Shown here piece by piece: positions 1-64,000 of a stretch of 64,000 nt of DNA (positions within the stretch are counted from its first letter, which is position 1; each line of letters starts with the position of its first letter). Below the pieces are notes generated by a model. The model had not been told where the DNA came from and did not search any database. It saw nothing but the letters and a program-made list of their open reading frames with translations. The translations under genes were made by a program, and so were the position numbers. The DNA comes from Apostichopus japonicus (taxonomy: Eukaryota; Echinodermata; Holothuroidea; Aspidochirotida; Stichopodidae), in the NCBI RefSeq assembly GCF_037975245.1, contig NC_092579.1:29166166-29230165 (forward strand). Reading direction: 5' to 3'.

Positions 1-397
1 TAATAGCCTTTTCGTCTGAAATTCTATTGGCTCTGTGAACATACAGGTTTCCTCAAAACAATTAGGTATACGATACACATAGTGTTGCAACTTTAGCATT
101 CCTTACTTGTATTTTCGTTTCCTAAATGCAGGTGTTCACTGCATATTTCAATCGGCAGTATTTTCGGAATCTATCGATATATCCTCTCCCGTAATCCTGG
201 ATCCGTCAGTAAACTGCATGCTGAATGGACATACAACTTTTCCCTAAAGGGGTGTAAAGTGCTGTTAATTTGAAGCCTTTAAAAGCTGTTTTGGTATTTA
301 CTATATAGAATATATGCATGGAAGACATGAATGGATTATGATATATATGATGCACTTATATGCGCATGCTCTAAATATGGAATGTATGAAGCGTATA

Positions 398-1531
398 GAA
401 ACCATAGAAATTGAACTAGTATAGAATGCTGACACAGTGTATTGTCGTGTGTTTAAGCAGCGAAGCCTTGAAAAAAGTGAGGGCGCTTTGCGTTGTACGG
501 CAAAGCCAGATCATTTGTACGTCTTCATATTACATACATTGTGCATTCGACTTTGAAATTGAATGGAATTAACACGTTTTGTTGTTGTTGAAAGAGTAGG
601 TGTACTTTGTACAAGCAGAGACATATTATGGCGACCAGAGTGGTAAATACTATACTCAACTTTAAAAAACATTTCTCAAATGACTCGAGTAAGTGGAGTG
701 TTTTGTGCAACTGTAATGTCTGGAAAGTGTCCGGTATCTGAGAGGCACATGGCAAACATTTTTCTTGCTTGTATTAGTGTAGTGCTCCACTCAGATAGTT
801 TCATAGTTGTCCCTGGAAAATGCCGTAAATGTGCAACCCTCCGCACCCCTTCCCTCTTATCACATTCACCTACTTTTGTGTAATATATCCATATTAGTCT
901 GTGCATGCAGTTCTGAGAAATAATGTTGCAAAGTGGGTATAGTAGTTAATGCAAGATAACATATCACACCAAGGGGCAAGGCTACGTACAAAGACCTTAG
1001 TTAGACTGAGCATATTTCCTAGTATTGAATTGTTAGTGATAAGCCCAGACATCATAACCGTCATCCCATGTTATTCTGGCATGTGGATCTATCGTTAGTG
1101 ATACATTTTTATGTAAAATGAGGCGGTGATAAATTTTGTCTATAGGTTTTAGTCCTTAGGCATCCGAAAGGACAGCCGTAGCCGGTCTATGGACCTAGGC
1201 TAACTATATCAAGGGTTCAGTGAATAACAACACAGCAGCTGGGCAGACGACACACAGACGTCCTATTTAAATGCTTCTACTATCGCTTCCTGAGACTTAC
1301 CTGTGAAACTGTAGTCCACTGTCACATTTTTGACGATTTTGACACCCAAATACGACACACGATATTACCATTTCGAGTGATTTATGTCAACTTAATCACT
1401 TTAGTTATATGTCAAAGACGTACGTATAGTGTACTTCTTGACGTACAAGCAAAGCGCCACTAGTTTGATGGGTGGCTTCAGTATTATAAGTCGCATGACG
1501 TCATTCTCCCTACTTCAATTTCTATGATTTA
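398..1531. mobile_element. Imperfect long inverted-repeat (foldback) element
   Basis: The left end (from about 399, ccatagaaattgaa) is matched in inverted orientation by the right end (about 1514-1530, ttcaatttctatg). An inner pair around 481-500 and 1442-1459 (ggcgctttgc / gcaaagcgcc) is also inverted. The paralogous stretch of copy 2 near 15270-15320 runs across without this roughly 1.1 kb, so it looks like an insertion in copy 1 or a clean loss in copy 2. No convincing transposase is visible inside. Confidence 0.5.
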
Positions 1532-1758
1532 CACACATAATTATGTAAGATTATGAAATGTGTGTATAGCTTTGATTAGTTTTGTCTCACTCTTTCCAGT
1601 CAGTTGTCCGAGATAATACAGTATAATACCTTCTGTCTCATGCAGTACTTCGTGTGTGTTCCACCAAATTATATTTGTTGAAATTAACTATATATATACG
1701 AGATTTATAAAGGATTTGTCATACTTGCATGTGATTTATCTTGTGCATGTTATTTTAG

Positions 1759-4231
1759 GATCCGTACATGAAAACCCTTGCAGCTTCAGAGGGAAATTTC
1801 TTTTACATGACGACCAACTTGATCTTGATCCGTGTACTTCGTGTGTTTGTAGTAATGGAACAACGATCTGTGAAATTGAATCTTGTCATGTACTAGATTG
1901 TAGGACTACGCTTGTACCAGAAATATGCTGTCGCATTTGCCGATACAGTAAGATTACGTCTAACTAATTGTGGTATTGACCTATAAGCAGACATGGATGG
2001 GTCTAACATAAGGTTAAAACTCTATGCATATATGTATATGTTTAACATATAGGATATAATAATATTAAACTATAGACTACATATTAATATATATATATAC
2101 AGGCATATATGAATATAAAATGAACCTCTATACCTATATGGATGTGTTTAACCAGGCAGTTGTTATGGAAACGTACATAACTAAGCTCTATACCTATGTG
2201 GATGTGTTTAACATATTGAACTGACCTCTCTCTCTATATATATTAATATTAAACACTTTACATATATATGTATGTGTTTGATATATAGAATTGACCTCAT
2301 GTATGTATATATAAATATAAATATATGTATAAAGATATATATATATATATATATTATATATAAAAATATATATATATAAATATATATATATATACATGCA
2401 TATATATATATATATATATTAATATATATATATAGATATATATATATATATAGATGTGTTACACAATGTATTATGGACCTCTATATACCTACATGGATAT
2501 GTTTAATAGATATAGTATTAACCTCTTTACCTATATAGATGTGTTTAACATAAAGTATTACTCTCTTTACCTATAACTATAGAAATGGTCGTTTTAAGTA
2601 CAAATATCGTGGACGTGTCCTTCAAATTAGTGGGAGATAGCGTGAAATATTCTCGATTCTCCCTGGACATCTCAGTGAAAACGTCTCATAGTACTGATAT
2701 TATCGGCGAGAATCTCTGGAAACTCAGCGCCTGGATAAGTACGAACGCGGATGGAAATGGAACGAAATATGCTTTGAATGATAACATATTCAGTGAACAA
2801 CATGCAGCAAAGCCATTCAAATTAACTCACTATCCACCTTGGAAATGGAAGAATTTGTATTACCATAAAGCATCTGCAGACGTGTGTGATCAATGCAAGT
2901 ACATGTGTGTAAAACTTGGCAAGGCTGATGACCTAGAGACAGTCAGTGACCTATCGTTATACTTTCAACCTGCTAAATTCGAAACGAAGAGATTAATTGA
3001 CTGTGTATCTTTCCCAGAACGCAAAGGTGAGGACATCATTAATTACATTAATTTGTAACCTCTTGTTGACTGAATTATTTTCATTCATGGTTGTATAATG
3101 CGCGGTTGAACGTATATCATTCATTAACCTATAAGATGTCGTTATGCAAGTCTGTTTATTGTTTTCTTTGATGTTTTGGGGTGGGGGATGGGGAGGGTGG
3201 GGATGGAGTTGGTGGTGGAGATTAATAGATGATATGATTTAATTCTTGAGAAAACTGTCATCAAGCTCAAAATGAAAATGATAAAAATGAAATCGAAGAT
3301 TTGGGACAACATCAGTTAAATTTCATATCTTCTCTGCAGTTAAAGGTAAATAGAAACATAAAAACAATTGAAATAATTTTTATGTTTATTTCACATGAAA
3401 TCGAAAATGCAGGTATTGGCTGTGCCTATGAAGGAATTTCTTTCCATGACAAAACGGTGATTCGTCCTGATAATTGTACAGAATGTATGTGTTTGAATGG
3501 TACAGTCAACTGCACTAAAGAAAACTGTGACGTAGGAACAGATGTACCAGAAGAGTATTATCCGTCCCATAGTCCTACCCAGAGTAAGTTGAAACAAGCG
3601 TTACTCACAGACTGTACGTTACAGAACGAGTATCACCCACATAGACAGTAACTATATACAGTATAGAAGTACCGTATAGTATAATGCATTAAGAAACGCG
3701 CTCTTCTAGACCCGCGGTGTGCAAGATTTCTATATCAATTAGTTGTGAAACTTCTAGTTAATGAATAAATGACACAGAATTACAATAAAGAGAATGCGAA
3801 TAATAATAATAGTAATCCAGATGTTCGTCGAGAAGGTGTAGATAAAGATTTCGAAATCTGGAAATAGCTCACGACCCACCGAACAGATATCGCGACCAAT
3901 GTTTGTGCAAGCGCGTCAAGTGCGGTTCGGGAAACGTTTCGATGTAGATCAAGTCATATTGAATAAATACTGCTATAATGAGTTGGTGTTTATACGTTGT
4001 ATGTGATATCATTGCTTTATTTGATGATTATTTTCAGCTGATTACATGACGACGCTCTATACAGATGAAACGGAAGATGGAGATTCCACGAGGCCAACCC
4101 TCCCAACCATTGTCATCGTCATTCTCTCTCTTTCTGTCTCTCTTATCCTTTTACTGGTTATTTTACTACTGATAAGAAGAAAAATGAACACTAATTCAGA
4201 AACGAACGATTACGGTTTGGTGTTAAATTGA
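1759..4231 (+). CDS. VWC-type type I membrane protein, copy 1 (5' exon outside window)
   Basis: Four exons join in phase: 1759-1947, 2583-3026, 3413-3583 and 4038-4231 (stop). Each has AG before and GT after (donors GTAAGA, GTGAGG, GTAAGT). Exon 1759 encodes a VWC-like module with CTSCVC and CCRIC motifs. Exon 2583 encodes about 148 residues of a domain I do not recognise (LWKLSAWIS, CDQCKYMC). Exon 3413 encodes a second short cysteine module (CTECMC, several NxT sites). The last exon has an acidic stalk, one membrane helix, RRK and a short tail ending DYGLVLN. This predicts a cell-surface protein with its N-terminus outside; YGLV could be an endocytic YxxPhi signal (inference). The first available exon starts in phase 1, so a signal-peptide exon must lie upstream; by comparison with copy 2 it falls left of base 1. 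Ligand and role are unknown. Confidence 0.75.
2085..2455. repeat. TA-rich microsatellite tract in intron of VWC gene copy 1
   Basis: Long runs of TA broken by short variants. They lie between repeated phrases of the form 'tatatggatgtgtttaacat' that recur through this intron and its copy 2 equivalent (15720-16740), suggesting a decayed minisatellite. The tyrosine/isoleucine reading frames here are translations of the repeat. Confidence 0.85.
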
Positions 4232-4335
4232 GGGCGTGTGAGGTCAGAAGAATAACGTTATGGGAATGACCGCAGCTTGTATGATATGAAAGGATTATTA
4301 TTAACAAATTAATTATTAATAAATTAATTAATAAA

Positions 4336-4375
<40 letters not shown>

Positions 4376-5729
4376 GTGCGTGTTTTCGTGTGTGATTATG
4401 CAGAATTTTACCGAAGATCTAGCAATCCATCGGTACAATAACATTTGAACGTTATTAGGATCGTCCAATGGTAAATTTGTTTTGTTAACTAAAGAGAAAC
4501 ATATCTAGATTGGAAAAGAAAAAAAATAGGGGGGGGGGGTTGGGAGATCAAGTTTTACGAACCACATTAAATGTGGTGGGTTCACACTGATTGGAATGCA
4601 TCCAAACTTTGTAGAAAGTTATTTCGATGCACATTTTGAAGCAAGACAGAAGCCATTATGTCAGTGTTGATCAATGGAAACCACACCTGGTTGCTTCAAG
4701 TTCAAATGGTGTCTTCTCGAAAATAGCACAGCCGGAATTGCATGCAGCCAATGTTCACCACTGGGAGTATACTAATATGCTTCTATTTTATCACTATATA
4801 AAAATATGTTTACTGATGGAATAAATTGTTTAACACGAAAGAGTAATTCAATTGTTTTACCGTGTTTTTGCAGGTGATGGAATGTAAGTTAAATATATAT
4901 GCATTTATCTCATTACCTATTTTTGGTATTTGGGTTAATATATTCTACTTCCAATAAAGGGCTAAATAAAGTACGTTTCTCTAATCTTGTTTTTTTACAG
5001 TATAATCTATTGTTTTAGTTTTCCAAGAGAAAGCCACAATGCCCAAACTCACGTTCTATAAATGTCACTAAACGGCATCCGTTGGGACATCATTTAGGCC
5101 AAGTTTACTTTTCCATGATGTCTGTAATCTGCTCTCCAAACTGTTCGTAGTATATATACCATATAATATACAATAGAATGACAAAAGGATCAACAAGTTA
5201 TTAAACTTCTTTTGGTGTGGAAGGTCAAAGAACCCCTTGGCAAACATACAAACGTTTTTTTTTTTGTACAATACCTGTTATTTCAATCTATTTCACGTCA
5301 TGTAGTTCGTACATTGTCTCACTACCAAGTGCTAGGCGTGCGTCAGACACCAGCACAGCCCAGGATATTATTATTGCCCAAGGTTCCTTCCCTTACGATT
5401 CTTTGAATGTCATGAAAATCATTTCCTTTGACAATTATGGAAGTCATCAGTGATTGAGACTATATACGTGGACCGTCACTTGCGTTGATAAATATAGATA
5501 TAATATTACATTTAAATTCTCTACAAGACCTTGTTGTGACTTGTACTTGACCTAGCCAGTATTTTTTATTACTAGCGTAAGTTTGGCCTAGCGTAGGCTC
5601 CTAATTGAGTTACAGCAGTGGTATGTGTTCTGCGAAGGCAAACCAACACCTACATTAACTTCGAAAAGGATAATCGCTTAAAAGATCATATGGTGCATTA
5701 TTATGTTCAAACCTCAAAAGTCTTATGAA
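4232..5729. other. Intergenic stretch with no gene seen
   Basis: Contains a TA microsatellite (about 4333-4372), a G run near 4530, and a segment at 5330-5470 that is diverged but similar to 10733-10870. The short open frames have no recognisable domain and no splice support. Confidence 0.6.
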
Positions 5730-5737
5730 GGATTCTT

Positions 5738-6151
5738 CAGTGGCGGAGCTAGGGGTATTGGTCAGGGTTGCGGGGGGGGGGGGGGGCGAGAATGGTCTGT
5801 AGGGGCGCTTTCGATACCATCTAAGCTGAGCGCTACCACAGGTTGGCGAGGAGGGTACAGAGAACTTTGGGGTAAAAAACTCCCTAGAATGCCGGAAATG
5901 ACCCTTTCCGGGCCTTGCTGATTTGCAGATAAACGAAGAATAAATAGGTGTCATGGCCATTTTGTCAGAAAATTACACCAATAAAATGTGACAACTGTCA
6001 ATAGGTATTTAAGAGCGCAATAAACAAGTCAATAATCGCGATTAAGTAAAAAGTGGTATAAAGCTGAAAAGGGCGCCAGCAGTCCATTTGAGTCCGTCAG
6101 GGGGGGGGGGGGGCGTCCGTCCCCTCTGACTGTATGGACGCTCCGCCACTG
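5738..6151. mobile_element. Short non-autonomous hAT-type element, family 1 copy 1
   Basis: Starts cagtggcggagc and ends gctccgccactg in inverted orientation. It is flanked by an 8-bp target duplication with one mismatch (ggattctt 5730-5737, ggattcct 6152-6159), the length made by hAT transposases. It has no coding capacity. The interior has long G runs near each end (about 5771-5785 and 6100-6113). It is a sibling of 8386-8763. Confidence 0.85.
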
Positions 6152-6159
6152 GGATTCCT

Positions 6160-7714
6160 ACTGATGGGAAGAAGTAGTTAACTCCGTGACTGACTGTTAG
6201 TGTTAGCCCTAGGCTAGGCCTCAGTTATAACAGATTATACCATGCTTGGCTATACTAGGTAAATTAAAAATCATTTTCTAGTAACAAACAATGTGAAACT
6301 TCGTAAGTTCTAATGTACTTGATGCAGAGAAAAAAGGTAAGCAAGACTTGATTCCCTGTAACAGATTTTCATTAATTAATTACTAAGGTCATTGAGGTAG
6401 CATACATACGCCTTACTTCGCCATGTTGTAGGTATCTTCCGTATGTTGTGCGTTCACAGAAATGACTCCAAGATTGGTTTTCAACGCTTGGGAGGACAGC
6501 ATTGAATAATGTTATGGAAAGTGATTTACGTTAGTTTATCATTTTAGCAAACGTCAACCGAAGTAATCAGGATTTTAGTACTGCTGCAGAGTTGGCATTG
6601 TATCCACATGTAGAGATGTGTATCATTAATACAACAATAGCCAGTATAGTTACTAATACTGATCTGTTTGATAATATTTTGACCTATAGTGTACCAAAGA
6701 ACCCCCTTGGCGCTTAAGAGCGCCGACTAAAAAAACAAAAAAACAAAAAAAACTTGCATGACATCATTCACAGTTATTGCTCTTTGCATGAATAGCGCCA
6801 CCTGTTGTATTTTCGCGGAACCACTTTCGTGGGTTCTTTGTATTTTCGCTGTATTCTTTGTCGTATTTTTCCTTTTATTTGGCGAGAGACCGTCTTTTTT
6901 GAAGAGCACCACATACTTAGTTTTTCGTAGTTCGTTAAAACGTCGTCTTTTTGTCTTTTAATGTACCAAAGTTAATGATTTGAGTATTGGTTGACAAAAT
7001 GTAATATATTATTTAGTGTAATGCTTTTTCAAAGTTAATTTGTACTTTCCTTTATGCTCTTGTTAATTTTTACAAGTCATTTTCGTTTCGGTTTGGTGTT
7101 TCAGCTTTCTAGGTTAAACGTTTGTTTTGTTTGTGTAGTTTTATGTTAGTTACTTAGCCTGTTTGTAATCACTTATATTTTCAAGGAGAAATAAAACCCT
7201 AAAAAGTTGTTTTGTTTGTTTCTATTATATTTTGTTTTTCTGCAGTGGTCTTTTTGCGGAGATGGCCGCCCATACAAGAATAGAGGGAGTTGACACAAAT
7301 CGAAAGACGTTATAAATGTCGAAATGTAAATGCGATAAGTGTCAAAATGAAGACTTTTGCCTAAGTCTTCCGCGGATATTATATGCCCCCTCCCTCCCTC
7401 CCCCTCACCCACTCTCCTGGTTGTTTAATTTGATTGTAACATTAAATGGAAGACACGAAGAAGGTTATTGTGTTTCTTTTTATCAATAATTTTTACTTAT
7501 AAGGCAAAACTTTGCAAAATGAACCTTCCAAAATGAACCGTTACTATGTAAGGAGAGTTGGCGGCAACGAAAGTACAGAAAAAAGAAGAGAGTCTAGATC
7601 GCATTTCCAAGGTTAAGTGTCATACGGTAACATGAATTTGATGCGTTCTATAAATTATTCGCATGTATTGCTCTTTTTTTTTAAGCGAGGTTACACCATA
7701 AAAGTATATAGTTA
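6160..7714. other. Intergenic stretch with no gene seen
   Basis: No domain, splice structure or repeat boundary recognised. An A-rich patch lies near 6730 and C-rich patches near 7385. Short open frames on both strands look random. Confidence 0.5.
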
Positions 7715-8060
7715 CAGGCGCGTATCCAGGATTTTCTAACCCGGGGGGCGCGAATTACTATCTAAGCGGAGCGCCACCATCGGTTGGCGCGCAGCGTACA
7801 AGAAAATTTCTGGTTTTGATACCCCCCAGATCACCGGAAACGGCACTTCTCGGGCTTGAAATGACCAACCAGATGTACATTTTTGGCCTGAGAACCAAGT
7901 ATTTCCTAATAGTTTTTTTTTTCCCATCCATAACCTTTTTGAAGATTGTCAACCCGGCACACGTCATGTTCGACCTGATCGCATCTCCCGTGGGTCTTCT
8001 ACGTCGCGGCCCACAATACCCGTCAGCCCCACTTTTCAAGGTTTTAAGCCCCAAATTTGT
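7715..8060. mobile_element. Partial hAT-type element, family 2 (left end)
   Basis: Begins caggcgcgtatccagg and continues with the family signature 'agcgccaccat.ggttggcgcg' and 'ccagatc.ccgg.aa'. The same signature occurs at 9117 and 9880. No matching right terminus with a target duplication was found, so this copy is probably truncated. Confidence 0.55.
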
Positions 8061-8385
8061 TCAGAATTTGAAAATTCACATTTCTCGTGAATAAACTCAC
8101 TTGAAAACATACCCATAACCTTGTACAAAATTTCATCTATGGACAACCAATATAGAAAAACTTCCTTCAACCCCTAACAGACCGGTCAAAATTGCACGAG
8201 TAGAGGGAAGTGTGATGCAGAATGTTGGTCAGATATTTTCGAAAATTCCGACACAGTTAATTTATTGGTGTACAAATATTAAACCTGTTATAACGGCTAT
8301 TATAAAACTTGGTTGAAGGAAATGAAAAAATAGCAGATATTTCCGAAACCGAACACTACACACATAGGCGTAGGAGGCGCGGCGG

Positions 8386-8763
8386 CAGTGGCGGAGCTAG
8401 GGGTATTGGTCAGGAGGGGCGAGAATGGTCTGTAGGGGCGCTTTCGACACTATCTAAGCGGAGCGCCACCACTGGTTGGCGCGTAGCGCACAGAAAATTT
8501 TTGAGTAAAGATACTCCCTAGATCGCCGGAAATGACCCTTTCAGGGCCTGGCTAATTTGCAGATAAACGAAGTATAGGGTGTCATCGCCAAATTACACCA
8601 ACAAAATGTGACAAATGTCAATAAGTAGATGAGAGCGCAATAAAAAAGTCAATAATGTAGAATAAGAAAAAAGTGGTAAAGAGCTGAAAAAGGCGCCAGC
8701 AGTCCATTTGAGTCCGTCAGGGGGGGCATCCGCCCCCCTGACCGTATGGACGCTCCACCACTG
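8386..8763. mobile_element. Short non-autonomous hAT-type element, family 1 copy 2
   Basis: Has the same termini as 5738-6151 (cagtggcggagc on the left; ctccaccactg on the right). It is flanked by a perfect 8-bp target duplication, cgcggcgg, at 8378-8385 and 8764-8771. The interior aligns along its whole length with the first copy but lacks the expanded G run near the left end. Confidence 0.9.
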
Positions 8764-9116
8764 CGCGGCGGGGGTGCAGCCCCTAATTCGCCATTACTAA
8801 TGTAAAAGAGGAATTTGACATAATTGGACCTTCATGCTTTTTATACATCTACATGAGACATGTCGTTGTTTACATTAGTATCTCGCGGTATACTGCGCAA
8901 TTTTAACGGACCGTACGGTACATGATGGCATGCGATGTAATAACCGATGCTTACTTATATGATATTGACATTAACACGTTGAACGCGCGCCAAGCGCGAA
9001 AACTTTTGGTTATTTTTTCAGGAAAGTCGGACAGTTTTGAGGATTTTCATCCTGGAACGCCATTTTTATGCTCACTGATATGATGTGATATCTGCTGTTT
9101 GCGTTACAAATTCGAA

Positions 9117-9360
9117 CAGGCGTGTAGCGAGGAATTTGCCAAGGGAGGGGCGAAGCCTGTAGGCAAATTATCTAAGCGTAGCGCCACCATAGGTTGGCGC
9201 GAAGCGTACAAGAAAATTTTGGCCGAAAATGTCTCCCAGATCGCTGGAAATGACACTTCCCAGGCTTTGTAAGTTGCATCTATAAGCACTTTCTATTTTG
9301 AAATAACTTAGCGATATCATTTAAAAAAATGCTGAACGGGGGGGGGGTCGCCCCCATCCC
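9117..9360. mobile_element. Partial hAT-type element, family 2
   Basis: Begins caggcgtgtagcgagg and shares the family signature with 9880-10170 (agcgccaccat, ggcgcgaagcgta, cccagatcgctgg). It ends around a G run and gcccccat near 9355 without a recognisable inverted terminus, so the right end seems lost. Confidence 0.55.
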
Positions 9361-9639
9361 AAAATGCGTCACGTTCCCCGACGACACGGTCGAGTTCGAG
9401 ACCAGCCACAGTTGGTTTCATAGCACAATTCTACACACGCGTTATGATAGACCATATATAGTATATATATAGATCATTAGTGAGAGAGGAAAATGGAAAC
9501 GTCAAAAAAAATGGAGTTGTCGGTGTATAAGGGGTAGGGTGAGGCACACTTTTACGAAATCATTGATCCGTCACTGGCTACCCTTCAGCGCTGTAATGAT
9601 GTCACTGTTCCTCTTTCTTTTCCCGGTGTCTTCGCGTTT

Positions 9640-9825
9640 TTCTTTTACTCCCTCCTTTTCTCCTTCTTCTCTCTTTCTTCTTTTTCTTTTCCCTTCCTTC
9701 CTCTCCTCCTCCTCTTTTCCCACTCTTTTTTCCTTTTTTCTTCTCTTTTTTTTCTCTCCTCTTTTTCTTACCCGGGGGGCGCGCGCCCCCAACGCCCCCC
9801 CCCCCTGGATACGCACCTGAGTTAA
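9640..9825. repeat. Pyrimidine-rich tract ending in a hAT-type right terminus
   Basis: A long CT-rich tract (about 9605-9770) is followed by ggggggcgcgcgcccccaa, a C run, and ctggatacgcacctg. The last is the inverted form of the family 2 left end seen at 7715. The arginine/lysine-rich and serine/phenylalanine-rich open frames here are translations of the tract. Confidence 0.5.
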
Positions 9826-9879
9826 GAGAAAGAACGTTAATACAGGATGCCGAAGCAGTATAAACACCCACGCCTGCAC

Positions 9880-10170
9880 CAGGCGCGTAGCCAGGAATTT
9901 GCCAAGGGAGGGGCGAAACTGTAGATTCGGCATTGCAAACTATCTAGGCGTAGCGCCACCATGATTGGCGCGAAGCGTATAAATTTTGGCTGAAAATGCC
10001 TCCCAGATCGCTGGAAATGGGACTTCCCAGGCCTTGTAAGTTGCATCTTAACATTTTCTCTTTTGAAAATACTAGCGATATCATAAAAACATTTAAAAAA
10101 AAGTTTAAAAATATGCTCAAGGGAGGGGGCGGCTGCCCCCTTCGCCCCCCCCCCCTTGGCTACGCGCCTT
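9880..10170. mobile_element. Short non-autonomous hAT-type element, family 2, complete copy
   Basis: Left end caggcgcgtagcca and right end tggctacgcgcctt are inverted repeats. It is flanked by a perfect 8-bp target duplication, gcctgcac, at 9872-9879 and 10171-10178. The right half carries a G run and a C run able to pair (about 10121-10155). Confidence 0.85.
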
Positions 10171-11040
10171 GCCTGCACCTCCGACTTGTATCTTATGATC
10201 GATCTGTATTTGTCGAGGAAAGACGACGGCCATTTCCCTCACCAACCACACAAATCTTAAGGTTTTAAATTGTGGGTTGTGAGCGTAGTGCGTTCGTAGT
10301 ACTGAACATAGTGCGCAGTGCGTGAGCGTAGTGCGGGTATTTGATCAACATTAACCGTTGATAATTGTCGATTTTTTATATATACAATAGCCAATCGCAA
10401 TCGGTTCAGCAAATAAAGTCAAACCATCAACATATCTGTGGATATATCAGATCAATTCATTCACGAATAGACAACAATTGCAGAGATTGATTTTGGTGAC
10501 GGTGGGGGTTAAGGGGTGGGTGGGGCGAGTGAAAAATTAAAACACCTTAATTTATTCAAAAGCCTTCTCGTATACTTTTTAATTTTTTTTCTATTTCAAA
10601 ATATTTCCGGAGTCTTCGAAAAAGGCTTACGGTACATATTGGTCAGCTAGAATACAAATTTAAGAATATGTATGACTCAGCCTCCAGTTTCAATCACGTG
10701 TGAACAATCTTAATAGGATGATCATTAATGCTAAGCGTGCGTCATTTTACCATGACGGATACATTTACTTCGTTCAAGTTTCCTTCCCCTAGAATTTTTA
10801 AGACTGCAATGAAGGTTATTTCTTTAGAAATCGGAAGTCCAAAGTCATTATGCTCTTTAGATCTATATTTATATTTATATCTATAGTATAGGCCTATAAC
10901 AGTTGATATCTAGAAGAACTCACAATTATTCCGTCGAATTGTAGTATATGGATTAACAAGAAGCGCAATGGCGGTGGGTTGGATGGAAATTAAAAAGACA
11001 TCATGTATAGGAAGCATCCTTCATATTCGAGACATGGTGC
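10171..11040. other. Intergenic stretch; dispersed repeat near 10733-10870
   Basis: The segment 10733-10870 resembles 5330-5470 (shared 'gcgtgcgtca', 'gttccttccc', 'aagtca' in order), so it is probably a dispersed repeat of unknown class. A small repeat 'gagcgtagtgcg' occurs near 10280-10335. No gene is seen. Confidence 0.4.
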
Positions 11041-11043
11041 ATC

Positions 11044-11100
<57 letters not shown>

Positions 11101-13374
11101 TCACTGTTCTTGATTTTCCAACTCATTACGATTTTCATTTATATATATTCATTTGCCTTTGTCGTTTACCTCCATTGCATTAACATAAAGTCTGTTCAAA
11201 GTATCTCTTTCGAGATCCGGCTTTAGGAATCACAAATGATTTTCGAGTTGGATAGCATCATGTTTGATCTCTAGAGTAAGGCAAAATATGTCACCAAAAA
11301 CAGAACTAGTATTGTTCGATACAGGTGACTAACGCCTACAGTGGAATTACGATCTTCCTTACCGGTTTCGAACCTCTGGACATACAATCAGCGTCCATAG
11401 CCTAGTGGTTAGGGTGTCCGCGTACAGAGCGGGAGGCCCGTGGTTCGAATCCCGGTGGAGGCTGAAAGTTTTTTCACTGTTCTTGATTTTCCAACTCATT
11501 ACGATTTTCATTTATATATATTCATTTGCCTTTGTCGTTTACCTCCATTGCATTAACATAAAGTCTGTTCAAAGTATCTCTTTCGAGATCCGGCTTTAGG
11601 AATCACAAATGATTTTCGAGTTGGATAGCATCATGTTTGATCTCTAGAGTAAGGCAAAATATGTCACCAAAAACAGAACTAGTATTGTTCGATACAGGTG
11701 ACTAACGCCTACAGTGGAATTACGATCTTCCTTACCGGTTTCGAACCTCTGGACATACAATCAGCGTCCATAGCCTAGTGGTTAGGGTGTCCGCGTACAG
11801 AGCGGGAGGCCCGTGGTTCGAATCCCGGTGGAGGCTGAAAGTTTTTTCACTGTTCTTGATTTTCCAACTCATTACGATTTTCATTTATATATATTCATTT
11901 GCCTTTGTCGTTTACCTCCATTGCATTAACATAAAGTCTGTTCAAAGTATCTCTTTCGAGATCCGGCTTTAGGAATCACAAATGATTTTCGAGTTGGATA
12001 GCATCATGTTTGATCTCTAGAGTAAGGCAAAATATGTCACCAAAAACAGAACTAGTATTGTTCGATACAGGTGACTAACGCCTACAGTGGAATTACGATC
12101 TTCCTTACCGGTTTCGAACCTCTGGACATACAATCAGCGTCCATAGCCTAGTGGTTAGGGTGTCCGCGTACAGAGCGGGAGGCCCGTGGTTCGAATCCCG
12201 GTGGAGGCTGAAAGTTTTTTCACTGTTCTTGATTTTCCAACTCATTACGATTTTCATTTATATATATTCATTTGCCTTTGTCGTTTACCTCCATTGCATT
12301 AACATAAAGTCTGTTCAAAGTATCTCTTTCGAGATCCGGCTTTAGGAATCACAAATGATTTTCGAGTTGGATAGCATCATGTTTGATCTCTAGAGTAAGG
12401 CAAAATATGTCACCAAAAACAGAACTAGTATTGTTCGATACAGGTGACTAACGCCTACAGTGGAATTACGATCTTCCTTACCGGTTTCGAACCTCTGGAC
12501 ATACAATCAGCGTCCATAGCCTAGTGGTTAGGGTGTCCGCGTACAGAGCGGGAGGCCCGTGGTTCGAATCCCGGTGGAGGCTGAAAGTTTTTTCACTGTT
12601 CTTGATTTTCCAACTCATTACGATTTTCATTTATATATATTCATTTGCCTTTGTCGTTTACCTCCATTGCATTAACATAAAGTCTGTTCAAAGTATCTCT
12701 TTCGAGATCCGGCTTTAGGAATCACAAATGATTTTCGAGTTGGATAGCATCATGTTTGATCTCTAGAGTAAGGCAAAATATGTCACCAAAAACAGAACTA
12801 GTATTGTTCGATACAGGTGACTAACGCCTACAGTGGAATTACGATCTTCCTTACCGGTTTCGAACCTCTGGACATACAATCAGCGTCCATAGCCTAGTGG
12901 TTAGGGTGTCCGCGTACAGAGCGGGAGGCCCGTGGTTCGAATCCCGGTGGAGGCTGAAAGTTTTTTCACTGTTCTTGATTTTCCAACTCATTACGATTTT
13001 CATTTATATATATTCATTTGCCTTTGTCGTTTACCTCCATTGCATTAACATAAAGTCTGTTCAAAGTATCTCTTTCGAGATCCGGCTTTAGGAATCACAA
13101 ATGATTTTCGAGTTGGATAGCATCATGTTTGATCTCTAGAGTAAGGCAAAATATGTCACCAAAAACAGAACTAGTATTGTTCGATACAGGTGACTAACGC
13201 CTACAGTGGAATTACGATCTTCCTTACCGGTTTCGAACCTCTGGACATACAATCAGCGTCCATAGCCTAGTGGTTAGGGTGTCCGCGTACAGAGCGGGAG
13301 GCCCGTGGTTCGAATCCCGGTGGAGGCTGAAAGTTTTTTCACTGTTCTTGATTTTCCAACTCATTACGATTTTC

Positions 13375-13419
<45 letters not shown>

Positions 13420-13420
13420 T
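11041..13420 (+). repeat. Tandem array of six 373-bp tRNA-headed units between TA tracts
   Basis: TA microsatellites at about 11045-11096 and 13376-13418 bracket a head-to-tail array with an exact 373-bp period. The unit recurs from about 11097, with tRNA-like heads at 11391, 11764, 12137, 12510, 12883 and 13256, followed by a final partial unit. The copies I compared read identically, including a 64-codon chance open frame repeated five times. Each unit is a tRNA-like head followed by a body with a short internal TA run. This looks like a SINE-derived sequence recently expanded by unequal crossover or rolling-circle-type amplification. Confidence 0.9.
11391..13327 (+). other. Six tRNA-like heads with pol III A and B boxes
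   Basis: Each head (first copy 11391-11462, then every 373 bases) has an A box TAGCCTAGTGG and a B box GGTTCGAATCC. The acceptor arms GCGTCCA / TGGAGGC pair at 6 of 7 positions. The anticodon stem TCCGC / GCGGG encloses the loop GTACAGA, nominally anticodon ACA. The T stem pairs poorly (CGTGG / CCCGG). The fold and both boxes support an RNA polymerase III promoter of tRNA origin. The weak T stem argues against a working tRNA. Confidence 0.7.
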
Positions 13421-13999
13421 GTGTGTGTAAGTAAGTAAGTAAAAAGGTCAAACTGTGGATTCAGAGGCATATATTTAGGTTTTAACACAAGGTTGTGCTA
13501 ATAAATGCTCTTGAATTTTGAAAAAGGTCCCCGACTGACGAAAGAGGTGAGACGTGGTACCCAACACAACACACTACCTCACGTCAAATCATTGCCTTAC
13601 TATAACTGTTTTAGCGTGCAGGTGTTCAAGACATTTTCATCTTCGTTTATAGTATGATGAAGATAGAAGGAGTATTGACATGTAATAGCATGTCATACAT
13701 TATTGTTATTTCCCCTTTAAAATCCTTTAAATCTTTTTTTTTCAAACAATCCTGGAAATTTCACGTTGGTTTCCTGTTTCCTGGTGATTGTTTTTATTCG
13801 TCACGCAGAATAATGAATAACCTACAGTTAAGAGAGCAAACGCATTGATCGAGTTATCATACACAGATTGATGGTTCTAACTTCTGTCAGTTAACTGCTG
13901 CCCGTCATTCAATCGAGAAATGAAGTTGTTTTTACTTTTGCAAATTGCACCTACTTGGGCTTTATGCTACTGGTTACTTTAGTGAATGAAACTGAGATA

Positions 14000-14004
14000 T
14001 TATA

Positions 14005-14088
<84 letters not shown>

Positions 14089-14215
14089 ATATATAATATA
14101 TACAATATATAGATTCAATATATATATATAGTAAAATATAACATATATATATATTGATTTAATATAATTATATATATATGTTTATATATATATATATATG
14201 TATGTTAATATTTCT
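14000..14215. repeat. TA-rich microsatellite upstream of VWC gene copy 2
   Basis: Nearly continuous TA dinucleotides with interruptions, ending about 30 bases before the predicted start codon of copy 2 at 14248. Confidence 0.85.
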
Positions 14216-14247
14216 GTATATATTTCTGTATATATTTTCAAGACAAT

Positions 14248-15783
14248 ATGGACGGAAAAGCTATTCGATTAAGCTGCAGGTTATTTTTCGTGGTCTTGGT
14301 AGGATTATCGTGCCAGGTGCAGTCTCAGTCATCTTCAATATCACTAAGTACTTCCCAGTTTACCAGCGGCAGTGATTCGATAGGTAAACCATTATAACGT
14401 ATCTTGATTTGTTGGAGTGTTACAACGTGTGCTTAAACAAGGTGAGAGAGTATATGCAGGGGGGACCTGCAAGGGCAATAACAAGGCCTACATGGGGCGG
14501 GGGGCAGCAAGGCGGATCCAGGATTTCCAAATGTAGGGACAGGAATCTGAGGTCGTTGAAGCCACATCTTACAGTGGGTCCTATATACGACAGCATGAAA
14601 CCCACAATTTTAGATATTAAATGTTGCATTGTGAGGCATATTTTAGGCTATTATTTTTTTGGGCTACAACTAGGTCTACACGAAATAGGTTCTGCTAGCC
14701 TAAGAAATCAGTAAAGACATGGAGTCGTATCTCATCCGCCTTCACATCAGGGCCATTGGATCAGGGCCTTAATAGCCCTTTCGTCTGAAATCCTATTGAC
14801 TTTGTGAACACTTAGGTTTGCTCAAACAATTAGGTATACCATACTATACAAAAAGTGTTGAAACTTGAACATTCCTTAGAAACTAGATCTTTCGTATGGA
14901 ATTCTATTGCTTTGTAAACATATAGGTTTGCTCTAAACAATTAGATGTTATACGATAGCCTATACAAAGTGTTGAAACTTTAGCAATCCTTGTTGCGTCT
15001 TTCCTAAATGCAGGTGTTGACTGCATCTTTCAATTGGCAGTAATTTCGTCATCTTTTGATACTATATCTCCTCTTCGGTAAATCCTGGAGCCTCCAATAA
15101 AGTGCATGCTTAGTAGATACATCACCCCCCCCCCCCCCATTGGGGTGTAAAATGCTGTTAAAGCTTGAAAAAATGTATTCAGTGGAGTTTACTCTATAGA
15201 ATATATGCAAGCATGTATAATTTATGAGTTATGATAAATTAATGCATTGATATCCGCATGCTCTAAATATGGAAAGTATGAAGTGTATAATGACCCATAT
15301 GTAAAATTGTGAAATGTATGTAGCTTTGATTCAGAAGAGTTCAACACTTCCAGCGAGTGTGTCCGATATAATACAGTACCTCCTCTCTCTCATGCAGTAC
15401 TTCGTGCGTGTTCCACCAAATTATATTTGTTGAAATTAACTATATATACGAGATTTATAAAGGATTTGTCATACTTGCATGTTATTATCTTGTGCACCTT
15501 TCCCTGTCGGTTGTTTTATGATTCCCAGCTGACTACCCTTGTAGCTTCAGGGGGAATTATATTCTTCATGGACAGCATTATGATTTGGATTCGTGTACGG
15601 CGTGTCTTTGTTATAATGGATCAATTACGTGTACTATTGAAGGTTGTCCTCGGTTACAATGTGACGAAGTTTCGGTCCTACCAGGCATATGCTGTCCCAA
15701 TTGCATATACAGTAAGATGACGTCTAATACCATATATAGACTGATATGGATGTGTTTAACTTAATATAGGCTAATATTAAAGT

Positions 15784-15833
<50 letters not shown>

Positions 15834-18800
15834 GAACATCTATACCTATATGGATGTGTTAAACGTATAGCATTAAGCTCTTTACCCATATGTATATCTT
15901 TGACATCTAAGGCCTAGGATTCATATATATGTTTACATAAAATATTTACCTCTTTACATACATGGATGTGTTTAACACGTAGTATTAACCTTTAAACCAG
16001 GGTTTACCTAACTTTATCCCCCCCCCCACGAACCCCCTGTGGATGTCAGACTTGTCCACGAACCGCCAACTTTTCGAGACACGATCTGAGTCATTATTAT
16101 ACTATAACACGCAGAACAGTGCTTCGTAAAAGATCAAGTTCATAGTGTAATTTTGTAATGGAAAAAAAAACAAGAGATGAAAAAGTATTTATTTGGAAAC
16201 GTTAAGATTAGATCAGCGCTTTATCTTCACGAAGTACTGTCATGCGTACATCAACTTCACCAAGTCATGCGGCCTGTATCTCTTTCATAATTCAGTTATT
16301 TATCACCTGCACGGTATACGGTACTACTATGGCAACATAATGTATGCGTATGGAACGCGAAAAGAGTTTGTCCATAGGTGTGACTTTTGTACATTACTAA
16401 ATTATATATGATATATCAGATTTTAGTACAACAAAAAGTACTCTAGTTTTGACTTCTACAGGCGTGAGTCCATCCCAGGGGGTTCATGTACCCCAGTTAG
16501 GGAACCCCTGCTTTACACCGATATGGATGTGTTTAACACGTATTACTAACCTCTTGACATATAGGGATATATGCTTAACATATAGTATTAACCTCTTCAC
16601 ATGGAGATGTTTAGTATATAGTACTAACCTCTGTAACAATAAGAATGTGTTTAACATATATAATTAAGCTCTATACCTATATGGATGTGTTTAACATATA
16701 TAACCTATTCTCTTATATGGATGTGCTCATATATATTATTATCCTCTTTACCATATAACTATAGAAATGGTCGTTATCAGTACACAGATTTTGGACTTTA
16801 CCTGTAGACACCGGAAAAATAGAAACAAAAGGTATTGTCGATTCTCCCTGGACATCTCAGTGCAAACGTCGTATACTAGTACAGATGTCATGGGCGTGAA
16901 TCTTTGGAAACTCAGCGCCTGGATAAGTACGAACGCGGATGGAAATGGAACGAAATATGATTTGAATGATAACATATTCAGTGAACAATATGCAGCAAAG
17001 CCATTCAAATTAAACCACTATCCACCTTGGCAATGGAAGAAATTGTTTAACAATATGACATTGAGAGGAGGCCCATGTGATCAATGCAGATACATGTGTG
17101 TTGAATTTGGTCTGGCAGATGACCCAAGGCCACTTGAATACCTACCTTTTACCTTTCAACCTGTAAACTTCGAAACGGAGAGATTAGTTGATTGTGTATC
17201 CCTTTCAAAACGCGAAGGTGTGTATCATAATTAAAGAAATTAATTTGTAACCTCTTGTTGACTGTGAATTGTTTTCATTCATGGTTGTTATGTGGTTGAA
17301 CATATACCATTAAATTACCTCAGACATCGTTATGCAAGTCTCTTTCTTGTTATTTCTTTTTCGTAAGGGGATGGGGGAGTGGTGGTTGTGGGGGGGGGGT
17401 TGCTGGTGGAGATTAAGAAAACTGTCATCAAGCTTAAATTAAAATGAAATCGAGAAAAATTAAATTGAAGATTTTTTTTCTTTATAACATATCTCTTCTG
17501 CAGTTATGGGAAAACAAATATTAAACAATTTATTTTTACGTTTATTTCACATTGAATCGAAGGTATTGGCTGTACCTACAAAGGAATTTCTTTCCATGAC
17601 AAAACGGTGATTCGTCCTGGTAATTGTACAGAATGTATGTGTTTGGATGCATGGTTTCGTCAACTGCACCAAAGAAAACTGTGATGGAGGAACAGATGTA
17701 CCAGAAGAGTATTATCCATCCTATAGGCCTACCCAGAGTAAGTTGAAACACCCGTTTCTCATAGATTGTACGTTACTGAACGAGTATCACATATAGCCAG
17801 TAATTATATACATTAAAGAAGTACCATATAGTATAATACATTAAGAAAGCCGGTCTTGTATATGTGCACGATTCCTATATCAATCAGTTGAGAAACTTAG
17901 TACGTGGATAAAAGACACAGCATTACAATAAACAGAATTCGAATTAATTTTATAGTGAATAATATTTTGCTTTAGTTCTTGGATATCTTGAAAGTCGATT
18001 TCAGCAGATTTATTGAATGTAAACACAAGATTATAGCGACTGATCATGGGAAAACGCGAAGGTGAGGACATAATTAAAGAAATTAAATTGTAACCTCTTG
18101 TTGACTGTTAACTGCTTTCATTCATGGTAGTTGTGCGGTTGAACGTAAACCATTGAATAACCTAAGATTTCGTTATACAAGTCTCTTTATTGTTATTTAT
18201 TTTTTTCGTATGGAGATGGGGTGGGGAGGGTGGGGGGGGTGTTGGTGGTGGGGATTAATACATGATATGACTCAATTCTTAAGAAAGCTGTCATCAAGCT
18301 CAAATGAAAATGAAATCGAGAAAATTAAATCCAAGATTTTGTTTTCATTATAACATACTTATCTCTTCTGCAGTTATTGGAAAACACAAAATTTAAAAAC
18401 AATTTGAAATGATTCTAATTTGTATTTCATATGGAATTGAAGGTGCAGGTATTGGCTGTGCCTACGAAGGAATTTCTTTCCATGACAAAACGGTGAATCG
18501 TCCTAATAATTGTACAGAATGTATGTGTTTGAATGGTACAGTCAACTGCACCAAGGAAATTTGTGACGTAGGAACAGATGTACCAGAAGAGTATTATCCA
18601 TCCCATAGGCCTACCCAGAGTAAGTTGAAACACCCGTTACTCATAGACTGCACGTTACTGAACGAGTATCACCTTTATAGCCAGTAATAGAAGTACCGTA
18701 CCGTATATATATATATATAATGCATTAAGAAAGTAGGTCTTATAATGTGCACGATTCCTATATCAATCAGTTGTGAAACTTAGCACATGAATAAATGACA

Positions 18801-19832
18801 CAGAATTACAATAAAGAAAATGCTCGTTAATTTTTAAAGTGAATAATATTTTGCTTGAGTGCTTAATTGGATACTTGTAAAGCGGCGCTTCCAGAAGCTT
18901 TATAGAGCGGCATATCCTTACAAAGCAACGCAAAATGCATCAGCGCTAAAGCCTAGTCTGCCTGTTGCAACTTCAGTAAACAGATCTGTATTATAATGTA
19001 AAGTATAATGGACTATACGTGTACGACATCATGTATATCAGCTGGTTCGCTACATTTAGACCAACGAGCCAGGGCCTTCCATGAGGACCGATCTACAACC
19101 CATGTACCTGATCCCTATCCCCTCAGAATCGATGCTCAAAGTGCATGAAATCTAGCTGGGAATATATACATATATATGATAAATAATAAGTTGATGAGCA
19201 CGTAATGTTTAAAAAGTACTGCTACAGTAAACTGGTGTTCATTCATACTTAGTAAAGATTCCTAAATCCTATTGGTCCATTCAGGTCAGCTGACCGTGGT
19301 TAATCCTGTGAGTAACGCACGGTAAAATTACGGGGTATCACTTTAATAAATCTTTGGTTATATGTAACCAAAAATGTTTTGTTTTATGATTTCCCCCCAC
19401 ACAAATGGTAGTGTATGAATGAACGGGGTTAATCAACGGTCTAGCGTGCGTTACTCACATGATTAATGCACTCCGGGTGTTAATGCTATCGCTGGATGCA
19501 CTCGGGCTCCGCCCTCGTTCATCGCTTGCATTATCCCCCGATCGTGCATTAATCCTGTGAGTAACGCACGCTAGACCGTTGATTAACCCCTTATTTAACC
19601 TTTGTATGAACGATGCTATATGTGATGATTTTTTCCAGCTGATGACATGACGTCACTCTATACAGATGAAACGGAAGATGGAGATTCCACGAGGCCAACC
19701 CTCCCAACCATTGTCATCGTCATTCTCTCTCTTTCTATCTCTCTTACCTTTTTACTGGTTATTTTACTACTGATAAGAAGAAAAATGAACACTAATTCAG
19801 AAACGAACGATTACAGTTTGGTGTTAAGTTGA
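14248..19832 (+). CDS. VWC-type type I membrane protein, copy 2 (complete)
   Basis: Five exons join in phase to 378 codons plus stop: 14248-14383, 15529-15711, 16765-17217, 18449-18619 and 19639-19832. Exon 1 encodes a signal peptide (hydrophobic core LFFVVLVGL, likely cut near residue 26) and a Ser/Thr-rich linker. Exon 2 is a canonical VWC module (residues about 47-105: CTACLC, then PGICCPNC). Exon 3 encodes the unrecognised 150-residue domain (LWKLSAWIS). Exon 4 encodes the short cysteine module (CTECMC, NGT, NCT). Exon 5 encodes an acidic stalk, one membrane helix (about 338-360), RRK and a short tail ending DYSLVLS. It predicts a cell-surface glycoprotein. It is the tandem paralogue of 1759-4231, with the same exon lengths for exons 4 and 5. 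The binding partner is unknown; VWC modules elsewhere often bind BMP-type ligands, but nothing here shows that. Confidence 0.8.
14770..15330 (+). repeat. Duplicated segment matching window bases 1-395
   Basis: The phrase around 14770 (taatagccctttcgtctgaa) matches the first bases of the window (taatagccttttcgtctgaa), and similarity continues through the introns and exons to about 4240 / 19850. This marks a tandem gene duplication with an offset of about 14.8 kb at its left end. Confidence 0.8.
15998..16510. mobile_element. Short hAT-type element in intron 2 of VWC gene copy 2
   Basis: Left end cagggtttacctaactt and right end agttagggaacccctg are imperfect inverted repeats. They are flanked by ctttaaac (15990-15997) and ctttacac (16511-16518), an 8-bp target duplication with one difference. 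Copy 1 of the gene lacks it, so insertion followed the gene duplication. No transposase is seen. Confidence 0.75.
17563..17737 (+). pseudogene. Frameshifted extra copy of the second VWC exon
   Basis: This is 175 bases long against 171 for the intact exon at 18449-18619. The sequence after 'tgtatgtgtttg' has changed and gained 4 bases, so the frame runs into TGA shortly after. The acceptor context has changed from gcag to gaag, while the GTAAGT donor remains. It belongs to an internal duplication: the end of exon 3 plus intron (cgcgaaggtg at 17211) recurs at 18055. Splicing must skip it to give a full protein. Confidence 0.8.
19425..19590. mobile_element. Foldback element with 46-bp perfect-but-one arms
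   Basis: The left arm 19425-19470 (ggggttaatcaacggtctag...) is the inverted form of 19545-19590 (...ctagaccgttgattaacccc), with a single mismatch. The 74-base centre is itself partly self-complementary. A third partial copy of the arm (ttaatcctgtgagtaacgca) lies at about 19300. It sits in the last intron of VWC gene copy 2 and is absent from copy 1. Confidence 0.8.
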
Positions 19833-20040
19833 AGGCGTGTGAGCCCAGAAGAATAACGTTATGGGAATGACCGCAGCTTGGCTTGTATGATATGATCAAT
19901 TAGGATTATTATGAACAGTTTATAGTCATGAGTGGGCTGGTGGGACGGAAGACAAACGGAAGACATAATATAACACCTGTTGATATGGATGTGTTTAACA
20001 TATGGGCTAATATTAAGTAGACAATATATGAATTTATATC

Positions 20041-20092
20041 TATATCTATATATAAATAAATACATATATATATATATATATATATATCTAGA
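20041..20092. repeat. TA microsatellite at the 5' junction of the Penelope-like element
   Basis: TA dinucleotides run up to the truncated 5' end of the retroelement. A second, longer TA tract begins at the 3' end (about 21095), so the element sits within a TA repeat. Confidence 0.8.
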
Positions 20093-20893
20093 ATGGTTGG
20101 TTCCAGCGATACTGACACTATCGCCACTTCCGTTTTCCGTAAGAAAACATTTACAGGGTTGTTCATTAATTGGAAATCCTGGTGCCCCAAAAAGTATAAA
20201 ATTGCGGTTATTAAGGCTTTGCATGAACGCGCACGTAGATTGTGTTCACCGGATTCCTTGTTCGTTCATGAATTGCAATTTATTAAACGCATTTTGACTT
20301 TAAATGGTTACCCTAGGAAGTTGTTGCATGAAATGGAGAGCTATACTTCTAAATTAAGAGAACAGCTGGGCATGGGTCCTGTAATTAAATTTGATCATGG
20401 GGAGACTAAAGAAAATACGGTTTTTGTTAAATTACCATACTGTGGCCCCAGCAGTGTTAAACTCGCTAAGACTTTAGGAAGTTACATTAAAGGGTTTTGT
20501 GATGACAATACTCATATCAAAATAATTTTTCTGCAAAATAAAATTGCAACTTTGTTCAGTTTCAAGGATGCTTATAAGTTAGATTATGCCAACAATGTTG
20601 TATATAGGATAAACTGCCCAGACTGTGATTCCTTTTATGTCGGGGAAACCAATAGACGGCTTAAAGATAGATTCAAAGAACATCTGATGAGCTCTTTTTG
20701 TGGTCAGAAAGGCGCTATTAACCTTTATTGTACTGCGCACATACATAATCTGCCTACTTTTCTTGACCATTGTGCCGCTATTGGTAATGAACCCCAGTGG
20801 TTCAGGAGGAAGATTAAAGAGAGTGTCCTAATAAAAGACTTAAATGCTGGCTTAAATAGAAACGTAGCAAGCTACGGGTTGGAGCTATTCTAA
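20093..20893 (+). mobile_element. Penelope-like retroelement ORF, 5'-truncated (thumb plus GIY-YIG)
   Basis: This uninterrupted 266-codon frame begins with residues typical of the end of a Penelope-type reverse transcriptase (TSVFRKKTFTGLFINW at about 12-27; then YKIAVIKALHERARRLCS). It ends with a GIY-YIG endonuclease module (VVYRINCPDC, YVGETNRRLKDRFKEH at about 168-199). The palm with its catalytic aspartates is missing, so the copy cannot retrotranspose alone. The intact frame suggests recent insertion or selection. The assigned start codon is simply the first ATG and is not the element's native start. Confidence 0.88.
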
Positions 20894-21014
20894 TCCCTAT
20901 TTACTTTTTATTGCTGGTTGTTATAATCATTCCTAGTTTAAAAATTCACTCATGTTTATCACTATTGTCGTCTTCGGATGTATATAAGCCCTTGTATTTA
21001 ATTGATCTTGTACA

Positions 21015-21057
21015 ATTGCCTGACGATGGAGTGGTGACCACTCCGAAATATAGCAGT
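21015..21057 (+). ncRNA. Hammerhead-ribozyme-like motif in the 3' region of the Penelope-like element
   Basis: In order: stem I strand ATTGC (21015-21019), core CTGACGA (21020-21026, fits CUGANGA), one unpaired T, a 7-bp stem II GGAGTGG / CCACTCC with loop TGA, GAAA (21045-21048), a minimal stem III TATA, then GCAGT pairing back to ATTGC (one G-T). Predicted cleavage follows A21052 in an AUA triplet. Hammerheads with very short stem III are known in Penelope-like elements. The extra base before stem II is a departure from the canonical fold. Confidence 0.6.
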
Positions 21058-21084
21058 ATGTCGTTGTTAAAAATATTCGCTTGT

Positions 21085-21105
21085 TTATCTTTTATATATA
21101 TATAA

Positions 21106-21151
<46 letters not shown>

Positions 21152-21168
21152 ATATATATATAAATATA

Positions 21169-21260
<92 letters not shown>
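21085..21260. repeat. TA microsatellite at the 3' end of the Penelope-like element
   Basis: About 170 bases of TA with a few TTTA or AATA interruptions. Confidence 0.9.
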
Positions 21261-21262
<2 letters not shown>

Positions 21263-23790
21263 CATCTAGCAAAGATTCACCAAACTCTTTCTTTCATGAG
21301 TACATGTAAGAAAACTTAACCAATTGATGGCTATGGTGATAGGACGACCAACATTTGTTTATGGAGAATATTGTTTGGGTTTACAAAAGTCATCCTGTGA
21401 TTGTCAATCACAAGCACACAGACCAAAGGGAAACTGTGAGAGGCCAACTCTAAAGTAAGGGTAAGAGTTGGGTTGACCGTTTTGTGGTACCACAATCTGA
21501 GTTCCCAAAGTGTTGCAAATATTTTCTAGCCAGTTCAAACTAGTTTGTCAAAACCAACATAAAGTAAAGCTGTTTCTTGTGCCTTTGTAATTGTATTGTT
21601 TTCTATATGTATTTTGAGGAAAAAAAGAACACAAAACACCTGAAAGGAATGCAACTTTTCATCCATTTAAAGCAGTATTTTGTGTTTATTTTCTAGGTTT
21701 ACCAGACAAGGACAATGTATGTAGCCTTTTCAGTCATATTAATTTTGACAAACTTTTCATCGATATATGATACACTTTTGTATAATGTTACTTTTAATTG
21801 ATGTTCAAGTTTACTTGTTCCTTTGAAATGATAGCCTACTGGGATGAAATGACTGATGTGAAGGAAATATGCATATTCAACACAAATCATACTTCTCCAT
21901 ACTTGACGATATTTGTTTAAGAAAGTATTTGTCTTTTCTTAATTTGTCTTTTATTCTTTGTTCAATATTTTAATAAATACAATTTGAAGCTCTAGCTTCT
22001 TGGCTGTCTTTACTTGTTTTGTTTCCTATTCACGTAGTTTTAGAATTCTCCTAATTCCTTCTCCATGATAAGAAAATAATTATGATCACCAGCATAGTAC
22101 TAATCAAAGTAAGAGATGTTGGATCAATTGTTTAGCGAATTAGGGTTGAAAATTGTAGGTACCATAAAAGTTTGATTGTTTCACCTTGTCCACTAAAATT
22201 AGCCGATTGACTTGATTATAATATGCAGTATATACTGTTATGTTATTGTTCCCAGATCTTGAAATGATAATGGAAAACAAAAGATGCTATCACGTTAAAC
22301 CTTCTCATCTGTCTACCCCTCTATCTATTCTAAAATATAAATGTTTTATCAAACTTAATTGTTCTCTGGTTGCTAGAAAATTGAAAAGTGGTTGAAGGGA
22401 AGACATAAATGTATCACCTACCAAATTGCTCAGTGGGTGGCAAAGAAGTGGTGGACCGTTTTTCCACATGTTAGTAGCAAAACCGGGGACACCATTAAAA
22501 CATCTGATATGCAATCACACAACCACATACCTTTGCTTCGTAAAATGTAATGCTAAGTGGCTTGTGGGAGGGCTGTGGCTGGTGGTGGTCTTGTCATCAT
22601 TATTACCAAGTGGCTCTACCCTTGGATGTCTGCCGTTGAGTATTTGGTACATGGAGTCGCAGATGACGGTGCATGTGATCCCTGGCTGAGCCATTGAGTC
22701 TTCTAGACCTTGTCTGTTATATGTGTCCATATCAGTACGATCTGTATTTGTATGATATCAGGAAGATGTTTTCATAGCTTTACATTCAAAACAAAAAAAT
22801 CTGTGTTCAGTTTTAACATCATCTTTATAATGATTCCTGTTGGTATAAAATCCTTAGGTGTCTAGTATGGTTTGGGAGGGGCTTAGGAGATTTTAAGAAA
22901 TGGAAAGATTCCGTTTCATTTTAGATGAACAGGTGTGGTCACTAATTAAGCTGTCACTCAGGTTTGGAGGACTTAGGGTTCAGACAGCCTCGTCGTCACA
23001 ATGCTCTGTATCAATTATTGAGTTATTTTGAGTTTCAGCAAGAGTAAAGATTCAAAACACAATGACTGGAAAAGTTGCATAGCGACTTCTATTCCATCCA
23101 GTTTTACACACGCGTTTGGTATAGGCGCCCTCTCTCGGTATCAACCAGTACTAGAGACAGGGTTCAGTTCAGCTTTCTGGGCATGGAGCAACATGTTCTA
23201 GGGTATGACTGGACAAAAAGGATGTTTTGCCAATATGCTAAAAATATGAATAATAGCTTTCAGCTTATTGGTTACTACCAGTCACCTCGTACTTCTAAAG
23301 CAATATTAATATTCTTTCTACACGAAACCATGCAATAACGTGCGTAAAAGATAGGGTGAACAAACTTCAGCCCATGCATAACTTCAGCCCATGCATAACA
23401 GAAAGTTGTCCTTTCTGGCGTTCATTATGTCTATAAATGCAGACAGTACACGTAGCAACAACACTGCACTGGGAACAAATGTAACTTACTGTCGTCTGGG
23501 TTGTTTCAGCTGGCAAGCCTGGCCTTTGAGGATTAAGTTCATGTTCAATTGCTATATACTATTACTTATCAGTTATATGAATTCAAAACAATACTTAGAG
23601 CTCGTGATAGCCTCTTCGATTGGAAGAAATCCACGATTGGCTGTTGGTAAGTAGCAGTTTTATTTCCCGGCTTAGCCTACAGTGTCAGTGGGCTAACAAT
23701 TAGGTTAGGTATAGTCTGGTACTCGCCTAGGCCAAGTACTAGGCTACTACTTACACTGTGTCAGTAGTATTGGGACTACCATTAGTAGTA
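21261..23790. other. Intergenic stretch with no gene seen
   Basis: No domain, splice structure or repeat edge recognised on either strand. Open frames are all under 90 codons and unlike known families. Confidence 0.5.
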
Positions 23791-23792
23791 AA

Positions 23793-25724
23793 GGCTTCAT
23801 AATTGACGCACCCCCGTAATTGACGCACCTTCAATTAGGCCACGAGAATGAAAGTTATAGATTTGTGTCCGGACTTTTTTGAAAACACATGAGGCTTTTT
23901 TTCATTATTCATTATTCATTATTTACAACTGCGCATGCGTAGCTATCTACATAAACCGTTCACGCAAGTGGTAATGGTATATAAACGACTTCAAAATACC
24001 ATGTCACAGTAGGGGAGAATAAAACCCTGGCTTTGAAACACAACTGCTACTACTGTAGTACTAGGCTAGCTGGATGGGGATGCATAGAATTTATAAAAAT
24101 GTCAAAATACCGGGCTCCTGTCTGCAACATGATGTACACAGTGACAATGATAGCCTACATGACTTGGTCACTACAGTGCATTGACCTGGAACAGTACGTA
24201 CGTAGGCTAGGCCTAGATTGACTGCTTGTTATCCTATGCTTTAGCATTACACTGGAGACGATCAAAAACACCGCCGAACATCGACCAGTGAATCGTAAAA
24301 TTTCACATTCTGATCATGCCATCCATCAATATTTGTATATCGTATGCAATGTCAATAAACTTTGTTATAGTTTAGCCCTTTTATTTCAACAATTCGAGTC
24401 TTCAAACTATAGGTAAGTATAAAAGATTGACAGGATTTCTTACGTTTCGTTCCACGAGAACAATGCATGGTATCAACGCACGTGTGCGCGTGGAGACATT
24501 GCGAGAATCCGATGGGCGGTTGGAGCGATTTGACCTGTGACCCCGATGACGCCGCGACACTGGCAAAACGATGATACTGTTTTCATAGCTGCATTTACGT
24601 GATAAATAGATCGTCTTTCCGCTGTGCGCGATTTGGATTTTTTTTTTTTTTTTTATAATGAAATTTTTTGTAATAATGAAATTTTTGGAAATAATGAAAA
24701 TTTTCGTGCGGTAGCTTTTCAGGCATGCGGGCGGTGGACGCAAATCTATAACTTTTATTCTCGTGGCCTTATTACTAGCAACGATACAGCAGGCCACCTA
24801 AACTTTTTGCAGTCAAGCAGAATTACATATTTCATGAGTTTGAATCCATTTGAGCTATTTGCTGACCAAATTGTGGTATTTTCTAAGCTTTTAATACCCT
24901 CTCCAGTCTCCCCAGTTTTGCACATTTTTTGGGCATTTGGAAATCTTACACCCTAAAAATACCCAACATTACCTCAATATGATAAAACTACTCTCTGTGA
25001 CCTCACCTGTCTGAGCTTAGAGGCTCAGAGCATAGCAAACAGCATCTAAAGTCAATGGATGTATACTAAGGCCTACACTGCAGTTAGCTTATCGACGAAT
25101 GTGTCAATTTAGGGCAGGGTTGTCCAACCTACGGCCCGCGGGCCACAGTCCGGCCCGCCGCAGGGTTGTGTCCGGCCCGCCAGAGATGCTCTACTGTGCG
25201 AAATTTTAGTGAGCAGATTTATTGATAACAATTTGAAGCTATATAATCAATCATTCGAACCTTCCTGGTCCAAAAAACTGCATACAGGTCAGTTTGTGTG
25301 ACACTCTCTCAGCGGAGGGAGGGGGGAGGCTGAACTTTATTCATCTGTTTTATCAGGAAGGAAAATAAATCAGTGCGCTCCGCGCGCAGTGCTCACATTT
25401 TGTTGCCTTGGGCTTCGGGCAAAAAATCGGAAAATCGAGCGTAGGGTTCATGCGGCCCCTCCTTCATCATAATCATTCCACGTGGCCCTCCTCTGTAAAA
25501 GGTTGGACAACCCTGATTTAGGGGTATGAAAGAACTTGACACGGCAGACATTTTGTGGTCAAATTCTGCTCATTTGTACGGTGCATAAGCACAGAACCTT
25601 AAATATTTTGAGATCAGAACATTTCTGAGGAACTACACATATGAAAAACACATACAGTTGAGTGTTTTGGATTTTTCCTTGATAGATATCGTTGATCAAA
25701 TCCTTAAGTGCGTCAATCATGAGC
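23793..25724. mobile_element. Candidate inverted-repeat element with nested repeats
   Basis: Outer ends tcataattgacgcac (23793) and gtgcgtcaatcatga (25710-25724) are inverted. A second, longer inverted pair lies inside: ggccacgagaatgaaagtta at about 23846 and taacttttattctcgtggcc at about 24752. The hAT-type element at 25115-25515 sits within the outer pair. No transposase is visible and target duplications were not resolved. Confidence 0.4.
25115..25515. mobile_element. Short non-autonomous hAT-type element
   Basis: Termini cagggttgtccaacc and ggttggacaaccctg are perfect 15-bp inverted repeats. They are flanked by a perfect 8-bp target duplication atttaggg (25107-25114 and 25516-25523). The interior starts with the 'cggcccgcgggcc' phrase common near the ends of animal hAT elements. 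Confidence 0.93.
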
Positions 25725-25929
25725 CCACCATGCTACTACTAGGCCTACTATCTAGTTCTACTACGTAAATGTGGTAGAATACGGTAGATCGCGTATTCCT
25801 AAGTTTTCGTTCTGTCTATTTAACATTTATTTACCATTAGAGGGTATACTCCGTTATCATAAAGCCAATCCCCAGTCGAGGACCTGAAATATTATTAAAA
25901 CAGTGTAGTACTAGGCCTAGTATATAGTC

Positions 25930-26189
25930 AGTATTGCGAAGTTTGGACACCCAAAGAAATACACGATTTCACCATGACAACCTACAGCAAGAGCCAAATT
26001 TTACCAAAAAGTACGTAGCTACAGTTATTTTCTCTCCAAAATGACCTGTGTGCAAGAAAGTACTTAGATATTTGTCAATAAAATGACGGAGATCTATGAA
26101 GTCTGTTATAATTACTGAAAGAGCAACTGCGCCACCAATTTTATCACCAGCGCCACACTGTGGGTTGGGTGTCCGAACTTCGCAATACT
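25930..26189. mobile_element. Short inverted-repeat element (about 260 bp)
   Basis: agtattgcgaagtttggaca at 25930 is matched in inverted orientation by tgtccgaacttcgcaatact ending at 26189, with one difference over about 24 bases. A related half-end (gtgtccgaacttt) lies at about 26370. The class was not determined; no coding content. Confidence 0.65.
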
Positions 26190-26589
26190 CTAGCAAAAAA
26201 ATACCAGTTCCACAATCACAAAGAATCTTCTTGGAATACAATGTGAAAACAGTTTGCAGGAAAGAAAGTTTGGCCGTGTATCGTACTATGACAAATTTCT
26301 CCGACATATCAAGTATATTTTCAGGTGATTTATACCAGAAGATTTAGTTTTGGGGTGTTTTAAGGCTTAGGTGTCCGAACTTTGAAGTGACCATGCTACA
26401 AGTACTAGTAGTAGGCCTAGGATAGACCTTGAATAAAAATAATATAGCCTAGGCCCTAGGCCTAATCATATTAAAAATAATAATATAGGCTAGAATAAAA
26501 ACGTAAACAATAAGAAGACAATGACAAAAAGTACAATGGCATGAAATAGAACTTGGAAGTTGGAACAATCATTGAAATAAACTTAAGGG

Positions 26590-27710
26590 CATAAGAAATG
26601 AGTTAAAGGTATTTAAGGTGTTTGCATTCTTAAACTCCTTTGATAACTCTTTCCACTCGTTTAGTAACAACATATGAAATTTCTTAATGAGTATAACCAC
26701 CCTCAGTCTAAGAATAACTTATTTCGTGTGGTGGACCTTTGTGAGTGGTTATGTTCTTGTGACAGAACATGTCCACATGGTACTGTGGAGCCAGACCATT
26801 TAAAGACAAATAGACCTATATTGTCAATCTTTTACGATTTAAACGTCGTCGAGTGAGGACCAGTTCGAAGTTTTAAAGGTCTTCAGATCTATCATCAAAA
26901 ATGTTGCATTGAGAATAATTCTTGCTGCAGCTTTCTGTAGCCAACTAAACATATTTTCTTGCAATAATCATACCCCATTCAAATCTACAATACTCACATC
27001 AGTAAAATCTTTGACACCAATATTTAATGTGTTATTTGGAATGGATTTCAGCCTTTGTCTTGAACCAATTGACATGCTTTTAGTTTGAATACTATTTATA
27101 ACCAAATTTAGTTTTCTTGCACCATTTGCAAACATTAGCCGTATCCTCATTAAGTTTGAAATTTGTTATCATTTGCATACATATCCGACAAGCAATGACA
27201 AATACTTTGACCCATATCATTAATAAACAAAAAAAAGAGCAACAGGCCCAGAATTGACCCCTGTGGCACTCCACATGTTACTGGCAGTTAATGGGAAAGC
27301 ACACCATTAACATGTGTAGATTGTTGTCAATTAGATAAATATGACTTAAACCATGCAACAGAACTTTCCAAAAGACCATATATAGATAATCTAAATTTAT
27401 TAGAAAAGAAAGGTTTACTAGGCCATTGAATGCTCTTCTCAGGTTTAGAAAAACAGATCATAAAAAGTATAAGATATCTGCTATCAATAGATTTAACCCA
27501 GTCGTTGATTATATATCTTCAGTTTATAAGCACCATGAATGTGTTTTTCTAACATCTTAGATATATAATACAGGCAAGACTGAAATGAATTAGTTACTTC
27601 TTGATTTGAATCACTCTTGTAAATGGGAACAACTTTGGCTTTCTTCCACTTAGTTGGAAAGACAGAGTTTCTGATGCTACTAATTATTACATGTTTTCGT
27701 ACCATCATAT
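26590..27710 (-). pseudogene. Relic of a non-LTR retrotransposon reverse transcriptase
   Basis: Read on the minus strand in several frames, the translation recovers the order of a CR1/Jockey-type reverse transcriptase. Near 27690-27590 is PTKWKKAKVVPIYKSD. Further on is a degraded 'RGQFWACCSFFCLLMIW' corresponding to the usual PQGSILGPLLF region near 27260. At 27110-27000 is KLNLVINSIQTKSMSIGSRQ. A final module near 26900-26580 includes AAARIILNA. Multiple stops and frameshifts show it is dead. The endonuclease region is not seen. Confidence 0.8.
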
Positions 27711-29220
27711 ATAATAACCTGTAATTGATCCACCAGATAAAAGGTGATGAATATTCATAAAACCTATTTCGATTACATTATTGATTTTCGTGGTGGTCAT
27801 AAAATTGTTGAATTGATGACAACATTGTAAAAACTCTTACTAACATCAAGGTGTGTAATATGTACTGTAGATGTTTATTATATTACAGTATGTTGTGTTG
27901 TATATTATAAGGCTGGCATCCAAGTGGTCCAGTTCAACACTATACTGATCTAGTCTTGGGCAGGGTTCAGGAGTTGACGTAACAACCTCCTCAGAAGTAC
28001 CTAAAATCATTTTGGTTGGGTTGACTTGGAAACATCGTTTGTACAGTACCAGCATGCACCACAATGTTTTCATACAATGAAACATCCATAGAGTTTATGG
28101 CATCCCAGATGGTGGAAATTGTGGCACGGCTAATTGCATTTAACTGCTGTGTTCTCAAAAGATTTATCTAGGTTAGGTCAGGAACTATCAAATTCTCCTA
28201 TGATCCAGTTCCGATTTGGAGTATTAGAGATTATTCTATAGGTGGATAAATGGCTTTTGACTGCACTAGCGTAGTTTAAAATATGTGAAGTCATATCACT
28301 GGTTTCAGATGTAGGCTCATCGTATTTTGCAACAATAGTTAAACTGTGTTATACATATGCAGCTGATCTGATAGGAACTTTAATATTTTGGGGCTGGCTG
28401 GAAATTCAGTGGGTTTTCAACACAGTTGTTTTTATCTTGCAATTAGGGTAGTACTAGCCTAGTAAAAGAAATTGCAGAATCCAAACTTCGGCAGCCAGAC
28501 TAGGACCTAAGTTAGGCCTAGGGTCCTATTTCCCTAGAACAGAAGTTGACTGAAACAGCAGCACATAGGAATCTGTACAAGGTCACACTTCTGCCATTGG
28601 TACAATGCTTTATAAAAGAATTGACATCTGTGGTTGGAGAACTTTGCTGAAATTCCTGCGAACCTGTTAGCTAATACTGAGTTTATGAGAATGGTATTTC
28701 AAAAATGATGCAAAATGTATATACAGCTGATTGATTATATACTCAAATGTTTTTGACTGAAGGGGATATTACATAATGTATCAAACATAACTGACATACA
28801 GTAGCCACTTTGTAAGCAATTTCATACTACCTGTGGCTGTGGGCATTCAACATACTTCAACATACAACATACAATCCAATGGCAGAAACTTACATACTTC
28901 ATACTACCTATTTAATTTCTTTACAGGATATGACAATTAAATGCCCCAGATTTTCCCCTAGGCATAACTAGTAATATCCCTTATAATGCCCTGGTCATAT
29001 CTAATGAACCAGAGATAAGTTCCGTTTAGTCTCTCTTAATACTTCACAGCATAATGTAGATTGACAATATATGTGATCTCATGCAGGTACGGTAGTACAG
29101 AGTATTATAAATGCAAACTTGTTGTAAGGGCCCATGATCATTTTGAAATTTAGCCTAATCACTTTATAGAAAACAGTTTGTTATTACCCATTTGTTTTTT
29201 TTCCCCCATTGATAACATTC
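27711..29220. other. Upstream region of the TIR gene; no coding sequence seen
   Basis: No recognisable gene or repeat. A non-coding first exon and promoter of the downstream TIR gene probably lie here or further left, because the start-codon exon has an acceptor (ttctag) just before 29224. I cannot place a promoter. Confidence 0.4.
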
Positions 29221-29277
29221 TAGGAGTTGATGAGCTATTGCTTGCTTGAATGGGACTGAAGTACTGCTCAAAGGATC

Positions 29278-32200
29278 ATGTCAGGTTTTGCTCTGGTGGA
29301 TTCCATCAAAGTCCTCACACAGACAGGGGAGTGTGAAATACAACTATGTCTCGGAGATATCACCAGACTGGCACTGAAAGATAAGGTTGATGTCGTTATG
29401 GTCTCAGCATTTGCAGGTGGGTAACATTCATTTGATTGGATTATGATAGTATGTATCGTGATCCTATGTTGCCACTTTCTCCTCTTCCCCAGTAGTTGTA
29501 AAATACAGGGTTAACTTCACATATAAGTTTAAAAACAAAAAAATTCCTTTTTACACATATTGATACACCGACATAAATAAGGTGGTAACTGAACTAGGAA
29601 GAAGCTTATGCCTGGACACTTACACTCTAAAGACAGTTGGTTGAAAAAAAGTTTGGAACATGTGTAATGTTTCTCATACTTTTGTGAACACCATATCGCT
29701 GCATTTGGTTAAGTAATGTGTCTAGCTATTACCACGGTTTGAACCTCAAAGGCTGCATAAACATTCGTGAAATGCTAAATTGTTACGCATACGACAATTG
29801 GCCATGTCTACATCATTGCAAAAGACTTGCTCCCTATTTTGTTGCCAACAAGACCACAAATGGATTACAGGTGCGGCAATTCAGGCAAATTAAACGATGA
29901 AATCAGCGTAATCGTCCAGAACGTCATGGCAGAAACTGAATTCAACACCATACTGACAGACTGGAGGATGGATGAACTAATGAAGCCATTTGAAGGTATA
30001 TACATTAGTGTCTCGGCGTCGATGAAATATCATATTTACTACTCGTCAATCGTCCACTTGATAGGTATAGCTTAGCCTATGTAGGCATTGCTATTGTTGA
30101 AGATAGAAAGGCTATAGGCATACGGAATATATGAATATAGGAAGAGGTTATAAAGACATTCAGTTACAGTTAAATGCTATCGAGTATCACAATTCTGACA
30201 TTGTGGTAACCTATACAGCTAAGTGCAGTTCATCATTTGAAAAACCACTGCACACTAAACATATGCCTAGTAACTAGGCTACGTGATACTAACAGTTCCT
30301 TCACATTAGGCTACAGCCATGGGCTTCAAAACTAAATCGAGAGTCTACTCTGGAGTCTGGTTAGGCCTAACAGAACTACAGTAGTTTCCTTATGAATGAT
30401 GGGTTTCTTGGGTCTGAGGTCATCCAAAGAACACATTATGATGGGTGTCTTGGGTCTGAGGTCGTTCATACACATTGTGATGGGTTTCTTGGGTACAGGT
30501 ATAATACAGGAATGTTTCCCTATTGTGGGAAATATACATAAAAATAATGTTTTTGCAGAATTTTTTTTTACATAGAAAAACTATAGAATTTTTAAATTTT
30601 TTTTTTCAGGAGGCAACCCAGCAAATGGTGGAGAAAGCAAACAATATTGAAACAGGTCAGTCATGAGTCATACCCCACTTTAGAATAGAGAATGCTTTGT
30701 AGTAACAAACAGCAAGGAATTTAAATACAATACAATCTAATAAATGTATGTTAATATTCTTTCTATTGCCACCGAAAATATGCCATTGCCTTGTGACTTC
30801 TATACCAAACTTGTATCTCCTATCGGAAAAATAATCATGTTTCCGCTTTTAATTAAAACTTGTAAAATATTTTAAGCTGAAACTTAAGCTTAAGTGTGAT
30901 TTAGAATTGATTTTTATGGTATTTTCTTCGTTTCCTTTTGTTCTAATTCACAGAATGACAAATTGTGTCGCGGGAGAATCTATGCCAAAAGTGGACCCTA
31001 GTCGTTCTTTTTAATCCTCTGGGATCTAATGTGCAAACAACACGTGCAATATTTCATGTCGGATGGACTACCAGCTCTGACTGTGCCATTCCTGCTCAGT
31101 GCATGCAGTAGATATACCCGCTGTAAGCTACATACATTATGGACATGAACTTCCAGGCAGATCTTTGATTGAATTTTTGCTATATTTTGTTGTGAAAATG
31201 GATTCGGATGATACAGTGATTGAATTTAACACCATTCATAACTCATCCGATCAAACTGTTTGCAGTGTTGAAGCTATGCTGGAATCATACCATCTTTTGT
31301 TCAGCTTCAAAACAATTTCAGGAGGAAATACACTATTTCTCAATCAGAATGGTTCTTGTACGCAGATTCTTTTTATTCTTGAAATGAATAGCGACAGCAT
31401 TGCAAAGGCACTTGTTTGGGACGTAAATTCAAGCCTGGTTACTTGCTTCCAGTACTATATGTGCCATTGTGTGCAGGACTTGTGTGAACAAGCAATTAGT
31501 TGTGACAGGGTGCTTGAAGGGCTGTGGTAATACTTCAGTGGTTATAGACAACTTGTTGCAGGCTGTTAAGGATAGATACCGATAGTCTAATGGGACTACA
31601 AGAGCATTTACTCGTTTCAAGTATCTTAGCTTAGAGAATAATCATTACTTTTGTCACTGAGGTCATTAGAAAGAATGAGTAATAGCTGGTATATCAAAGT
31701 AGCCAACCGTGATTGCTACATTGATATACCAGCGGCCATATCATGTCAGTGAGTCGCTGGCATAGCTCGGCTCATTTGGTGGTTATATTACTTCAGTGTG
31801 ACCAAAATGAGGTACGTTTTTTTGGCTAAGTCTGCATGCAGACCAGTACCTTCCGTGGCAATACCAATTGGGTAGTGTAAGCCTCTTCCTTAATCCATGC
31901 AACTCTTGATTGTTTAATATAAGAGTGGCATAGTTTTCTTTGAAATTAAAGAAAAAGTGCTTATGGTTCGTATTTCCTGAATGCCCACCAATGCCCACCA
32001 ATCCTGTAGAAGAAATTGTTGTATTTTCTTTCTGCATTTCACCATGAAAAATATAATCCTTTATCAGTATTAATTAAAGGGCTCATTGGTTTGTTTTTGT
32101 GTATGTTTGTTGTTGGTATTAAAGGTAAGGAAGGGTCATTATGTAGCTGGGACAAAGAGAGTTCATTTTTCCAGATCAGCTTTTGTGGAAAAGAAAAAGA

Positions 32201-35200
32201 ATGTTTATAGCGCATAAATGACAATTATCGCTTTCTCCCGTTTCTTCTTTCCTATCGCCACTCCTGTCACTTAAAACTCATATCCCATGATATTAATAGC
32301 TAAAATACTGACAATTTTCCAATATGTCTTGTTTCTTCATATTTTCAGGGGATTACACCCCCACGTCCACATCTCTCATCGGAGCTCTCCAGCGTAACCT
32401 GAGCCTGAGTGTGCGTAATCTGGCACGGGACAAAGAGGAAGACCTGAGACAGCTGTATAGTTGCTGGTGGTCGAAGCCTCTACCAGAAAACATTCCCTAC
32501 AAGAAATTACTTTGCTTTGAAACTAAGATGTTAGTATTATTCACATTTCCATAAAGCCATAAAGGCTGGTTATGCTGTATAATGTTCCTGTTCTCACAGG
32601 GTGCACATGAAAGCCTTAACAGCAGTTGTACCGTATGATCTTCAATTGAAATTTGCGACATATTTTGTCTTTGAAGTTCTACGATATTCCTGTCTGTGCA
32701 CTGCAAAGCTCTGTACAGTAGGTAAATCTGTGCAAAATTGCCCGTTTGTTTCAAATTGAATGATTAGTATTGATGGCTAGATTCAGTTCCACAAATTCAA
32801 AGTTTGCAGTCTTTTGTGAAAATGTCCAAAAACCGTGTTTAGTACAAATTTAATACAAGTACCCAAAAGTGATATAATCAAGATCAAACTCTTAAGTACT
32901 CAGATGGGTTATAATTTGAATGATGCAAATATTTCCAACTTTTGAAGCTCTCTGATGATTGAAATTGCTGCTAATGTAGTTCATGGTATACAACAACCCA
33001 AATATACTCCATGCTACCACGCACCACCATAGCCGCCCAATCCCACTGCACCATACCCATACCATATTCCCATCTCATCCCTGCCCCCCCACTTATTGTA
33101 TTCTCACCCTCCCATGCCATATCCCCATTCCATCTCTGACCAATAGTGTATGAAGTAGTGTAGTGGTTCAGAAGATAGAAAATTCTATATTGGAGGCTGG
33201 AAAAAAGTAGAGCGTATTTCTCTTCACCCTTGCGTGATTCCTTTTTGCTATTATTTTTGATTGGTATCATATTTACATTCATGTTTCAATGGATGTGTTA
33301 TGTCAGCCTCCTCACAGGGTAAGGGAGACACCTCTGCAGTGGGTTAGCAAGAGCTGAAGGAGGAGAGGGAGTCTGCCCACCTGACCCCAACCCACCCCTT
33401 ACCCAACCCCCTCTTTACAGCTGCACAGTTTGGTACAAACTGTTTATATCGAATTTAAATATTTATGGATGCCCCTTTTATTTTCTTACAGGATGTCTCA
33501 GTCGCCACCTCAAGAGATGGTTGGGGATGCATTCAGGTGTCTGGTCCCTGTCCTTAAGAATGAAGATGGCTCTGTTATAACATCACTGCTGAATACAGGA
33601 AACCAGGTATTGGAACATGAGTATTTATCCTACTGTATGTAACAAAAAACAAATTATATTCCTATATAAAAACTGAGAAAAAAGATTTGTCAAGTTTTCA
33701 AATAGTTGTTAGTACTAAAATCTGAATTTGGTAATTGAAAAGAAAGACAGAAAATAATTTTTTTCTTTTTTTTTAATGTTAATATATTTTAGTCCTCTAT
33801 TTGTTCATCATCAATTAAGATTCAATTTCTTTAACATCCTTGTTGTTTATTGAAGGTTTTTTTGTTGTTGTTGCTGAACTTGTCATTTTTCTGAAATATA
33901 TTTTCTTTTGAAGGGTTATGGCAAAGAAGTGATGCTCAAAGGAATGGTGGAGGCCGCTGTACATTGGATGAAAGCAGGACTACCCTTGAGAATGCTGAAG
34001 ATTGTTCTGTTTTGTCCGAGAGTTGAAGGTGATTCGAGAAAGGTTGCTGATAAGAATGGTTACAAGTACACATTGGAGACGTTCAGTAAACTGAAAGAGA
34101 AATATGACATGCAGTACATGATGCCAAAGGTAAGAGTAACATTACAAGATGTGTTGTGGGTATAAGGTTCGGATGGTGGTGAACAAAAGTTGTTCAGGTA
34201 AAATATTTTTGTCGTCATGTGAGGGCCCAAAACTGGGTCTTTCTATAAAGTTAATATCAGTTATTACAAAATGTAGTCAAAGTCACATATCGACTTGTGA
34301 TTTCTGCTCTTTAACGTTCTGTGTGGTAGGTCGATTGTAAGCACGTTGCAGGTCATTCCATTCTGGTATGGGTGCAATTTTAATGAGGAAATTTGGGTCA
34401 GCACAACTCAAATGATATCCACAACATTTCAGCAGATTTAGCAGAGGAATACTTGTTTTAGGTTTCGTTCTATTTTTGCATGAAATGAAAATTACAAGGG
34501 GGGATACCTGTCGGCTCTTTGTTCTTGCAATGGGGTATTGTTTATCCCTAGAAATAATTACAACGATCTGTTGCATAAAATAAGTCTATGACAGTGTTTC
34601 CAAACAAGGAAATGGCAGGAAAGAAAATGACACCGTTATCCTGCCTATATCTTGTATTTTTCACACAAACAAATGGATAAACTGCTCAGGAATCTCACCA
34701 ATCAATTTTAACAAATTTGCAAAACAGAAGCGTAGCTGACCTTCTGCGGCTCTGCTGCCCTTGTTTTCAATAATTACAATGTTCATTAATGTAAAGCTCT
34801 TACTTTTGGGTTCTGCATCTACAAATCCTCTGTTACAGCTTGTTATGAATTTATCAGTACCTAACAATACTTTTCCTGTAATAAAATGTCACAGAGGGAT
34901 TAAGTGCACACTATTTGGACTTTAAGTAGGATATCGATTTATCTCTTTACATTGACACTGTTGTTTTTTTATCATTTCCTTTTCTATTCAGGAAGTTCCA
35001 GTGGAGTATGATTTCTACCTATCGTACAGCGAGACTGACACGAGCATCGTGGAGGCCATCGTGGAGAAACTGAAAACGAACAAGACAGACGTCCGCATCT
35101 TCAGAAAGCAACAGCAACTGGACAAGGATGCCTATTGGCAGGAAGATATGTATGAGGTCATGATGAAGAGTTCCAGGGTCATTACAGGTCAGCATGAGCA

Positions 35201-38200
35201 GATCTAACATATCATCAAAAGATTTCTTACTTGAAACCTGTCGTAGGAAGCAGTTACATCACCTTTACTTGTGTTGCTTCATCATACCAAATGATATAGT
35301 GGTCTACATTTTGCAAGAAGAGGAAGTCATGGGTGGTTAATTGCAGGAAGGTCAAAGGTTATGTGCGTGGGAGTAATTTGAATTGAAACTCAACTAAGGG
35401 TGCTTGCCTCAATATCTCAATCACTAACCACTGCAATACATTTCAATCTTCAATTGTATATTGGTAGAGGAAATTATAGTAACAACACAGGTCTTCTGTG
35501 ACATCTGGACTTCAAGAACCTTGGCACTGTAAAAGGGGGTGTGAGGGGTGGGGGGACCCCAGCTTCCCCTATATATGAAATAATGTGCCAAATAGTTAGG
35601 AAAATCCTAATTATAGCAAAAAGAAATGTTCACATCTTCCCCGAGTGTATATATGGCTGAGTAGACCTTGTCCAAAATACCGCAGAGACAGGTGTTATCA
35701 GTGTTTTCATTTGTTAACAATTGATAGTCCATGATATTATTCCAATGGACATATACATAGACATGTTTTAGACAAGCCTGCCATTTTAGTGGGTTTGAAA
35801 ATGATGTTACTTTATATTTCGCACAAAACTGTTATTGATCGCAAAGCTACATAGCTAGCCAGCTACTTAACACTTAAACTGTGCATTCCTTTCGTGGTGA
35901 TGACTCATTGTTTAATTTGACATATTACAGTGTTGAGTCCTAACTACATGCAGTCGACAGCTTGCATCGAGCAGTACAACATCGCCCTCTGTTGTAATCG
36001 TAATGCGCATCGTGATATGCTAGCCCCATTCTATGTGATTACCATAACCAACATGCCGACGTACATGGGTCTGGTACAGTACATTGATTGTAGGTAAGTC
36101 AATGTACATACTTTCCAATTTCTATATATGGGAAGTTGCTCTCTTTCTCATTATTACTGTCGCAGTGATGTCTGTTAAAACTGTGGCAGGATCTTTGGTA
36201 TGTGTGTGTGTGTGATTGGGGAGGAGCAAGGAGTTGCCACTAACTCCCTCCCTTCCTCCCCAATTCCTTTGTACCTCCCCATCTTTCTCCCTGTTATTGA
36301 TCATCACTTTGCAAATTTAAAGAATTGAATGAGTCCAGATGAAATATCTATGGATTCTTTACAACCCCTCATGAACAAACTCACCCCTCTTTAAATGGAT
36401 AAAAAAGACTTGAGGCTTACAAACAGATGGTTAATCAAACTGTTAGCAGATCATTCATAAATACCAAATGCCTCCTGTAGCACACATGAAAATAACTTTT
36501 TCCAAGTCCTTTCATTGCTGTTTTATTAGTTTTGTTTATTGATTGTATATTTATTAATTGCTATCTATGTTTCTTGTTGTTATTAGATCAAATTTTGCAG
36601 AATCAGTCAACAGCGCCTGTTACCAGATCATCATCTCACTGTCCATCAACTTTACGAGAGAGTTGTCCGTCATGAATGCCAGCGTGATTCGCTACGACCT
36701 CTTCCTCTCCTATTGTCACAAAGAGACAGATCTAGCGCAGAAGATGGTTAAGATCTTGCAAGACTTGAATCCAAACTTAAAAATATTCTTTGATGTACAA
36801 GAGCTGAAGACAGGTGAGGCCTGATTGGATAGATTTGGTCATCAATTATGGCCAGAAATTTGTGAAAAGAACAGGCTAGCTTCGATCCCAGGGCATCAAG
36901 ACTTGTTTTCAAAACATTTGCTAGTTTCTTTGGTTTGTCTGTATTTTGGAGGGATCTAAACTTTTGGCTTATCAAAACATAGATGAAGAAATATAGAAAT
37001 GAGGGAAAAGATTTTCTTGTTTCAGCTTAGCTGTTACCCGATTTATATGAAAGTATAAGAAGTGTGAGCTGTACACCAGCTTTAGACTGGTGTTGATATA
37101 ATCAGACTGGTGTTGATATAATCAGACTGGTGTTGATGTAATCAGACTGGTGTTGAAATAGTCAGACTGGTGTTGATATAATCAGGCTGGTGTTGATATA
37201 ATCGGACTGGTGTTGATATAATCAGACTGGTGTTGATATAATCGGACTGGTGTTGATATAATCGGACTGGTGTTGATATAATCGGACTGGTGTTGATATA
37301 ATCAGACTGGTGTTGAAATAATCAGACTGGTGTTGATATAATCAAGACTGGTGTTGATTTTAATCAGACTGGTGTTGATATATTCAGACTGGTGTTGATA
37401 TAATCAGACTAGTGTTAATATAATCAAAAGCAGGGTTGATATAATCAGAAGCAGGGTTGATATAATCAGAAGCAGGGTTGATATAATCAGACTAGTATTA
37501 ATTATCAGACTGGTGTTGATATAATCAGATTGGTGTTAATATAATCAAAAGCAGGGTTGATATAATCAGACTGGTGTTGATATAATCAGAAGCAGGATAG
37601 ATATAATCAGAAGCAGGATTGATATAATCAGACAGGAGTTGATTTAATCATACTGGTGTTGATATAATCAGACTAGTGTTAATATAATCAAAAGCAGGGT
37701 TGATATAATCAAAAGCAGGGTTGATATAATCAGAAGCAGGGTTGATATAATCAGAAGCAGGGTTGATATAACCATGCCAACCAGGCTTGTGGGAAGTAAC
37801 ACATTCCTCTTGGAAGCCACCAGGGCAAAACATCAAGAAATAGAATATAAAACTAAGAACAAAGTAAAATAACAAAATATATTTATTAAAACAAGAAAAG
37901 AACCCTCATTAATACAACAAAAAATAAAAAACATAAGCAGATGGTTTAACATTTTTTAATTGCAAAATTACCCTTAATTATGAAGTATTAAAAGTGTTTG
38001 GATGTAACTGTCCACTTTGCAAAAACAGTGGGAAAACCAGTGGTAATAGCAAACAATGTAGGAAAAAACTTCAGACAGTTGCTTTGTCCAATCCTCTCTA
38101 GAAATTGTTTTGTGACTCCAACTGACCATATACAACTCTTATTTTCAAGTCTAAAGCCTTTGAAAATGACAGAGAAGATTTTAAAGTTATATGTCAATGT

Positions 38201-41200
38201 TTTAGCTGTACGAATGAAACCACATTGGCTTGTTAAAGGGACCATGTTGACATTGTAAATTTGCAGTTCTCATAATAACACACTTTCCACTTTTCTTGTA
38301 AAAAAATAGGTAAATCCTGGCAGAGGGCGCTGTACCATTCCATCGATGGTTCCAGGTGTCTGGTAGCTCTGATGACCAATAACTACATCAAGTCCGCCGT
38401 GTGCCAGGAAGAGTTTAACCTAGCGATGTTGAAACATTATGCAAAGGTAAGAGGACCACGAGGTTCCTCCAAGCCTCAAATTCCTGAATTCCATTATAAG
38501 CACTCAGTCGGTGTGGACACATAGACTACCACCCAGTCACATTAATATTAAGAGGTTCCTCCTTCACCAAGGAATCATTTATCCAGTATCGCAATGCAAA
38601 AATTGCTACCCAAGTACAAAGGTGTATAGCAGATGTATAGCAGTTGTAACGCAGGAACCATAGACAAATTCCAGAGCCCTCAAAAAGTGCTACACAAAGT
38701 TTGAACGACAATTTATTCCCAGTTCATAGATTCCATTCCTTCACAAACCATGAACAAATTTTAATATAGAGTGCAAAACAGTGAAGAAGAGTTTGTGAAC
38801 ACACACACCAATTACAAAAGTTGAGAGTGGTAGTGTTTAATATTCATGACACTGAACTTTTGCAATTCCTCTTTGCCTAGCTCTTTATCATCTCTACATG
38901 CATGCAAATAGGCTTGTACTGTATCATGGACAATAAATGTGCATTGGTCATAGTCGTGTGTTATCACTAATCCTACACTAGATAAACACAGAAGTGTTTC
39001 ATGTCTTGGTAAGTGTTACTCGTGGTGAAAATGACTTGATGTGACAGATTTAGCGTTTAACACAATTATGGTTTTCATCATATAATCTTTGGTCAAATAA
39101 ATACAGCAAATTTTTACCAATGTACGAATGCAAAATAGGTGTTTTTTTTTTAGTTTGTCATAAATTTACATTTAATTGCAATCATAACCACACACTTAGA
39201 GGTTTGTCATCAACATTGGACTTAATCAAGTTGTTTCACTTCATACAAATAAATTGGTTGGGGAGAGGGTCTAGGATTTGGGGATTGAGTGAGTAAAACG
39301 GGCGTGTATGTATCCTGTGGTGGTTTAGCTGGGTGTTTATCTTTTTACTTTATTCAAGTAGAAGAAAACATAGATGTTTAATAAAATGTTGCTATCTTCT
39401 TTATGGATTGGAATGGCATGGATGTCAATGTAAAGTAGCAAAGACAATACTCCAGAATGGAAATATTATTGCATCCCCAGCATACCTGGACTTGTGATCT
39501 AAGGATTGCTGGTTGGAATCGCAGCCAAATTGTTGTCCTTTGGGTAGGCACTTAATCTCAGTCATTTGCCTCACTTAAGCCTGGTGCATAAGTTATCATC
39601 TCCAAGGGAAAGCCTAGATGTAGCACATTGTAGTGCCAACAGAAAGAACTGTTGATTGAACACACTTTGGTGTGTGGGTGTGACCAGTTACCTGGCATTA
39701 TTAACTGCTGTATAAATGGGTGAGAAGGCTTGGGCCTTGCTACAAGACTGTAAACCTACAACTTTACCTTTCTTGACCTCCTGTTTTCATTTCTGATTTT
39801 ATTTTTATTTATATCTTGCCTACTCAACACAGACAAATCATTTGCAGTTAATACCCTTTGTTGTGGAGAAAATTGACTACCTTCCTACCGGCTATGAAAA
39901 AGTCCCTCAGTTAACAACAGATTCCGATCACTTTGAAGAAGATGCGGGGAAACTCTGCTCCTCTCTTGTAAAGTGGCTGGAGACAGGCAAGCTAGAGGAA
40001 GACTCCCTGAATTCTTCGGTTTTTCAAGATTTCAAGGTGAGGAAACACATTGCTTGTACTTCATAAAGTATGTATATATATATATATATTGTTTTTCCCT
40101 TTTTTTTTCTTTCTTCATAATAACAATAGATTAGAGCTTGATGTGTCACTGTTAGTAGTTTCCATTCATCTTTTACCTGCTTCCTCATAATTATTGCATA
40201 GTTGGCTGTACAAGGCCTCTAAATTTGGGCTATTTACTGGCTAGATGCCAGTGAGTTTTCCTCCAAAGATGTACAAATTTTGATCTGTAGTGGTAACAAT
40301 ATTGAAATAACTGCAAATTTGTGCTCTCTATCATTTAATTTATGACATCATTTAAGTGGGTGAAAAATGTTCAATTGTAAAAATAGCAAAATTAAATGGT
40401 TATTAAAATGGGTAAGAGCTAAAAAATAAGAAATAAATACCCCCCTCACCTATTTTATTTTCAATATTTGATAAACATTTTCCATAACTGTACAAAGTTT
40501 TGTCTTTTGTTCAATAACCCAGAAGCTGAACTACACGAACTAAAGTGTTGCATCCCTTTTATCCTGCAGTAAATGTCTTGAGACCCTCAGCAATAAGAAT
40601 CAAACTGTTGCTTTCCTTAATGCCCTGTAGTAAATGTCTTGAGACCCTCAACATTAAGAATCAAAGTGTTGTTTCCTATATGCCTTGCAGTAAATGTCTT
40701 GAGACCCTCAACTATAACAACTAAAGTGTTGCTTTTCTTTATGCCCTGCAGTGAATGTCCTGAGACCCTCAACTATAACAAATAAAGTGTTGCTTCCTTT
40801 ATGCCCTGCAGTGAATGTCCTGAGACCCTTAACTGTAACAACTAAAGTGTTGCTTTTCTTTATGCCCTGCAGTGAATGTCCTGAGACCCTCAACTATAAC
40901 AAATAAAGTGTTGCTTCCTTTATCCCCTGCAGTGAATGTCCTGAGACCCTCAACTATAACAACTTAAGTGTTGCTTCCTTTATGCCCTGCAGTAAATGTC
41001 TTGAGACCCTCAACAATAAGAATCAAAGTGTTGCCCCTTTATGCCCTGCAGTAAATGTCTTGATACCCTCAACTATAACACCTAAAGTGTTGATATCCTT
41101 AATACCCTGCAGTAAATGTCCTGAGACCCTCAACAATAACAACTAAAGTGTCGCTTTCCTTTATGCCCTGCAGTAAATGTCCTGAGACCCTCAACAATAA

Positions 41201-44200
41201 CAACTAAAGTGTTGCTTTCCTTTAATTATACACTGCATTAAATGTCTTGAGACCCTCAACTATAACAAATAAAGTATTGCTTTCCTTTATGCCCTGCAGT
41301 AAATGTCCTGAGACCCTCAAAGATCATCCTTTAGCATTTTTTTTTCCAGTTACAGAGGAATTGTTTCTTCCCTGAATGTTGTTAAAGTCATGTCATATTT
41401 TCATATCATAACTATGCGGATCCTGTAGAGTATTAATTATAACCTGCTAGTCAACCTTTGGTTAGGAGAGATGCAGAAAGATGGTATGTTTAATATGGTA
41501 AACACAATACTTGGTATATTAAAGCAGTTAAGGGTTAGGGGTTCTGTTTGCAAGAGAATGTATCCTGCCCTGTAATATTGATGCAGAAATATTACTTTAG
41601 ATATTAAACTTAAGCCATGTCAAAGTCTGTTAATTTTTGCAGGACGAAAAACTTATCATTTAACCGACATGTACAACACTGTGTAGTTATTGTACCCAGG
41701 CTTGATCATGTGTTATAAAAGTCTGGGCTAAAGTTGTTGCTGTCATAAGCTATCTTATATAAGAACCTTGGAATGGCACCATTTTTGTCAACAGGAATTT
41801 ACCTGTTAACGTTTGCACAGAATAAATGCTCTGGTGATGTTTTGTGAATAGTGTATGGATCTCCACTGTAATAATAAAATTGCCAGCAACTGCTTTAAAA
41901 GGAATGGTCCTAATTGAATGACAGGAACAGCGAGAAGATGAGCAAACAGAGCTGAGGAGATAATTAGATTTTCTCCGTTCCACTTTGTTTGTCTGCTTGT
42001 AAAGGAATGGTTGCTATGGAGGAACACTTGACTACGGAACATCCCAATTCAATTTTTTTGTTCTGTTTTGAAGAATGGGAAAGCACATTAGGCTGCATAG
42101 TACAGATTTCTGACTACCTATGTTGTCTAGACTAGAGAAAGTGTGCAATAGAGTTAGTATGCTCAGCAGAGTTTGAGACAGAAAGGAAGAACATTTGTAA
42201 TGTGGGGAGGCGATCACAGGGGTAAGGAGCTGGGATGGAGAGGTACTGTCTGTTTCTTTCATTTGTCATTGTATTCACAATGTCCTATTGTTGAGACAAC
42301 ACAGGAGTTAATGGTTTCATTGCTATTTTGCTTTAAAGCCAAGTTGGTTTTAGCGGCTCCTTCCCCTCTCCTATCCCCATCATGTTGCTTCCCAGGTGAC
42401 ACTGAGTAGCAAAGAGTTAGGCACAATACTGTTTAAATAGTAAACACTGATTCATCTTGGTCAATTCCATATTTATCAGTAGTTTTAGTTTTGAATTAGT
42501 GATTTACCTGTGTTTTGTAACTTAAAGGCTTTTGCTTCCACATCTTGTATGAACATTGTGTTGTGTTAAAGGGCACATTAAACGGCTCAAGCAGGAGTCA
42601 ATTTACAAGTTTAGATGAACATCAAGAATGACGTATAAATAGCACTGCTTAAACATGAAACTTTTAACCACAAAGTGAATTTCTTTCCCATCAGGACAGT
42701 AAAGTGGAGATCACAGAGGAGTGGGAAAGACTACGGAGGAATCAGTTTGAGGACAATTTCCAGAACTCCTCTGCGACGTTCCCTCCTCCATTAACGGACG
42801 CCTTCAAGGAGGAGAAGAAATCTGGCGAAGACATCGACGTGGTCTTGAGTTACAATCAGCACGACAAGAAGTACGCAGACTTTATGATCCGCCTCTTGAG
42901 ACACTCTGCTCCCGGTTTAAACGTGCAAGCCAAAGGTCAAACCGAGCAAGAGAGGTTGATGAAGATCGAAGAAGGCAAGAAAGTAGTTCCACTCTTATCT
43001 CCTAACTACATCGAGTCACCAGAACAAGTGGAAGAGTTGCACATCGCTATATGGAGAGCGAGGACGTTGACTAACCTCATCTTCCCTGTTCACCTGCATC
43101 AGCTTCCCCCGAGGCCAGCGTATTTTCACCTCCTGCCCTGTCAAGTCAACCTACAGGACCATCTGTGGTCGGAATTAGCACTAAAACAGGGAGTGAGCCT
43201 ACCAGCAGACGTCTACAAGGTTGTGAAAGAGTTGGTGAAACCCTCCGAAGGGTTGGCCTTGTACGCAGCCGTTTACTATCTGCTCGAAACCATCAAGAAA
43301 GACATGTAAGTCAGTTTGCTGCAAAAACTGTCATTGCAAACTTAAGATTTGCACGACAGTGATGCAGTAACAATGGGGAAGATGTTACTCAGCTGTGTCC
43401 GGAGATGTTGGTTATTTTATCACATGGGTCAATAGGGATCATGGGTTAATTCCTCCATTAAGGATTTTACACTTTGCTGTGTACAAAAATATTTGTGTGT
43501 TGGAAACACAATTCTACTGCCCTTTGTAGCCCATTTTGAACCCTCTTTGATGGTGGACTTGCTCCTTGATTAATTGAGTATTAATATCTCGTAGCATAAA
43601 ATGATCTACTCTCTGAAGTTCTCCTGTTATGGCTCAAATGGTCGAAACTCATCCAAAGAAAGAGCTCTCCAACTTTCAATTTTTCCCTTGTTTGAATTAC
43701 AGCTTATGATCTTATATAAGTAAATAAACAATCGAATACTAACTGATAACACATCCCTGATAACACAATATGTAAGGTATGTTCTGTGTCTTCTGACTGG
43801 CACCCTCAATAAAGAAATTTGGTGTATATGGCTCATCACAGACTAAGGGCTAGATATCTCAGTTGGTTAAAACACAGGGCTTGTTGAACCTAGATCACTG
43901 GTTAAAATGGTGTTCTAGACAAAAAAAATTCTCTGTTCCTGTTTCATTTCATATCATTTACTTTTCCAGAGCAAAGTAGAATATAGACATATAATTTGAT
44001 AAAGTTTAAAGACAGAGCATGCCTTTTTGTGAAAGGAAGTGTCTAAGAAGCCTCATGGCTTAACAAACGTAGAACTATTAAGAGGGTAAGAGGGAAAAAT
44101 CAAGGAAACCAGAGAAAAAAGAATAGGAACATATTAACAAAAATGAGTGTACTTGTGTATACACACTTTACAGAATGCATGGACACAAATAATATTTGAT

Positions 44201-45538
44201 GGCAAATAACCAACTTGAACACTAAAACTTGTCATGATAAATATAATCAATTACAAACTACATACCTATATCTTACCGAAGAAAGAAAAACTAGAAATCC
44301 TAGATGATTTGCTTAACAACCCATTTCTTAATAGATGAGGTAGATGGAGAAGGGCAATGTTTCTTTTAGCGATGGAGATTCCAGACATTTATAGCATGGT
44401 TTCTTTGTAAGCTTAGTGATAACAGTGTATATACCTTTTCCCTTATAAACTTTATTCATTGTCTTTATTATTTTATAACCTCTGCTGGCTTTTTTTTCTC
44501 AAATGTCGAGTCACCTCAATTTACATGTCTTAGGCTTCAATGTTCCCAGCTTTTGATCTGCTTTCATTTGTCTTGTATTGCCTTTTTCATTTTACAGGGC
44601 TGAAAACCTCCAACCTTCTAAATCTCCCAGACCAGCTTTGCTGAATATTTTCCATCTGGACGGAGCCAGCGGTGAGGTTAGTTTAAACAAATAACTGAAT
44701 TCTCCTCTCGCAACCCCTCTAGCAACTGGTGGTATCGCAGTTCATCCAGTCAATTAATGTTGGATATTTATGCGGGATTTATACTCATTATTTTCTTAAT
44801 TTCAAATATGGATATTCCAGACCTCCCCTCACTCCCAAAAAATAATAATAATTGAAAATGACATGGAGTTAACAAAAATGAAAGATCTAATAGCTGTGTT
44901 TAGAGGTATTGGGAAAGACATCACCCCAACTTTCTGTTTTAAATGGCTGCTTAAAGGATAGAAAGTTGTGCAGTTGTTTTCCTCTGCCAGCCCCCTTATC
45001 CCCTCTATGTATATTCTATTAACCATGAGGCATAATAGCCGACATAAAAGAATTGAAGAGAGTTATACTGATTTTCTTATATGTAAAGCTAATCAAAGTC
45101 TTTCCCTGTTTCTAGAGGGACGATTCAGAAGGTAATGAGACAAATAATTCCAACAATGCATCATCACATGCAAACAGTGCACCATCTGACATAGCTGAGA
45201 CCAATCTAGATGAGTCAAAGGGTGTGTCAGAGGTCAGCAGTGAAGAGGATAAAGGTCAGGGTGAGATGAAAGGTCAGGATGAGGTCAATGGCCATGAAGA
45301 GGTGAAGGATGAAGATGAGGTCGTTGGTCAAGATGACAATGGTCAGGATCAGGGAAAGGATCAAGAAGAGATCAAGACACCGTCTGATGAGATTGGAGCT
45401 CAAGACGGAGACAGAGTTGTCGACAAAGGGAGTGGCTCTGGTCAAAACGAAACTTCTGACAGTAAAGATGTTGTCGAGGAGAGCAGTGAGCAAACGACAG
45501 AAGGTGAGAAGAGAAGTAAGATGTGTCATATTTTTTAA
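29278..45538 (+). CDS. Macro-like domain plus three TIR domains, predicted 896-residue protein
   Basis: Twelve exons join in phase: 29278-29416, 32349-32529, 33492-33606, 33914-34129, 34992-35187, 35931-36093, 36587-36813, 38310-38446, 39833-40036, 42695-43305, 44598-44676 and 45116-45538. The ATG at 29278 follows an in-frame TGA (29257). Residues 1-215 resemble a macro-domain fold (GDITRLALKDKVDVVMVSAF; later LLNTGNQGYGKE). Three TIR domains follow: TIR1 about 221-345 (YDFYLSYS, VLSPNYMQS), TIR2 about 372-505 (YDLFLSYC) and TIR3 about 572-735 (DVVLSYN, LLSPNYIES, coded in one exon). The tail (757-896) is acidic, rich in G, Q, D and E. No signal peptide or membrane helix is seen, so a cytosolic protein is expected. 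TIR domains either scaffold signalling or hydrolyse NAD+; macro domains bind ADP-ribose-type ligands. A link between the two here is inference. The 3' end is less certain because GT donors at 45504 and 45516 could extend the gene. Confidence 0.85.
29860..29995 (+). CDS. Candidate SAM-like first coding exon inside intron 1 of the TIR gene
   Basis: An ATG at 29926 opens 23 codons reading MAETEFNTILTDWRMDEL and so on, then a GTATAT donor at 29996. The pattern (hydrophobic, W, MDEL, PFE) resembles the start of SAM-type domains. An AG lies just before 29870. No following exon in matching phase was found: joining to the acceptor at 30609 gives an early stop. It could be an alternative first exon, a nested gene start, or an exon relic. 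Confidence 0.3.
31099..31530 (+). other. Unrecognised 143-codon open frame in intron 1 of the TIR gene
   Basis: This is the longest intronic open frame that is not simple repeat. It is rich in Cys and Ser near the end (YYMCHCVQDLCEQAISC) and has no family resemblance I recognise. No promoter or splice signals were tied to it. It could be a decayed mobile-element fragment or chance. Confidence 0.2.
37083..37780 (+). repeat. Minisatellite of about 20-bp units in intron 7 of the TIR gene
   Basis: About 34 head-to-tail units of 'cagactggtgttgatataat', with a second variant 'cagaagcagggttgatataat' taking over in the right half. Mixed blocks of the two variants suggest expansion by slippage or unequal exchange. 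Confidence 0.9.
39465..39745 (+). mobile_element. tRNA-derived SINE remnant in intron 8 of the TIR gene
   Basis: A degraded tRNA head (ggacttgtgatctaaggatt, then ctggttggaatcgcagcc as a B box) is followed by a body with 'ttgtcctttgggtaggcact' and a tail 'ctgtataaatgggtgagaa'. I recognise this arrangement as typical of marine deuterostome SINEs. It is plus-oriented, like the gene. Confidence 0.6.
40530..41320 (+). repeat. Minisatellite of 13 units of about 61 bp in intron 9
   Basis: Units share 'tgcagtaaatgtcctgagac', 'cctcaactataacaactaaa' and 'gtgttgctttcctttatgcc'. Counting the junction 'cctgcagt' and close variants gives 13 units (for example at about 40565, 40744, 40866, 41047, 41169 and 41294). 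The array ends about 1.4 kb before exon 10. Confidence 0.9.
43843..43925 (+). mobile_element. Degenerate tRNA-derived SINE head in intron 10
   Basis: The sequence gctagatatctcagttggtt followed by aaaacacagggcttgttgaa and cactggttaaaatgg follows the order of a tRNA-type A box, anticodon region and B box (GGTTaaAAT for GGTTCGAAT). It is heavily mutated. Confidence 0.4.
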
Positions 45539-48500
45539 GTGGTGTCTCAAGTCAGTGTATATGTTGTGTGTTGTGCGCATAGCTCGCAGAGAAAACAGGA
45601 ATGATAACTTTGGCATATTATACTAAGGTCTTTCAAACTCCATAAGCAATTAAAATATTGATATCTGCCTTTCATAAAACTTTCTATTACCTTTCTATAA
45701 CTGAGTATATAATTTTTGCAACATATATATATATATATATACATAATATATCTACATATGCCTTGTCCACATAGTGTGTTAGTACATTCTTTCTTCACAG
45801 AATCCTTACTTCTACTTTGTTAGTTCTTTTAGGCTGTATTGCTAGGCAGCATGTTATATGAAATGATTGAGAGATATTAAGTTTTTACCAGCAAACTTGA
45901 AGACGGATAGGTTTGTGCTGATTGGAAGAAATTAGAAATTAAAATATCTTCCATGTTACTTTTTTCCTTCCCATAAATGTTTTTTTTTTAAAGATGATAT
46001 GAATTATGACCTGCTGTTACTTGTGGGTGGGATCAGTGGCTTGTCTTTCATTGTCCCACATCGTTTTCCTCTTTCATGTCCTTGGCATCTCCTCAAGGGT
46101 ATTGTAGTCATTTTCCTAACATGCTATGCTCATGTTCCCTCTACTTTGCATAACATGAAAAATGTCAATATAGTGAACTGAAGTGAGACAAGCTGCCATT
46201 TACCTCCCACATACAGAATATTTTTACATCATAATAATCATACTAATCATGATGATAATATATGCACATAGTTAGAGTACTTTGATATACACAACAACAA
46301 CAAAAACAAAAAACAACAATAAAAATAATAAGAATAAGAAAAATAATAATACTTTACAGCTTAACAATAAATTTCACTTCCAAGTGTGGTGTGACAGTGT
46401 TGCAAGTTCAATTCTGTCATGTCTACAGCTATTTTACAAGGACATCAAAGTATGTGTTGGCATTATAACATCCCTGCGTAGGAGGCTTGTCTAAAACCAG
46501 GAGAGTGGCTTCACTTTCAAGTGAATTTGTGCCATCAATTCTCAAAGGAAATATTTAACCAATCTTGAAATACATCTTTGTAATTTACATATTTTTTATT
46601 TTATTTATGTAATGAACCTGCCCTAGTTGTTCAAGTCATATTAAACATTGCGGAATATGTAGAACCAGTAACGTTAATATTAGCTAAAGAGGGACATCGC
46701 CTGAATGCTTCAATATCATGGCTGTTTACTTGATTGCAACAGATATCAAGAAGGAGCTAGTGAGTTACCCATCCTCTAAGGAGGCAGATGCAAATATATA
46801 AAGTTCCTGTCTCTGTATCTGTATATGAACCTTCCCTAGTTATGACATCCTTACAGATTCCATTATATGTAAACTGAGTATTATCACTTAGTAAAGGAAT
46901 GGCAACATAGTTTAAAAGATACATGAGGGAACGAATAGTTTGTTTAATGATGTATAAGCGGCAAAGAAAATTTTGATGCTAAATTCACTGAAGTGCCGAT
47001 GGGGCAAAGTAATCTGAAACAAGGCTGCCATAATTATAAATTTGATAAAACAATGTATTTCTATAATTGCTGCCTGCAGGATAAAGAATTTTTGCATGAA
47101 ACTTGGAACATGCTTGTTTACTTTAAAATTTCTTTATTTTGCTTTTAATGATTTTTTATAACTTTTCACTCTGCTGTGGCAAGGAAATTTAAATTTGAGT
47201 TGTATACAAGTAAAAACGGTCTAGTTACATTCCAAACAAATAGTTAATAGACTTGAGTGGTATACAAGGAAACCTGCCAAATTACATTCAAAACAAAAAT
47301 TTCTGTAATATATATATATATTGATAGCTAAATATTTTACCCTCGTCTCAAAGTACAATATACAAACTACATTTTTGAAAAACCTCCACGAGACTTCATT
47401 GAATTTCCCTTTACTCGTAACAGTAACAATTTTAGAGACATATTTATTTTAGAATATTTTTGGTGTGTCTCATTTGATTAGTCTTTTCTTTTACAAGCCT
47501 TTCACTGAAATAGTCATGTTTTTTTTTTTATTTCACCCATGTATTGAATTTTACAATTTTGTTGAACAGTGTGGTCATTTCCTGAATTATGAATAATTAT
47601 CTGTTTCCCACAGTTCATTGAAATACACATATGGTTTGTAAGGATAGATGCTCTGTGGGTTTAATTTGTAACTGTTCATCAGGTGGTTGAAAGTTATAAT
47701 TCATTCATAGATTTTAAGATGTTTGGTTAATTTCTGCATATCATTTCCTAAGGTCATGTCATTCCCTTTAGTTTTCTATTCTTCTGATTTGTTGTAAACA
47801 AATGATCACTTTGTAATCTTTCATATTTTTCACATAGTGTAAATCTATGATTAATAGAAATGGATTTAGATAAATAATAATAATTTTTGGACTGCATTGT
47901 TAAGCCAGTATTTAATCGATTTTATGATCACAGATATTAATTAATTGATGATAGTGGAGTTAAGAAAGTGGTTGGTTGAGAATTACTCTGTAAGGTCTAG
48001 GGTACTCACATAATCCCTGATCATTGAAGCTTCAAAATTTCAATGAATTAATCATTAAAAAAAAAAAAATTATAATTTCAACAAAGTTTGTATTGCTTGT
48101 TATATCATGATTTACTTGTTTAATACTAGATATCATGGAAAAAATTATGAAAATTTAACTTGTTCATTTATTAGATTTGATGCTATTGTTTCTACTAACA
48201 AAAAATGGGCTGCCTTATATTGAACTTGTCAAGTGCAATTACTTAATACTGACCAATCAAAATTAAATATATAAATTTTCCATTGGCATTTGTATTGTTA
48301 TTATCATTACATAATTTGTGAAGTAAAGTTTACAGTCGAAACTTCAAAAATATCGTAATTTGTGAATTCTTTTACAGTAATGTTTTTTTTTTTACATTTT
48401 TTTTTCTGGGTGTGCCACAGAACTGTTTCATATCAAGTTACCGACCAGATGCATTGTATAACAAAGAAAGTACCACCAGCAAGTGCATTGTAATTAGGCC

Positions 48501-51500
48501 TGACGAGAGGGGTGTGGGGGGGTGGTGGTGGGGTGGGTCTTATGGAATACAGCCCAGGGTCCTTGGGTCTATTAGGGGTGTGTGAAATGTATGATAAACA
48601 AAGTACTCTCAATTTCATATAATCAAACTTGAACATTGAAGAAAAGGGGACTCGTTGACATAATTGCCTCTGGACCAGAAGTGGTTCTCGGCGTCCCTGA
48701 TAGCACTGAATTTATTACAAGTATGTGTCTGGCTGCGTTCCAGTAATATCATTACATTAACGGTATCCCACAATACGACAGTCATTCGTAACTTGATCTA
48801 TTTTATGGGGTTGATATTGCAATAGAGACTACCTGAATAGGGTCAGCGTTAGTCTATTCACCTTTGATAGTTCACGGGTGGGTGGGGGGAGGGTGTTGTG
48901 CGTCAAAACCCCAGAACGTTTTTACCGATTTGGAATCTTCTCCAAATTTACAGTAAGTTCTTACATGAAGGGTTCCATTAACCTTATGTATGTAGAAACT
49001 ATGTACACTTAAGATGATAGGGCTCGAATGTGGCAAATAATATGTAACAACCGACGTTTTCAGCTTTACGTAACTGTCGAATTCATGAACCTGAAAGTGA
49101 ACTTTGGCTGTTATATACAGAGAAATATTTGTTTGAACTTTGGAAACTACCGGAAGCTTATTATGACGGAATCCTTTTGTGATTGATTGGCCGGCTGTAA
49201 AGGATGTTTTGTGGTTAATGATACGTCCAAGAGTGTTTATACGGTTATCCGTTATTAATATCTACATGATAACAGTTATGTAGTATGCTCGCCTGGTATA
49301 TGTTCGAACAACACGTTGACAAACATAGTTGTGTAATCATTGGATTGTTGTTACCTTATACAAAGTGATACCATGCGTTGAGACAAGCAAGTTGAAAAGT
49401 TGTATTAAATATTTAGTAGCTGTTTAGTACTTTAAACGGTGACTTAATGCACAACATATTTGACATGTTGCATTAATAAAAAAAAAAAACACTGCTATCG
49501 GTGCAGGTGGCAATCCTATACCGCATTTAATGTTTATTAAACATCCGAGGCTCACCAATTACGGTAGAGTGGCTGGATATCTTAGTCTTGCAAACAGACT
49601 ATCAGTTCAGTTTCTCATGTCGCAGGTGCATCACGAAACTCTTATGTTAATTTGCATCAATTCTGCCTTTATAAGTTTGCTATATAAGTTTGCAAATGAA
49701 AAATAATTGAAAGTACAATATATTGAACCCGGGGAAGCTACAAAAGTAATGCTAGTACCTCCCCTGCCCTACCCACCCACCCTCCCCTACCCACCCACCC
49801 ACCCTCCCCTCCCCCACCCACCCCTTTCAACTTTCGAGACGTGAACATATGCTGTACAAGTCATTGTTAATTTTCTGCTTTAATCCTCGTTACACTGTGT
49901 CTACTTAAACAGTTTCAAAAGTTGCTTTATTCAGTAATATTTCCTTACATTGGCCCGGTAAGATATTTGGCTGTAGTATATGTTATTTGAGGGTGATCCA
50001 CATTGTTCAGAGTATCAGTTGTCCATTCGTTCAAGACCCGTGGCTTACCCATGTGTACCTGTGTATTTATGACCCTTGGTAGACAGTGTAAATATACACG
50101 ATATCAAATACGTGTAGGTACGCGTGAATCTTCAAAAGCCACTTACAATGAGAAGAATGGATGGAATTTGCGTAAAGATAAGAGACTTAGTGAAACGAGA
50201 TAACAGCCAAGTGATCAAACCTATAGTAACACATTTTAATCCAATATCAATTGGATTTGAGTAGATGAAACAAATTAAGACATCGGAGGTCCCTCGACCT
50301 TTCAATGCTGGTTGGATATATGCTATTCTAATAAAACACTCTTAAATTATTATTGCATTCAATGGTAGTCTCGAAGTTTAGTAACAATCCTGTAAATTTA
50401 TACGCTCTGGTAACAACAGAGAGTAGCTTTCTGAAGGTATACAATACCGCAGAATTGCGTATATGACATATTGAACCCATTGTCGGAATGAAAGTCCCTA
50501 AAATGCATGGGACCAATTGAAGTGACAATCTTTCTAAATCATAATTCAGTCATCATCATGATTACTCATATTGCTCACGAGGACTGAAACGGTGAGTTAA
50601 GTCATTTCGGGAATTGGTTGGTGAAACTATAGTAGGTCATAGATTCCACAACCAGTGTTGCATGACGAATGGGTAGGGTGGAGTACTATGCAAACCTTTT
50701 ACCTGTTTTGGCCGGTGGGTACATGATATAGTGTCCTTCGTCAGCAGGTTGTTTGGTTGGTACACTGGAGAAGCCAGTTGGCAATTTCCATGCTCATAGC
50801 GACCTCGCAAAGTGATGAATTTGGTGTGTAAGTCAATGGATCCCGCTCGAGCGATTTATTGCGACGGTACGACACCTGATGATCGGCAGTCGTATTCATC
50901 ATTTCAATGACATCTGTACCCCCCCCCCTTGTCCCTTCTAGTATGCTAAAAGGCCAAATAGTAAACTCACACACGCTTAATATGCTTCCACATGCAAGTT
51001 ACCGTTACCCTAAAAGCCTCCCCCACCCTCTTCTTTTTCTTGTTCACTGGAATGTTTGTTCAATTTTCTGGTTGAACCAGCCTCAATGTCTGAAGCAAAT
51101 GGCCAGCATTTCCTGGAAAACACTTTGACATTTCCGCACCATGCTGTAATTGGAGGGCATATAACTATAATGACATTTAAGTCTACTGAGGTATACCAAC
51201 GTTATGACGGACTCTTCTCGTCTCCTTCACGTCAGTTTGATTTCTAGGAGAAAATAAACATTTAGTACTTTGCTTTTTGTGATAAAGAAGCGGCAAGAAG
51301 AGAAAAAGGGGATAACAAATAGAGAGATGGGAGGATTTAATCTATTCTCTATTTAAACCCCTTCCCCGTGGCCAACTTCTAAATTATTGTAACTCGTAAT
51401 GGGACGTAAGCAGTGTTAGACTTGGATGTTGTTGTTTTACTGAAAAACATGTTTCGTTGAGATGAAAATTAAACTTGAAATCCCTTCGAGGGTATTAGAA

Positions 51501-54130
51501 TGTAACGTCTGCTCGAGCTTTGTGGTGTTTCGTCTCTTGTGTGTGATGTTAGACAGTTAAAGCAATTATGCTTGTTGGTTGTAAATATATTGCTTGTCTT
51601 ATTATTGTAAAAATTATTGCAGCTTGGCAATATACTTTTGTACTATTTGCTATTTAGGCTACGTGGCTAATCATATGTTCCTTTCATAACTTATACGTTA
51701 CCTTTAACCTGTGCATGTTGGGCTGTGTTCGTTTAAGCGTATACACTGTATCATAATCCTTCAGCATTAGCTCCACATTATCGCCCGCCCCCCCCCTCAT
51801 CCCCACCTCCATCCTACCCAAACTAGAAGAATTTGCATAAATCCTACTTTGGCCATACTTACCTTGAGAATTGAAGGGTGTCATTTAGGCTCGTACTTAC
51901 ATTTTGATGGACTGTAGACCATTCAACATAATTGCTTTTGTGTACAGCTCAGCCACGTTTTTAAATGACATGTTTGGCGCTTGACAGTACCCCTTTAACG
52001 ATTAAAGGTTTATCAATCAAAGTGAGGTACTTGGTAAACTGAATCGATGAAGCTCTTGAAGAGCAAAAGGGAAGGATGGAGAAAGAGAGAGAAAGGTGGA
52101 GAGTGGAGAGTGGAGAGGGAGAGGGAGAGGGAGAGGGAGAGTGAAATGTTCTGGAAACTTGAGACTTGTAAGTGTTCTCATGCAACATCGCTAGAATGTA
52201 TTACACATTTGTCAAGGGTAACTGCTTTTGAATTTCGTTCCGTTTTTGTCCTATGAAATAAAGGTTAAGAGATCATTTTTGAGAACAGTGCCTTGAGCAG
52301 CTTACTTGATTCGCTGGCAATATGTCAATGAAATTGATACGAGGCGATGCCTTCAAATGTTAAGTGAACAATTAGAGTGTTTAATCATTAATGGATCCCC
52401 CAAAAGGATCAAAGCGATACACCAATGATGTTAAAACATATAGGACGTACGTCATTTGTAACATCAGTATGGCCGTTGTCCTTTTGGCGTTCCGTAATAG
52501 TAATCTAGTCATATATTTGCAGGTACTGATTCGCGAATATAATACAGTTTACGTCACTATAACGATGTTGTCCGTGCTACAAAACAATCGTTTCACGTCA
52601 CACATATAAGTATGTCATACTAAGGTTAGATTATAGTATAGAACACATAAATATGCTTACTCCATGCCTTGAAATGACGGGTCTTTACTCATATTGCTGG
52701 ACACCAGGGGCGCACTAGCTGGCCTTTCCGTTTACCGACTCGGAACAGGTGCGTTGCTGCGCCCGAGTTGCCGATGCCGCCCATTTCCTCCTCTTCGCTG
52801 CGACAGATGCCAATTTCATCTGAGGCACGAAATGCGCCGTTTGTTTGAAGGCCCCATACATCACAACCGATTGCAGTTTATGTCTCAGTCCGGCCCTGCT
52901 GCATGTGACCAACATTTAACGAGCCTTGAGACTAGGAATTTAGAATGAGGGGTGTGGTGGGGGTGGGATGGGATGGGTAGGATATCAAACTGACGGGGCC
53001 CTTTGTTGGAAAATTCTCGAGACAAGATGGTTGCTTCAGATTTGATTTGATTCGTTCCAAAGACTGCATTAGACCGAATTACAGACTGATGTGACTAATT
53101 TGTGGTCTTTGCAATGATTGAGTTTTAAATGATTCATTTACCTAAATTCAAATTAAAAGGTCGACATGAAGATGATGAAGGGAAGGATAAACTTGATGCG
53201 AAGTTTGAAACAGTGGAAAACAAATATTTGCATTTTCGTTAGGCTTACCGTACAGTTGAAACAAACACATAAAACAAAATAGAAAATAATTAAGTTTAGG
53301 CTAATAATCAATGACTTTTTTTACTACAGGATAATTAAAGGAACGAAATCATTGTTTGCAGTGCTTGATCTACCAGGTGAAGAAATATACAGTTTATCTC
53401 ACATGATTCTCCCTTCGAAGTGAATAGAGATTTCTTAGCTGTGGCATTTTTGCGAGCAGATATATTCGGCATGTATATATTGACAGCTTGTAGACATATT
53501 TGGGGGTGAAAACAAGAAAGATTCTTCTAATATCAATACAATTATTATTTTAATATTTTACGAATAAATTTAAGTGCTCTGTGGATTTCTAACTGTTCCT
53601 ATATAGCGTATCCCCTTTACATACGGTAATATATACAGAGATAAGAGTTATGGGCTTTCTGTTTAAATTCCATCAGTATTTGTCCCAAAAATATGCTAGA
53701 AAGTCTAAATAATGGTCACACATGTGCAACGTTTAATAAGCTTGCATTTCAATCCACTCCCAGAGTCTCTAATTTAACACTCATCAATGTATACAATGTT
53801 TATTGAAGTGCTTCGCTCTGTAGGAATCTCCAGGGAAGTATATAGAACCTAAGCCTACATTTGAAAAGTGCTTTTGTTTTGAAAAGCGTTCTGAAAATGT
53901 TTTGAAAAGCAACTTCTCAATTTTCTAACGGTCTAAACGTTTGGGGCCAATATACTGAAGACATTTTAGGTATTCACTTTTGGCCAACGTTAACTCCAAA
54001 TGGATATTTTTCCATGTTTTTCATCACTTACAACAAAACAAAAACAAATCCTTCTGCCATCTTGATATGCGTTGAAATCTTACAAGGGGGTCTATATTCT
54101 CCAGTACGGTTGGTTCTCTCAATTCAATTG
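45539..54130. other. Long gene-poor stretch
   Basis: No coding gene recognised on either strand across about 8.6 kb. Simple-sequence patches: AT near 45725, A-rich near 46300, G-rich near 48510, C-rich (cccacccaccc) at 49740-49830, C runs at 50920 and 51785, and a GA tract at 52080-52142. A possible hAT-type end pair is listed separately at 52705. If the TIR gene is spliced past 45504, further 3' exons could be here, but I could not identify any. Confidence 0.5.
52705..52898. mobile_element. Possible short hAT-type fragment
   Basis: The left end caggggcgcactagctggcc and the right end gtctcagtccggccctg look like the CAGGG...CCCTG termini of hAT elements. The flanking 8-mers (ctggacac, ctgcatgt) do not match, so it may be two truncated ends. 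Confidence 0.35.
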
Positions 54131-54738
54131 CGAGGCGAATACTTACATTATTTAAATACAAAACTTGATATATATATATATATCGTTCGGTAAGATATGT
54201 TACAAGCTGTAGTAATGTTGTTCTGATATCATGTATCTTATTATATACATAAAGTAGGCTAAGTGAAATTCTCTTGAGCCATCGAGATATATGTCATAAC
54301 AGGCATTCGTTTAGAATCCTTAAAATGTATGTTACTCCCAAATATGACATGTATAACATGATACTTCGTGTCAACAAAACCATGCACCTTTTAGAAACAT
54401 GTCGACTTGTAGATACAACTTAGATAGGTTCTATATTGTCCGAGTAAGGCCACTCAGTAAATACAAGATGATTTGTAATGGCTCCATAAACATAACGAAA
54501 AGAACAATTTAGAAGGAAACATAGAATTGATAATGACGAACGCGGGTGATGATGAATTTATGTCCAATCCGGCATTGATCAAACGGTGATCTTGAAAAGG
54601 GACGAGGGGTGGGGGAGGGGGGCGAGGACGAGGTTGGGCCCGTCTGACTCCCCGGCTGTCGTGTTCTGTCGGTGTACCAACAAAATACCGCTAATAGTTT
54701 TTCTTGGCGGGAAATTTACCCTATATGGCGGGAAAAGT

Positions 54739-56284
54739 TCAAGCTTTAGGCTGCGTCATGGCCATATTGTCGATGCCTTCCTTGGTGTCATACTCATCCC
54801 TTTCACGTTGTCTTGCTCTCACTGTTGTTACAACAACCTTAATGACAAGGAAAACGGCTGCGAGACAGACTAGGCATACTGAGATGATACTGTTCCTGTC
54901 TTCTTTGTCCCAGTTGTTAACGATCACACCACAAAGGGCCCAAATGAGCACTGGCCATGGCGCGAAGAACCAACGAAGATGTTTCTCGAGTGACGTCACC
55001 TCGAGCAGGAAATACCCGACAGCAATAGCAGCTAAGATACACAATGAAATGGTACAAGATGTGTCCTGATCTTGACCTTGGAAGTAAACGAGCACGATGG
55101 AGAGGTTGATCATGGTGGCCACTGTGGTCCAGGTAGCGTAGACTCCGAGACCGTTGAGAAGAAAGAGACGGGTGAAGAACAGGTATTTCCTGAAGCAGAA
55201 GAGGTAAGACAAGGGTTTAACATCGGTCTATATGAGTCAAGGGTGAGGGAGGTATAGGTGTACATCTTGGTCGAGAACAATTAGTCTAGGCTAAACTAAG
55301 GAGAAGTGTCCCACTGTCTACCCCACACCGCTATGCCAGCAGTAGGCTTATGACGATGCCTATGGAAGTGCTATCCAATAACGTGTATCAAAAGTGTTTT
55401 GCACGCGAATTTGATGTATATGAAAGTTGCCTATGTAAACATTTGTTTACACCGATCATGAAATACGTTACAGACAGTAACTAGATCTTCATGACGTATA
55501 TCGACAGTTAATTAATCGTGAATGCTCGTGACGTCATGCTTTTTCTATCGTAACGTCAGCCTTACTTTAAGCGGCAACGTATTGTATTTTTCTCGGCAAT
55601 TTAACCGTTGACACGCACGCGCGACATTATTCGTCCAAATGACGTCATACTATAAGAAACATTCTTACCTGCCACGAGGTCCTGTTAGCTGGTACCGGTA
55701 AAGACTGGTCATCCAACAAAGATGGCCGATACAGATGAAAAGCGTTATTGCTATGGTCGATATAACGACGAGAGCCCAGACCAATTCCTCTCGATCGAAG
55801 AGAAACAACCATGTGATATTCACGCAGAGGTTGAGGGAGTACACTGATAACAGTACAGGGGAAATAATGGGGGGATCGGCGTATATCGGCGCTCCGTGAT
55901 CACTCTTTACGCAGATGATCACATGGGCGTAGACTATCCACACCAATTGCCAGACATAAATTACACCCCAGATGATGAAGGTAAATCCAGCTGGATTGAT
56001 GTTTGTGTCATAGTTGTCGGATGTTCCTCCAGTGGTTCCAGTAAACCATGCTGTGGATATGGAGGAAAAACGGTTTATGTATAGATCATATATAATTAAG
56101 TATTGTTTAAATGTATTAGTGCGATATCCGTTAAAGATTTAGGGAAGGTTAGGTGGGTGAACATCATAAGGATGCGGTGTGGTGGTCGGGGTGTTTAAGC
56201 AGCACATGGGAGGGGATGGGTACCTTGCTTTTGTATTTGAGCAATACATACATATTAATATATTTATATATATGTGTGTATATG

Positions 56285-56321
<37 letters not shown>

Positions 56322-56342
56322 CTATATTTATATATCTATATT

Positions 56343-56436
<94 letters not shown>

Positions 56437-56827
56437 TGGCGTCTATCTTGGCGCAGAGTGCTCTATGTCTGGTGGACAGAGATGGGTATAGATGAAAAAA
56501 AGTTGAGACTAGTGGAACACTAGTATAGTTGTTACTCAGAGTGTGTCACGCCTTGAGCGATCATCAGAAAAATAATGATAACATGACCAACGGGGAACTG
56601 GTTTGTTAACATATTTTTTCTTCAAAATTATCAAATGGAGTATTAGAATGAATTTGAAAGAAGACATTAAAGAATCTAATAGTTCAGACATAATTTAAAA
56701 TTAACTCACGTATGGCTTCAACTTCTCCGGCGCCTGCGAGACCATTGATAAATAGAGTGAAAAGAAACATGAACAGAACGAATATTATCATAAATATATA
56801 CAAAGGATCGTGATATTTCGCCGCCAT
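54739..56827 (-). CDS. TspO/MBR-like multi-pass membrane protein, copy A (316 residues)
   Basis: Three minus-strand exons join in phase: 56827-56710, 56050-55669 and 55189-54739 (stop). Donors read GTGAGT and GTAAGA; acceptors end CACAG and TTCAG. The protein has about eight hydrophobic helices. Residues [18 protein letters not shown] (exon 2) and [20 protein letters not shown] (exon 3) resemble the motifs of TspO/MBR-related proteins, which bind porphyrins, cholesterol or related ligands in membranes. The ligand here is unknown, and the protein is longer than a five-helix TspO. The C-terminus is charged and cytosolic-looking ([11 protein letters not shown]). The start is the first ATG, in MAAKYHDP. 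It is the paralogue of 60751-62593; no inactivating change is seen. Confidence 0.85.
55190..55668. promoter_or_regulatory. Intron 2 with CRE-type TGACGTCA palindromes
   Basis: TGACGTCA occurs at 55529-55536 and 55640-55647 in intron 2 of copy A, and at 61562-61569 in the matching intron of copy B. This is the CREB/ATF consensus. Function is inferred only. Confidence 0.25.
56255..56435. repeat. TA microsatellite in intron 1 of TspO-like copy A
   Basis: Long TA tract with interruptions. The matching tract in copy B is at 62127-62204 and is shorter. Confidence 0.9.
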
Positions 56828-57640
56828 TTTGAAAGCAAATCTTCTTTGGACAAGGTATATACTAACAGCTTATTTTTCTTTAATAAGTATAAATTGCTGT
56901 TGGCGATCTCCGTTTGATGTCAAAGTAGAAAAAGACAGATAGATAATTTAGTCTTTACAAAGCGACTGCAACGCTTATAATGGTATCGGAGATTGGATGG
57001 AATCCGCTTAAAAGTTATTGCAACAGTCTTGAGGTCAAACTAGCTTTGGAAATCATTAACAGACTAGGTAAATTGAATAGCCTGGTTGCTTAGCTGTTGG
57101 CATTGTATATACTTATCAAACATGGGAAGATGGAGAGGTAAGGGTTGGTACGTGATTAGACCCGTTCAGCTCCACATGAATCAGATAACGTGTAAGGGGT
57201 ACAAGAAATAGTTCACCAAAAAAACAAGGGGAGGATAAGGGACAACGATGGATTGGATAAGTAAAGAGAAGTTTTCCCGTCAGTATGAGATTGACGTAAT
57301 GCGAAACGTTATTAGAGGAATGTTTTTGGCACTGAGTACAAATATGGAGGTAAAACCTCCATGGTACAAAGTACTGAATGGATGTAGCTTAATTATTGGA
57401 CATTTATGAAATTGCCACCTACTACACGGAAGGGTGGAGCGGAGGGCGGTGGCAGAGAGAGCCTGAGAGAAATATTGGTGGGGTGGGTGGGGGATGTTAT
57501 TGATGGGTATAGATCTTGTCGATAAATGATTTAAATAGCCAAGCCAGTTTTTTTTCAATAACTAGTGTTCTTGCCATTCTCTTCTTTTATTGCTATAATT
57601 TGCATCGTCAGTTTAAATTGTGTTTCTCCCAAGATGGTGT

Positions 57641-57915
<275 letters not shown>

Positions 57916-58710
57916 CTATGTATCCGTACATACACACATAGGGAGAAATTATTGGGTAATAAGATCTACCAAGCTGCGTAAACTGAAAATAAAAAATAAA
58001 ACTAATTAACCACAAAATCCATTCAAACGTGTCATTAGACTTGTATTGTCCTGCAATAATAAATGTGAAAAGATCTACCGAAGTCACGCACTGGGTAGTT
58101 TATACGAGTCATACCAATCCTAACAGACAACGTAAAACAAGACAGGTAATATAGAAGGAACAAAGAAAGGCAACAAGGGATTACGGGGCAACTATGTAAG
58201 GATAAAAATAGCTATTAGCCTACTTTTGGAGTCATTAACTCGGATCACGAAAGAGAAAAAAAGATAACAAACAATCCGTAGTTTAAAAGGCAGGGAGAAC
58301 CAGGCACAGTTCTTACAAGATATTCACAGAAGTAACAAGTTCGTATAAATAACGCGCAGTGCTGAAACGTGAACGAAACGCTTGCGTTATTAATTCCTTA
58401 CTTTGTTATTTTATTTTCTTTGGGGTGGGGTTGGGGGTGGGGGTGGGTGCGGTGCAGGAGCTGCGCGTAAGCTAAAGTTTATGATACGACTGTCGCGAAG
58501 TTTAGGCCACGATAACGGCTTCTGTAGTAGTAATCTGTTCATTTTTTACAGATATAGGTCTTTTCCTTGGAAGTGATCATTATGATAGCAACGGAATGAG
58601 CACATTATTGGTGGAATGAAACACCCAAGCTAAACCATGGGGTCAGTTCGGACTTGGTGACGCTATGCTTGGTTTCCGCGATAAACGTGGGATCCTTTTT
58701 TTTTCTAGGG
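57916..58710. other. Copy-A-specific stretch with no gene seen
   Basis: Absent from copy B, where the flanks join through a short TA tract near 63390-63418. No domain or element edge recognised; a G-rich patch lies near 58420-58450. Confidence 0.5.
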
Positions 58711-59093
58711 CTTGTTTTTGTGTTTCAGTTTTGACAATGAAACAGTTATGCATAACTGAGTTACTTTTCAATATGATGCCATGGTGTTAAGTCGATAAGT
58801 ATCGCATATTTTAAAGTCATGGGTAATGCCAGGTGAAACATTTTGTAGCCGTATTCAGGCCTAACGAGAATGGGTCAAGATGTACAATGATACAGTACAG
58901 GGGTATATGTATACACATCATACTTCCGAAAGATTCGTTAGATTAACAGAGAACATCAGCAAAATATCCATGCGGAAAACTCATCTTTCAGACCTCTAGT
59001 TTATACCTATAGAGAAACTAATGTAAAATGAACTTTTAGGGCAAGAAAGTACTTGGTGATTTCTATACCTGTAGCTGAGAAGTACACACATAC

Positions 59094-59237
59094 TGTTACT
59101 TGTCATTAAGCCTCTGAAGAAGATCCTGCTAGGATCGAAACGTCAGGCCAACTTACTTTTACACATTCTCCTACACAGGCTCTCTAGTGGATAAGCAGTT
59201 TGCTAACAATTTTATTTTATTTTAAGTACACAAATAT
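59094..59237 (+). mobile_element. Short hammerhead-bearing insertion (Penelope-like 3' fragment)
   Basis: Flanked by aagtacacacata (59080-59092) and aagtacacaaata (59224-59236). In copy B the same site (63893-63912) has a single aagtacacacata and no insert. The insert holds the motif at 59110-59148 followed by 'acacaggctctctagtggat'; I recognise this combination from Penelope-like element terminal regions. It is only about 130-145 bases long and has no coding capacity. Confidence 0.75.
59110..59148 (+). ncRNA. Hammerhead-ribozyme-like motif 2
   Basis: Stem I GCCT (59110-59113) pairs with AGGC (59145-59148). The core CTGAAGA (59114-59120) fits CUGANGA. After one extra A, stem II GATCC / GGATC has loop TGCTA, then GAAA (59137-59140). 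C-G and A-U make a minimal stem III, and the cleavage triplet is GUC ending at 59144. All conserved core positions are present. The extra base before stem II is the same oddity as in the motif at 21015. Confidence 0.65.
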
Positions 59238-59320
59238 TTTGAATACCTCCATACTTACGCAAGGTCGGCTTTGTATGCCAAATATTTGTAAGCGGTTCAA
59301 GTGTATTTGTTTTATGATTG

Positions 59321-60143
59321 TCTATTTACCAAAACAAACGTATGACTTTGTGAAATAAACTTCTGTTATGAAACATGGGACCCGGCAACGGTTACATCAC
59401 GGCATCGCTGTGCAGTGTTGACGCCTTCGTGCATACATCCAAATCTGTGCACACTTTCTGCTGTGCACAATTTCTATATTACATAACATATAAAAAAAAA
59501 TATGGCTTTCGAGCCTATCAAAGGGGGAATATACAAGTTGTTTTTCAACAAGGTGACAATGTTTAAGCATAGGTGTATAGGCAAGGAATTGATCCGACGA
59601 ATAGGACGTGATTGGGTGGGGGGGGGGAGGGAGTGGGGTGGCTGAGGGTAAACAAAAATCATGTATTTTTCGATTTAAATCTTTTTAGACAGATGCATGA
59701 ATTAACAGATTAGCTAAATGGTAAATTTTCTATTTGGAGAGAAACTTCTTCCGTCATTTTTGATGAATTTTTTCATGGAATTCGTAGTTTTTAGAAAACA
59801 GCGTAACCACATACGGTGGGAACACAGACGAAAAGGAACACAGACGAAAAGTCAGAAGCTTCTCACCCCCCCCCCCCCCTCCCCACCTCCTCCTCGCTAC
59901 ACCACCCTCAGTTTTCTTCACCCCAATATATATCATTTCCCGCCAAAATCGATGAATCTGTTCATACTGGACGGTACGCTTAATTGGCCCCTGTATCTGC
60001 ATAATCGGCCTATATACCAACACAAACGGAGGGTATGGGAAGGGAGATTGTCCCATTTCGAATTTGTTAGGGCCTATACTAGAATAATAATGCAGGCACA
60101 AACTTTCGCCTTGCGCATTTCCTTTATGAAGTTGCATGAAATA
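59321..60143. other. Unique spacer between the two segmental duplicates
   Basis: No gene recognised. Contains a G run near 59618 and a C run near 59868-59880. The overlapping open frames on both strands around 59718-60218 lack family resemblance. Confidence 0.5.
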
Positions 60144-60750
60144 CGAGGCGAATACTTACATTATTTAAATACAAACTTGATCTATATATCGTTCGGTAAG
60201 ATATGTTACAAGCTGTAGTAATGTTGCTCTGATATCATGTTTCTTATTATATACATTAAGTAGGCTAAGTGAAATTATCTTGAGCCATCGAGATATATAT
60301 CATAACAGGCATTCGTTTAGAATCTTTAAAATGTATGTTACTCCCAAAGGTATGACATGTATAACATGATAATTCGTGTCAACAAAACCATGCACCCATT
60401 AGAAACATGCCGACTTCCAGATACAGCTTAGATAGGTTCTTTTTTGTCCGAGTAAGGCCACTCAGTAAATACAAGATGATTTGTAATGGCTCCATAAACA
60501 TAACGAAAAGAACAATTTAGAAGGTTACATAGAATTGATAATGACGAACGAGGGTGATGATGAACTTGTGTCCAATCCGGCATTGATCAAACGGTGATCT
60601 TGTAAAGGGACGAGGTGTGGAAGGGGGGGGCGGGCGAGGACGAGGTGGGGCCCGTCTGACTCCCCGGCTGTCGTGTTCTGTCGGTGTACCAACAAATACC
60701 GCTAATAGTTTTTTCTTGGCGGGAAATTTACCCTAAATGGCGGGAAAAGT

Positions 60751-62124
60751 TCAAGCTTTAGGCTGCGTCATGGCCATATTGTTGATGCCTTCCTTGGTGT
60801 CATACTCATCCCTCTCACGTTGTCTTGCTTTCACTGTTGTTACAACAATCTTAATGACAAGGAAAACGGCTGCGAGACAGACTAGGCATACTGAGATGAT
60901 ACTGTTCCTGTCTTCTTTGTCCCAGTTGTTAACGATCACACCGCAAAGGGCCCAAATGAGCGCTGGCCAGGGCGTGAAGAGCCAACGAAGATGTTTCTCG
61001 AGTGACGTCACCTCGAGCAGGAAATATCCGATAGCAATAGCAGCTAAGATACACAATGAAATGGTGCAAGATGTGTCCTGATCTTGACCTTGGAAGTAAA
61101 CGAGCACGATGGAGAGGTTGATCATGGTGGCCACTGTGGTCCAGGTAGCGTAGACTCCGAGACCGTTGAGAAGAAAGAGACGGGTGAAGAACAGGTATTT
61201 CCTGAAACGGAAGAGGTAAGACAAGGGTTTAACATTGGTCTATATGAGTCAAGAGTGAGGGAGGTATAGGTGTACATGTTGGCCGAGAACAATTGGTCTA
61301 GGCTTAACTAAGGAGAAGTGTCCCACTATCTACCCAACACCGCTATGCCAGCAGTAGGCTTATGACAATGCCTATGGGAATTCTATCCAATAACGTGTAT
61401 CAAAAGTGTTTTTCACGCGAATTTGATGTATATGAAAGTTGCTTATGTAAACATTTGTTTACACCGATCATGAAATACGTTACAGACAGGAACTAGATCT
61501 TCATGACGTGTATCGACAGTTCATTAAGCGTGACTGTGAGTAACGTAATTGATGTTGATCGTGACGTCATGCTCATTGATTGTGACGCCATCCTTACTGT
61601 TAGTGGCAACGTCTTGTATTTACGAGGATTGCGGCAATTTATTTGACATGCACGCGCGACATTATACGTCACGTCACAAGCATGACAAACGTAAAGAAAC
61701 ATTCTTACCTGCCACGAGGTCCTGTAAGCTGGTACCGGTAAAGACTGGTCATCCAACAAAGATGACCGATACAGATGTAAAGCGTTATCACTATGGACGA
61801 TATAACGACGAGAGCCCAGACCATTTCCTCTCGATCGAAGAGAAACAACCATGTGATATTCACGCAGAGGTTGAGGGAGTACACTGATAACAGTACAGGG
61901 GAAATGATGGGGGGATCGGCGTATATCGGCGCTCCATGGTCACTCTTTACGCAGATGATCACATGGGCGTAGACTATCCACACCAATTGCCAAACATAAA
62001 TTACACCCCAGATGATAAAAGTAATTCCAGGTGGAGTGATGTTTGTGTAATACTTGTCGGATATCCCTTCAGTGGTTTGAGTAAACCATGCTGTGGAAAT
62101 GGAGGAAAAACGGTTAATGTATAG

Positions 62125-62206
<82 letters not shown>

Positions 62207-62593
62207 TTGAGTGGCGTCTATCTTGGCGCAGAGTGCTCTATGTCCGGTGGACAGAGCGGAGTATACATGAAAATTAGTTGGGACTAGTGGAACACTAGTA
62301 TAGGTGTGTCTCACGCCTTGAGCGATCATCAGACAAATGATGATAAAATCACTAACGGTGAAACTGGTTTGTTAACATATTTCTCTTCAAAATGATCAAA
62401 ATGGAGTATAAGAATGAATTTGAAGGAAGACATTAAAGAAAAAAATAGTTTAGACATAAATTAAATTTAACTCACGTATGGCTTCAACTTCTCCGACGGC
62501 TGCGAGACCATTGATCAATTGAGTGAAAAGAAACAGAAACAGAACGAATATTACCATAAATATATACAAAGGATCGTGATATTTCGCAGCCAT
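60751..62593 (-). CDS. TspO/MBR-like multi-pass membrane protein, copy B (316 residues)
   Basis: Three exons, 62593-62476, 62090-61709 and 61201-60751, have lengths identical to copy A (118, 382 and 451) and the same splice phases. The reading frame is intact. Most helices are nearly identical to copy A. The loop at the start of exon 2 differs strongly (TTEGISDKYYTNITPPG against [17 protein letters not shown]), and the usual NPAG of the family reads TPPG here. Other changes are conservative (V/I, L/M, R/K). Both copies are probably functional, with possible divergence in what the exposed loop contacts (inference). Confidence 0.85.
62127..62206. repeat. TA microsatellite in intron 1 of TspO-like copy B
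   Basis: Uninterrupted TA run of about 78 bases, replacing about 350 bases of more varied sequence at the same place in copy A. Confidence 0.9.
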
Positions 62594-63181
62594 TTTGAGA
62601 GCAAACGTTCTTTGCACAAGTTATATACTAACAGCTTATTTTTCTTTAGTAAATATAAATTGCTGTTGGCGATCTGCGTTTGATGTCAAAGTAGAAAAAG
62701 ACATATAGATACTTTAGTCTTTACAGAGCGACTGCAACGCTTACAATGGTATCGTAGATTGAATGGAATCCGCTTAAAGGTTGTTGCAACGGTCTTGAGG
62801 TCAAACTAGCTTTGGAAATCATTGACAGACTAAGTCAATTGCTTAGCTGTTGGCATTGTAAACTTAGCAAACATAGGCAGATAAAGAGGCAAGGGTCTGT
62901 ACGAGATTAGACCCGTTCAGCACCCCAATGAATCAGATAACGTGTAAGGGGTACAATAAATAGTACCCGAAAAAAAACAAGGGAGGAAAACGATGGCTTG
63001 GATAAGTAAAGAGATTGTTTTCCCGTCCGAGAGATTGACGTTATGCAACAGAAACGAAACGTTATTGGAGGATTTTTGGGGGGGCACAAAGTACTGGATG
63101 GGTGGAGCTTAATTATTAGACATTTGTGAAAGCGCCAACTACTACACGGGGTAAAGGGTGGAGCCGGGATGGGGGGATGGC

Positions 63182-63182
<1 letters not shown>

Positions 63183-63212
<30 letters not shown>

Positions 63213-63215
63213 AAT
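63183..63215. repeat. GA microsatellite
   Basis: Run of GA dinucleotides upstream of TspO-like copy B. Copy A has only a short 'gcagagagagcctgagag' here. Confidence 0.85.
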
Positions 63216-63608
63216 ATAGGTGGGACCAGGGGACTGTTATTTATGGGTATAGATCTTGTCGATAAATGTTTTAAACAACCATGCCAGTTTTTTTCAATTA
63301 CTAGTGACCGATCTCGTCATTCTTTTCTTTTATTGCTATATTTTGCATCGTCTTGTAAATTGTGTTCCTCCCAAAATGGTGTCATTTTATATATATAGAT
63401 ATAAATATATATATATAGTGCCTGTTTTTGTATTTCAGTTTTGACAATGAAACAGTTATGCATAACTGAGTTACTTATCAATAGCATACCATGGTGTTAA
63501 GTCGATAAGTATCGCGTATGTTTAAAGCCATGGGTAATGCCTGATGAAACATGTTGTAGCCGTATTCAGGACTAACGAAAATGAATCAGGACAATGATAC
63601 AGTCCAGT

Positions 63609-63715
<107 letters not shown>

Positions 63716-64000
63716 GTGTATACACATTAAAAGTTTCATACTTCTGAAAGATACGTTAGATTAACAAAGAACATCAGCAAAATATCCAGAGGAAAACTCA
63801 CCTTTCACACCTGTAGTTTATACCTAGAGAAACTAATGTAACATGAACTTTAAGGCTAAGAAAGTACTTTCTTAACTATATATGTAACTGAGAAGTACAC
63901 ACATATTTAGAATACCTCCATACTTACGCAAGGTCGGCTTTGTATGCCAAATATTTGCGGTTATATCAGCGGTTCAAGTGTATTTGTTTTATGGATGGGC

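Follow-up and report, generated by a model that had tools for sequence, protein, structure and literature searches.

The window analysed here, a 64,000-nucleotide stretch of the Apostichopus japonicus genome (NC_092579.1, positions 29,166,166 to 29,230,165 of the forward strand), carries a gene for a protein with an N-terminal macro-like domain and three TIR domains, and sequence comparison makes it almost certain that this protein is homologous to a family of prokaryotic proteins in which a macro domain is joined to a TIR. The animal protein is a derived relative of that family by sequence, not a plain member, since it has three TIRs, the first of them with Gln at the catalytic position; the family is characterized by a single TIR with a catalytic Glu, whereas the corresponding residues here are Gln, Glu and Glu.

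The gene occupies positions 29278–45538 of the window on the plus strand and is real. Its 12 exons, compatible in phase and separated by GT-AG introns of up to 2.9 kb, give a single frame of 896 residues from the ATG at 29278 to a stop codon ending at 45538, and two paralogues agree with it through exon 10, bearing out the single gene of the initial annotation. Exon 1 (29278–29416) provides the start codon and the beginning of the macro domain with its GDIT motif (G at 29353–29355), and paralogue exons match it; exon 2 (32349–32529) continues the domain with the family motif DYTPTSTSLIGAL and SCW, exon 3 (33492–33606) extends it as far as the LLNTGNQ loop, and exon 4 (33914–34129) encodes its C-terminal part and a linker that ends at residue 217. 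The first half of TIR1, from residue 218, lies on exon 5 (34992–35187) and the second half on exon 6 (35931–36093), where the catalytic position is Gln297 (CAG, 35972–35974). Exon 7 (36587–36813) holds the end of TIR1, a linker and the start of TIR2, exon 8 (38310–38446) the core of TIR2 with the catalytic Glu447 (GAG, 38411–38413), exon 9 (39833–40036) its C-terminal part, and exon 10 (42695–43305) the entire TIR3 with Glu640 (GAG, 43034–43036). Read-through of the exon 10 donor leads to an immediate stop after KKDM. Exon 11 (44598–44676), a short linker placed by splice sites and frame alone, and exon 12 (45116–45538), likewise placed by splice sites and frame and encoding an acidic low-complexity tail with a CaaX-like CHIF end and the stop codon, have no counterpart that we recognised in either paralogue.

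The two paralogues lie on the same chromosome (C19, 2124.8 kb and 16081.7 kb) and repeat the macro-TIR-TIR-TIR layout, with phases identical to those of the window gene over exons 2–10. Over these nine exons the paralogues are equal in length to each other in eight cases and to the window gene in four and five cases, respectively. The frames stay open over 723–739 aligned codons at 42–61% amino-acid identity, with only 33–39% of 4-fold sites identical; shared phases and open frames in spite of such divergence indicate that the layout is not due to chance.

Residues 1–217 very probably form a divergent macro domain with a macro fold, as judged by profile comparison. The N-terminal family profile matched canonical macro domains at 96.0% in hhalign (E 4.9e-9, 166 columns), against a maximum of 0.6% in 30 column-shuffle controls, and all 28 matches with E up to 10 in a PDB profile search were macro-domain proteins (best 1.9e-4, second 0.0048), counting seven viral polyprotein chains and 1spv, which we take to be such. 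The canonical comparison set comprised eight loci, two of the original 11 having been excluded for lack of the motif and L116 for a wrong frame. Pfam Macro gave no match with any of the three animal sequences searched singly and only weak matches in 3 of 28 prokaryotic members, and a single animal N-terminus returned nothing useful as a query against Pfam, PADLOC, NCBIfam, PDB, plasmids or viral contigs. In the family alignment the GD pair is retained (G in 32 of 32 rows, D in 30) together with the [TAS]GxQ loop, the Gln of which is absent in one paralogue, and I57, G58, A59, L60, W86 and S88 are invariant. The window N-terminus bears both the Y.PT..SLIGAL and the W.S motif and is 35–44% identical to 28 of 29 prokaryotic rows (26% to the other, L038). 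The macro-like N-terminus that had been proposed from GDIT and LLNTGNQ is therefore macro by profile but divergent, as PTxxSLIGAL (within SAFxxDYxPTxxSLIGAL) stands where canonical macro domains have GGGVxxAI. MacroD-type hydrolases are marked by the GGGVxxAI ribose loop and VNAAN, a signature that the window domain lacks; a canonical macro hydrolase was rejected, the canonical catalytic loop being replaced, and with the GGG loop missing the ligand may differ from the canonical one. Exon pieces of the canonical macro loci of the same genome (L073–L078) gave no match to the new family profile, which argues against close kinship with them.

Pfam TIR_2 recognises three stretches in the full-length protein (2.5e-43) and the individual domains at 3.5e-15 (TIR1), 1.2e-17 (TIR2) and 2.1e-7 (TIR3), values obtained on a draft with slightly different junctions; at 57, 64.9 and 31.9 bits all three pass the cut-off of 28. 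No Pfam domain besides TIR was found at E 0.1 and no stretch of membrane-helix grade (highest 19-residue Kyte–Doolittle mean 1.14), in agreement with the initial annotation, which described three TIR units without LRR, Ig, death or membrane domain. The protein does not combine a Toll-type TIR with LRRs and a membrane helix or with a death domain. Our search of the genome for TIRs with PF01582 missed the gene, in which introns interrupt the TIRs; TIR1, TIR2 and TIR3 have no intron position in common. In all three animal copies TIR1 has Gln in place of the catalytic Glu and TIR2 has kept the Glu as well as segments of the usual length; TIR3 retains the Glu and is missing the BB-loop region. By sequence TIR2 alone resembles a normal enzyme and is the main enzyme candidate, so that of the two NADase candidates named earlier TIR3 is not an equivalent one. 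The catalytic Glu by itself is no proof of NADase activity.

The prokaryotic relatives, the closest found here, were identified by scanning prokaryote genomes for a DNA pattern encoding Y.PT..SLIGAL. A macro-like domain is encoded at 30 of the 41 pattern loci, mostly ∼40% identical to the animal domain, and tblastn against this small set gave best E values of 4e-43 to 2e-12 (29 of 30 at or below 9e-25). All 28 complete relatives carry a C-terminal TIR (TIR_2) with an invariant catalytic Glu, joined to the macro domain in an uninterrupted ORF, which rules out a fusion confined to animals; what is peculiar to the animal layout, regarded as unusual at the outset, is the triplication of the TIR. 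In three prokaryotic relatives DUF4145 takes the place of the TIR, suggesting that the macro domain is an input module. The loci, bacterial and archaeal, are titled to nine prokaryotic phyla, many of them as metagenome bins. Viral contigs yielded no member of the family, the one match lying in a stop-ridden frame; around the bacterial loci we saw no constant neighbour gene marking one defence system, and nine scanned neighbour ORFs (of 124 listed) included no ThsA-like gene. We found no published description of the family and no model of its own in Pfam, NCBIfam or PADLOC, matches to which, located for the first member only, lay in or near the TIR part.

The animal TIRs belong with those of this family. 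Against macro-linked bacterial TIRs (33 rows) the best matches of TIR1, TIR2 and TIR3 reach 112, 85 and 60 bits, compared with at most 40, 46 and 32 bits against 21 other bacterial TIRs and 24, 33 and 23 bits against eight Toll-like TIRs from the animal's own genome. With the macro-linked profile the nine animal TIRs reach 112–121 (TIR1), 99–105 (TIR2) and 38–47 (TIR3), versus 43–56, 60–69 and 15–24 with the other-bacterial profile, and the top plasmid-borne TIR gave 38 bits with TIR1 and 44 bits with TIR2, the two queries used. In a tree of 32 macro-linked rows (26 independent, 6 repeat fetches; L036, L038, L042 and L060 omitted), 21 other bacterial rows and three of the eight Toll-like TIRs, all three animal TIRs group by sequence with the macro-linked ones (98/96) and away from the Toll-like and other bacterial rows, with the animal TIRs together (94/69) and TIR2 with TIR3 (96/81); a long-branch warning applies among the other bacterial rows. 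Descent from the Toll-like TIRs compared is rejected on the bit scores and the tree.

How the gene came to be in an animal is less certain. An erroneous joining of an adjacent macro gene and TIR gene is very improbable: the model was built from sequence alone across introns of up to 2.9 kb, but in both paralogues the join between exons 4 and 5 lies at an identical boundary and phase, and the prokaryotic relatives carry it uninterrupted. Compared with prokaryotes and the animal's own genome, the sequences moderately favour transfer from prokaryotes over ancient shared inheritance, a confidence that we lowered slightly as the animal group in the TIR tree lies beside, not inside, the prokaryotic one (the two are adjacent with weak support, 94/69 and 89/54). 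A gene of an early eukaryotic ancestor, widely lost and with no later bacterial transfer, is a serious possibility, if somewhat short of even: the 12 exons, three diverged paralogues and low 4-fold identity imply that the gene is old in the lineage of this animal, and animal macro domains and TIRs are not nested within one prokaryotic group, the nearest prokaryotes not being separated in the macro tree. On the other hand, the domain has a sparse, scattered distribution in prokaryotes (1/398, 3/386 and 2/395 genomes, three seed genomes counted), and TIRs without a common intron position are expected of an intronless gene that was taken up, triplicated and only then acquired introns.

Sequence comparison demonstrates that the two domains and the order in which they stand are homologous, along with the place of three TIRs in the macro-linked clade and conservation in three copies. 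On balance, by a narrow measure, we favour the view that the protein is soluble, of immune type and probably intracellular, that it has a common origin with the prokaryotic macro-TIR proteins and that its TIR was triplicated in the eukaryotic line. ThsA macro domains are described as binding ADPR/IAD and then oligomerising (PMC11204291). The macro domain here would act as input, with an ADP-ribose-like nucleotide or some other NAD-metabolism product as its ligand, and ligand binding or oligomerisation of the module would bring the TIRs together; TIR2 would be the NAD+-cleaving unit, TIR1 and TIR3 could be built-in partners that complete or regulate a composite TIR active site within one chain, and the result would be depletion of NAD+, an ADP-ribose-type signal, or both. 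Control of a TIR2 NADase by the macro domain is, on sequence, nearly an even chance. Three scaffolding TIRs in a non-enzymatic adaptor, comparable to MyD88/Toll, with the macro domain recruiting it to ADP-ribosylated targets, are rather unlikely; TIR1 and TIR3 are indeed degenerate at catalytic or BB-loop positions, yet TIR2 is intact in all three copies, and it is with the macro-linked bacterial TIRs (Glu in 28/28), not with the Toll-like TIRs compared, that the three group. Many macro domains hydrolyse ADP-ribose derivatives, and the domain might instead be a built-in off switch that removes or sequesters the TIR product and so curbs self-damage, without sensing; we consider this improbable, as the loop bearing the canonical MacroD-type catalytic residues is replaced and the same domain occurs with DUF4145, where an NAD product is not expected. 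For these two readings, respectively, Toll-like receptor and adaptor TIRs are described as mainly scaffolds (PMC13142454), and regulation of TIR systems by their macro domains, potentially with cADPR as the target, has been predicted (PMC9503650).

A known bacterial signalling logic pairs TIR NADases with macro nucleotide sensors, which in Thoeris are separate proteins. Their one-protein form in loci titled to nine prokaryotic phyla and in an intron-bearing animal gene with paralogues suggests that an entire sensor-effector unit crossed domains of life and hints at an NAD-based defence module common to microbes and an animal. Two questions become testable: to which nucleotide this macro family responds, and whether a tandem of live and dead TIRs takes the place of TIR oligomerisation. 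The prokaryotic family is a candidate for phage defence. More speculatively, and with a modest chance of being correct, a whole prokaryotic macro sensor and TIR NADase may have entered an animal lineage. There, triplication of the TIR and disabling of two copies would have yielded a single-chain device whose TIR active site is assembled in advance and which responds, through a macro pocket of a new kind, to an NAD-derived or ADP-ribose-type ligand. This would amount to an animal immune pathway that relies on neither Toll receptors nor STING nor SARM1.

Among known proteins, PARP14, MACROD and AF1521 share the fold by profile and the GD and TG-type loop, whereas the window protein has PTxxSLIGAL for the GGG loop and no ART domain. 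CARF-TIR Cat1 and TIR-STING also couple a nucleotide-sensing domain to a TIR effector, but their sensor is CARF or STING and not macro. SARM1 has ARM and SAM domains in place of the macro domain and three TIRs, two degenerate, found here, and the prokaryotic family profile matched it weakly (3.8e-5, versus 7.5e-16 for the best chain, a TLR, among the best 60 of 72 matches). It is similar in being an intracellular animal TIR protein that has a catalytic Glu and an ancestry of the bacterial type (PMC13142454). Dictyostelium TirBCD is likewise described as a eukaryotic gene from a bacterial TIR immune protein, in which the TIR of TIR-STING moved without known regulatory domains, whereas the window gene keeps the two-domain layout (PMC13142454). 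In Thoeris with TM-macro ThsA, as described in PMC11204291, a TIR protein makes an NAD-derived nucleotide that a macro domain reads, and a similar signal read by the macro domain here is a reasonable analogy; there, however, a separate ThsA effector, its macro domain fused to membrane helices, is paired with a ThsB TIR sensor, and it is by this layout that the window protein is set apart as macro and TIR in one polypeptide.

The gene at 29278-45538 on the forward strand was rebuilt from splice sites and frame in the searched animal genome (671.6 Mb, 35 contigs; the window is the 64-kb stretch G000:C19:29166166-29230165). It comprises 12 exons, with every intron GT..AG and a single frame of 896 codons to the stop ending at 45538, and the exon number and coordinates of the initial annotation are thus correct. 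The three TIR units claimed there are likewise recovered as three Pfam TIR_2 matches in the full-length 896-aa protein, in which no other domain is found at E ≤0.1 and no membrane-type stretch is detected. The protein ends in CHIF, which resembles a CaaX box, and neither exon 11 nor the acidic tail has paralogue support. This chromosome also carries two open paralogues of macro-TIR-TIR-TIR layout, one at about 2.125-2.133 Mb and the other at about 16.082-16.091 Mb. A further copy, L022, at about 2094.5-2097.2 kb of G000:C19, is broken by in-frame stops in the equivalents of exons 1 and 6; as lower bounds, the genome holds at least two open and at least one broken copy besides the window gene. 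The phases of exons 2-10 are identical in the window gene and both open paralogues. Pairwise amino-acid identity among the three copies is 42, 45 and 61%, against 33, 35 and 39% at four-fold sites (113, 117 and 164 sites), from which we infer that selection has maintained the reading frame. As the paralogues repeat both layout and phases and the frame is kept, a chance joining of two neighbouring genes is very unlikely.

Elsewhere in the window, a 373-base unit is repeated six times head-to-tail at 11333-13431, with a near-identical short ORF in each. Duplicated ORF sets on the forward strand (1617-3648 and 15313-18684) contain, by eye, cysteine-rich von Willebrand C-like stretches, and two sets of near-identical ORFs on the reverse strand (54742-56138 and 60754-62217), multi-pass membrane protein-like by eye, are likely a recent tandem duplication. 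A forward-strand ORF of 277 aa at 20060-20890 has a GIY-YIG-like stretch by eye and is perhaps a remnant of a Penelope-like element.

The N-terminus as a lone query gave no useful match in Pfam, PADLOC, NCBIfam, the PDB, plasmids or viral contigs; Pfam Macro failed to match any of the three animal N-termini as single sequences, and a profile of these three rows alone retrieved no macro proteins, its sole match being at chance level (0.7). A DNA-pattern scan of prokaryotes for the most family-like N-terminal stretch gave 41 loci, of which 30 encode a relative and 11 do not (tblastn, E ≤1e-3). The 29 aligned members span nine phyla by record title, including one methanogenic archaeon; a would-be tenth, a Planctomycetes bin by title (L060), has a frame that ends within the macro-like domain. 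All 28 complete members place the macro-like domain before a TIR, in which the catalytic Glu is invariant. A profile of the domain from the 29 prokaryotic and three animal rows yielded 28 PDB matches at E ≤10, all to macro-domain proteins (counting seven viral polyprotein chains and 1spv as such), led by PARP14 at 1.9e-4, the sole match below 0.001, and MACROD2 at 0.0048. In the full-length prokaryotic profile it was likewise the macro part that matched PARP14 (6.9e-6), and hhalign of the family profile against eight canonical bacterial macro domains gave a probability of 96.0 (E 4.9e-9, 166 columns), compared with ≤0.6 for 30 column-shuffled versions and 0.5 for a TIR profile. The GD of GDIT is retained (G in 32/32 rows, D in 30/32), as is the [TAS]GxQ loop (G in 32/32, Q in 30/32, one of the two Q-less rows being an animal paralogue). 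In contrast, SAFxxDYxPTxxSLIGAL replaces the canonical VNAANxxLxxGGGVxxAI, and the Pfam Macro model matches only weakly, in 3/28 prokaryotic members (best 0.02) and in the more distant relative L114 (0.015). On these profile comparisons the N-terminus is a macro domain, in line with the initial macro-like reading, albeit one distant from canonical members and divergent at the GGG loop.

For all nine animal TIRs, the best macro-linked TIR outscores the best other bacterial and Toll-like TIR by 1.7- to 2.8-fold in bits, the macro-linked pool being the larger (33 rows, six of them repeats, versus 21 other bacterial and eight animal Toll-like TIRs). Profile scores favour the macro-linked TIRs roughly twofold for TIR1 and TIR3 and by 1.4- to 1.8-fold for TIR2, and the best TIRs among 7.3 billion bases of plasmids reach 38 bits for TIR1 and 44 for TIR2. 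In the TIR tree, for which the program flagged long branches within the other bacterial set, the nine animal TIRs and the macro-linked rows (32, of which 26 are independent) separate from the other 24 with support 98/96. Animal TIRs form one group (94/69) and prokaryotic TIRs another (89/54), both under the starred level, and TIR2 pairs with TIR3 (96/81). TIR1, TIR2 and TIR3 have no intron position in common, and the triplication therefore seems older than the introns. An intronless macro-TIR gene was probably taken up, triplicated, gained introns and was then duplicated; the direction of this transfer is judged from trees that have no root suited to the question, with this animal as the only eukaryote searched. 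A separate cluster of seven TIR loci at G000:C9:23.38-23.80 Mb, six with open frames of 702-1058 aa, probably represents tandem Toll-like receptors.

Phrase and word searches, with subscription literature mostly outside their reach, returned no paper on a macro-TIR protein, and the parts examined of PMC13142454, PMC8195603, PMC9503650, PMC7075850 and PMC11204291 describe none. The window gene's TIRs may fall within the eukaryotic TIR clades 10-13, reported as uncharacterised and with members in, among others, molluscs, arthropods and cnidarians (PMC13142454), or within group 18, mostly invertebrate TIRs of diverse architecture (PMC7075850).

Profile searches of genomes from three phyla (up to eight candidates scored per genome) matched the macro-like domain in 1/398, 3/386 and 2/395 genomes. 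One match per phylum is the seed genome and the remaining three are DUF4145 proteins, so the searches yielded no macro-TIR beyond the seeds in these samples; the domain was not found in viral contigs. The bacterial genomes of L072 and L046 (G001 and G006) are very TIR-rich, with 46 and 43 TIR_2 matches. In three more distant relatives detected by profile, DUF4145 follows the macro-like domain and no TIR is present: L111:1465-2589 (4.2e-7), L112:1423-2544 (1.8e-4, just under the Pfam cut-off) and L114:988-2070 (1.5e-5). As DUF4145 here takes the place of the TIR, the macro-like part looks like an exchangeable input side. In one Bacteroidota locus (L058/L113), patatin precedes macro-TIR in a single ORF adjoined by a subtilase gene; elsewhere a patatin gene follows macro-TIR (L059), a TIR-STING gene lies two genes beyond it (L034) or a DUF4062-NACHT-WD40 gene directly precedes it (L037). 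Such defence-type neighbours occur at 4/8 loci inspected, in a sample of nine ORFs picked by eye from 124 listed plus the leading portion of the ORF in L058, and are for that reason at most suggestive of a defence context; no constant partner gene was seen by eye in the neighbour lists.

At the catalytic position, TIR1 carries Gln in all three animal copies, whereas TIR2 and TIR3 have the catalytic Glu, and TIR3 lacks about eight residues at the BB-loop site. By analogy with ThsA, in which ADPR or IAD binding to the macro domain prompts oligomerisation (PMC11204291), ligand binding by the macro domain might gather chains and release TIR2 activity. A live TIR2 flanked by two degenerate TIRs in one chain could amount to a preassembled active site, because TIR active sites assemble between adjacent TIRs, as in SARM1 and AbTir.
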